Below are positions 1 through 47,576 of a stretch of DNA of 47,576 nt, piece by piece. The number at the start of each line of letters is the position of its first letter. The first letter of the stretch is position 1. A program made the position numbers and the translations under genes. The notes beneath the pieces were generated by a model, which saw only the letters and a program-made list of their open reading frames with translations, ran no database searches and was not told the origin of the DNA. This stretch comes from Labedella populi (GTDB lineage: Bacteria > Actinomycetota > Actinomycetes > Actinomycetales > Microbacteriaceae), in contig NZ_RZNC01000010.1 of NCBI RefSeq assembly GCF_004078655.1, positions 1 through 47,576 of the forward strand. Reading direction: 5' to 3'.

Positions 1-1695
1 GAGAAGCTCCTCCTCATCATCGATCCCCACATCACGGATGTTCTCAGGCAACGTGATCGTCCGCGTCACCTCATCCGTATCGACGTTCACCTCGCTGATC
101 GTGCGCCGGTTCTGGTCCCCGAGGTAGAGGCGATCCTTCGACTCGGAGAACGCCGATCCGGCGGGCAGCGCCGCGTTCGACTTGTTGACGGAGTCGATCG
201 CACCGGTGACCTCGTAGTCGACCGTCCCGGTCGGCTCGCCGGGCTCGGTCGGGTCCGTTGGATCCGTGGGATCGGGGTTCGGCTCGCAGCCCAAACACGG
301 GCCGGGGTTCGACGGGTCGATCTCCTGAGGCGGAGTGTCGTCCGTCACTGCTTTGCCTGCATCGTTCTTCACGATCGTGAGACCGTCGAAGTACACGCCG
401 TCGGCGGTACGGGACTCGTACCGCATGGTGTCGCCCGAGACGTCGATGAGCTGGTAGAGCTCGACGTTGCCCTGCAGCTTCTTCAGATGGGCATCGTTCT
501 CGATCCAGAGACGCGGCCCCGTGTTGGAGTACATCTTCGACCCGACCACCGAGACCGCGTACACCGGGCCGTCGTAGTTGAGGTCAGGGTCCCAACTCGT
601 GGGGTTGTCCTTCTCCGCATCGTTCGAGTTGCCTCGGCCGTAGTTGTGGTCGTGGCCCTGCAGGACGAGGTCGACGTTGTTCGCCTCGAACAGGGGCAAC
701 CACGCCTCACGGATGGCGCGGTTGTTGCGCCCCTCATCGAGCGAGAAGACGGGGTGGTGGAAGAAGACGACGGTCCACTTGTGCGGGTTCGACTCGAGCG
801 TCTCCTTCAGCCACTCGGTCTGCACGGCGAGAACCGCAGCGTCCGTGATGTTGCTGTTGAGCGAGATGAAACGCACGCCCTGGTAGTCGTTGTAGTAGAC
901 CGTGCCATTCAGGAGCTCCTCGATGTGCCCCGTACCGGTCGGTCCGTTGTCCGGGTAGGCGAACTGGGCTTGCCACTGCGTGGACAGTTCGGCACCCTCG
1001 TATTCGTGGTTGCCAGCCGCCGCCAGGAAGTTCTGCGTGCCGAACTGGTAGCCGGCGGCGTCGAACACCTCTCCCCACTGCGAGTCGTCGTTCGCGTCGT
1101 TGATCAGGTCGCCGGCCTGCAGCACGATCGACGCGTCGGGGCGGTCTCGGAACGCGTTGCGGATGACGCGCGAAGCATCCGACTTGATGCCGTTCTGCAC
1201 ATCACCGAGATAGATGAACGAGAACGGATCGGCACTGGCGGACGCCGTCGTGAAGTGCTGCCACTCGCTGAAGTTCGTGCCGTCTCCCACACGGTACTGG
1301 TACTGGGTGTCGGGAGTCAGACCGGTGAACTCCACCGTGTGGAACGACTCGTCGTAGTGCTCGGTGGTGACGTCGCTGTTCTTCGTCGCGTTCACCGTCG
1401 TGATGCCGCCGGGGTACGGCGTTGCCGTCGCGGTGCGGATCTCGGCCTTTGCGCTCGTGACCCCGCGGGAGGTGCGCCAGGTCACCGCCTGGGTGGTGGA
1501 CAGGTCATCGGCTGGAGTCAACACGATTCGATCGGGAACGACCGACGGCCCGTGCTGCGCGCTCGGCGCGGCGGCGGCGGCGGATGCCGCCGTACCGGGC
1601 GACATCACCGGGGAGAAGAGGGAGGCCGCGACGACCGCGACGGCGATGCCCGCCAGCATCCGCCTCCCGCGACGAGGCGTGGACGATTTCGTCAT
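1..1695 (-). CDS. Exported purple-acid-phosphatase-like metallophosphoesterase, 3' end outside the window
   Basis: 565 residues are visible and the reading frame is still open at the window edge. The start is the ATG at 1695-1693, with an AAAGG motif about 13 bases upstream. Residues 1-40 form a signal peptide with a basic start and an Ala-rich end. A fibronectin-type-III-like N-terminal domain precedes the calcineurin-like phosphoesterase domain, whose metal-ligand motifs are visible in order: GDVQN, GDLIND, GNHEY, FFHHP and GHDHNYG. After the catalytic domain comes a short Pro/Asp/Thr linker and then a segment (RLYLGDQNRRTISEVNVDT) resembling a YVTN-type beta-propeller blade. It lies 38 bases downstream of a paralogue with the same orientation, so the two are probably co-transcribed. 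The family hydrolyses phosphomonoesters outside the cell; the substrate is unknown. Confidence 0.85.
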   Translation of the reverse strand, partial: MTKSSTPRRGRRMLAGIAVAVVAASLFSPVMSPGTAASAAAAAPSAQHGPSVVPDRIVLTPADDLSTTQAVTWRTSRGVTSAKAEIRTATATPYPGGITTVNATKNSDVTTEHYDESFHTVEFTGLTPDTQYQYRVGDGTNFSEWQHFTTASASADPFSFIYLGDVQNGIKSDASRVIRNAFRDRPDASIVLQAGDLINDANDDSQWGEVFDAAGYQFGTQNFLAAAGNHEYEGAELSTQWQAQFAYPDNGPTGTGHIEELLNGTVYYNDYQGVRFISLNSNITDAAVLAVQTEWLKETLESNPHKWTVVFFHHPVFSLDEGRNNRAIREAWLPLFEANNVDLVLQGHDHNYGRGNSNDAEKDNPTSWDPDLNYDGPVYAVSVVGSKMYSNTGPRLWIENDAHLKKLQGNVELYQLIDVSGDTMRYESRTADGVYFDGLTIVKNDAGKAVTDDTPPQEIDPSNPGPCLGCEPNPDPTDPTDPTEPGEPTGTVDYEVTGAIDSVNKSNAALPAGSAFSESKDRLYLGDQNRRTISEVNVDTDEVTRTITLPENIRDVGIDDEEELL

Positions 1696-1733
1696 GGACT
1701 GACGGCCTTTCTGAAACGATCGAGACGAGATAT

Positions 1734-3881
1734 TCACGCGGCACCATCCGTGGGGCGGCGACGAACGTAGACGAACAGGAGGGTGAGCACGCCGAGGAGC
1801 AGTGCCCCACCGGCGATGGCGACGGCGATGCCGACTCCTGCTACACCGGTGACCGCGAGATCCTTCTCGCCGGTGGGCTCAGAGCCGGGCGACAGCACCG
1901 TGATGGCCGCCTCGACCGTCGCGCCGGACTCGAGGCCCCTCACCACGATTGTGTGTCCACCGGGTGCGACGCCCGCGGGGATGTGCGCGGTGAAGAAGTA
2001 GCTGCCCGCATCGTCAGCTGTCGGGAAGCCGAGTTCGATCGGGTCGGAATGCAGCGTGACCTCCAGGTCTTCGTTCGGCCAGAACCCGTCACCCTTCATG
2101 CTGAGGCTGTCGCCTGCGGCGATCCCGGTCGCTGAAAGCTCGATCGTGGGATTCGCCACCGGCTTGTCCGTCGGTTCGGGTTCGGACGTCGGCTGCGTGG
2201 TCGGCTCGGGGCTCGTCGTCGGCTCCGGACTCGTCGTCGGCTCCGGACTCGTGGTCGGCCCCGGACTCGTGGTCGGCTCCGGCGTCGTGGTCGGCTCCGG
2301 CGTCGTGGTCGGCTCCGGCGTCGTGGTCGGCTCCGGCGTCGTGGTCGGCTCGGGGCTCGGCTCGGGGCTCGTCGTCGGCTCCGGGGTCGGTGTGGGCTCG
2401 GTGTCGTCACCGGGCACGACGGGCGTCGGCCGCTCGGGGGCTCCGATGTCGGCCCTCGTCGACCCGGGGCCAGACGGCCAGGCTGCGGTCTCGTCGGTCA
2501 CGAGCTTGTCGCCGTCGTCCGACTTGGTGATGGTGAAGGCGTCGAACAACTCGCCGGTCACCGTGTGGCTCTCCACGTGCATCTGGCCGTCGATCACATC
2601 GACCGTCTGGTACATCTGGGTGTCACGGTTCACGCTGCGCAGGTGCGCGGCGTTCGCTGTCCAGTTGTTCGACTCGAGTGGGTCGGGAACGTACATCTTC
2701 GGGCCCGCGACGCTCACGAGGTAGACCGGACCGGTCTGGCTCGTCTCCGCATCAGCACCTTCTGGGAGGTTCTGCTCGTTCGAATAGAGGTTGCCGCGAC
2801 CGTAGGCGTGGTCGTGGCCCTGCAGGACGAGGTCGACGTTGTGCTTCTCGAAGATCGGCAACCAGGCGTTGCGGATGCTGGCATTGTCGCGCCCGGACGT
2901 CACCGAGAAGATCGGCTGGTGGAACGAGACGACGCTCCAGGTGTTCGGGTTCTCCGAGAGAACGCGCTCCAGCCAGGCCGTCTGCGCATCGAGCTGAGCG
3001 CCGTGAGCCATGTTGGCGTTCAACGTGATGAAACGCACACCCTGGATGTCGGTGTAGTAGACGTTCTCGTCGAACGCCTGCTTGATGGCGTCGGTGTCGG
3101 CCGGGCCGTTGCGCGGGTACTCGAACTGCGCACCCCAATAACGGGTGAGGTCGGGACCCGGGTAGTACTCGTGGTTTCCCGGTGCCGCGATGATGTTCAT
3201 GTAGGCGTTCGAGAAGCCGGCCGCGCCGAACCATTCGCCCCACTCCGCGTCGGCGACGTCGGTGTCGATCAGGTCGCCGAGGTGGAGGACGGCCTTGGCG
3301 TAGGGGCGAGCCTCGGTGGCGGCACGGAATGCGCGCGAGGCGTAGGACTTCACGTCGTTCTGCGCGTCACCCTGCACGATGAACGAGAAGGGTTCTGCAC
3401 CTTCCGCGGTGGTCTCGAACTCGAGCCACTCGCTCCAGGTCTCGCCGTCGCCGACCCGGTACAGGTACGCGGTCTTCTCGGCCAGGCCGGTGAGCGTGGC
3501 CGTGTGGTACTTGATGGTGTAGCCGAGGTCGGTCGCAAACTCGGTGGTACTCGCGGCGGCGACCGTCGTCGACGCCGTTATGGGCCCCTTCGTCATGTCC
3601 GCGAGCTGAATTTGGGGGCTCGTGACGTCGACGGAGGTTCGCCACGAGACGTTTTGCGTCGCGAACGGAGTCGCCGTCGGAGTGAGGATGATGCGGTCGG
3701 GCACCGCGGAGGCCACATGCACGAGGGCCGGGTTGACGGGAGGAGGGTTGAGCCCACCGGCGGCGAAGGCGATTCCGCCTCCGATACTGGCCAAGGCGAC
3801 GGCCGCGGCGATGCCGCCGGCCGTCAATGCTGTGCGGGGACTGACACGCCTGATGGCGCGCGTGAGCTGATCGCTCTTCAT
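1734..3881 (-). CDS. Surface-anchored purple-acid-phosphatase-like enzyme with LAVTG sorting signal
   Basis: 715 residues. I chose the ATG at 3881 (MKSDQL) because an AAAGGAC ribosome site precedes it; a longer reading frame to 3932 lacks one. The order is signal peptide (about 1-42), PAP N-terminal beta domain, metallophosphoesterase domain with motifs GDAQND, GDLID, GNHEYY, SFHQP and GHDHAYG, a low-complexity Pro/Thr/Glu linker, an Ig-like domain (roughly 570-665), and a C-terminal cell-wall sorting signal: LAVTG, a hydrophobic helix and RRR. LAxTG is a sorting pentapeptide common in high-GC Gram-positives. The enzyme should therefore be displayed on the cell wall, with the linker as a stalk. 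It is the first gene of a pair with its paralogue downstream. Likely role: phosphate scavenging from organic phosphomonoesters (inference). Confidence 0.9.
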   Translation of the reverse strand: MKSDQLTRAIRRVSPRTALTAGGIAAAVALASIGGGIAFAAGGLNPPPVNPALVHVASAVPDRIILTPTATPFATQNVSWRTSVDVTSPQIQLADMTKGPITASTTVAAASTTEFATDLGYTIKYHTATLTGLAEKTAYLYRVGDGETWSEWLEFETTAEGAEPFSFIVQGDAQNDVKSYASRAFRAATEARPYAKAVLHLGDLIDTDVADAEWGEWFGAAGFSNAYMNIIAAPGNHEYYPGPDLTRYWGAQFEYPRNGPADTDAIKQAFDENVYYTDIQGVRFITLNANMAHGAQLDAQTAWLERVLSENPNTWSVVSFHQPIFSVTSGRDNASIRNAWLPIFEKHNVDLVLQGHDHAYGRGNLYSNEQNLPEGADAETSQTGPVYLVSVAGPKMYVPDPLESNNWTANAAHLRSVNRDTQMYQTVDVIDGQMHVESHTVTGELFDAFTITKSDDGDKLVTDETAAWPSGPGSTRADIGAPERPTPVVPGDDTEPTPTPEPTTSPEPSPEPTTTPEPTTTPEPTTTPEPTTTPEPTTSPGPTTSPEPTTSPEPTTSPEPTTQPTSEPEPTDKPVANPTIELSATGIAAGDSLSMKGDGFWPNEDLEVTLHSDPIELGFPTADDAGSYFFTAHIPAGVAPGGHTIVVRGLESGATVEAAITVLSPGSEPTGEKDLAVTGVAGVGIAVAIAGGALLLGVLTLLFVYVRRRPTDGAA
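2190..2400 (-). repeat. Pro-Glu-Pro-Thr-Thr coding repeats in the phosphatase stalk
   Basis: Near-perfect 18-bp units coding for (T/S)-P-E-P-T-T are iterated about a dozen times inside the wall-anchored phosphatase. They form a wall-spanning stalk. Such tandem units can gain or lose copies by slippage without breaking the frame. Confidence 0.85.
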
Positions 3882-4377
3882 ATCGAGGGACGTCCTTTGG
3901 GAGAGACGGCGGGGCCGGTTACGGGGTGGCACGCGTTCGGTTCGCGGGCGACGCCGATCACGCTATCGGCGCATATGCAAGCCCCCGGAGGTGCGCCGCA
4001 GAATTCACGGGGCGTTCATCGGGCACGGTTCTCCGGGGGTCCAGCGGTGCAGAATCGTCGCCGTTCGTTCACCGGAGGTCGAGAATCAGTTGGCCTCGCG
4101 GACACTCCGGACGTGTCATCGACCGGTTGAACGATTTCACCTCTCCACGGGACCGGTAGTCCTGCCACGACGTCGGTGCACCCGCGCGAAGGTAACGACT
4201 GCATTAAGCCTCACGCCGAACGATCGTGCACGGGCACCCCCGCGCATCCGCGTGGACGCGCGGATCGGGCCGGGCAGGGCCTCGGCCGAACACGCCGGAA
4301 CGACGTCTGGCGAACTGGCCAGGCTCGAGCATCTCCCTTATCGTTCACGTGAACGACAACATGGAAGGTCGTCCCGT
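3882..4377. other. 496-bp divergent intergenic region
   Basis: It separates the minus-strand phosphatase pair from the plus-strand ABC/CocE operon and must hold both promoters. I see no convincing reading frame with a ribosome site. The only strong structure is the 16-bp palindrome at 4341-4356. Confidence 0.6.
4341..4356. promoter_or_regulatory. Perfect 16-bp palindrome (TCGTTCAC/GTGAACGA), candidate TetR operator
   Basis: The palindrome has no mismatch and no spacer, and lies 21 bases upstream of the ABC operon's first ATG. It overlaps a possible -10 element (TATCGT, 4339-4344). The operon ends with a TetR-family gene (11600-12235), so autoregulation through this site is the simplest reading. 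The assignment of regulator to site is inference. Confidence 0.6.
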
Positions 4378-5955
4378 ATGACACCGCTTGTCCCCGAAAC
4401 GAGCCGGCGCACGGTTCTCGTCGGCGCAGCCGGGCTCGCCGGTCTCGGTCTGCTCACCCTCGCGGGGTGCGCCCCCGACCGACGCACCCCCACGATCCCC
4501 CAGGCCGCCGCCACCGGAACCGCCGCCAGAGGCGGCCGTCTGCGTATCGCCCGCCCCGCCGCCTCGGCCGCAGAGACCCTCGACTCCGCCAGTTCCCTGT
4601 CGGCCTACGAGTACCTCGGCGCGCTCTACAACCGTCTCGTGAGGCTCGACGAGAGCGGCGTCACCGTTCCGGACCTCGCCGAGGACTGGTCGGCCAACGC
4701 CGACGGCACCGTCTGGACCTTCGCGCTCCGCGACGGCGTCCGCTTCCATGACGGCCGCCGGTTCACGGCCGCCGACGCGATCTACTCGATCGACCACATC
4801 CTCGACCCCGCCACGGCCTCTCCGCAGGGCGAGGTGCTGAGCGCCATGATCGGTCCCGGCGGCATGAGCGCGCCCGATCCCCTCACTCTTCGCATCGAAC
4901 TGCTCACGCCCAACGCCGAGTTCCCCTCGCTCCTCACGGCGTACCAGTGCTACATCATCCCGGAGGGCAGCGCCGCCGAGATCGGCCGGACCGGCATCGG
5001 TACCGGCCCCTTCCGGCTGTCCTCGTTCGAACCCGCCGGAACCGGCAGCATCGAAGCGTTCGACGACCACTTCGCCGGTCGCCCCGTGCTGGACGGCATC
5101 GACTTCTACTCCATCCAGGACACCACCGCGCGGGTCAACGCTCTCCTCGCCGGTCAGATCGACCTGATCTCCCAGACGAACCTTGACTACGCCACGGCAC
5201 AGGTGGTCTCCGCCTCGAGCACGGCCACGGTCGCCCGAGCGCCCGACGCCCAGTGGTACACGATCCCGATGCTGTTCACGAGCGACGAGTTCTCCGACCC
5301 GCGCGTCCGACAGGCGATGAAACTCGCCTATGACCCGCAGACGATCGTCGACACGGCTCTCCAGGGCACCGGGTCGCCGGGGTGGGACAACCCCGTACCG
5401 CCGAGTCAGGCCGTGTTCCTCGACGAGCAGCGCGAGTACGACCCGGAGAAGGCGCGTTTCCTCCTCAAGGAGGCCGGGCGCGAGGGCCTGCGCACCGAGA
5501 TCTTCACCTCGAGCTACGAGTCGGTGTTCACACCCCTGGCCGTCGCGTACCGCGACGCCGTGAAGGACGCCGGCATCGATCTGGTCGTCCGCAACGCGTC
5601 GGCCGACTCGTACTACACGCAGATCTGGATGCAGAAGCCGCTCATGGTGAGCTATTGGTTCACGGGCCGCCCGATCGACCAGCTCCTCAACCAGATCTTC
5701 CGGACGGGCTCGTCGTACAACGAGAGCGCCTGGTCGAACCCCACCTTCGACGGTCTCCTCGACGCGGCTCGCGCCGAGATGAACGACGACCGCCGCCGCA
5801 TGCTCTACCAGGACGCCCAGCGCATCGTCGTCGAGGACTCCGCCGACATGACCCCGATGTTCGGCGACCGGCTCGTCGGGCTCTCCCGGAACGTCGTCAA
5901 CTACGCCGAATACGGCTTCGAGTTCGACTACCTCTCGATCGGACTCCGCGCATGA
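4378..5955 (+). CDS. ABC transporter substrate-binding lipoprotein, family 5 (peptide/opine type)
   Basis: 525 residues. The ATG at 4378 is preceded by GGAAGG at 4363-4368. The N-terminus has a twin-arginine-like SRRT followed by a hydrophobic stretch and the lipobox LAGC, so it should be a membrane-tethered lipoprotein, possibly Tat-exported. The body shows the family-5 pattern: a GGRLRIA start, LAEDW, a WTFALRDGVRFHDG segment, then DAIYSIDHI and GTGPFRL. The family captures di/oligopeptides, nickel or various hydrophilic ligands; the ligand cannot be read from sequence. It is the first gene of a six-gene coupled operon and overlaps the first permease by ATGA. Confidence 0.93.
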   Translation: MTPLVPETSRRTVLVGAAGLAGLGLLTLAGCAPDRRTPTIPQAAATGTAARGGRLRIARPAASAAETLDSASSLSAYEYLGALYNRLVRLDESGVTVPDLAEDWSANADGTVWTFALRDGVRFHDGRRFTAADAIYSIDHILDPATASPQGEVLSAMIGPGGMSAPDPLTLRIELLTPNAEFPSLLTAYQCYIIPEGSAAEIGRTGIGTGPFRLSSFEPAGTGSIEAFDDHFAGRPVLDGIDFYSIQDTTARVNALLAGQIDLISQTNLDYATAQVVSASSTATVARAPDAQWYTIPMLFTSDEFSDPRVRQAMKLAYDPQTIVDTALQGTGSPGWDNPVPPSQAVFLDEQREYDPEKARFLLKEAGREGLRTEIFTSSYESVFTPLAVAYRDAVKDAGIDLVVRNASADSYYTQIWMQKPLMVSYWFTGRPIDQLLNQIFRTGSSYNESAWSNPTFDGLLDAARAEMNDDRRRMLYQDAQRIVVEDSADMTPMFGDRLVGLSRNVVNYAEYGFEFDYLSIGLRA

Positions 5956-6932
5956 ACGCCTCGATCGCCCCCACCGTGCTCCTCGTCCTACGGCGGCTCG
6001 CCACCGCGCTGCTCACGGTGCTTCTGGCCTCCCTCTTCGTCTTCTTCGCCGTCCAGGCCCTCCCCGGTGACGTCGCTCAGCAACTGCTCGGACAGGACGC
6101 GACGCCCGACGCGGTGGCCGCGCTGCGCGAGACGCTCGGACTCGACCAGAACGTGTGGCTGCGCTACGGGAACTGGCTGCTCGGCTCGGCCACGGGAGAT
6201 TTCGGGATCTCGCTGGTCAGCGGTGAACCCGTCGGACCGGACCTGCTCGTCGCGTTCCGCAACAGCATGCTCATCGCGGTTCCCGCGATGGTCGTCGGAG
6301 TCGCCCTCTCGCTCACGCTCGGCGTCATCGCCGGCGTGCGCCGCGGGCGCCCGAGCGACCACACGATCTCGCTCGTCAGCCTCATCGTCATGAGCGTGCC
6401 CGAGTTCATGGTCGCCACGATCCTCGTGCTCCTCTTCGCCATCGCGATCCCGGTCTTCCCCGCCGTCGTGCTCCGCGGCGACAGTGCTACGGTCGCCGAG
6501 CTCCTGCCCGCCGTCTGGTTGCCCGCGATCGTGCTGACGCTCGCGATGGCCGCGTACATCGTGAGGACGGCCCGCTCGTCCACCATCGATGTCATGGCGA
6601 GCGAGTTCGTGACGACCGCCGAGCTCAAGGGCCTCACCACCCGCCAGGTGGTCTGGCGTCACGCGGTGCCGAGCGCCCTGCTGCCGACCCTCAACGTCGT
6701 CGCGCTCAACGTCGCGTGGCTGCTCGGCGGCGTGGTCGTCGTGGAGAACGTCTTCAACTACCCCGGCATGGGCAAGCTCATGCTGGAGTCCGTCTTCAAC
6801 CGCGATCTCCCGACCATCCAGGCGATCGCCGTCGTGAGCGCGCTCGTCTACGTCGTGTGCAATCTCGCGGCCGACCTGATCGCGCTCGCCCTCGACCCGA
6901 GACTGCGCACCCGACGGAAGGCCCGCTCATGA
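5952..6932 (+). CDS. Peptide-type ABC transporter permease (DppB-like)
   Basis: 326 residues with about six membrane helices and the conserved N-terminal family segment (ALPGDVAQQLLGQ, then ETLGLD). The ATG at 5952 overlaps the preceding stop codon as ATGA, which implies translational coupling and fixes the start. The binding-protein-dependent transport signature is visible near residue 220 (TAELKGL, then VVWRHAVPSALLPTLN). It pairs with the following DppC-like gene to form the transmembrane channel. Confidence 0.93.
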   Translation: MNASIAPTVLLVLRRLATALLTVLLASLFVFFAVQALPGDVAQQLLGQDATPDAVAALRETLGLDQNVWLRYGNWLLGSATGDFGISLVSGEPVGPDLLVAFRNSMLIAVPAMVVGVALSLTLGVIAGVRRGRPSDHTISLVSLIVMSVPEFMVATILVLLFAIAIPVFPAVVLRGDSATVAELLPAVWLPAIVLTLAMAAYIVRTARSSTIDVMASEFVTTAELKGLTTRQVVWRHAVPSALLPTLNVVALNVAWLLGGVVVVENVFNYPGMGKLMLESVFNRDLPTIQAIAVVSALVYVVCNLAADLIALALDPRLRTRRKARS

Positions 6933-7855
6933 CGCGCTCGACGACCGACGCCACCGGAGCCGCCCTGAACGCGGGACCCGGGGGGCTCCCCGGGCGGATC
7001 CGCGGGGTCGCGACCTCCCTCACCAGCAGCCTGAGCGGCTCCGCCGCCCTCACGATCGGCCTCGGCCTCATCGCGGTGCACGTCGTGCTCGCGGTGCTCG
7101 CTCCCTGGATCGCCGGCCACGACCCCGTCGCGACCGACTCGACCGTGGCCCTCACCGGTTCGACGTGGACGCACTGGCTCGGCACCGACCAGTACGGTCG
7201 CGACATCCTCTCCCGCACGCTGAACGGCGGCCGCTACGCACTGCTCGTGACGTTCCTCGCCACGACCATCGCCGTCGGCATCGGGACCGTCCTCGGGTGC
7301 ATCACCGCCTACGCCGACAACTGGTTCGACGAGGTCGTCATGCGCATCGTCGACGCCCTGCTCGCGGTGCCCTCGATCCTGGCGCTGCTCGTCGTCGTCA
7401 CGGTCTTCGACTCGGGACTCTGGGTCATCGTGCTCGCGGTCACCGTGGTCTACGCTCCGGCGGTCACCCGCGTCGTCCGTGGCGCCGCACGCACGATCAT
7501 CACGCAGGATTACGTGACGGCCGCCCGCGCACGCGGCGAGAAGCCGCTCAGCATCGTCTTCCGCGAGATCCTGCCGAACGTCATGGACGTCGTACTCGTC
7601 GAGTACGCGATGCGTGCCTCCTGGATCGTGCTGCTCATCTCGACGCTGTCCTTCCTCGGCTTCGGCGCGAATCCGCCGACTCCCGACTGGGGGCTCATGG
7701 TGCAGGAGAACCGCACAGCCCTCACGGTCGCGCCGCTGGGCGCTCTGGCACCCATCGTCGCCCTCGCCACCCTCGTCATCGGCTTGAACCTCAGCGCCGA
7801 CGGACTCAGCAAGTCGCTCGGCATCGACCGCGCGCAGAAGGGAGCCGTCTCGTGA
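6929..7855 (+). CDS. Peptide-type ABC transporter permease (DppC-like)
   Basis: 308 residues. The ATG at 6929 overlaps the previous stop as ATGA. The N-terminal DppC motif (HWLGTDQYGRDILSR) and the C-terminal GFGANPPTPDWG loop are diagnostic. The coupling-helix signature (AARARGEKPLSIVFREILPN) contacts the ATPase. About six membrane helices are expected. It is the partner of the upstream DppB-like permease. Confidence 0.93.
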   Translation: MTRSTTDATGAALNAGPGGLPGRIRGVATSLTSSLSGSAALTIGLGLIAVHVVLAVLAPWIAGHDPVATDSTVALTGSTWTHWLGTDQYGRDILSRTLNGGRYALLVTFLATTIAVGIGTVLGCITAYADNWFDEVVMRIVDALLAVPSILALLVVVTVFDSGLWVIVLAVTVVYAPAVTRVVRGAARTIITQDYVTAARARGEKPLSIVFREILPNVMDVVLVEYAMRASWIVLLISTLSFLGFGANPPTPDWGLMVQENRTALTVAPLGALAPIVALATLVIGLNLSADGLSKSLGIDRAQKGAVS

Positions 7856-9594
7856 GCTCCGCACCCGTCTCCACCTCGTCACCGGTCGACGCCCCGCCCG
7901 ACACGGTCGTGCACGTCGACGACCTCTCCATCTCCTACGCAGCCGGACGACGAGACGTGCCCGTCGTCCGTGGCGTCAGCTTCTCCATCCGGCCCGGTCG
8001 TGCGCTCGGGCTCGTGGGCGAGAGCGGGAGCGGCAAGTCGACCGTCGCCCGCACCCTGCTCGCGCACCTCCGGCGCGGTTCGCGCATCGTGGGCGGCCGG
8101 GTGACCGTCGCCGGCTCCGACGTCTTCGCGCTCGGCGATCGCGAGCGCCGCGCACTGCGCGGCGGCACCGCGGCTCTCGTCGCCCAGAACGCCGGCCAGG
8201 CGCTCACCCCCTCGATGCGCGTCGGCCGGCAGCTGCGCGAGGCGCTCGAGAGCCACGGCCTGCCGGGCGGCCACGAGCGTGTTCTCGAACTCGTTCGGCA
8301 TGTGCGTCTGCCCGACCCGGAGACCATCGTCGAGCGCTACCCGCATCAGCTCTCCGGTGGCCAGCAGCAGCGCATCGCCATCGCGATGGCGATCGCCGCC
8401 CGACCCCGGCTGCTCGTCCTCGACGAGCCGACGACCGCGCTCGACGTGGTGACGCAGGCCGCGGTCCTCGAACTCGTCCGCGACCTCTCCGTCGAGCTCG
8501 AGATGGCGATCCTGCTCGTCAGTCACGACCTCGGCGTCGTCTCGGCCATGGCGGACGAGATCGCCGTCATGCGCGACGGCGTCATCGTGGAGCACCGCCA
8601 GACCGCCGAGCTGTTCGCGGACCCGCAGCACGAATACACACGCGAGCTGCTCGCGAGCGCGCCCCGCACGTCCGCGACCGGACTGTCGGCCGAACGAGGA
8701 GGTGGCCGTGCGTCCGCTCCCCCACCCCCGCTCGTCACGGCGGCGGACCTCGTCGTCCGGTACGCGCGCTCCCTCCCCCCGGCCGTCGACGCCGTCTCTT
8801 TCGCGATCGGCGCGCAGGAGACGCTCGCCGTCGTCGGGGAATCGGGCAGCGGCAAATCGACCCTCGCGACGGCGATGGCCGGCCTCATCCCCGCGGAATC
8901 GGGCACCTTCACATTCCGCGGCGACGACGGCATCGAGGGCGACCTCACCCGGCCCGTCGCGCGACGCTCCCTCGACCTCCGACGCTCGGTGCAGCTCGTC
9001 TTCCAGAACGCGGACACGTCGCTGAACCCCCGGCGCACGGTCGGCGCCGCGATCGCGCGACCGCTCCGGCTCTTCACCGGCAGCACCTCGCCAGACCGCG
9101 TCGCCGAGCTGCTCGAGGAGGTCGGCCTCACGCCCGACTTCGCGAGTCGACTCCCGGCGCAGCTCTCCGGCGGCCAGCGCCAGCGCGTCGGCATCGCGCG
9201 CGCCCTCGCCGCCGGCCCCGAGCTCATCATCGCCGACGAGATCACGACGGCCCTCGACGTCCGTGTCCAGGCCGGTGTGCTCGACCTGCTCACGGACCTG
9301 CGTGACGAGAAAGGGCTCGGCTGCCTCTTCATCAGCCACGATCTCGCGGTCGTGCGGGGTGTCGCGGACCGCGTCGCCGTCATGACGGGCGGGCGCTTCG
9401 TCGAGATCGGGTCCACCGAGGACGTCTTCAGCGGACCGAATCACCCGTACACGCGGCAACTGCTCGACGCCACTCTCGATCCGGGCACCACAGTGTTGCG
9501 CGGCGTCGACGACACAACGCGGACGTGGCGAGACGCCGACGGGTGGGACGACCTCGGCGACGGACACCGAATCCGGCGATGGGAGAGCGCATGA
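7852..9594 (+). CDS. Fused double ABC ATPase (DppD-DppF type)
   Basis: 580 residues starting with GTG at 7852, which overlaps the previous stop as GTGA. Two complete nucleotide-binding domains lie in one chain. Each has a Walker A (GESGSGKST) and a signature motif (LSGGQQQR in the first, LSGGQRQR in the second). The Walker B motifs are VLDEPTTALD and IADEITTALD; the second has Ile in place of the usual Pro. The domains are joined by a short linker around residues 280-300. The fusion replaces the two separate ATPases of classical peptide importers and should energise the two permeases upstream. Confidence 0.94.
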   Translation: MSSAPVSTSSPVDAPPDTVVHVDDLSISYAAGRRDVPVVRGVSFSIRPGRALGLVGESGSGKSTVARTLLAHLRRGSRIVGGRVTVAGSDVFALGDRERRALRGGTAALVAQNAGQALTPSMRVGRQLREALESHGLPGGHERVLELVRHVRLPDPETIVERYPHQLSGGQQQRIAIAMAIAARPRLLVLDEPTTALDVVTQAAVLELVRDLSVELEMAILLVSHDLGVVSAMADEIAVMRDGVIVEHRQTAELFADPQHEYTRELLASAPRTSATGLSAERGGGRASAPPPPLVTAADLVVRYARSLPPAVDAVSFAIGAQETLAVVGESGSGKSTLATAMAGLIPAESGTFTFRGDDGIEGDLTRPVARRSLDLRRSVQLVFQNADTSLNPRRTVGAAIARPLRLFTGSTSPDRVAELLEEVGLTPDFASRLPAQLSGGQRQRVGIARALAAGPELIIADEITTALDVRVQAGVLDLLTDLRDEKGLGCLFISHDLAVVRGVADRVAVMTGGRFVEIGSTEDVFSGPNHPYTRQLLDATLDPGTTVLRGVDDTTRTWRDADGWDDLGDGHRIRRWESA

Positions 9595-11603
9595 CACACC
9601 GTGCCCTCCACGACGTCACGGTCCGCGACCAGTGGATCCCGATGCCCGACGGCACCCGACTGCACGCGCGCATTTGGGCACCCGCCATCGATCGACCGGT
9701 GCCCGTGCTGCTCGAATACCTGCCCTACCGCCTCGACGATTGGACGGCACCCCGCGACAGCGAACGTCACCCCTGGTACGCCGCCCGGGGCTACGCCTCC
9801 GTCCGCGTGGACATCCGTGGCACCGGTTCGTCGGACGGTCTCTTCGTCGATGAGTACTCGGCGGAGGAACTCGACGACGGGATCGCGATCATCGAGTGGT
9901 TGGCCGCCCAGCCATGGTCGACGGGCGCGGTCGGAGCGTTCGGCATCTCGTGGGGCGGATTCAACGCGCTGCAGCTCGCCGGCCGCGCCCCCGCGGCTCT
10001 CAAGGCGATCGTGACCGTGTGCTCGACCGACGACCGCTACGACAACGACGTGCACTACATCGGCGGCGCCGTGCTCGGGATCGACATGGCCGCGTGGGGC
10101 GGAACGATGTTCGCCTTCAATTCGCGGCCTCCGCGACCCGAGATCGTCGGGGCCGGCTGGGTCGAGCAGTGGCGCGATCGCCTCGAGCACGGCCGGCCGA
10201 TGACCCCCGTGTGGCTCTCGCACCAGGAGCGCGACGACTACTGGCGGCACGGCAGCGTCTGCGAGGACTACGGCAGCATCCAGGCCGCCGTCCTCGCGGT
10301 CGGCGGGTGGGCCGACCCGTATCGCGACGCGGTGCTGAGGCTCGTCGAGAACCTCGACGCACCGGTGAAGGGCATCATCGGCCCGTGGTCGCACCAGTAT
10401 CCGGATCGCGGACTCGCTCCCGGTCCCGGGATCGGTTTCCTGCAGGAGACCCTGCGGTGGTGGGACCGCTGGCTGCTCGACGACGCGAACGGCGTCGAGG
10501 ACGAGCCGGCCCTCCGCGCTTGGATCAACGACTCGGAACCACCGGCGACCTACTACGCCGAGCGGACCGGCCGCTGGGTCGCGGCAGAGGCCTGGCCGTC
10601 GGCCGTCACGGAAACGCACGTCGTCCCGCTCGCCGACACCATCGGGGGTGAACGCGGGCCGGTCGTCGTCCGGTCTCCGCAGAGCACGGGCCTCGATGCC
10701 GGACGGTTCTTCCCCTTCGGCAACGCCACCGATCTTCCGCCGGACCAGCGCGCCGAGGACGGACGTTCGGTGTGCTTCGACGTTCCCGTCGAGGAGCCGT
10801 TCGACGTTCTCGGTTCCGTCGCCGTGACGCTGGCCCTCACGAGCGACGTGCCGCACGCCCACGTCATCGTGCGATTGTGCGACGTCGCCCCGGACGGCAG
10901 CTCCACCCTCGTGACCCGTGGCGTCCTCAATCTCGACAAACGGCGCGGTCGCAAGCGTGCGGACGCCCTCGAACCGGGCGTCGAGGAGTCGGTCGCCGTG
11001 CCCCTCGTCTCCACGGGCCATCGGTTCCCGCCCGGCCATCGTCTGCGGATCGCGGTGTCGTCGGCGTACTGGCCGTGGGTCTGGCCGCATCCGGTCGAGG
11101 CGACCCTCACGCTCGCTCCGCAGCGCAGTTCCGTCTCCGTGCCCGTGTGGACGCGCTCGACCGACGACGGCGTGGTCTTCGAGCCTGCCGAACACGCCGA
11201 ACCGCTGGCCATTCGCCGACTACCTGCGCCCGCAGCGCTCCCTCAACGCAGCGTCTCGCACGATGTCGAGACGGGTGAATGGGTACTCGACGTCGATCCC
11301 GGTTATGGCGGCGGCCGCGCCTACCCGGACGGCCTCCTGTTCACGGAGGACAGCCGGGAGACCTATCGCATCGTCGACGGAGATCCCCTCTCGGCATCCG
11401 CGGAATCACGCTGGGCGATCGGTCTCGAGAAGTCCGACTGGCGAGCGTGGCTCGAGACCACCTCACGAGTGACGGCCGACGCCGACACCTTCCGCATCAT
11501 CAATACGGTGCGCGCCTGGGCGCGCGACGGAGGGCCGGACGCGGAGGTCGTGCTGGTCGCGGATCGCCGTTTCGACGACGTCGTGCCGAGGACGTCCGCG
11601 TGA
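9591..11603 (+). CDS. CocE/NonD-family hydrolase (X-Pro dipeptidyl-peptidase S15 fold)
   Basis: 670 residues. The ATG at 9591 overlaps the ATPase stop as ATGA; another in-frame ATG four codons upstream is less likely. The alpha/beta-hydrolase domain has the nucleophile motif GISWGG (Ser120), the acid in GGWADPYRD (Asp242) and the histidine in GPWSHQYP (His268). DIRGTGSSDG just before the nucleophile is typical of the S15/CocE family. The C-terminal third is the jelly-roll domain of this family. There is no signal peptide, so it acts in the cytoplasm. Its coupling to a peptide-type importer suggests that it hydrolyses the imported peptide, ester or amide (inference). Confidence 0.9.
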   Translation: MTHRALHDVTVRDQWIPMPDGTRLHARIWAPAIDRPVPVLLEYLPYRLDDWTAPRDSERHPWYAARGYASVRVDIRGTGSSDGLFVDEYSAEELDDGIAIIEWLAAQPWSTGAVGAFGISWGGFNALQLAGRAPAALKAIVTVCSTDDRYDNDVHYIGGAVLGIDMAAWGGTMFAFNSRPPRPEIVGAGWVEQWRDRLEHGRPMTPVWLSHQERDDYWRHGSVCEDYGSIQAAVLAVGGWADPYRDAVLRLVENLDAPVKGIIGPWSHQYPDRGLAPGPGIGFLQETLRWWDRWLLDDANGVEDEPALRAWINDSEPPATYYAERTGRWVAAEAWPSAVTETHVVPLADTIGGERGPVVVRSPQSTGLDAGRFFPFGNATDLPPDQRAEDGRSVCFDVPVEEPFDVLGSVAVTLALTSDVPHAHVIVRLCDVAPDGSSTLVTRGVLNLDKRRGRKRADALEPGVEESVAVPLVSTGHRFPPGHRLRIAVSSAYWPWVWPHPVEATLTLAPQRSSVSVPVWTRSTDDGVVFEPAEHAEPLAIRRLPAPAALPQRSVSHDVETGEWVLDVDPGYGGGRAYPDGLLFTEDSRETYRIVDGDPLSASAESRWAIGLEKSDWRAWLETTSRVTADADTFRIINTVRAWARDGGPDAEVVLVADRRFDDVVPRTSA

Positions 11604-12235
11604 CGGGCACAGGCGACACCGTCGGTTCCGGTTCGCAACGCCGGAAGCCCGAGATCCGCCGAGCGCTCATCATCGAGGCGGCGCGCGGCGTCATCCTGCG
11701 CGAGGGCCTCGGCGCCACGCGTCTGCGCGACATCGCACTCGAGGCCGGCGTCTCGGTCGGCACCGTGACCTATCACTTCGAGAGCGTCGCCGAGATCCTC
11801 AACGAGGTGGTCGTCCTCGAGACTGCTCGCTTCTACTCGTCCATCATCGAAGCCGTCGACGCGGAACTGGACCCCGTCATCGGGGTGCGGATGCTCGTGG
11901 AACCGCTGTTCGACGACACCGAGGCCGTCGGCGACCACTGGCGGCTGTGGTCGGACTATTGGACGGCCGTCGCCCGCAAACCGGCTGTCGCCGCTGAGTA
12001 CGTGGCGCGTATCCGGGTGTGGGAGGCATGCCTCACCCGGACGCTGCGTCGAGGAGTCGAACAGGGGGTGTTCGCGGTGGACGACCCCTCTGGTCTCGCT
12101 CTCAAGCTCGCCGCCTACAGCGACGGACTCGCGACGCAACTCTCGCAGCACGCGCCCGGTCTCACGCCGCGGATCGCCCTCGACTGGATGTGGCGCTTCA
12201 TCCAACTGGAGACCGGCGCCCGCGTCGACGTGTGA
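11600..12235 (+). CDS. TetR-family regulator, last gene of the ABC/CocE operon
   Basis: 211 residues starting with GTG at 11600, which overlaps the hydrolase stop as GTGA. The N-terminal helix-turn-helix (about residues 40-62) reads LRDIALEAGVSVGTVTYHF. The C-terminal ligand-binding domain has a Trp-rich stretch (DHWRLWSDYW). Because it is translated from the operon, it probably autoregulates it through the 4341-4356 palindrome and senses the imported compound or its product. Regulator identity is firm; target and ligand are inferred. Confidence 0.9.
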   Translation: MTGTGDTVGSGSQRRKPEIRRALIIEAARGVILREGLGATRLRDIALEAGVSVGTVTYHFESVAEILNEVVVLETARFYSSIIEAVDAELDPVIGVRMLVEPLFDDTEAVGDHWRLWSDYWTAVARKPAVAAEYVARIRVWEACLTRTLRRGVEQGVFAVDDPSGLALKLAAYSDGLATQLSQHAPGLTPRIALDWMWRFIQLETGARVDV

Positions 12236-12269
12236 GCGCGGATCGGTGGCAGCACGCAGGCCGTACCGG

Positions 12270-13307
12270 TCACACGAATCTCACCCAGTTCGCGCCGCGG
12301 CCCGTCTCCGCCTGCTGCAGCAACTGCAGGCGGTCGCCATCGGCGGCGTAGAGCGACACGGTCGTCGAGAGTTCACCCGCGACGACGATGTGCGCGCCGT
12401 CGGGGCTGACGGCGAAGCCGCGAGGCTGGGGTTCCGTGGCGACGAACTCTCCCGATGACCTGAGCGAACCGTCCGCCGCGACGGCGGCGGAACTCAGCGT
12501 GGCCGCGGTGCGCTCGGACGCCCAGATGCGGTGTCCGCCGTCGGCGAGCTGCAGGTCGGCACCCCAGATGAGGTGCTCCTCGCGCGGATCGGCACCGAAT
12601 CGGCTCACGCTCAGTCCCTGCGTGGGATCGAACACGTCGGCACCGCCGTGGCGTTCGAGCGCGCCCGTCTCAGTGTCGCGCGCGTAGTGCAGCACCTGCC
12701 CGGTGAATTCGGTGTTCACGTAGACCGCGTCGTCGGCCGCATTCAGCACGAGGTGGCGCGGACCGCTGCCCGTCGGCGCCTCGACCGCGGGCGGGTCGAG
12801 TGGAGTGAGAGCGGCGTCGGCGCCGAGCGCGTACTGCGCGATGAGGTCGGCTCCGAGCGAGACGAAGTAGGCAAAGCGGCCGTCGGCGCTCGGGAGCACA
12901 GAATGCAGGTTCGGGTACTCGATGCGGGACACCGGCTCCCCCACCACTCCGTCCTCAACGATCGCGGTGATGCCGTAGCCGCCACCGTAGGAGGCGCCGA
13001 GAAGCACCGTGCCCGCGTGGGCCAGGGCGAGGTAGTTCATACCGCCGCCAGGCAGGTCTCGGCGGGAGACGACGGAGAGCGCGCCGCTCGAGCGATCGAG
13101 GCGCAGCGTCACGATGCCGGCCGACTCGCGCCCACCGCCCGGCTTGACCCCCGCATAGACGAGGTCTCGATCCGTGTCGACGACGAACGTCGACGTGCCA
13201 GCGAGATCGCCGGTCACCGCGAGACGCTCGAGGGAGTCGCCGACGAGACGGAAGGTGCTGATGCTGCCGTCGCCGGCGTTGGCGACGAGGACGAGGGAGT
13301 CGGTCAT
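12270..13307 (-). CDS. Lactonase-family seven-bladed beta-propeller protein
   Basis: 345 residues, ATG at 13307. Repeated blade motifs (VANAGDGSISTFRL, GPRHLVLNAADDAVYVNTE, PRGFAVSPDGAHIVVAGE) match the 6-phosphogluconolactonase/YbhE-like propeller family (Pfam Lactonase). The family includes gluconolactonases and uncharacterised cytoplasmic propellers, so the substrate is not certain. A -10-like TACGAT lies exactly six bases before the ATG with no ribosome site between, which suggests a leaderless transcript. It is convergent with the TetR gene, 34 bases apart. Confidence 0.85.
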   Translation of the reverse strand: MTDSLVLVANAGDGSISTFRLVGDSLERLAVTGDLAGTSTFVVDTDRDLVYAGVKPGGGRESAGIVTLRLDRSSGALSVVSRRDLPGGGMNYLALAHAGTVLLGASYGGGYGITAIVEDGVVGEPVSRIEYPNLHSVLPSADGRFAYFVSLGADLIAQYALGADAALTPLDPPAVEAPTGSGPRHLVLNAADDAVYVNTEFTGQVLHYARDTETGALERHGGADVFDPTQGLSVSRFGADPREEHLIWGADLQLADGGHRIWASERTAATLSSAAVAADGSLRSSGEFVATEPQPRGFAVSPDGAHIVVAGELSTTVSLYAADGDRLQLLQQAETGRGANWVRFV

Positions 13308-13452
13308 GTCTCGATCGTAGACATCTCGCGGCCTGCTGCGCTGACCTTAGTCAGCCGAGCACGGCGTGCGCGATCGTGAAGATCAGCCGTCCGGCGAGTG
13401 CCCCGACGAACGCGTCAGCGGCCCCACCACCGCGGCTTCACGAGGAACGAAG

Positions 13453-13493
13453 AAGCGCGGGAGCCCAGGAACATCCTGTGCACTCCCGCGCTT
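13453..13493 (-). terminator. Intrinsic terminator after the small membrane-protein gene
   Basis: The 11-bp arms (AAGCGCGGGAG / CTCCCGCGCTT) are perfect, with a nested CAGGA/TCCTG stem in the loop. On the minus strand a T-rich TTCTTCGTTCC run follows. It lies seven bases beyond the stop of the 13500-13661 gene. Confidence 0.7.
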
Positions 13494-13499
13494 CCCGAA

Positions 13500-13661
13500 T
13501 CACTCGATGGGTGCGGAGCTGGACCGTCGGATTTTTCGGACGATCGCCACGACCGCAGCCGTTATCGCGGCCACGAGGAGACTCGCGATCGTGACAGTCA
13601 GTGGAACGTTGAGTGCGATTCCTTCGGTCACGTAGACGGGGTCGAAAGAGTTCGTGCTCAT
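13500..13661 (-). CDS. Small single-helix membrane protein, unrecognised
   Basis: 53 residues: a short polar N-terminus, one hydrophobic helix (about residues 18-40) and a basic cytoplasmic tail (RKIRRSS). A strong AAAGGAGGG ribosome site sits seven bases before the ATG at 13661, so this start is preferred over a longer upstream frame. It lies 16 bases downstream of an exported-looking protein fragment and is followed by a good terminator, so it ends that transcription unit. No family is recognised. Confidence 0.65.
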   Translation of the reverse strand: MSTNSFDPVYVTEGIALNVPLTVTIASLLVAAITAAVVAIVRKIRRSSSAPIE

Positions 13662-13677
13662 CGCGCCCTCCTTTCGG

Positions 13678-14202
13678 TTACGGCATGGTCCAGATCGGCC
13701 GTGCCCTGTTCTCGCCGACCTCAATGCTCAGGTACGTCGTCTGCGAGGAAACCGGCGTGGTTGCCGTTCCAGTGTATGTCGCTCCCGCGTTCGTCGACAG
13801 GCTCTCTCGAGCGACGAACTGGGAGCGAGTCGGGGTGGTGCAACTGTACGGGTAAATGCACGTCTGACCCGGGTTCTTGGTGCTGCGCAATTGATCGTTG
13901 TTCCCTCCCTGAACAAGGGTGTAGCTCGCGTAGAAGAAGTTCGTGACGAGGCCACCACCGCCCCGAACCAGACAGTTGTCGGCGTTCGAGTATCCGGAGC
14001 CGCTGCTCACTGAGCAGGACGTGATGTCGGCCATGGTGGTCATTTCGCCTGCGGGGGCCGCGACGGCGACGGTGCTCTGGATATCCGTGGGATCCGCAAC
14101 GACTCCGGGCGCGACCTGTAGATCCGCGATTCGCACGGAACCGTCCGCGAATGTTTCCGTCGTCCGCTCGAACACCCCGACGCGAGCCGTCTCGGTACTC
14201 AC
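13678..14202 (-). pseudogene. C-terminal part of an unrecognised, possibly exported protein
   Basis: 174 residues can be read from a GTG at 14202, but there is no ribosome site and the same frame stays open upstream into the poly-C/G tract at 14251-14259. The true N-terminus therefore appears to be lost. The sequence is rich in Ser/Thr/Gly with four cysteines (ITSCSV, DNCLVR, QTCIYPYSC), as in extracellular beta-rich proteins. It abuts a truncated DUF445 gene, so I interpret it as the downstream half of a deletion junction. It could still be expressed as a fusion if the G-tract length changed. Confidence 0.45.
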
Positions 14203-14206
14203 CGGT

Positions 14207-14593
14207 TCAGCTTTCGGCTGGAGGCTGAGCGGGACGACACCGCTCCACGTCCCCCCCCCGCCGCAGGAACTGGGTCTCGACGAACTCGCCGAGGTTCCGG
14301 CCGATCTCGTCCTTGCGGTTCGGGATGATCGCGGTGTGCGGGATCGTGATGCCGAGTGGATGCCGGAACAGGGCGGTCACCGCGAACCAGTCGGCGAGCG
14401 CGCCGACCATGCCGCCCTCGGCGAACGCACGGATGTAGGCGAGCGGTGGGTACCGCTCCTGCAGCACAAATGCGATCACGAAGAGCACCGCCATGAACAC
14501 CAGCGCGCCGAGCGCGACCCCCTTCATCACCCGCAGCCCTCGGCGGCGCTCCTGGTCGGCGGGGGTTAGGAGGTGGGTTGGGGTGTGCGCCAT
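14207..14593 (-). pseudogene. DUF445-family membrane protein, truncated after about 110 residues
   Basis: The ATG at 14593 has GAGGATGA upstream. The N-terminal part is a clear DUF445 protein: one membrane helix, then AFAEGGMVGALADWFAVTALF, and IIPNRKDEIGRNLGEFVE. Intact members run to about 400 residues. Here homology stops at a run of nine C (14251-14259; G on the coding strand), after which 18 unrelated residues precede a stop. A change of -1 or +2 G would fuse the frame to the following fragment. Probably a deletion junction or an assembly/homopolymer artefact. Confidence 0.7.
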
Positions 14594-14697
14594 CCGGTCA
14601 TCCTCGCACGGGTCCGTTCGAACGCGAGCGTTCACCGTTCATGCTCGACCGGTCCCGTGACAACGGCCACCTTCCCGGGCGATTCGTCACGTCTGCG

Positions 14698-15495
14698 TCA
14701 GGCTCCGGCGCCGCCGTCAACGGGGAGGATTGCACCGGTGACCATCGAGGCGCGGTCACTAAGCAGCCACGCGGCGGCTTCTGCCACCTCACGAGGCTCG
14801 GCCATCCGTCCGAGCGGGGTGGCGGCGCTAATTGTCGCGATGATGCCGGGGCTGGCAGCCTCCCACTCCTGCATCATTTCGGTGTGCGTTCCGCCCGGCG
14901 TGAGCCCGTTGACGCGGATGCCGTCGGTGGCCCAGGTCGCGGCGGCGGTCTCGGTGATGCTGTTCAGCGCGCGCTTCATGGCTCCGTAGGCGGGCAGGTT
15001 GGGGTTCGCGCGACGACTGCCGATGCTGGAGGTGTTGACGATCGCGCCGCCGCCACTGCGGCGCATCAGCGCGGCCTCGGCGTTCATCGCCGTCCAGTGC
15101 GCGAGAAAGTTGACGGCGAACTGCTCGCTGATGTCCTCATCGGTCGTGGTGTCGAGGGGGCCGACCTGCTTCTGCGGGGTACCGGCGTTGTTGAAAGCGC
15201 CGTTCAGCCGTCCGTGGACCTGGTCAACGCGATCGATGGCGGCACGGATACTGGCCCGATCGGAGAGGTCGAGGGCGACGGCGTCTGCCATGCCGGCATT
15301 TGCGCGGATCTCGGCCACGGTGCTGTCGAGAGCGGTGGTGTTGCGGGCGGCAAGCACGACGGCGGCGCCCTCTGCCGCGAACAGGTGGGCGGCGGCCTTT
15401 CCAATGCCCCGGCTGGCGCCGGTGATGAAGATGACCTTGTCGGTGAGGAGACCGACCGACGCGGTGCCGGTGGTATGAGTGGTGTTGGTAGACAT
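14698..15495 (-). CDS. Short-chain dehydrogenase/reductase
   Basis: 265 residues, ATG at 15495. Rossmann glycine motif TGASRGIG near residue 25, NNAG near 105, the catalytic Ser in VNTSSIGS, YxxxK as YGAMK, and the C-terminal ILPVDGGAGA typical of classical SDRs. NAD(P)-dependent oxidoreductase; substrate unknown. It is divergent from the XRE regulator at 15581 with an 85-base spacer that holds a 9+9 palindrome. This is a common pairing for MmyB-type XRE regulators, which often control a neighbouring SDR. Confidence 0.92.
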   Translation of the reverse strand: MSTNTTHTTGTASVGLLTDKVIFITGASRGIGKAAAHLFAAEGAAVVLAARNTTALDSTVAEIRANAGMADAVALDLSDRASIRAAIDRVDQVHGRLNGAFNNAGTPQKQVGPLDTTTDEDISEQFAVNFLAHWTAMNAEAALMRRSGGGAIVNTSSIGSRRANPNLPAYGAMKRALNSITETAAATWATDGIRVNGLTPGGTHTEMMQEWEAASPGIIATISAATPLGRMAEPREVAEAAAWLLSDRASMVTGAILPVDGGAGA

Positions 15496-15510
15496 GCATT
15501 CAGCATCCCG

Positions 15511-15532
15511 TCTGCCTCCAACCGGAGGCAGA
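15511..15532. promoter_or_regulatory. Palindromic operator between SDR and XRE genes
   Basis: TCTGCCTCC, a four-base AACC spacer and GGAGGCAGA form perfect 9-bp arms. The site lies 16 bases upstream of the SDR ATG and 49 bases upstream of the XRE ATG. A further half-like CAGGCAG follows. Likely binding site of the adjacent regulator. Confidence 0.6.
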
Positions 15533-15580
15533 CACAGGCAGTACCAGTATCCGTCGGCCCAGGACGTGCAGACTTGCGCT

Positions 15581-16426
15581 ATGAATCGGCACGAGCTCGG
15601 GGAGTTCCTTCGGAGCAGACGAGAACGCCTGCGGCCCGAGGACGTCGGTCTCTCGTCAGGGCCGCGACGACGCACACCCGGCCTGCGCCGGGAGGAGGTC
15701 GCCGTCCTTGCACACATCTCCACCGAGTACTACGTCAGGCTGGAGCAAGGCAGGGCGCCGAAGCCGTCAGGCGAGGTTCTGGCGGGGATCGCCGAAGCGC
15801 TGAGACTGACCGACGGCGAGTCCGATCACCTCCACCTTCTCGCCGGCACCGCACCGACTCGTACCCGCACACACCGGCGCGATGTCCGTCCGAGCATCCT
15901 CGCCCTCCTCGAACGGCTCCCGCAGACTGCCGCCTTCGTGATGTCGGCCTCCTTCGAGGTTCTCGCGTGGAACGACCTCGCCGCAGCTCTCATGGGGGAC
16001 TTCGCCCACATCTCCGAGAAAGACCGAAATCTGGCCCGCCGAGCGTTCCTTGAATCGCGACGGGCCGGCACGGCGTCGGTCGGGAACTCTGAGTCCACGG
16101 AGTTCCGGCACCACGTTGTCGCAGGTCTCCGAGCTGCTCTCGCCCGATACCCGTCGGACCCCGCCGTGACGAATCTCGTCGGCGAACTCCGCCGCGCGAG
16201 CCCCGAATTCGCGGGGCTCTGGGAACGGCATGACGTGCAGCCCGCCGCGATGCTCACGAAGACTATCCGCCATCCCGCCATCGGCGACGTTACGGTCGAT
16301 TGCGACATGCTCACGCTCACGGATCGCGACCAGCACCTCGTGCTCTACAGCGCGCCCCATGGGTCGCCCGCCGCGGAAGCCCTCTCACTCCTGAATGTGC
16401 TCGGCACCGATGCCGAGATCGTGTGA
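15581..16426 (+). CDS. XRE-family regulator with MmyB-type ligand-binding domain
   Basis: 281 residues, ATG at 15581. The N-terminal helix-turn-helix carries the family hallmark PGLRREEVA(V/L)LA followed by YYVRLEQGR. The C-terminal PAS-like MmyB domain contains VLAWNDLAAALMGDF and ends with DQHLVLYSAPHGS. Such regulators bind small hydrophobic ligands in the PAS-like pocket and typically repress a neighbouring oxidoreductase. It is divergent from the SDR at 14698-15495. A second protein of the same family lies at 41833-42681. Confidence 0.92.
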   Translation: MNRHELGEFLRSRRERLRPEDVGLSSGPRRRTPGLRREEVAVLAHISTEYYVRLEQGRAPKPSGEVLAGIAEALRLTDGESDHLHLLAGTAPTRTRTHRRDVRPSILALLERLPQTAAFVMSASFEVLAWNDLAAALMGDFAHISEKDRNLARRAFLESRRAGTASVGNSESTEFRHHVVAGLRAALARYPSDPAVTNLVGELRRASPEFAGLWERHDVQPAAMLTKTIRHPAIGDVTVDCDMLTLTDRDQHLVLYSAPHGSPAAEALSLLNVLGTDAEIV

Positions 16427-16436
16427 TCCAGTCCAC

Positions 16437-16586
16437 CCTGGAGCCGTCCGGATCGGAGAAGACGAACGTTTCAGATCCGGCGCCCGAGCTGGATGCCGAC
16501 ACGTGTCCCCGTCCTGCGCGGGAGTCGTCGAGGCGCAACCCGCGGTGCATACCGTGCTCCGACCCCGCATTTTTGACCTTGTTCAC
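16437..16586 (-). pseudogene. Possible degraded VOC/glyoxalase-family fragment
   Basis: The interval 16427-16768 contains no intact gene. On the minus strand a GTG-started frame reads a degenerate middle and then SETFVFSDPDGSRVDWI, which resembles the C-terminal FSDPDGN element of vicinal-oxygen-chelate proteins. No ribosome site or upstream domain is visible, so this is at best a remnant. The remaining part (16590-16768) shows nothing recognisable. Confidence 0.3.
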
Positions 16587-16768
16587 GTTCCCGAGATCAA
16601 TCCGGACGATATGACAAGAAAGCCGATCAAAAGAACGCTGGACCGGGATAACGCCGGGGAAAAGGCGTAAGAGCGCATCGCATCGGTCGGCACCCTTCAG
16701 ACCCGGATAGCACGTTCTGGAGCAGACGGTCCGGGAGGTGATTGGCCGGTGGGCGAACGACGATCCAT

Positions 16769-17776
16769 TTATCGTTCGGCAGCGATGAAGTCCCAGATCT
16801 CCGTCGGCGCATCCACGTCGAATGTGCTCGCCCCGAAAATGCGCCCGAAGCCTTGAATCCTGGTTGGGACGACATGGCCACCGCCTTCGATGATGTACTG
16901 ACGAACCGGGGCCTTGCCGGGTTCCCTGAAGTCAACGACAGACACAGACGTCTCCCCGGATTCATCACGGTGCGCCAAGGCGTGGGTTGATGCTTCCGCT
17001 GAGATGCCGTTGGATCGCACAAAAGCCTGGGTGGTCTCTGCCGCGGAGACCACGTTGCCTCGCGGGGAGAATCCGAAGATCGTCACCGGACCTCCTTCGA
17101 AAGGCGAGATAGGGTCTGCCGTCCCAGACATCACCACAGTAGGAACGTCGGAACCCACGTCCGAGCAGAGATTGTTGTCCGCAGTGGGAATATTGGCTGA
17201 GATAAGCGCCAAGCCGCGCAACCTCTCCGGCGCTTCTGAGGCAAGCCGGAGGGCCATCTGCCCGCCGTTGGAATAGCCAACGGCGAAGTAGCGGTCGGCA
17301 GACGTCCCGTAGCGGTCAGACATTTCCGCCACGATGTCGTTGATGAATCTGACGTCACTCACATTCTCTTGGCGCGCGGGTGTTGCCGCGAGTTCTCGGC
17401 AGTCGTTCCAACCCTGCCCGTACCCGTCCGGATAGACGACGACGAATCCGCGGGCGTCTGCGAGCTGATCGAACTCGAAGCCCGTAGCAGTCCGGATGGT
17501 CTCGCCACTCTGGAACGATCCGTGAAGAACCACCAATACAGGCGCATCGTCCGGCACATCAGCTGGCACGTAGGAGAGATAGGTGCGCGACATTCCGTCC
17601 ACTTGGAGCGCCTCGTGACCGAGTGACCCAGACAGAGCGGGCTCGGCCACCGAGGGCGCGGGTACCAGATAGAGGTATGCGCCACCGATGAGGGCGACCC
17701 CTGCGACGAGAACGCTCGCCACTGCGAGTAGGGCCCGGCGCAGCCACGGGCGTCGTGAGGATCTGGGCTTGGTCAT
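16769..17776 (-). CDS. Exported or membrane-anchored PHB-depolymerase-like esterase
   Basis: 335 residues, ATG at 17776. An N-terminal basic segment and one hydrophobic helix (about 12-38) act as signal or anchor. The alpha/beta-hydrolase domain has the nucleophile elbow GYSNGG (Ser169), Asp221 in GTADP and His301 in GGGHVVP. VVLHGSFQSGE and YPDGYGQGWNDCR are typical of the LpqC/feruloyl-esterase/polyhydroxybutyrate-depolymerase group. It probably cleaves extracellular esters. It begins 12 bases after the NAD-epimerase stop, so both likely belong to the MarR-controlled unit. Confidence 0.85.
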   Translation of the reverse strand: MTKPRSSRRPWLRRALLAVASVLVAGVALIGGAYLYLVPAPSVAEPALSGSLGHEALQVDGMSRTYLSYVPADVPDDAPVLVVLHGSFQSGETIRTATGFEFDQLADARGFVVVYPDGYGQGWNDCRELAATPARQENVSDVRFINDIVAEMSDRYGTSADRYFAVGYSNGGQMALRLASEAPERLRGLALISANIPTADNNLCSDVGSDVPTVVMSGTADPISPFEGGPVTIFGFSPRGNVVSAAETTQAFVRSNGISAEASTHALAHRDESGETSVSVVDFREPGKAPVRQYIIEGGGHVVPTRIQGFGRIFGASTFDVDAPTEIWDFIAAER

Positions 17777-17788
17777 GAATCGCCGGTT

Positions 17789-18850
17789 CTAACGGGCAGC
17801 CTTGGACGACGATGCTTGATCCGCATCGAGGCGTGGCATCGCAGCCAGAGCGGCGGCCGTGTCGAGCACGGTCTCCTCGGCTGGCCGGGGGTGCCAGTCC
17901 AGGATGTTCCGCGCCTTACTGCCATCGACCGATGTCTGCTTGCCGAGGTTGAGTCGGAGTGATGCCATCTGCGGGTTGAATCGTCCGAGCATCTTGACGA
18001 CGGTGTCCGGCATGTTCTTGGTCGGTACTTTGCGGGAGATTTCTGGAGCTTTCTCGCGCAGAATCCGGGCCATGTCCCGCCACCACAGCCAGTCCCCCGA
18101 CCCGATGAAGCGCTCGCCGGCCGCGAGAGGGCTGGTCATCGAGAGGAGATGGAGGGTCGCGATGTCGCGGACGTCAACGACATCCCAGCCGATGCGCGGC
18201 ACAGCGGGCAAGCCGCCGGTCAAGAGGCGCCGAACGAGCTCCACAGAGCCCTCCTTACTGGGTGCACCCGGAGGAGGACCCTGCATGAACGTGGGAAGCA
18301 CCGTCGACAACTCGAGCCCCGTCTCGTTCGCGAGTCGCCAGGCATCGCGCTCCGCGAAAATCTTGGAGTCGTTGTAGCGACGGGCGGGTGTGCCTGACGG
18401 GGCCGCCCACACCGTCTCGACCCCATACGGGCGTGGATCGTCGGAGATCGCCGCGACGGCCGATGATGTGAGTACGGCCCGCTTGACGCCAGACCGGGCT
18501 GCCGCGCTGAGTACCCTCGCGGCCCCCTCACGCGCGATCCGGATCAGGTCCTCTCCTCCGCTGAACCCCAGCGGGGATGCGGCATGCAGAACATAGTCAA
18601 CGCCCGCGACGGCGTCATCCCATCCCTCCTCGGCGAGCAGGTCGGCGGTGACGAACTCGACCGACGAGGCCCTGTCTTCACCGACGTGCTGAGCAAGCGC
18701 CGCCCGAACCTGAGTCCTTCGCGCCGGGTCGCGAACCGTGGCGCGCGCCGCGTATCCCTGTTCCAGGAGCCGAACGAGCAGCCAACCTGCCAGGTACCCT
18801 GTGCCGCCGGTCACCAGTACCGTCCTGTGGGCCTGAGTTCCTGCATTCAC
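17789..18850 (-). CDS. NAD-dependent epimerase/dihydroflavonol-reductase-like protein
   Basis: 353 residues. I place the start at GTG 18850 because GGAGG sits five bases upstream. In-frame ATGs at 18868 and 18880 have no ribosome site and fall inside a palindrome. The Rossmann motif VTGGTGYLAGW lies near residue 15, with VLHAASP, a serine pair (LTSSAVAA) and the YNDSK form of the catalytic YxxxK. The extended-SDR family covers epimerases, aldehyde reductases and flavonol reductases. Divergent from a MarR regulator. Confidence 0.88.
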   Translation of the reverse strand: MNAGTQAHRTVLVTGGTGYLAGWLLVRLLEQGYAARATVRDPARRTQVRAALAQHVGEDRASSVEFVTADLLAEEGWDDAVAGVDYVLHAASPLGFSGGEDLIRIAREGAARVLSAAARSGVKRAVLTSSAVAAISDDPRPYGVETVWAAPSGTPARRYNDSKIFAERDAWRLANETGLELSTVLPTFMQGPPPGAPSKEGSVELVRRLLTGGLPAVPRIGWDVVDVRDIATLHLLSMTSPLAAGERFIGSGDWLWWRDMARILREKAPEISRKVPTKNMPDTVVKMLGRFNPQMASLRLNLGKQTSVDGSKARNILDWHPRPAEETVLDTAAALAAMPRLDADQASSSKAAR

Positions 18851-18857
18851 AACATCC

Positions 18858-18890
18858 TCCAAACTCATTGAATTATTCATTGAGTTTGGA
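18858..18890. promoter_or_regulatory. Palindrome between MarR and epimerase genes, candidate MarR operator
   Basis: Perfect 10-bp arms TCCAAACTCA / TGAGTTTGGA flank a 13-base AT-rich centre. A -10-like TATCAT (18894-18899) follows immediately and sits six bases before the MarR ATG, so the palindrome covers the -35 region. It also lies just upstream of the epimerase ribosome site. The placement fits control of both divergent genes. Confidence 0.65.
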
Positions 18891-18905
18891 GCGTATCATG
18901 GGTCT

Positions 18906-19373
18906 ATGGCATCGACTTCTCCATCGCATGGCGATCAGACGGCGCCCGCCGACGCAGAGCGAACGGCGGAGATGATCCGCATCCTCCTGGGCCTTGCCGA
19001 CGCGGCGCAGGCGGTGGTGGCCGACGTGCTGGCCGAATTCGATGTCACGGCCTCGGCTGCCGGCGTGCTGTGGGCCCTGGCCCCGGGGGGCGAACCGACC
19101 ACGCTGCGTGAGATCGCCGGGCGTCTGCGATGCGACCCGTCTACCGTCAGCCTCACGGCCGACAAGCTGGAGAGCTTAGGCCTCGTCGTGCGGCAGCCTC
19201 ACCCGAAGGACGGTCGGAAGCGTACGCTGATCTTGACGGACCGCGGATATGAACTCTGGGACGCGATCAGCACAAGACTGCACGGTGCCCGCCTGTTCAC
19301 CGGGCTCGACACGAGCGAACGGGATGCGCTCTACGGACTCCTGGCACAAGTCCAACTTCCTCAGCAGCCGTAG
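18906..19373 (+). CDS. MarR-family transcriptional regulator
   Basis: 155 residues, ATG at 18906. The winged-helix domain shows LREIAGRLRCDPSTVSLTAD, then the wing VVRQPHPKDGRKRTLILTDRG. There is no ribosome site; a -10-like element six bases upstream suggests leaderless expression. Divergent from the epimerase-esterase pair, which it probably represses together with itself through the 18858-18890 palindrome. The following 204 bases (19374-19577) contain nothing recognisable. Confidence 0.9.
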   Translation: MASTSPSHGDQTAPADAERTAEMIRILLGLADAAQAVVADVLAEFDVTASAAGVLWALAPGGEPTTLREIAGRLRCDPSTVSLTADKLESLGLVVRQPHPKDGRKRTLILTDRGYELWDAISTRLHGARLFTGLDTSERDALYGLLAQVQLPQQP

Positions 19374-19577
19374 GCCTTCCTCAGCAGTCACAGGCAGGCC
19401 CGGACCCGCGCACCGCAATCCATCTTTCCGCCAGCGCCGGGATCCGTCGGCGCCGCTCGTGGAAATCTCAACCGGTGGTGCACATCGCGTGGAGTCATCG
19501 TGCGCTTTGCGATCACGGCAAGCGCCGCGGGACCCATCCCACTGAACGCACGTCAGCTTGCGGCCAGCGTCGTCGGA

Positions 19578-20348
19578 CTAGACCTGTGCGAGGCCCCCGT
19601 CGACGAATAGCTCCGCGCCCGTGATCCCGGATGATGCTTCGGACGCCAGGAAGGCAGTCGCCGTCCCGATCTCGCGGGGTTGCAGGAGTCGCCCAAGCGG
19701 GGACCCACCGCCCATCCTTGCCACTGCAGCATCTACCTGGTCACCGCCCACCGCATCGGCGAGGGCGGTGCGAAGGGAGGGGGTGTCGACGGCCCCTAGC
19801 GTAAGGACGTTGACTCGGATCCCCGTGCCACGCAATTCCAGAATCCAAGAACGGACCATGCTCCGAAGAGCGGCCTTCGCTCCGCCATAGAGGCTCATTC
19901 CCTCAGTTCCCTTGACGGAGGCTGTCGAACTGATGATCACGACGGCACCGCTACCACTCATGCGAGCGACCGCTGGCTGGACTGTGAAGAGCACGCCCTT
20001 CACATCGGTGTCGAAGATGTTGTTGAACTGCGCCTCGGTGATTGCTCCCAGCGGATTGCTGTCGCCAATGACGGCGTTCGCCACGACGATATCCACGCCC
20101 CCCCATCGCGCCACGACGTCGTCGTACATGGCAGACATAGCCAACTCGTCGCGGACATCGGCGACGAGTCCGACGCAATCCGGGCCCAGAGCCGCCGCCG
20201 ATGCCCCGACTCGCTGAGCGTCGAGGCCGGTGATCGCCACCCGTGCGCCCTGGGCGATGAGCTCCTCCGCGATGCCCAATCCGACGCCTTGAGACCCTCC
20301 GGTGATGACTGCGACTTTGCCCGCGAGTGGTGTTCCGTAGTTGCTCAT
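19578..20348 (-). CDS. Short-chain dehydrogenase/reductase, TetR-linked
   Basis: 256 residues, ATG at 20348 with GGAGA upstream. TGGSQGVGLGIA is the cofactor motif; the catalytic Ser is in ISSTAS and YxxxK reads YGGAK. The usual NNAG is altered to ANAVIG. It ends in LFVDGGLAQV as in classical SDRs. NAD(P)-dependent oxidoreductase of unknown substrate. Divergent from the TetR gene at 20471 across a 122-base region with two operator-like sites. Confidence 0.9.
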   Translation of the reverse strand: MSNYGTPLAGKVAVITGGSQGVGLGIAEELIAQGARVAITGLDAQRVGASAAALGPDCVGLVADVRDELAMSAMYDDVVARWGGVDIVVANAVIGDSNPLGAITEAQFNNIFDTDVKGVLFTVQPAVARMSGSGAVVIISSTASVKGTEGMSLYGGAKAALRSMVRSWILELRGTGIRVNVLTLGAVDTPSLRTALADAVGGDQVDAAVARMGGGSPLGRLLQPREIGTATAFLASEASSGITGAELFVDGGLAQV

Positions 20349-20410
20349 GTTGGTCTCCGCTCTAGCGGACTTTCGCCACGCGAAACATCCGCAGTATTCT
20401 TGATTCGATC

Positions 20411-20453
20411 CGGACAATCGTCCGCATATGAACAATAACGGACAACTGTCCAC
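20411..20453. promoter_or_regulatory. Two tandem TetR-type operators
   Basis: GGACAATCGTCC (20412-20423, extended to a CGGAC/GTCCG palindrome) and GGACAACTGTCC (20440-20451) share the form GGACAA-NN-GTCC and have centres 28 bp apart. The second lies 19 bases before the TetR ATG. Probable sites of the adjacent TetR, covering both divergent promoters. Confidence 0.65.
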
Positions 20454-20470
20454 TTGTCGAGGAGAGGCCG

Positions 20471-21037
20471 ATGCGGTCAGACGCAAGAGCGAACAAGGAC
20501 AAGATCGTCGCCGCGGCTCGCCAGGTGCTTGAGGCCGGCGACGCGTCGGGGATGGCAGCCATTGCTCGCGAGGCCGGCGTAGGTCAGGGCACGATCTACC
20601 GCCACTTTCCGACCTGGGAAGACTTGGTCATCGAGGTGCACCGAGCAGATATGGACGAGCTCTCCTCCGCCGCGCCGGACCTGCTGCGTCAGCACCCGCC
20701 AATGGAGGCACTTCGGCGATGGCTGGTGATGCTCGCAGACTACGGCCGCCTTAAGAACGCACTTGGCGACGCCATGGCGACCGCACTGCACAATGCACTA
20801 GGGCGGACCGTTCAAACGCCCGATCTCAGTGCACTACGCACCTTGCTCGAGGCCGCCCAGTCCGAGGGCTCCGTCCGTCAGGACGTCACCGCCGAAGACG
20901 TGTTCCTCCTCGTAGGATTTCTCTGGCGAATCGAACCCGCCCCCGATCGCTCCGCACGCACCGGGCGGTTGCTCGACGCCGTTCTCCGAGGCCTACAACC
21001 AGGTCCATCCATGCCGCGACGTGACCGGCCGCACTGA
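20471..21037 (+). CDS. TetR-family regulator of the adjacent SDR
   Basis: 188 residues, ATG at 20471 with GGAGAGG five bases upstream. The helix-turn-helix reads MAAIAREAGVGQGTIYRHF (about residues 28-46). The C-terminal domain resembles the SbtR-like group with FLLVGFLWRIEP. Divergent from the SDR at 19578-20348; likely autoregulatory through the paired GGACAA sites. An intrinsic terminator overlaps its stop codon. Confidence 0.92.
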   Translation: MRSDARANKDKIVAAARQVLEAGDASGMAAIAREAGVGQGTIYRHFPTWEDLVIEVHRADMDELSSAAPDLLRQHPPMEALRRWLVMLADYGRLKNALGDAMATALHNALGRTVQTPDLSALRTLLEAAQSEGSVRQDVTAEDVFLLVGFLWRIEPAPDRSARTGRLLDAVLRGLQPGPSMPRRDRPH

Positions 21038-21050
21038 AGTGCGGCATTTT
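21028..21050 (+). terminator. Intrinsic terminator overlapping the TetR stop codon
   Basis: Stem GCCGCAC / GTGCGGC, loop TGAA (which contains the TGA stop), followed by ATTTT. A compact rho-independent terminator. The rest of 21051-21315 shows nothing recognisable. Confidence 0.75.
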
Positions 21051-21315
21051 CGGCCGCAACATCGTTAGCAGCCGCGTGTCCCTGGTTCGTGAACCAGAGC
21101 AGCAAGTCGCGAGAAGGACACGAAGCCACTCCGTCCGAGGGCCGGTTCAGATCATGGGCGCGATGCGGTCCTTGGCAAACCTGAAACGGCGGGAACTCAC
21201 GAGTGCAGAGCCAGTGTAGGGGCGGGTGAGGTGTGATTTCGCGGAACTCACACCCTCGCCTTTGTCTCGACTCTCGCCAAGGAGCGGGCGCGGTCGGCGG
21301 GATGCGCGCGACCGG

Positions 21316-21897
21316 TCAGCTGTAGCCGCGTTTGAGCATCATCCCGGCAGCTTTGTCGAACTCTTCCTCGGTGGGGATGGTGAAGTCCAGCGCATCGGCA
21401 TAGCGGGTGACGATGTTGAAGATCGCGGCCACGGCAGCGGCGTCGACGAGTTGGGCTTGGGACGTGCCGGCGCTGAACGCCGCTTGTGCGTGGGTCGCGT
21501 CCAGCTTGTCCGGCTCTCGTGTCATGGTCTCCAGGAAGGAGAGCGTGGCGCGCAGCCTTTCCGGTATGGGGGCCGTTCGGTAGTCGGCCAGGCACGCGTT
21601 GACGGTCTGCGGGTCGGTGCCGCGGACGGCGATGGCGCGGTGGGCGCCGATGCAGAAGGTGCAGGAGTTCCAGTGGGCGACCATCGCGGCCATGAGCTCG
21701 CGTTCGCCGATGCTCCATTCACTGGGGCCGCGCATCGCCGCCTGGGTCCATGCGCCGAACATCGGTCCGACGAAGCCCTTGTGGTAGAACGCGACTCTGG
21801 CGGCATCGGGGAGGCGGATGCCGGAGACGGCAGAGATGATCCGGATCAAGGTGCGGGAGCGCAGGGTGTCGCCGCGCTCGACGTCAGGAAGCCGCAT
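21316..21897 (-). CDS. Carboxymuconolactone-decarboxylase/AhpD-like protein
   Basis: 193 residues from ATG 21897, preceded by GAGGGGG. An in-frame TTG at 21912 is the alternative start. The AhpD-type active site is CTFCIGAH near residue 84, with the two redox cysteines and the downstream His. The family includes alkyl-hydroperoxidase partners and true decarboxylases, and CxxC members are generally peroxidase-like. It overlaps the preceding 110-residue gene by 14 bases and sits at the end of the ArsR-led operon. Confidence 0.85.
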   Translation of the reverse strand: MRLPDVERGDTLRSRTLIRIISAVSGIRLPDAARVAFYHKGFVGPMFGAWTQAAMRGPSEWSIGERELMAAMVAHWNSCTFCIGAHRAIAVRGTDPQTVNACLADYRTAPIPERLRATLSFLETMTREPDKLDATHAQAAFSAGTSQAQLVDAAAVAAIFNIVTRYADALDFTIPTEEEFDKAAGMMLKRGYS

Positions 21898-22216
21898 CGC
21901 CGGCCCCCTCAATCGCCCGGACGGCCGCGTCCCACCGACTCAGTCCGGCCCCGATGCAGGCGGACATGATGATCTCGAACGCGCCCTTGTCGCTGCCGGT
22001 CGCGTCTCGAACGGCCACGACGTGCGCGTCCGTGACCCGGTAGGCCGCTTCCCCGATCTGTCGGGCAAGGTCGTCGTAGGGTTGGGCGATCGGGGAGCCT
22101 CCAGCGGCCCGCTCCAGTGCGGCGGCCCGCAAGGAGGCGTCTGCCTCGCCGCCGCTGCCAGTGACGGCTGCGCGGAGCGCGTGGGCGAGCTGCTGGTTCA
22201 CGTTGAAGGATTCCAT
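21884..22216 (-). CDS. Small helical protein, partner of the AhpD-like gene
   Basis: 110 residues, ATG at 22216. No transmembrane or signal segment. The second half (GSDKGAFEIIMSACIGAGLSR) resembles an AhpD-fold helix pair without the CxxC, so it may be a structural partner of the overlapping downstream AhpD-like protein. I do not recognise a named family. It lies 28 bases after the SRPBCC gene, in the same operon. Confidence 0.7.
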   Translation of the reverse strand: MESFNVNQQLAHALRAAVTGSGGEADASLRAAALERAAGGSPIAQPYDDLARQIGEAAYRVTDAHVVAVRDATGSDKGAFEIIMSACIGAGLSRWDAAVRAIEGAGDAAS

Positions 22217-22244
22217 CGGTGGTTTCTCTAGGCTTTGCGGAGGT

Positions 22245-22739
22245 TCAGGCGGATGGTGTGGGGCGCTCGACGGCGACACGGAAGCGTTCGAGGTAGAGCG
22301 GCCAGCCATTTCCGGTCTCCAGGTTGATGAAGCCCTCCCATCCGGCGCCGTGCCGGTCCAGGTGTCGGTGCTCAAGTTCGACGCGGGTGCGCGCCGCGGA
22401 TTCGGGGGTGAAGCGGATTTCGACTTCGCTCGTCCGGGTCGGGTCCGGCTCGATCTCCCACTGCGGGCTGATGTCCCAGCTGAGCACGAGCCGGTGCGGG
22501 GGCTCGTAGGCGAGCACCCTCGCCCAGGTGCAGGTGCTGCCGTCGGTGCCGATGTCATAGACAGTGCCGCCGGTCCGAGGTTCCATGACAGTGCGGTCGA
22601 TTGCGACCGAGAGCAGGTTGTGCTCGTGGGGCTTGATGTCGTCAAAGCGTTCGGTGAAGACACGGAACGCGTGCTCGGCGGGGGCATCGACGATCACCGT
22701 AGCGTGGATGCTGGTGAGTTCTTCGGGTGAGGCGCTCAT
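22245..22739 (-). CDS. SRPBCC/AHSA1-family protein
   Basis: 164 residues. The ATG at 22739 overlaps the ArsR stop codon (ATGA). The START-like fold is recognisable from VDAPAEHAFRVFTERFDD near residue 20, GGTVYDIGTDGS and the C-terminal GWEGFINLE. ArsR-SRPBCC pairs are very common in actinobacteria; the SRPBCC protein is usually a small hydrophobic-ligand binder of unknown role. Confidence 0.88.
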   Translation of the reverse strand: MSASPEELTSIHATVIVDAPAEHAFRVFTERFDDIKPHEHNLLSVAIDRTVMEPRTGGTVYDIGTDGSTCTWARVLAYEPPHRLVLSWDISPQWEIEPDPTRTSEVEIRFTPESAARTRVELEHRHLDRHGAGWEGFINLETGNGWPLYLERFRVAVERPTPSA

Positions 22740-23071
22740 CGTGACGGGGTTCCTTCCTGTGCTGTGGCGTTCGCCTGATAGGTCTGTTCGGCGAGGGTCT
22801 TGAACGTCGCGAGCGTCTGGGTCCAATAGAATTCCAGCTCCTGCCGAAGCCCGGCCAGACCGTCATGCCGAGGCCGATAAAGACGTTCACGCCCTTGACG
22901 GCGAACGTCCACCAGCCCGGCGTCCAGAAGGACCCGCAGGTGCTGGGACACGGCTGGACGGCTCACCGGCAGTTCCCGAGCGATCTCCGTCACTGAGCAC
23001 GGACCAGCCGCAACCCGGCTGAACACCCGGCGCCGGGTCGGATCAGCCAGCGCGTACCAGGGATCGATCAT
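22736..23071 (-). CDS. ArsR-family winged-helix regulator
   Basis: 111 residues from ATG 23071; GTG codons at 23083 and 23074 are alternatives, and none has a clear ribosome site. Family marks: ALADPTRRRVFSRV, then CSVTEIARELPVSRPAVSQH and LRVLLDAGLV. The metal-binding ELCVC box is absent, so it is not a classical metal sensor. First gene of a four-gene unit with SRPBCC, a 110-residue protein and the AhpD-like protein. Confidence 0.9.
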   Translation of the reverse strand: MIDPWYALADPTRRRVFSRVAAGPCSVTEIARELPVSRPAVSQHLRVLLDAGLVDVRRQGRERLYRPRHDGLAGLRQELEFYWTQTLATFKTLAEQTYQANATAQEGTPSR

Positions 23072-23088
23072 CACGACAGACACAACAG

Positions 23089-23104
23089 GTAAGTTACCAC
23101 TTAC
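23089..23104. promoter_or_regulatory. Inverted repeat upstream of ArsR (GTAAGT/ACTTAC)
   Basis: Six-bp arms around TACC, 18 bases upstream of the ArsR ATG. The size and AT-rich character fit an ArsR operator. Assignment is inference. Confidence 0.45.
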
Positions 23105-23107
23105 GCA

Positions 23108-23425
23108 TCACCGTTGGTGAGGCGGATCGATCTGTTCGAGCGTCTTCGCATTGCGGGTGGCCAAGTCGACGCCGATGCCGAACAAGTCGCTGACGCCGCG
23201 GTTGTCGCCTCCGCTGGCGTATATCTCCCGGATGAGGTGGCCAGTGCGTAGCGCCTGCGCCGAGATACCAGATGTCCGCCAGGGGAACTGGTGGCCGGGC
23301 GCGCTGAGTGGCCTGCCCGACACCTCGGCCATCCGCGAGATCGTCGAGGCAATCACGGTCGGCGCTGAGCCGGGACGTCGACCCGACTGATCAATACCAT
23401 CAACGTGCGCGTTCACGAATCCCAT
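23108..23425 (-). pseudogene. Unrecognised remnant, possibly the C-terminus of a mobile-element protein
   Basis: The open frame ends with HLIREIYASGGDNRGVSDLF followed by GIGVDLATRNAKTLEQ, which reads like genuine protein. The upstream part loses coherence and no ribosome site precedes any start. The ending recalls the helical tail of some actinobacterial tyrosine recombinases, but this is a weak impression. No catalytic motifs are visible. It lies among truncated genes, so I treat it as a fragment. Confidence 0.3.
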
Positions 23426-23429
23426 CGTT

Positions 23430-23468
23430 GTTTCGGGATTGCGCGGAAGCCTTCGGGAATCCCGAAAC
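23430..23468. repeat. Inverted repeat with perfect 11-bp arms
   Basis: GTTTCGGGATT and AATCCCGAAAC flank 17 bases. It lies in a gene-poor stretch beside gene fragments. It could be a recombination core, a transposon end pair or a terminator, but no T-run follows. About 100 bases further right two similar GTTGAG(A/G)CAG motifs occur. Confidence 0.4.
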
Positions 23469-23610
23469 ACCGTCATCCGACCATCCGCGCAGCCCACCCC
23501 AGACAACATGAGGGCACGGCGCACCTGGTGGGTGTGAGACGCCGCAACGAACCCGTAGCAGTTGAGACAGAACCCCGTAAGTTCGCGAATCCTGAAGCCG
23601 GTTGAGGCAG

Positions 23611-24182
23611 TTACTTGGCGAGGGTGCGGATGGCCATGTCGTCAACGCTGGGTAGATGCCGCTTGACGGAGTCCTCGGCGGCTGCGGCGATTCTGTTCGC
23701 CTCGGCGAGGGAGACATCGTGGACGCGGATGACGGCTTCGCCGTGGAGGCGGTGCCCGATCCAGCGGAGCCGGACCTGGTCGATGCCGGTGACTTCGTGT
23801 TCGAGGGCATGCTCGGCCGTGGCGAGGAGTTCCGTTTCGATGCCGTCCATGCGTCGTCGTCCGACGGAGCGAACGGTGCCGATCAGGAGCACGACGATCA
23901 TCGCGGAAATCAGCAGGCCCACGATCGGGTCGGCGAGAGGGAAGCCGAGGAGCACGCCGATGCCGCCGATCACGACGGCGAGGGAGGTGAACCCGTCGGT
24001 GCGGGCGTGGACACCGTCGGCGACGAGGGCGGCGGAGCCGATCTTGCGGCCGACGCGGATGCGGAAGATCGCGACGGCCTCGTTGCCGAGGAAGCCGATG
24101 ACGCCCCCAGCTATCACCCAGCCGAGGTAGCTGATCGGTTGGGGGTTGATGATGCGGTCGATGGCCTGCCACGCTGCCACCT
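23611..24182 (-). pseudogene. C-terminal half of a cation-diffusion-facilitator transporter
   Basis: From IDRIINPQP onward the frame encodes the last membrane helices and the cytoplasmic domain of a CDF transporter: LVADGVHARTDGFTSLAVV carries the HxxxD metal site, then ADPIVGLLIS and a C-terminal domain with GHRLHGEAVIRV. The first two or three helices and the other half of the transport site are missing. The frame is instead fused to part of a GMC oxidoreductase. Non-functional as a transporter by this reading. Confidence 0.7.
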
Positions 24183-24703
24183 CTCGCCGATCGAGACCGC
24201 GTAGTCGGCCAGCCTCGACCCCACCTCCACCGCGGAGCTGTACGACACCGGTCTCCGGCTCCGCGTCCTCCATCGCGACAGTGCGCACTGGGGCGTGCCC
24301 AGTCAGCGGGTCGACGCTCACGGGACGCACGCGCAGCATGTGGGCGGCGAGGTCGTAGTATGGGTCGAGGGCATCCCTGTCATAGCCATCCGGCCACGAG
24401 TCAAAGACCTCCCGCGGGGGGCCGGGCGAACACGCTCGCGTAAACGAGCGATCCGCCACCCCACCCGGCGGCCTGCACACTCACCATGCGGTCGAGCCAG
24501 CGGATGTCATAGAGACCGTGGTCCCTCGACCACAGCCAGTCATGATCGACCGATGCGGTGTCCCGGGGGAAGTCGCCCGGCTCCCATCGGCGGCCACGTT
24601 CCAGCACCACCACCGACAAGCCCGCCTGCGCGAGCCGGGCGGCGGCGACCGCACCCCCGAACCCGCTGCAAATAACTGCCGCGTCGACGATCAACCGCTC
24701 CAT
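24183..24703 (-). pseudogene. GMC-type FAD oxidoreductase, frameshifted and truncated
   Basis: The ATG at 24703 has a good GGAGGT site. The N-terminus is the FAD-binding fold (AVICSGFGGAVAAARLAQA, then VVLERGRRW) with GWGGGSLVYASVFARPP. One extra base near 24413-24416 shifts the frame; the continuation (REVFDSWPDGYDRDALDPYYD) is in the next frame. Homology stops near 24270, and a short unexplained stretch leads into the CDF half. The family includes cholesterol-oxidase-like enzymes of more than 500 residues. It is divergent from a TetR gene and shares its operators. Confidence 0.75.
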
Positions 24704-24734
24704 CGTGTCCACCTCCGAACCAGAAGCCCCTGGT

Positions 24735-24775
24735 GAGTGATTGACCAATCACCCGGAGTGAGTGTACAGTCACTC
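24735..24775. promoter_or_regulatory. Two adjacent TetR operators of the form GAGTGA-N8-TCACYC
   Basis: Site A is 24735-24754 (GAGTGA N8 TCACCC) and site B is 24756-24775 (GAGTGA N8 TCACTC). Site B overlaps a -10-like TACAGT that lies eight bases before the TetR ATG. A third copy lies at 25381-25400. The shared architecture identifies these as sites of the TetR encoded at 24778. Confidence 0.75.
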
Positions 24776-24777
24776 TC

Positions 24778-25341
24778 ATGACCACGCGAAGCTCAATCCT
24801 CTCCACCGCCGACACTCGTCGCCCCCTTGTCGCCGCTGCGGCATTGCGCGCCTTCGCACGCGGCGGGTATCACGGGACGACGGTGGCCAATGTCGCGAGC
24901 GAGGCGAAGATTTCTCCCGCGTACGTCTTCAAGCTCTACCCCGGAAAAGAATCGCTGTTTGTCGCCGCGCTTGAAGTCTGCTTCGACGAGATCATCGACG
25001 CACTGGCCGAGGGCGCTGACGCCGCAGTCGACCCTGCACCCGCGGCGGTGCTTGAGTCGATGGGCGATGCCTACGCCGCCCTGATCCGCGACCGCACACT
25101 GCTCATGCTCCAGGTACATGCCCAGTCTGTCGCCGACGTGTCCGAGATCGGAGACGCACTCCGCGCAGGCCTTGCCAAGGTCACCAACTTCGCCAAGCAG
25201 CGCTCAGTTGGCTCTGACGACGAGGTGCAGCGGTTCATGGCTTTCGGTCAGCTCTGTCACCTGATCGTCACTGCCCGAATCGACGAGATCCCGGCGAGCT
25301 GGGCCCAGATCCTGTCGCACGGCATCCGCCACCCAGACTGA
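24778..25341 (+). CDS. TetR-family regulator of the MFS exporter unit
   Basis: 187 residues, ATG at 24778, probably leaderless because a -10-like TACAGT is only eight bases upstream. The helix-turn-helix reads TTVANVASEAKISPAYVFKLY (split by the turn, about residues 38-58) and is followed by GKESLFVAALE. It sits between the broken GMC gene (divergent) and the MFS exporter (same strand). Operators of the same form precede both itself and the exporter unit, so it likely represses all of them and senses an exporter substrate. Confidence 0.92.
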   Translation: MTTRSSILSTADTRRPLVAAAALRAFARGGYHGTTVANVASEAKISPAYVFKLYPGKESLFVAALEVCFDEIIDALAEGADAAVDPAPAAVLESMGDAYAALIRDRTLLMLQVHAQSVADVSEIGDALRAGLAKVTNFAKQRSVGSDDEVQRFMAFGQLCHLIVTARIDEIPASWAQILSHGIRHPD

Positions 25342-25380
25342 CCCAATCCCACCGCCGCGCGCGGTTTCGTAGATCCGAAA

Positions 25381-25400
25381 GAGTGAGTGACTATTCACTC
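25381..25400. promoter_or_regulatory. Third GAGTGA-N8-TCACTC operator, before the MFS unit
   Basis: Matches site B (24756-24775) at both arms and in the flanking TC. It overlaps a possible -10 (TATTCA) and lies 22 bases before the first small reading frame, so the TetR should control the exporter promoter directly. Confidence 0.7.
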
Positions 25401-25422
25401 TCCCACAGTGAAAGGAGGAGAC

Positions 25423-25563
25423 ATGAAGAACGAGACCACGATGCGCTGGGTCGCCCTCGCCCCGCTCGCTCATCGCCATCGCGATGTTCAGCCAGTGGAG
25501 CTGACCACCACCATGCATCACCCCCTTCCGCACGACCTTCAACTGAAAGGACAAGAACCATGA
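25423..25563 (+). pseudogene. Small peptide gene, probably frameshifted membrane peptide
   Basis: The ATG at 25423 has a very strong AAAGGAGGAG site. Read straight, it gives 46 mostly polar residues and overlaps the next ATG (ATGA). In the next frame the same DNA reads IAIAMFSQWS followed by a stop at 25502. The opening MRWVALAPL would then continue into a typical short membrane helix. I think a one-base indel near 25465-25475 broke a roughly 27-residue membrane peptide, similar in design to the following gene. Confidence 0.5.
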
Positions 25564-25691
25564 CCGACAACGTCACCCCCGCGACCACCCCGGCCGCCTC
25601 CCGCACCGGACAGGGCGAGAAGACCGCGTGGTGGATCACGTTCGGCGTACTCACGCTCGCCATCGTCACCATGCTCAGCCTCTGGAACTGA
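25560..25691 (+). CDS. 43-residue single-helix membrane peptide
   Basis: The ATG at 25560 has AAAGGA upstream and overlaps the previous frame. After a Thr/Ala-rich start comes one helix (WWITFGVLTLAIVTMLSLW). Located between the operator and the MFS exporter in the same direction, it may be an accessory peptide of the transporter. No family is recognised. Confidence 0.65.
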   Translation: MTDNVTPATTPAASRTGQGEKTAWWITFGVLTLAIVTMLSLWN

Positions 25692-25702
25692 CGCGCATGA
25701 GC

Positions 25703-25733
25703 CCGGGGTGTCCGGCAACGCCGGTCACCCCGG
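25703..25733 (+). promoter_or_regulatory. Strong hairpin between the small peptide and MFS genes
   Basis: Arms of 14 bases with one mismatch (CCGGGGTG-T-CCGGC / GCCGG-T-CACCCCGG) and an AAC loop. No T-run follows, so it is more likely an attenuator or mRNA-stability element than a full terminator. Confidence 0.5.
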
Positions 25734-25796
25734 ATCCCCTCACTGACTCACCGGATCGCGGGTGCACCCCGCATCCCCTCGAAAGGAGCCCCACCC

Positions 25797-27218
25797 ATGA
25801 CCACCACCACCCCGGTCGCTGCGCCCGCGCCGACCACCCGCAGCACTCGTCGCTGGCTCGCCCTGAGCATCCTCGCCCTCGCGCAGTTCCTCGTCGTTCT
25901 GGACGCCTCGATCGTCAACATTGCACTCCCCGTCCTCGGCCAGCAGCTCGGGATCGACACCGCAACCCTCGCGTGGGTCATCACCGCCTACGTCCTCGCC
26001 TTCGGCGGACTGCTCCTGCTCGGCGGCCGTCTCGCCGACCGCTACGGACACCGCCGCATCTTCCTTATCGGCACGGCCGGCTTCGTCGCCGCCTCGGCCC
26101 TCGCAGGCCTATCGGTTACCAGCGAAATGCTCCTCGCCTCCCGCGCTCTCCAGGGTGCTTCCGCCGCCCTCCTCGCCCCCGCAGCGCTTGCCCTGCTCAC
26201 CCACCTCTTCCCTGAGACAAAGGACCGCACAAAAGCCCTCGGAGTCTGGGGTGGGGTTGCGGGCATCGGGTCCGCGGCTGGCGTGCTCCTCGGCGGCGTC
26301 CTGACCGCTGCCCTCGGATGGCAATCCGTGTTCTTCATCAACGTCCCGATCGGCGCGATCGTCCTCGTCGCGATCCCTCTGCTCATCACTCGCGACAAGT
26401 CAGGCGTCCACGGCAAGCTCGACATCCCAGGAGCGGCCACGATCACCGGTGCACTCGTCGCCGCCGTGGGCGCACTCAGCGCCATCGAACAGGTCGGCTT
26501 CGCACACCCACTGACCATCGGCCTCGCCGCAGTCTCGATCGCCCTCGGTGTCCTGTTCGTCTTCATCGAGCGCCGCACCGCCGAGCCCCTCGTCCCACTC
26601 GACGTTTTCAAGAACCGCAACCTTACGGTCGGCAACATCGTGATGCTCCTCATCGGCGCAGCGATGGTCGCCCTGTTCTTCGCCCTCTCCGTGTACATGC
26701 AAGCCGTCCTCGGCTACGACGCCCTCACCACCGGCCTCACCCAACTTCCGCTGGCCGGGGCCCTCGTCGTCGTCGCAGGCCTCGCGCCGTCGATCATCCA
26801 CCGCTTCGGCACGAAGCCGACCCTGATCGGTTCGCTGATCGTTCTCGCCGCCGGGCTGGTCTGGTTGTCGTTCGCCCCGTCCGATGCCCAGTTCCTCACC
26901 CAGATTCTGGGACCGAGCCTGCTCATCGGAGTCGGTATGGGCGGCGCGTTCGTCACCACCACGCAACTGTCGGTCGACGGCGTTGAAGGCGGCGAAGCAG
27001 GACTCGCAGGCGGGCTCATCAACACCAGCCAGCAGATCGGCGGCGCACTCGGCCTCGCCATCCTCGGCACCATCGCCGCCCTCCGCACCGAATCACTGAT
27101 CGAAGCCGGCGTCGGCGCGCCGGAAGCTATCACCCGCGGCTTCTCTTGGCTCTTCCTCGGCACAGCCACGGTCGCCGTCCTCGGCGCCATCACCGCGGGG
27201 TTAGTGCGCAAAAACTGA
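25797..27218 (+). CDS. MFS multidrug exporter, DHA2 (14-helix, EmrB/QacA) family
   Basis: 473 residues, ATG at 25797 with GAAAGGAG upstream. LAQFLVVLDASIVNIALPVL in helix 1 carries the D1 motif of DHA2 proteins. Motif A is GGRLADRYGHRR, motif C lies in the GIGSAAGVLLGG region, and the length fits 14 helices. Proton-driven efflux of cationic drugs or antibiotics is the family function. Controlled by the upstream TetR. Confidence 0.94.
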   Translation: MTTTTPVAAPAPTTRSTRRWLALSILALAQFLVVLDASIVNIALPVLGQQLGIDTATLAWVITAYVLAFGGLLLLGGRLADRYGHRRIFLIGTAGFVAASALAGLSVTSEMLLASRALQGASAALLAPAALALLTHLFPETKDRTKALGVWGGVAGIGSAAGVLLGGVLTAALGWQSVFFINVPIGAIVLVAIPLLITRDKSGVHGKLDIPGAATITGALVAAVGALSAIEQVGFAHPLTIGLAAVSIALGVLFVFIERRTAEPLVPLDVFKNRNLTVGNIVMLLIGAAMVALFFALSVYMQAVLGYDALTTGLTQLPLAGALVVVAGLAPSIIHRFGTKPTLIGSLIVLAAGLVWLSFAPSDAQFLTQILGPSLLIGVGMGGAFVTTTQLSVDGVEGGEAGLAGGLINTSQQIGGALGLAILGTIAALRTESLIEAGVGAPEAITRGFSWLFLGTATVAVLGAITAGLVRKN

Positions 27219-27234
27219 CTCGACCCGCCGGCGC

Positions 27235-27280
27235 GCCGGGCGGTGAACCGACTCAGAACATGAGGCGGGCACCGCCCGGC
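27235..27280 (+). terminator. Stem-loop after the MFS gene
   Basis: GCCGGGCGGT / ACCGCCCGGC, perfect 10-bp arms with a 26-base loop, 16 bases past the stop. There is no T-run, so termination is only probable. Confidence 0.4.
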
Positions 27281-27391
27281 ATCCGCCGTGACACGACGAG
27301 TTCTCTCGTCGTCGACCGACACGAAACTAGACGACCACAGCTTCGCACGACCTCAGCCAACCATCGACGATCACCGCTGTATGCGCGCACG

Positions 27392-27804
27392 GTGAGCTAC
27401 CGGGAGTCGGTGGAGCCTATGGCACACAGCTTCGCGCGAATCATCATCGTTCGTGAAGGTGAAGCTGACTGGATCGGTGAGCACCATTCGCAGCACGTCA
27501 CCCTCGGCGATGTTCTGGTGATCGGCGCGAACACGCGTTGCGGGGCAACGCTCGACTACGCGATGACCGCCACCACGATGTACCTCAACGACGTTTCCTC
27601 ACGGATCAGATCTTCTGGCAGTTTGCCGCATCTTTCACCGACAGGCGTGATGTTCGACACAATCTGGAGACGCATTATGAGCCCGCGCAGGTACTACGAA
27701 TCGGCGTTGACGCCGCAAGAAACCTTGCGCCACTACTCAATGAGTTTGTCACCATCGGTGCGGATGGCGGCTCGAGCGGATCAAGCAAGTGGACCAGCCA
27801 GTGA
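27392..27804 (+). pseudogene. AraC-type regulator fragment, frameshifted, no DNA-binding domain
   Basis: A cupin-like sensor segment (FARIIIVREGEADWIGEH, then TLGDVLVIGANTRCG and TTMYLND) breaks near 27590. The continuation RFLTDQIFWQFAASF is in the next frame, which fits a one-base deletion. The frame ends at 27804 without the two AraC helix-turn-helix motifs. It lies just outside the displaced tRNA half and belongs to the older chromosomal or accessory flank. Confidence 0.6.
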
Positions 27805-27824
27805 CCACATCCAGAAACGACGAA

Positions 27825-27858
27825 GCCCTGGTGAAAGCTGCCTCTCACCAGGGCTTTT
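27825..27858. terminator. Displaced tRNA-Pro terminator
   Basis: GCCCTGGTGA / TCACCAGGGC, perfect 10-bp arms, then TTTT. A close variant follows the intact tRNA-Pro at 40820-40855. In the integration model this one is the original chromosomal terminator, left behind at the far end of the island. Confidence 0.65.
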
Positions 27859-27861
27859 CAT

Positions 27862-27902
27862 CGGGATGACAGGATTTGAACCTGCGACCCCTTGACCCCC
27901 AG
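27862..27902 (-). repeat. Displaced 3' half of tRNA-Pro, putative att site at the island's left end
   Basis: 41 bases match 39 of 41 with the 3' half (anticodon loop to acceptor end) of the intact tRNA-Pro at 40860-40932. The match stops exactly after the CTGGGGG anticodon loop. This is the signature of a tyrosine-recombinase element that inserts at a tRNA anticodon and restores the gene at the other end. Not a functional tRNA. Confidence 0.8.
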
Positions 27903-27996
27903 GCGTCCAAATGGCTCGATTCAAGCTGAAAACCGCGTAGTTCCACGGATCAGATCATGCAGGGCGGCTCATGCAGTGCATGGTTTGCATGGCACT

Positions 27997-28015
27997 GGTC
28001 CCCTTTTGGTCCCCC
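27997..28015. repeat. GGTCCCC tandem repeat near the left end (candidate integrase arm sites)
   Basis: GGTCCCC, TTTT, GGTCCCC. The same arrangement with one change occurs at 40691-40708 near the other end of the island. Confidence 0.5.
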
Positions 28016-28228
28016 TGGTCAACGGCGAGGTATGGATGCGACCGACGCTATCTAGGGATTTCGCAGAGGTCAACCAACCAAGAACTCCGCGCGCCCTCGG
28101 CAGCTGACGCTCTCAGAAATGTCGTCCTGCCTCGGAAAGCCGTCGCTGCGCTTCCGCAACTCGCCACCGTGGGATGAGCCTCCTGGAGACACATCAGTGG
28201 ATGCCCCCCTGGGGCGGTTCCGGCTGCG

Positions 28229-28657
28229 ATGTGGCTTGGGACGGCGCCAAGTGCGGACAGGACGGCAACCATCGACAACATCCGTGGCATGGCGACGCTG
28301 GCAGGCATCAGCACCGTGACCGGCAGCGCCGTGAATGCGCAGGAGAACGCGGAAGCCCTTCGAGTCGTGGAGGTGCTGTTGGCCGCAGGCTTCGTCATCG
28401 CGGCGGCACTCGCGGCATGGGGAGCGTCGCTGTGTGTCGCCGTGACCATCGAACAGCGCCGGCGCGACGTCGCCATCTTGCGCACGATACGCATGGACGC
28501 ATCGGCCACTCGAAGCCTTATCAGGTCCGAGGCCTGGACCGTCGGCGTGATCGCCTGTGCTCTCGGCATCGTCGTCGGGAGCACAGGCGGCTGGGCGAGC
28601 TGGGCGGTCCTCGCCGGCGTCGTGGGAGGCAGTTACGAGTTTGTACTTGGTCAATGA
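28229..28657 (+). pseudogene. FtsX-like ABC permease, C-terminal fragment
   Basis: 142 residues are open, but homology starts abruptly. Two membrane helices flank the family signature TIEQRRRDVAILRTIRMDAS followed by RSLIRSEAW. The N-terminal helices, the large extracytoplasmic domain and any ATPase gene are absent, and no convincing ribosome site exists. An island-end remnant. Confidence 0.6.
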
Positions 28658-28689
28658 ACAAGTTAACGGTTATCTTGTTCATCGACCAA
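28647..28689. promoter_or_regulatory. AT-rich 16+16 inverted repeat, orphan operator
   Basis: TTGGTCAATGAACAAG and CTTGTTCATCGACCAA (15 of 16 paired) flank 11 AT-rich bases. Size and composition resemble TetR/MarR-type operators, but no intact regulator is adjacent. The 28690-28875 stretch that follows holds only a short GGTGCA repeat and no supported gene. Confidence 0.5.
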
Positions 28690-28875
28690 CGTGGGAGATG
28701 ATCCGATGGTTGAGAGGCGGGGAGCTCGCGCACGGTCGACGTCAGCGGTCAGATGCTCCTGCAGGGCCTCGTCGATGCCGGATGTCGGAGCATCCGGGTC
28801 CGAATCCTCCAACGCCGAGCACAGCGCAGGTGCAGGTGCAGGTGCAGCACACACCAACGCCCGCGCGAAAAGACC

Positions 28876-29910
28876 CTACGGCCGCACGAGCACCTTCAGC
28901 GCGGCGCGCGCGCCCATGAGCCGGTAGCCCTCGCCGGTGTCATCGAGCGGCACCTCGGCGTCGAACACGGCGCCGGCGTCCACGTCTCCGGCGAGCACGC
29001 CCGGCAGCAGCTCGGGGATGTAGCGCCGCGCGGGCGCCAGGCCACCGGTGATCGTCACGTTCGCACCGAACTGTTCGCGGCCGATCGGTCCGGTGGCGTA
29101 CTGCGGCACGCCGACGCGGCTCACCGCGCCGCCGGGGCGCACCATCGCCATCGCTTGCGCGAACGCCGGAGCGTGGCCGACGGCCTCGAGCACGACGTGC
29201 ACGCCGTCTCCCCCGGTCATTTCGCGCACGGCCGCCACCGCCTCGTCGCCGCGCGTGGGCACGACATCCGTCGCCCCCCACCGACGGCCGAGTGCGAGCC
29301 GCGACTCGTGATGGCCGAGCAGGATCACCCTCTCGGCCCCGAATCGAGCGGCGGACAGGGCTGCGAACAGTCCGACCGCACCATCGCCGATCACCGCGAC
29401 CGTCGACCCGGGTAGCACGCCTCCGGTACGCGCCGCGTGATATCCCGTGCCGTACACGTCGCTCAGGGTGAGCAGCGCCGGAATCCGCTCGTCGTCCTCG
29501 CTGACATCGACCGGCACGAGCGTGCCGTCGGCCAGCGGCACCCGCACCGCCTCGGCCTGCGCGCCGCCGATGCCGTCGCGGCCCCAGATGCCGCCGATGC
29601 GGCATGAGGTCTGCAGCCCCTCAAGGCAGAAGTCGCACGCGCCGCACGAGAACATGAATGGCGCGATGACCACCTGCCCCGACCGCACGGTCGCGACGTC
29701 CGCGCCGACCGACTCGACGACACCGACGAACTCGTGCCCCATCGGCTGGCCGCCGGGCGGCGGTGTCGCCCCGTGGTACGGATGAAGGTCGCTGCCGCAG
29801 ACGCACGCGCGCAACACGCGCACGAGGGCGTCGGTGGGTTCGACGAGCCCCGGGTCGGGAGCGTCGATGACCGCGACGTCGCCGGGGCCGAAGAGATAGG
29901 TGGCTCGCAT
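28876..29910 (-). CDS. Zinc-dependent alcohol dehydrogenase (MDR family)
   Basis: 344 residues, ATG at 29910 with GAGGACGGAC upstream. Catalytic-zinc ligands: Cys in CVCGSDLH and the GHE motif. Structural-zinc cysteines: CGACDFC, then SC. The cofactor motif is AVIGDGAVGLFAA. It oxidises an alcohol or handles an aldehyde with NAD(P). It is the last gene of the nine-gene island operon, 44 bases after the flavin oxidase. If the oxidase releases formaldehyde, this enzyme could take part in its disposal (inference). Confidence 0.9.
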   Translation of the reverse strand: MRATYLFGPGDVAVIDAPDPGLVEPTDALVRVLRACVCGSDLHPYHGATPPPGGQPMGHEFVGVVESVGADVATVRSGQVVIAPFMFSCGACDFCLEGLQTSCRIGGIWGRDGIGGAQAEAVRVPLADGTLVPVDVSEDDERIPALLTLSDVYGTGYHAARTGGVLPGSTVAVIGDGAVGLFAALSAARFGAERVILLGHHESRLALGRRWGATDVVPTRGDEAVAAVREMTGGDGVHVVLEAVGHAPAFAQAMAMVRPGGAVSRVGVPQYATGPIGREQFGANVTITGGLAPARRYIPELLPGVLAGDVDAGAVFDAEVPLDDTGEGYRLMGARAALKVLVRP

Positions 29911-29954
29911 GAATGTCCGTCCTCGATGCAGCTCGGATGAAGCTCAGAAGCAGC

Positions 29955-31118
29955 TCAACGGGCACCCGCGCCAGTCAGCACTGGATGCGCCGCCGCCCGG
30001 AACCCCGGGTTGTACAGCGCGTGGCCCCCGTCGAGGGCGAGCGCAGCCGCCATCTCGCCAATGATGGGCGCGAACTTGAACCCGTGACCCGAGAACGCGG
30101 TCGCGGTCACGATGCGCCCATCGTGGGTCACGTCGATGATCGGCACCTTGGTCTCTGTGTACAGGTCGGGGTGCACGCTGTAGCGCACCGGCTCCGGATG
30201 CAGATCCGGCAGGAACCATGCTGCGTTGCGACCGATGGTGCTGAGCAGCGCCGGGTCGGGGCGCCATTCGAGCTGATCGGCGCCGGCGGCGGCCGGCAGT
30301 ATCCGTCCGGGCGACACCTTGACGGTGTAACCGTCTACGCTCGGCGCACCGAAGAAGTGCACGTCGCCGCGGTCGCGTATAAACGTGGGGAAGGATGCCG
30401 CAGCGAATGCGTCGAGCGACGCGCGCGGCGCGAACCAGGTCAGCAGCACCGAGCGCACCTCGGTGCGTGCGGCGATCTCGGGGTCGAGGCGCGATGCCCA
30501 TGCCCCCGCGGTGACGATCGCCCGCCGCGCGGTGAAGCTGCGAGCGCTGGTCTCGACCCGCACCCGATCGGTGCTAACCGGCGAGACGTCGACGACCTCT
30601 TCGCCGGATGCGACCTGCGCACCCGTAGCCACCGCGGCTCCGACCGCTTCGAGCACGGCCCGCTCGGGGCGCAGCGCTCCCCCGAGGTGGTCGAGCACCG
30701 CGATGTCGTCGTCGTCGAGGGCGTGCTGCGGGTACCGCTCGCGTGCCTCGGCCGTGGTGAGCACGTCGTGCGGCAGCCCGTGCGCGGTGACGCTCGAAAG
30801 CACGTTGCGCATCGCGGCGGTGTCGGGCCGGCCGATGCTGAGCGTGCCCACCGGCAGCAGCACGGGCGTCCCTGCGCGCTCCTCGAGCTCGAACCACAGC
30901 TCGCGCGCCCGCAGCAGCATCGGCACGTACGAGGCGCCCTCGTGGTACGCGGTGCGAAACAGCCGGGACTCGCCGGCGAATGCCCCGTAGGGATGGCCGA
31001 TGCCGTACTGTTCGACGCCGATCACCGAGAGCCCGGGGCGCTGGCTCAGCCGCCACAGCGCCATCGAACCCATCGTGCCGAGGCCGATAACGGCCACGTC
31101 GTAGTCAGGGATGTTCAT
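29955..31118 (-). CDS. Monomeric sarcosine oxidase/N-methyltryptophan oxidase-like flavoprotein
   Basis: 387 residues. The start is the ATG at 31118, 10 bases after the OCD-family stop. The dinucleotide fold is VIGLGTMGSMALW, the substrate-side motif is GESRLFRTAYHE, and the C-terminal FAD motif is SGHGFKFAP. The segment that normally carries the cysteine covalently linked to FAD (C-x-Y-T) reads PDLYT, with Asp318 in its place, so FAD is probably bound non-covalently. The family oxidises N-methyl or cyclic secondary amino acids with O2, giving H2O2 and often formaldehyde. The substrate is unknown. Confidence 0.88.
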   Translation of the reverse strand: MNIPDYDVAVIGLGTMGSMALWRLSQRPGLSVIGVEQYGIGHPYGAFAGESRLFRTAYHEGASYVPMLLRARELWFELEERAGTPVLLPVGTLSIGRPDTAAMRNVLSSVTAHGLPHDVLTTAEARERYPQHALDDDDIAVLDHLGGALRPERAVLEAVGAAVATGAQVASGEEVVDVSPVSTDRVRVETSARSFTARRAIVTAGAWASRLDPEIAARTEVRSVLLTWFAPRASLDAFAAASFPTFIRDRGDVHFFGAPSVDGYTVKVSPGRILPAAAGADQLEWRPDPALLSTIGRNAAWFLPDLHPEPVRYSVHPDLYTETKVPIIDVTHDGRIVTATAFSGHGFKFAPIIGEMAAALALDGGHALYNPGFRAAAHPVLTGAGAR

Positions 31119-31128
31119 CTCGGTCCGA

Positions 31129-32259
31129 TCAGGCGAGGAAGGGCTCACGCCAGAAGTTCAGCGGGGTGCCGATTCCCGCGCGCCGGGCGGCGCGGTACAC
31201 GTGCGCACCCCAGGCGACGTCCTCGATGGGCAGCCCGCCGAAGCCGAACACGTGGATGCGCTCCTCGTCGGTGCGGCCCGGGCGCGTGCCGGCGACGATC
31301 TCGCCGATCTCGGCGATGTCGGCCACGTCGAGCCGCTCTTCGGCGACGAGGTCCATGAGTTGCATCCCCATGAACCCGAACGACTCGTGCGTGGGGAAGG
31401 TGTACCCCTTCGCCCATGTTTGGAAGATTCCCCGGCTGTCGAGCACGGCGTGAGCACGCTCGGTGAGAAATTCCGCATCCAGCCGCACGTTCGCCGGCAG
31501 GCTCACGAACGCGCCCGGCTTGAGCCAGCGCTCGTCGAGATACGGGTAGTTCGCGCTTCCGGCGGGGCTGACGGTGGCGACGCTGACGATGTCGGCGTTC
31601 GCGACGGCATCCGAGACGCTGTTGGCCACCGACACGTCGAGCTGCGGATGCCTCGCCCGCACGCTCGCGAGGTAGCGCTCGAGGCTGGCGGCGGCGCGGC
31701 CGACTACCCGCACGCGCTCGAGCCCGGGGCGCACCGCGACGAACGCGTCGAGCGAGGTGCTGTTCATCGCGCCGGGCCCGATGATCGCGACCTCCCGGGC
31801 GTTGGCGGCGGCGAGGTACCGCGCCCCCACGCCGGGAACGGCCGCCGTGCGGTACGCGCTCACCAGGTTCCCCGCCATGACAGCGACGGGCGCGCCCGTG
31901 TCGGGGTCGTTGAGCACGATCGTGTGGATCGACCGCGGCAGTCCGACCTCCTTGTTCGCGACGTTGGATCCGTACCACTTCACTCCGGTGAAGTGCACGT
32001 CGCCGCCGAGGTAGGCGGGCATGGCGGCGAACCGCCGATCGGGGCCGGCCACCGGCATCCGCGGGAACGGCGTCTCGGCGGGAAAGGTGAGGTTGATCCC
32101 CTGCGCGTTGGCCTGAGGCCCCGAGAGCCGGTAGTCGCCGACGGCGAACAGCCGCAGCGTCTCGGCCATCACGTCGATGCAGGCGGCGATGTCGGTCACA
32201 CCGGCGGCCACGGTGTCGGGCTCGCTGAGAAAGAGCAGGTCGATGCGGGTGTCGCTCAC
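31129..32259 (-). CDS. Ornithine cyclodeaminase/mu-crystallin family protein, TynB-like
   Basis: 376 residues from GTG 32259, with AAAGGAG six bases upstream. The NAD-binding motif is AIIGPGAMNSTSLDAF; the substrate region includes GVKWYGSN and AYRTAA. The overall pattern (RIDLLFLSEPD at the start, GGLPIEDVAWG near the end) matches the subgroup that databases call tyramine oxidase subunit B. That name should be taken loosely. The fold catalyses NAD(P)-dependent imine/amino-acid chemistry, which fits next to an amino-acid oxidase: it could act on the imine product. Confidence 0.82.
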   Translation of the reverse strand: MSDTRIDLLFLSEPDTVAAGVTDIAACIDVMAETLRLFAVGDYRLSGPQANAQGINLTFPAETPFPRMPVAGPDRRFAAMPAYLGGDVHFTGVKWYGSNVANKEVGLPRSIHTIVLNDPDTGAPVAVMAGNLVSAYRTAAVPGVGARYLAAANAREVAIIGPGAMNSTSLDAFVAVRPGLERVRVVGRAAASLERYLASVRARHPQLDVSVANSVSDAVANADIVSVATVSPAGSANYPYLDERWLKPGAFVSLPANVRLDAEFLTERAHAVLDSRGIFQTWAKGYTFPTHESFGFMGMQLMDLVAEERLDVADIAEIGEIVAGTRPGRTDEERIHVFGFGGLPIEDVAWGAHVYRAARRAGIGTPLNFWREPFLA

Positions 32260-32317
32260 GAGCGACTCCTTTCCAGGGGTCGAAGGACGGATGCCGCGGC
32301 ACGGCATGGTGCGGCAT

Positions 32318-32341
32318 GCCGGCCGTGACGCGACGGCCGGC
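32318..32341 (-). promoter_or_regulatory. Intercistronic hairpin between binding-protein and OCD-family genes
   Basis: Perfect 9-bp arms GCCGGCCGT / ACGGCCGGC around six bases, just past the binding-protein stop, with no T-run. Such stems often stabilise the binding-protein mRNA and lower expression of downstream genes. Confidence 0.5.
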
Positions 32342-32353
32342 ACACCGAGCGGG

Positions 32354-33214
32354 TCAGAGCAGGTTGGGTTCGCCGGGCTCGGTCGCGTCGACCGGGTAGT
32401 CGTACTTCTCGGCGATCTCGGCGAGTTCGCCCGAGGAACGAATCTCGGCGATGTCGTCGTTGATGGCCTCCACCAGCGCCTCGTTCGACTGGTTGACCGG
32501 GAAGTTCGTCTGCCCGATGTCCACGGTCGCCGGGATGCGCTCGTCGGCCTGGATCGGCATGATGCTGGCGCCGTCGACCGGATGCAGGTTGAGCTGCTCG
32601 ACCGCGGCACCCAGCCCCATGATGACGCCGTCGACGCGGCCCGCCTGGAAGTCGGCCATCGCGGCGTCGCCCGACGGGTAGGTCTTGAGGTTGTCGCCAA
32701 GCAGCTCCGCGAGGTTCTCGGCGTTGGTGAGGCCCTGACCGACGCCGATGGTCATCGCGGCGATCTCGTCGGCGGTGTCGGCGCCGGTGGTCGAGATGAG
32801 CGACAGCGGAGAGGTGACGACGGGGTCGCTGAGCAGCACGACCTCCTCGCGCGCGGCGGTGCGGTACCAGGAGCCGAGCGTGGTGTCGGCGCGGCCGTTC
32901 TGCACCGAGGTGATCATCGCGGCCGACTCGCCGGGCACGACCTCGATCGTGAGGCACTCCATCTCGGCGATGCGGGTCATCACGTCGCCCTCGACCCCGG
33001 TCAGCTCGCCGTCCTCGTAGATCGAGAACGGCGCGTAGGGGTACTGCGCGACGGTGAGCACGCCCTCGGTGATGGTGGTCACGTCGGGGTGCGCGGGTGT
33101 ACAGGACGCGTCGGGCGCGGAGGTAGAGGATGCCTCCTCGGTGCCGGAACATCCGGCGAGCACGGCGGCGGCGGTGACGAGGAGCACGGGGGTGAGAAGG
33201 TATGGGGTTCTCAT
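32354..33214 (-). CDS. Amino-acid ABC transporter substrate-binding lipoprotein (family 3)
   Basis: 286 residues, ATG at 33214 with GGAGAA upstream. The signal peptide ends in the lipobox LAGC (Cys at about residue 22). Family-3 features: YAPFSIYEDGELTGVEGDVM, then TTLGSWYRT and a C-terminal EIAEKYDYP. The fold binds polar amino acids and related compounds. It serves the two permeases and the ATPase encoded upstream. Confidence 0.92.
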   Translation of the reverse strand: MRTPYLLTPVLLVTAAAVLAGCSGTEEASSTSAPDASCTPAHPDVTTITEGVLTVAQYPYAPFSIYEDGELTGVEGDVMTRIAEMECLTIEVVPGESAAMITSVQNGRADTTLGSWYRTAAREEVVLLSDPVVTSPLSLISTTGADTADEIAAMTIGVGQGLTNAENLAELLGDNLKTYPSGDAAMADFQAGRVDGVIMGLGAAVEQLNLHPVDGASIMPIQADERIPATVDIGQTNFPVNQSNEALVEAINDDIAEIRSSGELAEIAEKYDYPVDATEPGEPNLL

Positions 33215-33274
33215 GGGAATTCTCCGAACTGTGAGGAGTGAGGTGAGTGGTGCGGGTGTGGGTGTGGGTGTGGG

Positions 33275-34021
33275 TCAGGATTCGGCGCTGACCGGCACGG
33301 ATCCGGCCGGGCGGCGTAGGACGGTCTTGCGCACCGTCATCACGCCGCCGAGTCGCTTCGCCAGCCGGTCGGCGTAGAGCGAGACGGGAACGGTGATCGC
33401 GAGGTAGATCACGGCCGCCGCCATGAACACGGACATGTAGCGGAAGTAGATCGAGCCTTCAAGGTTGGCGATGTGCATGATCTCCTCGACCGTGATGACA
33501 GTGGCGAGCGAGGTCGCGTGAAACATCGTGATGCCCAGGTTGACCAGTGGCGGGATCGAGACGCGCAGCGCCTGCGGCAGCACGATCAACCGGTACATGT
33601 CGGTGCGGTTCATGCTCAGCGCGTAGGCCGCGTCGAACTGTCCGCGCGGCACGGCACCGAGCCCGGTTCGGATGATCTCGGCCGAGTAGGCCGCCGACGA
33701 CCACACCAGCGCGACGCTGGCCGACAGGAACGCGTCGAAGAGGATGCCGACCGAGGGCAGCCCCCGGTACACGAGCAGCAGCAGCACGAGGATGGGAAGG
33801 CCGCGGCCGACCTCGACCACCACGATCGCGAACCAGCGCGCGAGCGCCGACCGGGTCTCGGTCAAAAGGGCGAGCCCGAAGCCGAGCGGGTAGCCGACGC
33901 CGACGCTGACCAGCGTCAGCAGCAGCGCCGTGCCCAAGCCCGGAAGGAGGGTGGGGATCCACTGATACCAGTCCCAGAGCCAGGACAACGGCGCGGGTGT
34001 GGTCGGAAGGAATGAGCTCAT
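33275..34021 (-). CDS. Polar-amino-acid ABC transporter permease (second)
   Basis: 248 residues. The ATG at 34021 overlaps the previous permease's stop (ATGA). About five helices. The HisMQ-type signature is GLGAVPRGQFDAAYALSMNR, and VVVEVGRGLPILVLLLLVY is the conserved early helix segment. It forms a heterodimer with the upstream permease. The 60 bases after it contain a short GGGTGT tandem repeat (about 33249-33275). Confidence 0.92.
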   Translation of the reverse strand: MSSFLPTTPAPLSWLWDWYQWIPTLLPGLGTALLLTLVSVGVGYPLGFGLALLTETRSALARWFAIVVVEVGRGLPILVLLLLVYRGLPSVGILFDAFLSASVALVWSSAAYSAEIIRTGLGAVPRGQFDAAYALSMNRTDMYRLIVLPQALRVSIPPLVNLGITMFHATSLATVITVEEIMHIANLEGSIYFRYMSVFMAAAVIYLAITVPVSLYADRLAKRLGGVMTVRKTVLRRPAGSVPVSAES

Positions 34022-34662
34022 AGGACCGCATACCTCCGAGTGAGCCGAACGTGGATGACGCGCGAGACCACGCCGAGCGGGATGCTGAGGGCGAGATAGA
34101 TCAGACCCGCGAACAGGAACAGCTCGAGGCCGTGTCCGAGCGACTGTACTTCGAGCCCGGTGACGTAGACGATCTCGGGCACGCCGATGATCGACGCCAG
34201 CGCCGAGTCTTTGAGCAGGCCCACGATGTAGGTGGCGGTTGTCGGGCTGACCGCGCGGAACAGCTGGGGGAAGATGATGTCCTTCGCGAGGCTCCACCGA
34301 CCCAGACTCAGCGCCCAGCCGGCTTCGTACTGGCCCTGCCGGATCGCGGCGAGCCCGCCGCGATAGATCTCGGCCATGGTGGCGATCGCGATGATCCCGA
34401 GGGTGAGGACGGCGCTGGCCAGCGCCGGCAGCACGATGCCGAGCTCGGCGAGGCCGAAGAACGCGATGAACAGCCAGACCAGAGCGGGCACGCCGCGCAC
34501 GACGTGCACGAACACGGTGTAGATGCCGCGCAGGATCGCCGACCGGCTCTGCGCGAGCAGCACGAGCGGTGCGCCGAGCACGATGCCGATGAGCGCCGCG
34601 CTCACGGTGAGCAAGAGTGTCGCGCCGGTCGCGGCGGCGATGAGCAGGAACGCCTCGGCCAT
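34018..34662 (-). CDS. Polar-amino-acid ABC transporter permease (first)
   Basis: 214 residues. The ATG at 34662 overlaps the ATPase stop by one base (TGATG). HisMQ-family features: VFVHVVRGVPALVWLFIAFFG (split across the loop) and GLAAIRQGQYEAGWALSL. Five membrane helices. Partner of the 33275-34021 permease. Confidence 0.92.
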   Translation of the reverse strand: MAEAFLLIAAATGATLLLTVSAALIGIVLGAPLVLLAQSRSAILRGIYTVFVHVVRGVPALVWLFIAFFGLAELGIVLPALASAVLTLGIIAIATMAEIYRGGLAAIRQGQYEAGWALSLGRWSLAKDIIFPQLFRAVSPTTATYIVGLLKDSALASIIGVPEIVYVTGLEVQSLGHGLELFLFAGLIYLALSIPLGVVSRVIHVRLTRRYAVL

Positions 34663-35477
34663 CAGCGACCCAGTACCGCAGAGAGGAACCGGCGGGTGCG
34701 CTCGTGCTCGGGCGCGTCGAAGACCTGCGCGGGCGCACCGCGTTCGATGACCGCGCCCTCCACCATGACGCAGGTCCAGTGCGACACATGCCGGGCGAAC
34801 TCCATCTCGTGGGTGGCCATCACCATGGTGGTGCCGTCGGCGGCCAGTTCACGCATGACGGCGAGGATCTCGGCCCCGACCTCCGGGTCCAGACCCGAGG
34901 TGGGCTCGTCGAACAGCATGAGGTCGGGATCCATCGCGAGCGCCCGCGCGATGCCGATGCGCTGCTGCTGACCCCCCGAGCACTGGCTCGGGTACGCATC
35001 GGCCTTGGCTGCGAGGCCCACCCGTTCGAGTTGAGCGAGGGCGCGCGTGCGCGCTTCGTCCTTGGAGCGGCCGAGCACGCGCATCTGGGCGAGCGCGACG
35101 TTCTGCACGGCACTCAGGTGCGGGAACAGGTTGAACGATTGGAACACCATGCCGGTGTGGCGGCGGATGGCGAGCACGCGTGCCCGCTTGACCGGGGTGC
35201 CGTCGAAGGTCATCGCGGCATCGCCGACGCGCAACGTCCCGCTGTCAGGTGTCTCGAGCACGTTCAGCAGTCGCAACAGCGTGCTCTTGCCGGCGCCGGA
35301 GGGGCCGATGAGCGAGATCACCTCGCCCTTGGCGATCGAGAGCGAGACGTCGTCGATCGCGCGATGCTCGCCGAAGCGCTTGACGAGATGTTCGGCCTGC
35401 ACGAACGAGTGACCGGAGCTGTGCTCCACCTCGATCGCGCGCGTGTCGGTGTGTACCGGATCCATGCGCTTGTCCAT
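34662..35477 (-). CDS. Polar-amino-acid ABC transporter ATPase
   Basis: 271 residues from ATG 35477; an ATG at 35465 is possible, and the GGAG/GGAAGG region at the dipeptidase stop can serve either. Walker A GPSGAGKST, Q-loop VFQSFNLFPH, Walker B LMLFDEPTSGLD. The signature reads CSGGQQQR, with Cys in place of the usual Leu. GlnQ/HisP-type importer ATPase. It starts five bases after the dipeptidase stop. Confidence 0.92.
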   Translation of the reverse strand: MDKRMDPVHTDTRAIEVEHSSGHSFVQAEHLVKRFGEHRAIDDVSLSIAKGEVISLIGPSGAGKSTLLRLLNVLETPDSGTLRVGDAAMTFDGTPVKRARVLAIRRHTGMVFQSFNLFPHLSAVQNVALAQMRVLGRSKDEARTRALAQLERVGLAAKADAYPSQCSGGQQQRIGIARALAMDPDLMLFDEPTSGLDPEVGAEILAVMRELAADGTTMVMATHEMEFARHVSHWTCVMVEGAVIERGAPAQVFDAPEHERTRRFLSAVLGR

Positions 35478-35482
35478 CCTTC

Positions 35483-36466
35483 CTAGCTCCGTGTCGTGCG
35501 GTCGAAGAAGCGCATCCAGTTCTCGCCCATGATCAGCGCGACCTCGTCGTCGCTGAAGCCGTGGTCGCGAAGCGCCTGCTCGATGTGGGGGAAATCCTGC
35601 GGCCCGGTGATCCAGTCGAGCTTGGCTGCGGGGGCGGGATTGTTGCTGCTGCCGGCGCCGTACTGCCGCTCCTTGGCCCAGCGGCCCTGCCGCATCCAGG
35701 TGAGGGCGCGTTCGCCGCCGGTCTGGTCGAAGTCGGTCCCGACTGCGACGTGGTCGATGCCGATGCGGTCGACGGTCCACGCGACCATGTCGGCCCAAGC
35801 GGCCGGTGTCGTGTGTTCGCCGACGATGTTCCGGTAGGTGGCAAGACCGAGGATGCCGTGGTTCGCCTTCAGCGCGTCGAGCACCTCGTCGGGCTTGTTC
35901 CGCGCATGCGGAGCGAGGCTGTACGGGTTCGCGTGGGTGATCGCGACGGGGGCGTCGGAGGCGTCGATGGCGTCGCGGCTGGTGCGGTCTCCCACGTGGG
36001 AGAGGTCGACGACCATCCCGCACCGGTTCATCTCGGCCACGACCGCGCGCCCGAAGCGCGAGAGCCCCGAGTCGGTGGGCTCGTAGCAGGAGCCGCCGAT
36101 GTCGGACTGGATGTTGTAGGTCAGCTGCCCGACCCTCATCCCCATCTCGGCGAACAGCTCGACGAAGCCCAGCCGATTCTCGAGGAACGAGATGTTCTGA
36201 CTGCCGAGCACGATGGCGGTGCGACCGGATGCGGCGATCTCGCGGATCTCGTCGGAGGTGGTGGCCAGGGCGACGAGGTCGCTGTTGTCCTCGGCCATCC
36301 AGCGCCACTTGACGATCTTGTCCATCGTCTCGACCGCGCCCTCGTACCAGGCGAGGGTCGAGATGAAGCCGCCCACGCCGCCCTCACGCAGCTTCAGCAG
36401 GGCCGGGCGCTGGTCGGGCACGTCCCACTCGAACGGGGAGCAGTTCAATCCATCGAAATAGAGCAT
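35483..36466 (-). CDS. Membrane-dipeptidase (M19) family protein with altered metal site
   Basis: 327 residues from ATG 36466 with GAGG upstream. The amidohydrolase barrel is clear from GRTAIVLGSQN, MVVDLSHVG, ITHANPYS and GTDF. Two histidine ligands remain (His157, His178). The classical N-terminal DGHND reads DGLNC, so the His-x-Asp pair is lost, and the bridging Glu is Gln90. No signal peptide is present, so it is cytoplasmic. This atypical subgroup also occurs beside dimethylglycine/betaine catabolism genes in proteobacteria (recollection of family context). Its reaction may not be peptide hydrolysis. Confidence 0.85.
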   Translation of the reverse strand: MLYFDGLNCSPFEWDVPDQRPALLKLREGGVGGFISTLAWYEGAVETMDKIVKWRWMAEDNSDLVALATTSDEIREIAASGRTAIVLGSQNISFLENRLGFVELFAEMGMRVGQLTYNIQSDIGGSCYEPTDSGLSRFGRAVVAEMNRCGMVVDLSHVGDRTSRDAIDASDAPVAITHANPYSLAPHARNKPDEVLDALKANHGILGLATYRNIVGEHTTPAAWADMVAWTVDRIGIDHVAVGTDFDQTGGERALTWMRQGRWAKERQYGAGSSNNPAPAAKLDWITGPQDFPHIEQALRDHGFSDDEVALIMGENWMRFFDRTTRS

Positions 36467-36476
36467 GTGGGGGGCC

Positions 36477-39023
36477 TCACTGGGCGCGGCCGGTGGCCGC
36501 GAAGAAGTCGGACTGGTTGTCGCTGTCGTCGGGGTCTTCCAGCCCCATGAGCTCCTCGATCGCGAACTGGCTCGTGATCTGCTGGCCGGGCTTGTGGAAG
36601 TCCTTGATCGTGGTGCCGGTGTGCTGGCGCGACAAATCGCTGTCGGGGTACATCCCGGCGTGCGCCGGGAAGTACACGCGCCACCACGAGCGCGCCGGCA
36701 GCGGGATGCCGTCGCGGATGAACGCTTCGAGCGCGGCGGCGTACCCGCCGTCACCGGCGCCTTTGTCGCGGCGGATGCGCAGCACCACCGTGCCGTCATC
36801 GTCGACGTCGGCCTCGGCGGCGACGCCGAGGCGGGCGAGCCCGAGAATCAGTCCGGGCAGTGCGCTGTCGTGCTGCAGGTCGGTGAGCGTGACCTCGGCC
36901 GGTTTGTCGGCGGCTAGTGCGCCGAGCAGGCTGAGCAGCACGTGGCCGAGCACGAGCAGGCTCTGCCCGCCGCCGTCGACGGTGGTCGCCGCATCCGTGC
37001 GGTTGGTCGTCGGTGCGCTCCAGTGGGAGGTCGATCCGGCCTCAGTCACCACCCCGGCGAGCAGGTCGCCGAAGGCGTCGACGGCGGCGGGGTCGGCCAG
37101 CAGCGCCGTGACGAAGAAGTCGCGGGCGGCATGCCAAGAGCCTGCCGGCAGGTTGAGCGCCTGCATGGCGCGACCCGCGACCAGGCGGGCCTCGCGGTAC
37201 TTGAGCACGAGATGCTCGCCCGCCGGGAACTCTGGTGCCACGAGCAGGGTCTCGCTCGGCTTGATCTCGATGACCGGCGGCGCCGTTGGGATGTCGGCGA
37301 GCGCGTCGAGGACGGGGGCGGGCGTCGTCTGGCGGCGCACCCACCACCAGGCCGAGGCATCCGCCGTGGCAAGTTCTTCCCGGTAGGGCGCACCCTCGAA
37401 GATGAGGCCGCGGATGACGCGGTTGAGGTAGTCCTCGGTGCGGTCGAGCCCGTGCACAAAGGAGTTCATGAGGCGCACGACCCAGGCCGGCACGAAGTCT
37501 GTGTCGTGCGGGTCGGCGTGTGGCACCGCGTAGGGGGCGTCGGCGAGCGAGAGCACGAGCTCGGTGATCTGCATCAGGTCGGGCCGCTCGCTCAGCAGGA
37601 ACCCCAGAGGTTCGTCGGCGGGGCGCTCGGTCAGCAGTGCGCGCAGCGCCCGGAGCGCGCCGGGGTAGTCGGCAATCACCTCGTGGGCTCCGGGCACCTC
37701 CTCGCGCGGCCCGGAGCGGGGCTCTTCGGCGGCGCGGGACTGGTACCAGACGCGGTCACGGTTCCGCTCGTCGTTCAGCGGGAGCTCGAGCGCCCAGCCG
37801 AAGCGCGTGTCAATCAGCTCGGCGACCCGCGCGACGGGCAGGGCCGGATCCAACGTGAGCGTTTCGTCGAACACGAGCTTCTCGGCGACGAGGCGGTCGC
37901 AGTACTCGGGGATCAGCTCGAGCAGCAGCGAGTTCAGCGACGCTTCGGCGTCGGGGCTCACCCGGCCGCGGATGTAGCGGTGCACGGCGGCCAGCGGGGT
38001 CTCATCGCCGTCGGTGACGATGTCGCCGCGGCGGGCGGCGCGCACGACGGTGCGGATGCGGCGCAGATCCGCCGCGTGTTCGCGGGCGCCTGTAAACACG
38101 CGGTACTGCGTCGTCTCGGTGGCGCGGTATGCGATGGCGCGGTCGATGAGCTCTTCGAGGCGGTCGAAGCGCGCGTCGCCTGGGGCGATGGGCGCGGTGA
38201 GCACGTGCTCCAGCGCCTCGAGGTAGGCGAGGGCGTACGCGTTGATGAGCAGCGGGCGGTTGTAGACGAACATGACCAACCCCAGCGCCGACCCGTTGCC
38301 CACGCCGATGGCCCGCTTGGATTCGATCGACAGGCGCACCGCCCCGGCGGGGTTGTCGAGTCGCGCGAGTTCCTGCACGAGGTCGACGGCGAGTTCGCGC
38401 ATGAGGTAGGCGGCGAGCATCTGGGCGAAGTACGAGGTGGCGAGCGGGTGGCCGGCGGGGATCGCCTTGAAGCTGGTGGTGCCGAAGGTGCCGTTGCCGT
38501 CGAGGCCGGTGTTGCGCATGAGGTAGCCGACCTTACGGATGGCGGCGAGGTCGGGCTGACGGCCGTCGGCGAGGGATCGGCGCACGTGCTCGAAGATGCG
38601 CAACGACTGGTTGGAGCGGAACCAGACGAGGGTGCCGACCGGTGCGCGACCCTCGTAGAGCTTGTCGATCTCGGTCTCGGTGGCGTGCACCTGAGCATCG
38701 TCGGCGATGCCGTCGATGAGCGAGCCGATCATGTCCCAGCTGGTGCCGATGATGCGCGAGGTGCGGTTGCCGCCGGCGGGCTCGCGCAGGAACGCGAGGA
38801 AGGTGACGGCGCCCTGCGGGGTGATGACGGTGTAGCGAGCGCGGCCGTTGCCCGCGCGGTCGACCTCGAGCTGGTCCTGTTCGATGCGCCATCCGTCGCG
38901 CACCATGGTTGCGATGAACGCGCGGGAGGCGCTGAGCCGGGTCGGCTGCAGCGCGCCGAGGCGGCGGGGGTCCATGAAGCGATCGGGGTCTGCGATCTCA
39001 GCGATGGCGGGGAAAGTTCGCAT
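36477..39023 (-). CDS. Unrecognised 848-residue protein, first gene of the island operon
   Basis: Start at ATG 39023 (MRTFPAIAEIAD) with AAAGG upstream; a longer frame to 39116 runs through the operator and is rejected. No signal peptide, no clear membrane helix, no P-loop or Rossmann motif seen. It is a large soluble, probably multi-domain protein with helical Arg/Asp-rich stretches, and includes GYLMRNTGLDGNGTFGTTSF near 185 and AIGVGNGSALGLVMFVYN near 265. The end carries DKGAGDGGYAAALEAFI. It leads an operon with a dipeptidase-fold protein, an importer and amino-acid-processing enzymes, so an enzymatic role on the imported compound is likely. I cannot name the family. Confidence 0.85.
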   Translation of the reverse strand: MRTFPAIAEIADPDRFMDPRRLGALQPTRLSASRAFIATMVRDGWRIEQDQLEVDRAGNGRARYTVITPQGAVTFLAFLREPAGGNRTSRIIGTSWDMIGSLIDGIADDAQVHATETEIDKLYEGRAPVGTLVWFRSNQSLRIFEHVRRSLADGRQPDLAAIRKVGYLMRNTGLDGNGTFGTTSFKAIPAGHPLATSYFAQMLAAYLMRELAVDLVQELARLDNPAGAVRLSIESKRAIGVGNGSALGLVMFVYNRPLLINAYALAYLEALEHVLTAPIAPGDARFDRLEELIDRAIAYRATETTQYRVFTGAREHAADLRRIRTVVRAARRGDIVTDGDETPLAAVHRYIRGRVSPDAEASLNSLLLELIPEYCDRLVAEKLVFDETLTLDPALPVARVAELIDTRFGWALELPLNDERNRDRVWYQSRAAEEPRSGPREEVPGAHEVIADYPGALRALRALLTERPADEPLGFLLSERPDLMQITELVLSLADAPYAVPHADPHDTDFVPAWVVRLMNSFVHGLDRTEDYLNRVIRGLIFEGAPYREELATADASAWWWVRRQTTPAPVLDALADIPTAPPVIEIKPSETLLVAPEFPAGEHLVLKYREARLVAGRAMQALNLPAGSWHAARDFFVTALLADPAAVDAFGDLLAGVVTEAGSTSHWSAPTTNRTDAATTVDGGGQSLLVLGHVLLSLLGALAADKPAEVTLTDLQHDSALPGLILGLARLGVAAEADVDDDGTVVLRIRRDKGAGDGGYAAALEAFIRDGIPLPARSWWRVYFPAHAGMYPDSDLSRQHTGTTIKDFHKPGQQITSQFAIEELMGLEDPDDSDNQSDFFAATGRAQ

Positions 39024-39040
39024 GGTGCAGGGCCTTTCAT

Positions 39041-39080
39041 CGTCAAACAGTGTTTGACGGGCATATGCTATTGTTTGACA
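39041..39080. promoter_or_regulatory. IclR operator region: GTTTGAC palindrome plus extra half-site
   Basis: CGTCAAAC-AGT-GTTTGACG (39041-39059) is a perfect 8+8 palindrome, and a third GTTTGACA half lies at 39073-39080. A minus-strand -10-like TAGCAT lies between them. The site is 17 bases from the 848-residue gene's ATG and lies between that gene and the divergent IclR gene. Length and spacing fit an IclR-family site. Confidence 0.65.
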
Positions 39081-39194
39081 CACACCACCATACGAAGCTG
39101 CTGATCGCCAGAACATGCCCGAAACCGCCTTTTCACGGCAAAGTTACATACGCGAAACACGCAGACGACATCGGCCGAAGAAGGAGACGCGACG

Positions 39195-39902
39195 ATGGCC
39201 GGAACGCCGATCCTGCAGACAGCACTGAAAACGATCGAGGTCTTGGAGGTCTTGAGCCGCTTTGGCGCGCAGCCCGCGTCCCTGGGGAGCATTGCCGAGG
39301 CACTGGGCTGGAGCCGTGCGGCGACGCACCAGTATCTGACGAGCCTCAGCCGAACCGGGTGGGTGGAGCAGGATCAGGAGCGCCGGTACCGTCCGGGCAG
39401 CGGCGCGGTGCTGTTCGCCCGGTCGATCGTCGAGCTCGACTTCCTGCCACATCCGATCACCGACGCGATGGACGAGCTCGTCGACGTGCTAAAGGAGCCG
39501 ATCTCGTTCGCGGTGCTGCACGGCGAGGAGGCGGTGATCATCGAGCGGCGCGAGCCCCGGCGCTCGCTGATCCATCGCAACCCGGAGCGCTACCTCTCTC
39601 TCGTGTCCGCATCGGGGCAGGTGTTGCTGGCCTACGACCGGCGGGCGCAGGCGCTACGGACGCCCCAGCACGAGCAACTCATCGCCGAGGTCGAGCGCAC
39701 CGGGCACGGCGAGGTGCGCAACAAGTCGTGGATGGGCGATGACGTCGAAGCGATCGCCGTGCCCGTGATGCGCGGCGACTGGTGCCTCGGGGCGCTCAGC
39801 GTGATCGCACCTGCCGGGCGGATGTCGCTCCCCGACGCCGCGGCCGAGCTCAAGAGTTCCGCGGCCCGCATCGAGCAGGCGCTCACCGACCCCACCCCTT
39901 GA
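39195..39902 (+). CDS. IclR-family transcriptional regulator
   Basis: 235 residues, ATG at 39195 with AGAAGGAGA upstream. The N-terminal winged helix has LGSIAEALGWSRAATHQYLT; the C-terminal effector domain has YLSLVSASGQVLLAY and VPVMRGDWCLGALSVIAPAG. It is divergent from the nine-gene operon and probably its controller, responding to the substrate or an intermediate. The truncated integrase begins in the same frame directly after its stop codon. Confidence 0.92.
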   Translation: MAGTPILQTALKTIEVLEVLSRFGAQPASLGSIAEALGWSRAATHQYLTSLSRTGWVEQDQERRYRPGSGAVLFARSIVELDFLPHPITDAMDELVDVLKEPISFAVLHGEEAVIIERREPRRSLIHRNPERYLSLVSASGQVLLAYDRRAQALRTPQHEQLIAEVERTGHGEVRNKSWMGDDVEAIAVPVMRGDWCLGALSVIAPAGRMSLPDAAAELKSSAARIEQALTDPTP

Positions 39903-40703
39903 CCTCCCGGAGCCTTACGGGGGCTGAAACGTTGCTTTCTCCACTTGGTGCTGATCAACCCCGCCAAGAACCGCGCCAAGCGGAGCCTGAACCGCAACAC
40001 CTTCCGCGGACAGTCGGCCGAGCAGTCCTCCCCGCGGGCGCACGCAATCCCGGACATGAAGACCCTCAACCGGCTCGCCAGGGCGTGCGGCAAGGTGCAC
40101 CAGTCCTACAGCGACTTCGTGATGCTCGCCGCCCTGCTCGCCGCACGGTCCTCGGAGGTGTCCGGGCTCCAGGTCGGGGACGTTGAGTTCGGCAAGAACC
40201 TCGTCGTGATCCGGCGGCAGGTCTTCCCCGGCAAGGGCGGCTTGGTGACCAAGCCGACCAAGAGCCGCAAAGAGCGCCGGGTGCCGATCCTGGAACCTCT
40301 CCGTCCGGTATTGGAACGCCTCACCGCAGGCAAGCAGCCAGACGATTCCCTGCTGGTCGGCCCGAAAGGCGGTTACCTCACCACCGCGACCGTCCGCGAC
40401 GCCACCAACTGGGACGGCATCGTCGCGAAGCTCGGACTGCCCGACCTCACCCGACATGGCCTTCGCCACACCGGGGCCACCTGGATGGCCGACGCCGGCA
40501 TCCCGCTGCACGTCCTCCAAGACATCCTCGGCCACGCCTCGATGGAAACCACCCGCGGCTACCTCCACCCCGACGACCGCCACCTCGCCTCCGCCGCCGA
40601 GCAGGCCAACGCCTTCCTCTCCGCGGCCGGCCAGCGGCCAGGAGCCTGTGATGCGTTCCGAGGTCGAGGGAATGCTGTCGGAAGCGTTCTGGTCCCCTTT
40701 TAG
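39903..40703 (+). pseudogene. Tyrosine recombinase (phage-type integrase), N-terminus missing
   Basis: The catalytic domain is intact: Arg in LLAARSSEVSGLQ, HGLRHTGATWM (H-x-x-R), GHASMETTRGYLHPDD (His and the nucleophile Tyr). The arm-binding and most of the core-binding N-terminal domain are absent. The frame opens right after the IclR stop, and only a TTG at 39945 could start translation, so it is probably inactive. It lies beside the 3' end of tRNA-Pro, the normal place for the integrase of an element inserted in that tRNA. Confidence 0.8.
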
Positions 40704-40792
40704 TCCCCTTATCCACGGGAAGCGGGTTCGAGGCGGTCCAACCACCCACAGGCGGTCGTCCCGCACTACGCCGGGGGGACCAGAGGGGGACC
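40691..40792. repeat. GGTCCCC-type repeats between integrase and tRNA-Pro
   Basis: GGTCCCC-TTTT-AGTCCCC (40691-40708) and, inverted, two GGGGACC copies (40775-40792). They match the repeat at 27997-28015 near the other end of the island and look like integrase or excisionase arm-type sites. Confidence 0.5.
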
Positions 40793-40819
40793 ACAGAAGA
40801 CGACCCTTGGACATGATGA

Positions 40820-40855
40820 AGCCCCGGTGAGAAACCTACTCTCACCAGGGCTTTT
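40820..40855 (-). terminator. tRNA-Pro terminator (element version)
   Basis: AAGCCCCGGTGAGA / TCTCACCAGGGCTTTT with one mismatch in the stem, immediately beyond the tRNA 3' end. A variant lies at 27825-27858. Confidence 0.6.
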
Positions 40856-40859
40856 ACGT

Positions 40860-40932
40860 CGGGCTGACAGGATTTGAACCTGCGACCCCCTGACCCCCAG
40901 TCAGGTGCGCTACCAAGCTGCGCCACAGCCCG
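40860..40932 (-). tRNA. tRNA-Pro, anticodon GGG
   Basis: 73 bases folding into a full cloverleaf: acceptor CGGGCTG/CAGCCCG, D arm GCGC/GCGC, anticodon stem CCTGA/TCAGG with loop CTGGGGG (anticodon GGG at 40898-40896), and a TTCAAAT T-loop. CCA is not encoded. This is the restored attachment-site tRNA at the right end of the island. Confidence 0.95.
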
Positions 40933-40984
40933 TGGCATTCATTTTCAGTTGTTCGGGCCGACCAAAGCGGGGTAGACCCCTTAT

Positions 40985-41023
40985 CCCCCAGTCAAGTGCG
41001 CTACCAAGCTGCGCCACATCCCG
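40985..41023 (-). repeat. Partial tRNA-Pro copy, 5' half only (first extra copy)
   Basis: 39 bases identical or nearly so to the tRNA-Pro 5' half, with the acceptor strand reading CGGGATG and ending exactly at the CTGGGGG anticodon loop. Unrelated sequence follows. Its 5' end lies 91 bases from the 5' end of the intact tRNA. Not functional. Confidence 0.85.
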
Positions 41024-41060
41024 TTGTTTAGTTTTCGAGCCATCTTGCCGCTCCAACTCA

Positions 41061-41104
41061 CCTGACCCCCAGTCAAGTGCGCTACCGAGCTGCGCCACAG
41101 CCCG
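41061..41104 (-). repeat. Partial tRNA-Pro copy, 5' half only (second extra copy)
   Basis: 44 bases matching the tRNA-Pro 5' half including both strands of the anticodon stem, then unrelated sequence. Its 5' end lies 81 bases upstream of the previous copy. A TACGAT -10-like element (about 41130, minus strand) just upstream may be the ancestral tRNA promoter. Confidence 0.85.
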
Positions 41105-41199
41105 TTGCCGTGAGGACAACTCGTCCATCGTAGCGGACTCCGCGGCTCGCGCACGACACGAGGGCCACCGTCCCGCTCACCCGCGATCCTCGTCGCAAC

Positions 41200-41259
41200 T
41201 GCGTACGCAACGGACAACCGCGGGTGAGATTACGGCCGCGGTTGTCCGTTGCGTGCGCA
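41200..41259. repeat. Large hairpin repeat, 24-bp arms with GCGTACGC ends
   Basis: The arms 41200-41223 and 41236-41259 pair at 23 of 24 positions around a 12-base loop. The outer part (TGCGTACGCAACGG) recurs at 47455-47506. No T-run. It sits at the 3' end of the broken SDR and looks like a REP- or MITE-type mobile palindrome. Confidence 0.7.
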
Positions 41260-41288
41260 AATGCCGAGGAGGGGAGGCCGCCGGGTCG

Positions 41289-41740
41289 GCGGGCGATGTA
41301 GCCGCCGTCGACGAGCTCGGCGCCCCTCATGAAGGAGGCGTCGTCGCTCGTGAGGAAGGCGATGGCCGCCGCGATCTCCTCGGGCTGGCCGATGTGACCC
41401 ATCGGCGTCGTGTCGACGAGCATCGAGCGGTCGGGGTCGCCGAGGATCGGGGGGTCGATGAAGCCGGGGTGTACCGAGTGGACGCGCACGCCCTTCGTCG
41501 CCCAGCCGAGGGCGGTGTTCTTCGTGAGAGTGCGCACGGCGCCCTTCGCGCCGCGTAGCCGGGCCCGCCTCCGAAGCCGCCCACGATGCCGAACATCGAG
41601 GAGACGTTCACGACCGCTCCTCCGCCGTCGGCGTGGAGCGCAGCGCTCGCGGCCTCCTGCCCGAGGAACGCGCCCGTCGAGGTGATCGAGATGACCCTCT
41701 CGTAGCCCTCGAGAGTCGTGTCCTCGATGGGGTGGAGATC
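41289..41740 (-). pseudogene. Short-chain dehydrogenase remnant, 5' truncated and frameshifted
   Basis: From LHPIEDTTLEGYERVI it reads as an SDR without the cofactor-binding N-terminus. VVNVSSMFGIVGGFGG holds the catalytic serine. One base is missing near 41545 within the YxxxK region, and the rest (KGAVRTLTKNTALGWATKG, then HPGFIDPPILGD) continues in another frame, ending at DGGYIAR. No stop follows before the hairpin repeat. The 41741-41832 interval holds nothing else. Confidence 0.75.
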
Positions 41741-41832
41741 ACCCTCTTCCGCGCACTCATGCCCGCGCGGTGGCCGCTCTCCTGACCGCAGCTGCGCGTC
41801 CGTTCAGGGGCACGCTTCAGTTCCGCCCAGCA

Positions 41833-42681
41833 TCAGCCCCGGGCCTCCGACCCGTACACGCGCGACGTCGCGTCGAGTGAGCCGAGCATCTTGAGCGCAT
41901 GATCGCTCGGCGACCCCGGCTCCGCCCGATACACGATGAGCTGCTGGCCGGGAGCGCTTCGCACATCGAAGGCGTTGAACTCGAGGGTCATCGGCCCGAC
42001 GTCCGAGTGCACGAACGTCTTCGCCTCACGCGTCTTCCCGCGCGCATCGTTCCCGGACCACAGATCCGCGAACGCCCCGCTTCCCGCCGCGAGCTCGTCG
42101 ACGAGCACCAGTGTCGCGGCGTCGTGTGCGTCGAAGCCGAGGGCGAGCCGGAGGTTCGCGACGCTCGACTCCGCCGAACGACGCCAATCCGCGAAGAAGA
42201 CCGCGCCCACCGGGTCGAGGAAGATCATCCGCGCCAGATTGTCCACCCGCTCGAAGTCCGAGTAGAGGGCTCCGGCCAGGGCGTTGCACGCCAGGATGTC
42301 GAGACGCCGATTGAACACGAAAGCGGGTGTGTCCGGCCACGCGTCCATCACCGCGAGCAGCGACGGGTCGACACGCTCCGTCCCGGGAGCCGGCGCCGTC
42401 GAACCCGGTGCGACGTCCGCGAGACGCAAGAGGTGACCGCGCGCATCCTCGTCGAGGTCGAGAGCGCGGCAGAGGGCGTCGAGCACCGAGAGCGAGGGGT
42501 GGCGTTCACGTCCTTGCTCGAGCCGGGCGTAGTAGTCGACACTCACGCCGGCGAGGAGCGCCACCTCTTCGCGCCGCAGCCCGGGTACGCGTCGGACTCC
42601 GCTCCAGCGCACACCCACGTCGTCCGGAGCGAGAGCAGCGCGGCGTGCGGTGAGGAAAGCGCCCAGGTCACTCGTCGTCAT
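41833..42681 (-). CDS. XRE-family regulator with MmyB-type ligand-binding domain (second)
   Basis: 282 residues, ATG at 42681. The helix-turn-helix has PGLRREEVALLAGVS then YYARLEQGRE; the C-terminal MmyB domain has ILACNALAGALYSDF and GQQLIVYRAEPGSPSD. Same family as the 15581-16426 regulator. Divergent from the Atu4866-domain gene across a 204-base gap with a 9+9 palindrome, and upstream on the same strand of the SDR remnant. It may once have controlled that SDR. Confidence 0.92.
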   Translation of the reverse strand: MTTSDLGAFLTARRAALAPDDVGVRWSGVRRVPGLRREEVALLAGVSVDYYARLEQGRERHPSLSVLDALCRALDLDEDARGHLLRLADVAPGSTAPAPGTERVDPSLLAVMDAWPDTPAFVFNRRLDILACNALAGALYSDFERVDNLARMIFLDPVGAVFFADWRRSAESSVANLRLALGFDAHDAATLVLVDELAAGSGAFADLWSGNDARGKTREAKTFVHSDVGPMTLEFNAFDVRSAPGQQLIVYRAEPGSPSDHALKMLGSLDATSRVYGSEARG

Positions 42682-42712
42682 GGCCCCAGTCTGCCGTGCA
42701 CATCGCAACCGA

Positions 42713-42735
42713 GGCAGGGTGGGCCGCACCCTGCC
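42713..42735. promoter_or_regulatory. Palindromic operator upstream of the second XRE gene
   Basis: GGCAGGGTG, GGCCG, CACCCTGCC: perfect 9-bp arms with a five-base spacer, 31 bases upstream of the XRE ATG. It resembles in layout the palindrome at 15511-15532 beside the other XRE gene. Confidence 0.55.
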
Positions 42736-42885
42736 ATGCGGACAGGAGTCCCGCGCGCGAGCGAGGCATCGCGGTTCCTCCCGCGTCGCCGGCCGCCGGG
42801 GTGCATCGCGGCCTGTCTGTCGGCGTGCCCCTCTCGCAGTCTTGGTCACGGCCCCCGACTCCGGGGACCGGAAAGGGAACCCATC

Positions 42886-43629
42886 ATGTCGAACACATTC
42901 ACTCCGGAGCTCCTCGAGCGGATCATGGAGAACTCCACGGACTACACCCAACCGCTCCTCTTCACTCGAGCGCGGATCCACCTCTTCGACTCGCTCGTCG
43001 GGGACATGGAGTCCGGCGACATCCTCCTCGGCCCGGGCTTCATCGTCGGAACGGGACCGGGGATCGAGACGGCCGCGGGAGACGACAACGCCCTCGTCAT
43101 CGACTGCACCGGGATGGTCATCGTGCCGGTGATCGTCGACGCGCGCGCCGCCCTCGGGCTCAACGCCGAGCGCTCCTCGGACCTGGGGTCGCTCTGGCCG
43201 GGGAACGCGGCGAACTTCGCCGTGGTGCCCGCCGAGCTCGCTCCCGACGCCGCGTCAGCGGTCGCACTCATCCTCGGACAGCCCGAGTCCGTCGCGGCGA
43301 TCGTCGTCGACGGCGCCGTCGTGCACTGGAACGGCGAGTGCACTACTGCGGCTCCGACGCGACCCGATACGTCGCGGTCGGGAGTCGTCGCCCCCTCGGC
43401 GAGCCCCTACGTCGGCATGTGGATCGACGAGGACGATTTCCTCTACCAGGAACTCACCGCCGACGGCCGGTACGACGAGACTCGCGGCGGGCGGCCCCAC
43501 GCCTTCCAGGGCTCGTTCTGGATCGACGGGGACCGCATCGACTACCTCGATGACCTCGGATTCTGGGCCTTCGGGGAGTTCATCGACGGCGTCCTGCACC
43601 ACGGTCCGTACATCCTCCACCGCCGCTGA
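42886..43629 (+). CDS. Protein with C-terminal Atu4866 domain and amidohydrolase-like N-terminus
   Basis: 247 residues, ATG at 42886 with AAAGGG upstream. The last 80 residues (YVGMWIDEDDFLYQELTADG, then GRYDETRGG and FWIDGDRIDYLDD) match the Atu4866 small beta-barrel ligand-binding domain. Residues 20-90 resemble the composite beta domain at the start of amidohydrolases (LFTRARIHLFDS, VIDCTGMVIVPVIVD), but the catalytic barrel is missing. It may be a binding protein derived from an amidohydrolase scaffold. Divergent from the XRE regulator. Confidence 0.75.
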   Translation: MSNTFTPELLERIMENSTDYTQPLLFTRARIHLFDSLVGDMESGDILLGPGFIVGTGPGIETAAGDDNALVIDCTGMVIVPVIVDARAALGLNAERSSDLGSLWPGNAANFAVVPAELAPDAASAVALILGQPESVAAIVVDGAVVHWNGECTTAAPTRPDTSRSGVVAPSASPYVGMWIDEDDFLYQELTADGRYDETRGGRPHAFQGSFWIDGDRIDYLDDLGFWAFGEFIDGVLHHGPYILHRR

Positions 43630-43650
43630 GACCGGGCAGCGCGACAGGCC

Positions 43651-43716
43651 GAGCGCTACGTGATTCGCCGACCGCTACACGAACAGCTGTGGCGGTCGGC
43701 GAAGCGCGTAGCGCTC
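43651..43716. repeat. Large imperfect hairpin, 25-bp arms, between convergent genes
   Basis: The arms 43651-43675 and 43692-43716 pair at 23 of 25 positions around a 16-base loop. The hairpin lies between the stop codons of two convergent genes, so it may act as a bidirectional terminator or be a REP-like element. No T-run on either side. Confidence 0.6.
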
Positions 43717-43777
43717 CCCGAACGGAGGCGGCCGGCCGGGCGATCGCCGGGCGAAACTGCGAGGGGAAAGTCGCGGA

Positions 43778-44680
43778 TCAGTAGCCGCTGAGCTCGAGCA
43801 GGACGCGGGGGCCGGTGAAGCCGGCTCCCATCCGCTCGACGCGGTCGGAAAGGCCACGATCCGCGGTCACGACGACGACGTGCTCGGCACCCGCGTCGAA
43901 TGCGCGCTCGACCTGCTCGACGACGGCGTCGTCGCCGCTGCCCTCTGCGCGCGCGACCGTGACGCCGGACGTATCGGGCCCAGTCGCGTCCCGCCCCTCC
44001 CCCTCGAGGACGACCACGAACTCCGGCCACCACCACGACTCGGGCAGATCGAATGCGGGAGCGGGAACGCCTTCCGCAGCGAGTGGCGCGACGGCGGCGA
44101 TGAGCCGCTCCGCGGCGCCCGCCCGATCCTTCCACCAGCCGTCGGGTCGCGATCCCACGACGTTCGCGGCGTCGACAATCACGACGGCCCGTCGCGTGAG
44201 CGACTCCCGGAGCGCCGGCCACGCCGCCTCGAATCCCGGGTGGAGGGGCAGCGCGTCGACATCGGCGAGCGCCACCCACTTGAGTTCGATGCTCTCAGGG
44301 TCCGTCGCGCGCGCATCGAACGGTTCGAGCACGTCGACGAGCACCGTCGCGTACGACCAGTACCCCAGGTCGAGAACGCTCGCGAACCGGGGCCGCACCG
44401 CTCCGTCGGGGACTCCGGCCTCCTCGGTCGCCTCTCGCAGGGCCCCCTCGAGCGCCGACTCGCCCTGATGGCGCGCGCCGCCCGGAAGTCCCCACGTCCC
44501 GCCGAAGTGAGACCACACGGCCCGGTGCTGCAGGAGGATGCCGCGCTCGGGGTCGAGCGCGAGGAGACCGGCCGCTCCGAAGAGACCCCAGAACCGTCGC
44601 CCGTCGGGCCCCTCGACCCAGCCATCGCCGCTGTCGGAGGAACCGCGCCGCGGCGGACTGTCTACTGGACCGGATACCAT
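43778..44680 (-). CDS. NUDIX hydrolase fused to a NYN-like domain
   Basis: 300 residues, ATG at 44680. The complete Nudix box spans about residues 68-90: GG, E at +6, REATEEAGV. The second half (VVIVDAANVVGSRPDGWWKD, then EHVVVVTADRGLSDRV) has the Asp-rich motifs of NYN/YacP-type PIN-like nucleases. The first half would hydrolyse nucleoside-diphosphate-linked compounds; the second may act on or bind RNA. Divergent from the LLM gene. Confidence 0.82.
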   Translation of the reverse strand: MVSGPVDSPPRRGSSDSGDGWVEGPDGRRFWGLFGAAGLLALDPERGILLQHRAVWSHFGGTWGLPGGARHQGESALEGALREATEEAGVPDGAVRPRFASVLDLGYWSYATVLVDVLEPFDARATDPESIELKWVALADVDALPLHPGFEAAWPALRESLTRRAVVIVDAANVVGSRPDGWWKDRAGAAERLIAAVAPLAAEGVPAPAFDLPESWWWPEFVVVLEGEGRDATGPDTSGVTVARAEGSGDDAVVEQVERAFDAGAEHVVVVTADRGLSDRVERMGAGFTGPRVLLELSGY

Positions 44681-44817
44681 CCGTGTCAGTTTTTCATGAA
44701 TACGCCCGCGCCGCTCACCCGATGTCCGCGCATGACGAGCCGCAACCCCTCGCCGCGGCGGGCGATCCGCGAGAGGGTCGAAGGAACCGCCGTCCCCGAC
44801 CCCTTGGAGCGCCGAGC

Positions 44818-45789
44818 ATGACGACGTACGGATTCCACTGTTCCCACGAGGAGATCGGCCCGCGGGCGATGCTCGACTGGGCCAAGAAGGCCGAACAGGC
44901 CGGCTTCACCGCCGCGATGTGCTCCGACCACCTCGCCCCCTGGAGCGAGCGGCAAGGGGAATCGGGCTTCGCCTGGTCGTGGCTCGGCGCCGCCCTCGAG
45001 AGCACCGATATGAGCTTCGGCGTCGTGAACGCGCCGGGACAGCGCTACCACCCCGTCATCATCGCCCAGGCGATCGCGACCCTCGGTCAGATGTACCCGG
45101 GCCGGTTCTGGACGGCTCTCGGCAGCGGCGAGGCCATGAACGAGCACGTCACCGGCGACCGCTGGCCGTCGAAGCCCGAGCGCAACGAGCGGCTGCTCGA
45201 GTGCGTCACGATCATCCGGGCGCTGCTCCGCGGCGAGGAGGTCTCGCACCGCGGCCACGTCACCGTGGACCGAGCGCGCGTCTGGTCCCTCCCCGAAGTC
45301 CAGCCGCTCCTCATCGGCACCGCGGTCACGCACCAGACGTCCGGGTGGGTCGCCTCATGGGCCGACGGCATGGCGACGATCGCCCAGCCCGAGGAGAAGC
45401 TCAAGCAGGTCATCGGTGCCTACCGCGAGAACGGCGGCACCGGCGAGGTCACGGTGCAGACACACTTGAGCGTCGCACCCACACACGACGCCGCGCTCGC
45501 CGAGGCGTACGACCAGTGGGCGTCGAACATCTTCAACCCGCCCGTCTGCTGGGACCTCGAGACACCCGAGGCGTTCGACGAGGTATCGCGCTACGTGACG
45601 CCCGACGACGTCGCGAAGTCCGTCTTCATCACCGCCGAGCCGGGCCCGCTCCTCGAGCACCTCGCGATGCTCGAGAGCTGCGGCGCGGACCGCATCTACC
45701 TCCACAACGTCGGCACCGAGCACGCCCACTTCCTGGAGATGATGTCGAACGACGTCTTCCCGAACCTGAACGTGGAGGTGACCGCATGA
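44818..45789 (+). CDS. LLM-class (F420-dependent type) oxidoreductase
   Basis: 323 residues from ATG 44818 with GGAG upstream. The luciferase-like barrel is seen in GFTAAMCSDHLAPWSE, YPGRFWTALGSGEAMNEH, the RLLECVTIIRALLRGEEV helix and ADGMATIAQP. It resembles the G6PDH-like F420 oxidoreductase subgroup common in actinobacteria. It overlaps the GH13 gene start by four bases, so the two are co-translated and may act on a related sugar or polyol. Whether the cofactor is F420 or FMN cannot be decided here. Confidence 0.88.
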   Translation: MTTYGFHCSHEEIGPRAMLDWAKKAEQAGFTAAMCSDHLAPWSERQGESGFAWSWLGAALESTDMSFGVVNAPGQRYHPVIIAQAIATLGQMYPGRFWTALGSGEAMNEHVTGDRWPSKPERNERLLECVTIIRALLRGEEVSHRGHVTVDRARVWSLPEVQPLLIGTAVTHQTSGWVASWADGMATIAQPEEKLKQVIGAYRENGGTGEVTVQTHLSVAPTHDAALAEAYDQWASNIFNPPVCWDLETPEAFDEVSRYVTPDDVAKSVFITAEPGPLLEHLAMLESCGADRIYLHNVGTEHAHFLEMMSNDVFPNLNVEVTA

Positions 45790-47438
45790 AGGTCACGGAC
45801 ACGAGCGACCTGTGGTGGAAGACCGCGGTCGTCTACAACCTCGACGTCGAAACCTACCTCGACTGGAACGACGACGGCGTCGGCGACTTCGAAGGGCTCG
45901 CCCATCGCATCGACTATCTCGCGGAGCTCGGTGTCACGTGCCTCTGGCTCGCCCCCTTCTACCCGTCGCCCCAGAAGGACAACGGCTACGACATCACCGA
46001 CTACTACGGCGTCGACCCGCGCTACGGACATCTCGGAGACGTCGTCGAGGTGTTCCGGACGGCGAAGGACCGCGGGATCCGCATCATCGTCGACCTCGTC
46101 GTCAACCACACCTCCGACCAGCACCCGTGGTTCAGGGAGGCGCTCAAGGGGAAGGACAACCCGTATCGCGACTACTACCGCTGGCGCGATACCCCACCCA
46201 AGAATCAGAAGGAGAATGCCTTCCCCGATACCGAGGACGGCACGTGGTTCCTCGACGAGAAGTCGGGCCAGTACTATCGCCACTCCTTCTACCGGCACCA
46301 GCCCGACCTCAACACCGCGAACCCGGTGGTGCGCGACGAGATCGCGAAGATCATCGGCTTCTGGTTCCAACTGGGCGTCGACGGATTCCGTGTCGATGCA
46401 GTGCCTTACCTGCTCGACGACGACACCCCCGACGACCCGTACGACTTCCTGCGAACGGTCCGCCGCTACGTGGGTCGCCGCAGCGGCACCGGAATGCTCC
46501 TGGGCGAAGTCAATCTGCCGCACCATGAGCAGTTCGGCTTCTTCGGCGCCGAGGACGGTGACGGGCTCACGATGCAGTTCGACTTCGTCACGAACCAGGC
46601 GCTCTACCTCGCGCTCGCTCGCGAGGACGCCCGCCCGATCGCGACGTCACTGCAGTCCCGCCCGGTCCTCGCATCCAGCAATCAGTGGGGCAACTTCGTG
46701 CGTAATCACGACGAGCTGAACCTCAACCAGCTGAGTGAGGAGGAACGTCAGTTCGTCTTCGAGAAGTTCGCTCCCGAGGAATCGATGCGACTCCACGGGC
46801 GCGGCATCCGGCGCCGTCTCCCCCCGCTCATCGACAGCGACCCACGCCGCCTCGCGATGGTCTACAGCCTCATCTTCTCCTTGCCGGGCGCGCCCGTGCT
46901 GTATTACGGCGAGGAGATCGGGATGGGTGAGAACCTCGACCTCTCGGGCCGCGAGTCGGTGCGCTCCCCCATGCAGTGGTCCGATCAGGAGAACGGTGGG
47001 TTCTCGTCCGCACCGAAGCGGAAGCTCGTCACGGCGGTCACCGAGGGCGGCTTCGGCCCCGAGTATGTCAACGCCGCGCAACAGCGTCATGCCGACTCGT
47101 CCCTCTTCACGTTCATCCGCACGCTCGTCCAGGCGTATCGGAACTCGCCGGAGATCGGCTGGGGTGAGTTCGCGCTGCTCGAGCAGCCGCACGACGCGGT
47201 GCTCGCTCACTCGTTGCGCACGGACACGGGGCACCTCGTCGCCCTGCACAACCTCGGCTCCGAGGCGCACACTGTTCCGATCACCCTGGAGCGGATCGAG
47301 CCGGAGTCCCGCGTCGTCGACCTGTTCCACGACCATGTCCTCCAGCCCGACGGGAAGGGCCAGCTCGAGGTGCCGCTCGACGGTTACGGTCACCGGTGGT
47401 TCCGCGTCGTCCGCCCGGGCGACAAGCGCCTCACATAG
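45786..47438 (+). CDS. GH13 alpha-amylase-family enzyme (trehalose-synthase-like)
   Basis: 550 residues. The ATG at 45786 overlaps the LLM stop (ATGA). The four GH13 regions are visible: DLVVNHTS, GFRVDA (nucleophile Asp204), GEVN (acid/base Glu241) and NHDE (Asp309). The start VVYNLDVETYLDWNDDGVGD and the PYRDYYRWRD loop are like trehalose synthase, and a C-terminal beta domain closes the chain. Alternatives are alpha-glucosidase or sucrose/trehalose-type transglycosylase. Cytoplasmic, as no signal peptide is present. Confidence 0.92.
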   Translation: MKVTDTSDLWWKTAVVYNLDVETYLDWNDDGVGDFEGLAHRIDYLAELGVTCLWLAPFYPSPQKDNGYDITDYYGVDPRYGHLGDVVEVFRTAKDRGIRIIVDLVVNHTSDQHPWFREALKGKDNPYRDYYRWRDTPPKNQKENAFPDTEDGTWFLDEKSGQYYRHSFYRHQPDLNTANPVVRDEIAKIIGFWFQLGVDGFRVDAVPYLLDDDTPDDPYDFLRTVRRYVGRRSGTGMLLGEVNLPHHEQFGFFGAEDGDGLTMQFDFVTNQALYLALAREDARPIATSLQSRPVLASSNQWGNFVRNHDELNLNQLSEEERQFVFEKFAPEESMRLHGRGIRRRLPPLIDSDPRRLAMVYSLIFSLPGAPVLYYGEEIGMGENLDLSGRESVRSPMQWSDQENGGFSSAPKRKLVTAVTEGGFGPEYVNAAQQRHADSSLFTFIRTLVQAYRNSPEIGWGEFALLEQPHDAVLAHSLRTDTGHLVALHNLGSEAHTVPITLERIEPESRVVDLFHDHVLQPDGKGQLEVPLDGYGHRWFRVVRPGDKRLT

Positions 47439-47454
47439 TCCTCGTCAGCCCCGA

Positions 47455-47506
47455 TTGCGTACGCAACGGGTGTCATCGCACCCGCCGATGTCCGTTGCGT
47501 ACGCAA
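47455..47506. repeat. Second hairpin repeat with GCGTACGC ends
   Basis: TTGCGTACGCAACGG (47455-47469) and CCGTTGCGTACGCAA (47492-47506) are perfect 15-bp arms; the loop contains a CGGGTG/CACCCG stem. The arms match the outer arms of the 41200-41259 hairpin while the centres differ. Confidence 0.7.
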
Positions 47507-47539
47507 ATGGGCGAAGGGGGTGGCGCGGGGTGAGAGCGG

Positions 47540-47576
47540 TCAGGCGGTGAAGACGCCCGCGAGGGTGCGCTTTCCG
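47540..47576 (-). CDS. Possible 3' end of a minus-strand gene cut by the window edge
   Basis: Only 12 codons are visible: GKRTLAGVFTA and a TGA stop at 47542-47540. The composition looks coding and the stop lies shortly before the hairpin repeat, but no family can be named. Confidence 0.25.
   Translation of the reverse strand, partial: GKRTLAGVFTA

Follow-up and report, generated by a model that had tools for sequence, protein, structure and literature searches.

Several described systems each resemble part of the locus analyzed here. A pathway for homarine (N-methylpicolinate) catabolism has reportedly been described, and we suspect that one form of the gene module discussed below (form I) is the recently reported homarine (hom) operon. 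If so, that pathway has in common with our locus a module of core, M19 and DUF3726-like proteins, and a betaine-transporter setting would fit, whereas our locus features an IclR regulator, OCD, DAO and ADH proteins, an amino-acid-type importer and form II residues. A second likeness is to pairs in which a protein of the NF004848 model (tyramine oxidase subunit B) neighbors an N-methyl-tryptophan-oxidase-like DAO; the pair is adjacent here too and both members exceed curated cut-offs, but the operon lacks aromatic ring-cleavage genes and its DAO lacks the Cys of the homologue in a relative, G175. Monomeric sarcosine oxidase and N-methyl-L-tryptophan oxidase are of the same sequence family as this DAO, with the Arg and Lys positions kept in the alignment, although an Asp stands where four of seven relatives have Cys. 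Peptidase family M19 (renal dipeptidase) includes the second protein of the operon through PF01244 membership, yet the HxD motif and bridging Glu of classical dipeptidases are missing from it. Finally, DUF3726 (PF12525) and the Ldh_2 dehydrogenases (1wtj, 2g8y) are related by profile and predicted fold to the C-terminus of the leader protein, where the domain is instead fused to a core and the fold match is partial.

The window, a 47,576-nucleotide stretch of Labedella populi (contig NZ_RZNC01000010.1), harbors an operon of nine intact, tightly spaced genes with a divergent IclR gene, together spanning positions 28876 to 39902 (Table 1). All nine are encoded in frame on the minus strand, with no internal stops, a third-position GC of 0.87-0.93, and successive gaps from leader to ADH of 10, 5, -1, -4, 60, 94, 10 and 44 bases. 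The first-pass annotation had described nine abutting or overlapping genes in this order, a divergent IclR, a complete ABC importer and a zinc ADH, and gene spacing and family matches bear all of this out; for the ADH, none of the 25 NCBIfam families listed reached its cut-off. A near-identical copy is present in a congeneric genome (G003); over the nine genes the two differ at 12 sites, of which 11 are third positions, with one amino-acid change between them. Ahead of the leader gene lies a 19-bp perfect palindrome with an extra half-site at 39072-39079, a candidate operator to which the IclR regulator probably binds. The motif GTCAAACN3GTTTGAC has a single site in the whole 3.42-Mb genome, and 0.03 occurrences with up to two mismatches are expected within the window. 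No sigma-70 promoters were found, with 0.7 expected.

Table 1. Features of the nine-gene operon and its divergent regulator, in window coordinates.
Feature	Position	Strand	Basis
Leader gene, 848 aa: unclassified core (aa 1-570) fused to DUF3726/Ldh_2-like domain	36477..39023	-	Family, structure and profile searches
C-terminal DUF3726/Ldh_2-like domain of leader (aa ~588/590-848)	36480..37262	-	Model and Foldseek
Non-canonical M19 (membrane-dipeptidase family) protein, 327 aa	35483..36466	-	PF01244, 245.9 bits
ABC importer ATPase, polar amino acid type	34662..35477	-	ABC_tran (Pfam/NCBIfam)
ABC permease 1	34018..34662	-	PF00528 (BPD_transp_1), TIGR01726
ABC permease 2	33275..34021	-	PF00528 (BPD_transp_1), TIGR01726
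Substrate-binding lipoprotein	32354..33214	-	SBP_bac_3
OCD/mu-crystallin family protein	31129..32259	-	OCD_Mu_crystall; NF004848 'tyramine oxidase subunit B'
DAO-family flavoprotein, sarcosine/N-methyl-Trp oxidase type	29955..31118	-	DAO; NF008425
Zinc medium-chain alcohol dehydrogenase (ADH)	28876..29910	-	PF08240/PF00107 (ADH_N/ADH_zinc_N)
IclR-family regulator, divergent	39195..39902	+	PF09339, PF01614
19-bp perfect palindrome CGTCAAACA-G-TGTTTGACG, likely operator (candidate)	39041..39059	.	Sequence search

The leader had been introduced as a single unrecognised protein. It indeed has no match in Pfam (Ldh_2 included), NCBIfam, PHROG, PADLOC or PDB sequences, and none of 75 aligned cores, that of the window among them, matches Pfam or NCBIfam at E 0.01; by sequence and structural comparison, however, it is a fusion of an unclassified core of ~570 residues and a DUF3726/Ldh_2-like domain that is a separate gene elsewhere. 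The core was modeled by AlphaFold (pLDDT 88, pTM 0.90), and Foldseek returned no PDB fold match to it. A PDB profile search with the 75-row alignment gave a best E of 0.067, which is chance level. Of the 101 matches that a viral structure library gave up to E 10, not one reached 0.001. A defence or phage origin was rejected, with no match in PADLOC or PHROGs. The C-terminus aligns with a separate Bosea gene (29% identity, 2e-15), and a form II set of eight rows that includes the window aligns with eight DUF3726 proteins in hhalign (probability 96.8, E 2.2e-10). PF12525 itself is matched by Shinella and Phaeobacter proteins but not by the window leader, and BLAST found no direct match between the leader C-terminus and the DUF3726-like third genes of Cryobacterium and Acidimicrobiia; the tie to those genes runs through the Bosea gene and the profiles. 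In Foldseek, the best matches of the C-terminal model (pLDDT 73, pTM 0.64) are Ldh_2-type dehydrogenases, a partial match at probability 1.00, best E 9.9e-4 and TMq 0.54, with 1wtj, a delta1-piperideine-2-carboxylate reductase, lower in the same list. Among the loci viewed, only the window and its G003 copy have the fused version.

The leader core is widespread. It is present on 168 plasmid records out of 72,556, and one genome collection has 245 stretches in which it was confirmed. Carriers are Actinomycetota, Pseudomonadota, a single Bacillota and a single haloarchaeon. We scanned 103 distinct loci, a count that omits repeats of other loci (L003, L005-L008 and L010-L013), the G003 copy, and L004 (G232) with its weak 56-residue core match. 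A same-strand M19 gene lies within 8 kb of the core at 94 of these; the nine exceptions include L137 (opposite strand), L157 (broken) and L099 (archaeal). A DUF3726-like gene, fused in the window, is nearby as a separate gene at 99 of 103, a number that was unchanged on recounting without the Ldh proteins suspected of inflating it, and that comes from a profile built in part from these very loci. The core, the DUF3726-like domain and M19 constitute a conserved module partnered with many other genes, among them annotated betaine ABC and BCCT transporters, sarcosine oxidase, purU, folD, RidA and an aminotransferase (RidA and regulator counts in the scan derive from one seed each and overlook some annotated genes). 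Because the module recurs with so many partners, it, and not the OCD/DAO pair, looks like the heart of the operon. Co-occurrence of all nine genes, proposed earlier as a check, holds only for the window's genome and G003 among core matches with viewed surroundings, although the module itself recurs at most of the 103 loci. The core gene is a "hypothetical protein" in the annotated plasmid regions that we opened, and in the literature searched, mostly as listings, no family member turned up with a substrate, activity or phenotype. One paper mentions smb20383 of S. meliloti, an annotated transport protein (PMC4960864); no other S. meliloti or Phaeobacter gene tags were found in that literature, the tag range having been estimated from map position.

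The module occurs in two forms. ALDH and/or Ldh accompany form I, which in part also has LysR and betaine-type transporters beside it and, in three regions, sarcosine oxidase, while form II, that of the window, is accompanied by IclR, varied transporters and amine-processing enzymes. The 11 IclR-linked cores require one change on the core tree (support 100; none of 500 shuffles as low), in which the window row is a long branch; form II labels were assigned by the IclR neighbor, so that IclR in 11 of 11 holds by construction and the clade does not. With L099 excluded, form I features Q122-E123, A173 and Y175 in 90 of 90 rows and K179 in 88 of 90, while L-Y, G, D and T occupy those positions in all seven form II rows and in the window. 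R136, N138, R170, R209, N243, E434 and R436 are kept in both. By these alignments, form II, window included, is one clade with IclR that is distinct at fixed positions, and we read the two forms as acting on two substrates because the fixed residues differ while the invariant core residues are the same. Form II neighbors include a class III aminotransferase and an SSADH-like ALDH in S. meliloti and Ensifer, a hydantoinase-like amidohydrolase in G845 and a glycolate-oxidase-like FAD protein in Alloyangia; all except the aminotransferase fall below specific cut-offs. The chemistry to which these neighbors point is discordant.

We consider it somewhat probable that the operon takes up and degrades an amine or an N-methylated or cyclic amino acid, with the module performing the first step. 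The importer would bring in the small amine or amino acid under IclR control exerted through the palindrome; core, fused DUF3726/Ldh_2-like domain and non-canonical M19 would act as one three-protein module that opens the pathway by attacking the substrate at its ring or at a C-N bond. The flavoprotein, partnered by OCD, would then oxidise the amine or imino acid so released, leaving a carbonyl product for the zinc ADH to handle. The catabolic role, complex formation, reaction, substrate class and step order are what we infer. Weighing against this reading are the discordant form II neighbors, the nine loci at which no same-strand M19 lies near the core, and the restriction of OCD and DAO alongside the module to the window and G003. 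The importer could also belong to the OCD/DAO pair, since at L132 an ATPase 56% identical to that of the window lies near such a pair without the module. The import-then-breakdown scheme of the first-pass annotation survives in the apparent uptake-and-breakdown operon and the amino-acid type of importer, but its center shifts from the OCD and DAO to the module. That annotation knew no described pathway with this gene set, and no library searched linked the leader to a characterised one.

An unlikely alternative is that the operon degrades homarine or a close N-methylpyridinium with parts swapped, OCD replacing the Ldh reductase, DAO replacing Mgd or sarcosine oxidase, and ADH replacing ALDH. 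The module is the same, but the equation of form I with the hom operon is our suspicion, and the switched fixed residues speak for a different substrate. By sequence, the window importer is closest to those flanking leader-core loci in Cryobacterium and Aquiluna (ATPase 60% identical to that of Cryobacterium; lipoprotein 45-47% identical to those of Cryobacterium and an Aquiluna MAG), and these form I loci have ALDH, yet in the 103-locus scan ALDH, Ldh, LysR and BCCT, the form I partners that serve as a proxy for the hom operon, are all absent near the window leader. The importer could also belong to the OCD/DAO pair, since at L132 an ATPase 56% identical to that of the window lies near such a pair without the module. 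Piperideine/pyrroline-2-carboxylate reductases occur in both the OCD and Ldh_2 families, which would accommodate the swap, as would the betaine transporters and sarcosine oxidase beside form I. Mgd takes part in homarine catabolism according to PMC13390433, but the oxidase subunits neighboring form I clear the sarcosine oxidase (soxA/soxB) cut-offs by a wide margin, as ordinary members would, so that their identity with Mgd is not supported.

We find similarly improbable a primary-amine (tyramine-like) utilisation operon, with OCD and DAO as the amine oxidase and the module first modifying the amine. The OCD/TynB-like assignment of the first reading is sound, with NF004848 at 472.8 bits against a cut-off of 362, and the PDB relatives (4m54, a putative ornithine cyclodeaminase, and 6t3e, a pyrroline-2-carboxylate reductase) relate it to imine reductases. 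In G175, a homologous OCD/DAO pair sits among HpaH-, HpaI- and HpaE-like enzymes and a phenol 2-monooxygenase, a homoprotocatechuate-type cluster; amine oxidation by the pair is therefore favored as much as imine reduction. The window operon, however, has no hpa-type genes and its importer is of the polar amino acid type. Its DAO was rightly called sarcosine-oxidase-like (NF008425 "N-methyl-L-tryptophan oxidase", 276.4 bits against 257; nearest PDB chains sarcosine oxidases) and keeps the Arg and Lys positions that we take to be functional sites of sarcosine oxidase, but lacks the Cys of the L124, L126, L127 and L128 DAOs, presumably the site of covalent flavin attachment as in sarcosine oxidase; the HMMER alignment to 1l9c is gapped at this position. 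Moreover, a DAO clearly adjoins the OCD in just seven of 13 regions viewed, being weaker or further off in three and absent from three. The pair is a separate, recombined unit, found together with the module only in the window and G003.

The M19 protein scores far above its cut-off (PF01244, 245.9 bits against 26) and, as first described, is atypical: in place of the HxD site it has D-G-L-N-C (Leu in 78 and Ile in 77 of 85 aligned relatives at two positions) and Gln for the bridging Glu. We take these to be the zinc-ligand positions of classical M19 dipeptidases, and by alignment the window-type protein is without such ligands. Salvage of peptides or cell-wall dipeptides by a true M19 dipeptidase, the other genes degrading its products, is hence very improbable: the family score and amino-acid-type importer would suit it, but HxD is replaced, all 85 aligned relatives have that Gln, as does 2i5g ("amidohydrolase"), the nearest solved chain, which has the Gln-Asn motif in common with the window protein, and Pfam and NCBIfam find no oligopeptide-type transporter among the nine genes.

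Returning to the module as the first step of amine or amino acid degradation, a broader and more tentative proposal, to which we give less than even weight, is that the core represents a new enzyme family with a fold absent from the PDB, part of a three-part enzyme with its DUF3726/Ldh_2-like partner and metal-site-altered M19 that opens N-heterocyclic or N-methylated compounds from Bacteria to a haloarchaeon, forms I and II on different substrates. The steady partners and clean two-form split make the core family directly testable. Should form I prove to be the homarine operon, the window would extend that chemistry to a second substrate. A core family this widespread, with no Pfam, NCBIfam or PDB-fold match, could yield a new reaction on an environmental nitrogen compound, and a gene name.

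The first-pass annotation had called the 848-residue leader of the operon unrecognised, and this description holds: searches of Pfam and NCBIfam (E 0.1), PDB sequences (up to E 10), and PADLOC and PHROGs (E 0.1) all gave nothing for this protein. Its sequence relatives align to the first ~570-590 residues, here termed the core, with the exception of one weak, 56-residue match from the same family that falls in the C-terminal part. At E 0.01, Pfam and NCBIfam likewise give no hit for any of 75 aligned cores, the window's among them. The core model predicted from this alignment (mean pLDDT 88, pTM 0.90) gave 91 Foldseek matches to the PDB up to E 10, with none at E <=0.001, a best E of 0.35 and probabilities of at most 0.13 among the best 50 of the 91; viral structure predictions gave no match. 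Judged by this model against the PDB and viral predictions, the core likely represents a new fold.

The window leader is itself two proteins joined, each encoded by a separate gene elsewhere, because three observations converge on its C-terminal domain. In Bosea, IclR and core are followed by a gene for a 236-residue "hypothetical protein", then by membrane dipeptidase and ABC transporter; the 236-residue protein aligns at 29% identity (2e-15) with the window leader, over leader residues 596-805. Profile alignment of the form II set, including the window, with eight annotated DUF3726 proteins gave prob 96.8 and E 2.2e-10. Finally, the predicted model of the domain (pLDDT 73) resembles Ldh_2-type dehydrogenases, delta1-piperideine-2-carboxylate reductase among them.

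Core, DUF3726-like protein and a non-canonical M19 protein recur together as a module. In 94 of 103 core loci, a same-strand M19 gene lies no further than 8 kb from the core, and the DUF3726-like third gene, fused in the window, is separate in 99 of 103 with Ldh proteins excluded, as scored by a profile trained partly on the same loci. The M19 protein belongs to PF01244 (nearest solved chain, 2i5g) and reads DGLNC where classical dipeptidases read DGHND. Gln occupies the bridging-Glu position in all 85 aligned relatives, and two later His, one Arg and one Asp are likewise conserved in 85/85; positions in this set have ligand roles in classical dipeptidases. With these residues, the window M19 probably does not act as an ordinary dipeptidase.

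Core loci occur in two forms. Form I, as seen in nine Pseudomonadota plasmid regions, features LysR, ALDH, M19, core and DUF3726, with Ldh and a BCCT or glycine-betaine ABC transporter in most and sarcosine oxidase, purU, folD or RidA in some. Neighbours across 91 form I loci are ALDH (41), Ldh (43), LysR (29), BCCT (9) and IclR (1); the top model for the Shinella ALDH is alpha-ketoglutaric semialdehyde dehydrogenase, at a score below its cut-off. Form II, a label assigned by the IclR neighbour, runs from IclR to, usually, core, third gene, M19 and transporter (ORF calls in S. meliloti and Microvirga). The 11 IclR-labelled cores (8 rows in another version of the tree) require one change on the tree (support 100; 0/500 shuffles as low). 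Form I has the fixed residues QE at 122-123, A173, Y175 and K179, where form II has LY, G, D and T; R136, N138, R170, R209, N243, E434 and R436 are common to both. We infer from these residues that the forms may share one active site with two substrates.

Several loci extend this picture (see table). In the Natrinema versiforme plasmid (L099), a core with residues intermediate between the forms adjoins an Ldh_2-like protein, ALDH and BCCT transporter, and M19 was not found near it. A BCCT-type (betaine) gene also lies near form I cores of actinobacterial loci L032, L033, L034, L085 and L158 (Geodermatophilus, Nitriliruptoria and genome G1030) and in several Pseudomonadota. A neighbour recurring in 12 loci (L080, L041, L043, L089 and others from Acidimicrobiia), whose start resembles a Rieske-type oxygenase by eye, lies a handful of genes past the form I core. 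Among form II loci, the L157 core adjoins IclR but is split across two reading frames, with neither M19 nor third gene found near it, and in actinobacterial L156 the IclR, core and M19 genes are preceded by RidA and a hydantoinase-like amidohydrolase.

Coordinates of features in the window and in compared loci
Feature	Location	Coordinates	Strand	Details
Phage-integrase-family ORF	Window	39945-40703	+	252 residues; PF00589, 87.5 bits
tRNA-Pro (GGG)	Window	40858-40932	-	
Haloarchaeal core locus	L099, Natrinema versiforme plasmid	7044-15294		
Split form II core	L157, genome G813	8750-10440		
Actinobacterial form II locus	L156, genome G845	4541-10648		
OCD/DAO locus	L126, genome G175	1380-13653		

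A conserved homarine pathway is the subject of a 2026 paper, which reportedly describes an operon with five genes and a regulator, a make-up compatible with form I, and we treat identity of the two as a lead. The 2026 paper is cited in PMC13390433, which gives Mgd a part in homarine catabolism. In the scan of 103 loci, none of the form I partners ALDH, Ldh, LysR and BCCT lies near the window leader, which is therefore not assigned to the homarine operon.

The window spans an entire contig (G000:C15) of a 3.42-Mb genome, and its operon is real. All nine genes are intact and tightly packed, with coding status read from third-position GC. In a copy from another genome of the genus, 12 sites differ; 11 are third positions, and a single amino acid is changed. 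The IclR and leader genes are divergent, and the gap between them holds a perfect palindrome of 19 bp; its 17-bp pattern has one site genome-wide. Because the integrase ORF falls between the IclR gene and tRNA-Pro, the operon may be part of an integrated island.

The nearest counterparts of its importer adjoin form I loci in Cryobacterium and an Aquiluna MAG (ATPase 60 and 57% identical, binding protein 45 and 47%, respectively); against this, the importer of L132, an OCD/DAO locus without the module, shares 56% (ATPase) and 34% (binding protein). OCD scores above the cut-off of the "tyramine oxidase subunit B" model (NF004848, present in 18/199 family genomes) and DAO above that of N-methyl-tryptophan oxidase. 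Across 13 OCD regions, a DAO at least 42% identical is directly adjacent in seven, weaker or more distant in three and absent in three, and neither leader core nor M19 occurs in any of the 13. In L126, from a 1.9-Mb genome within the window's family, the pair lies within a homoprotocatechuate-type cluster with HpaH-, HpaI- and HpaE-like enzymes and phenol 2-monooxygenase, likely a tyramine or dopamine route. Because the pair is found without leader core or M19, this cluster included, it is, by its gene neighbourhoods, a movable unit oxidising an amine or amino acid. ADH is assigned no more closely than as a zinc-dependent alcohol dehydrogenase. The most likely route for the operon, as read from its sequences, would begin with uptake of an amine or N-methylated or cyclic amino acid and its first conversion by the three-protein module; DAO with OCD would oxidise the released amine or imino acid, and ADH would handle the carbonyl product.

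One scan of genome contigs confirmed 245 core relatives, the best 80 of which comprise, by record title, one from Bacillota and the rest from Actinomycetota. The core is also carried by 168 of 72,556 plasmid records, among them plasmids of Sinorhizobium, Phaeobacter, Shinella, Vibrio and, from the Archaea, Natrinema. It is scarce per genome (5/396 in a phylum sample and 6/394 in a class sample, the window's genome being in both). The operon, probably a catabolic one, is built on this protein family, which is widespread, unclassified and amenable to direct functional testing.
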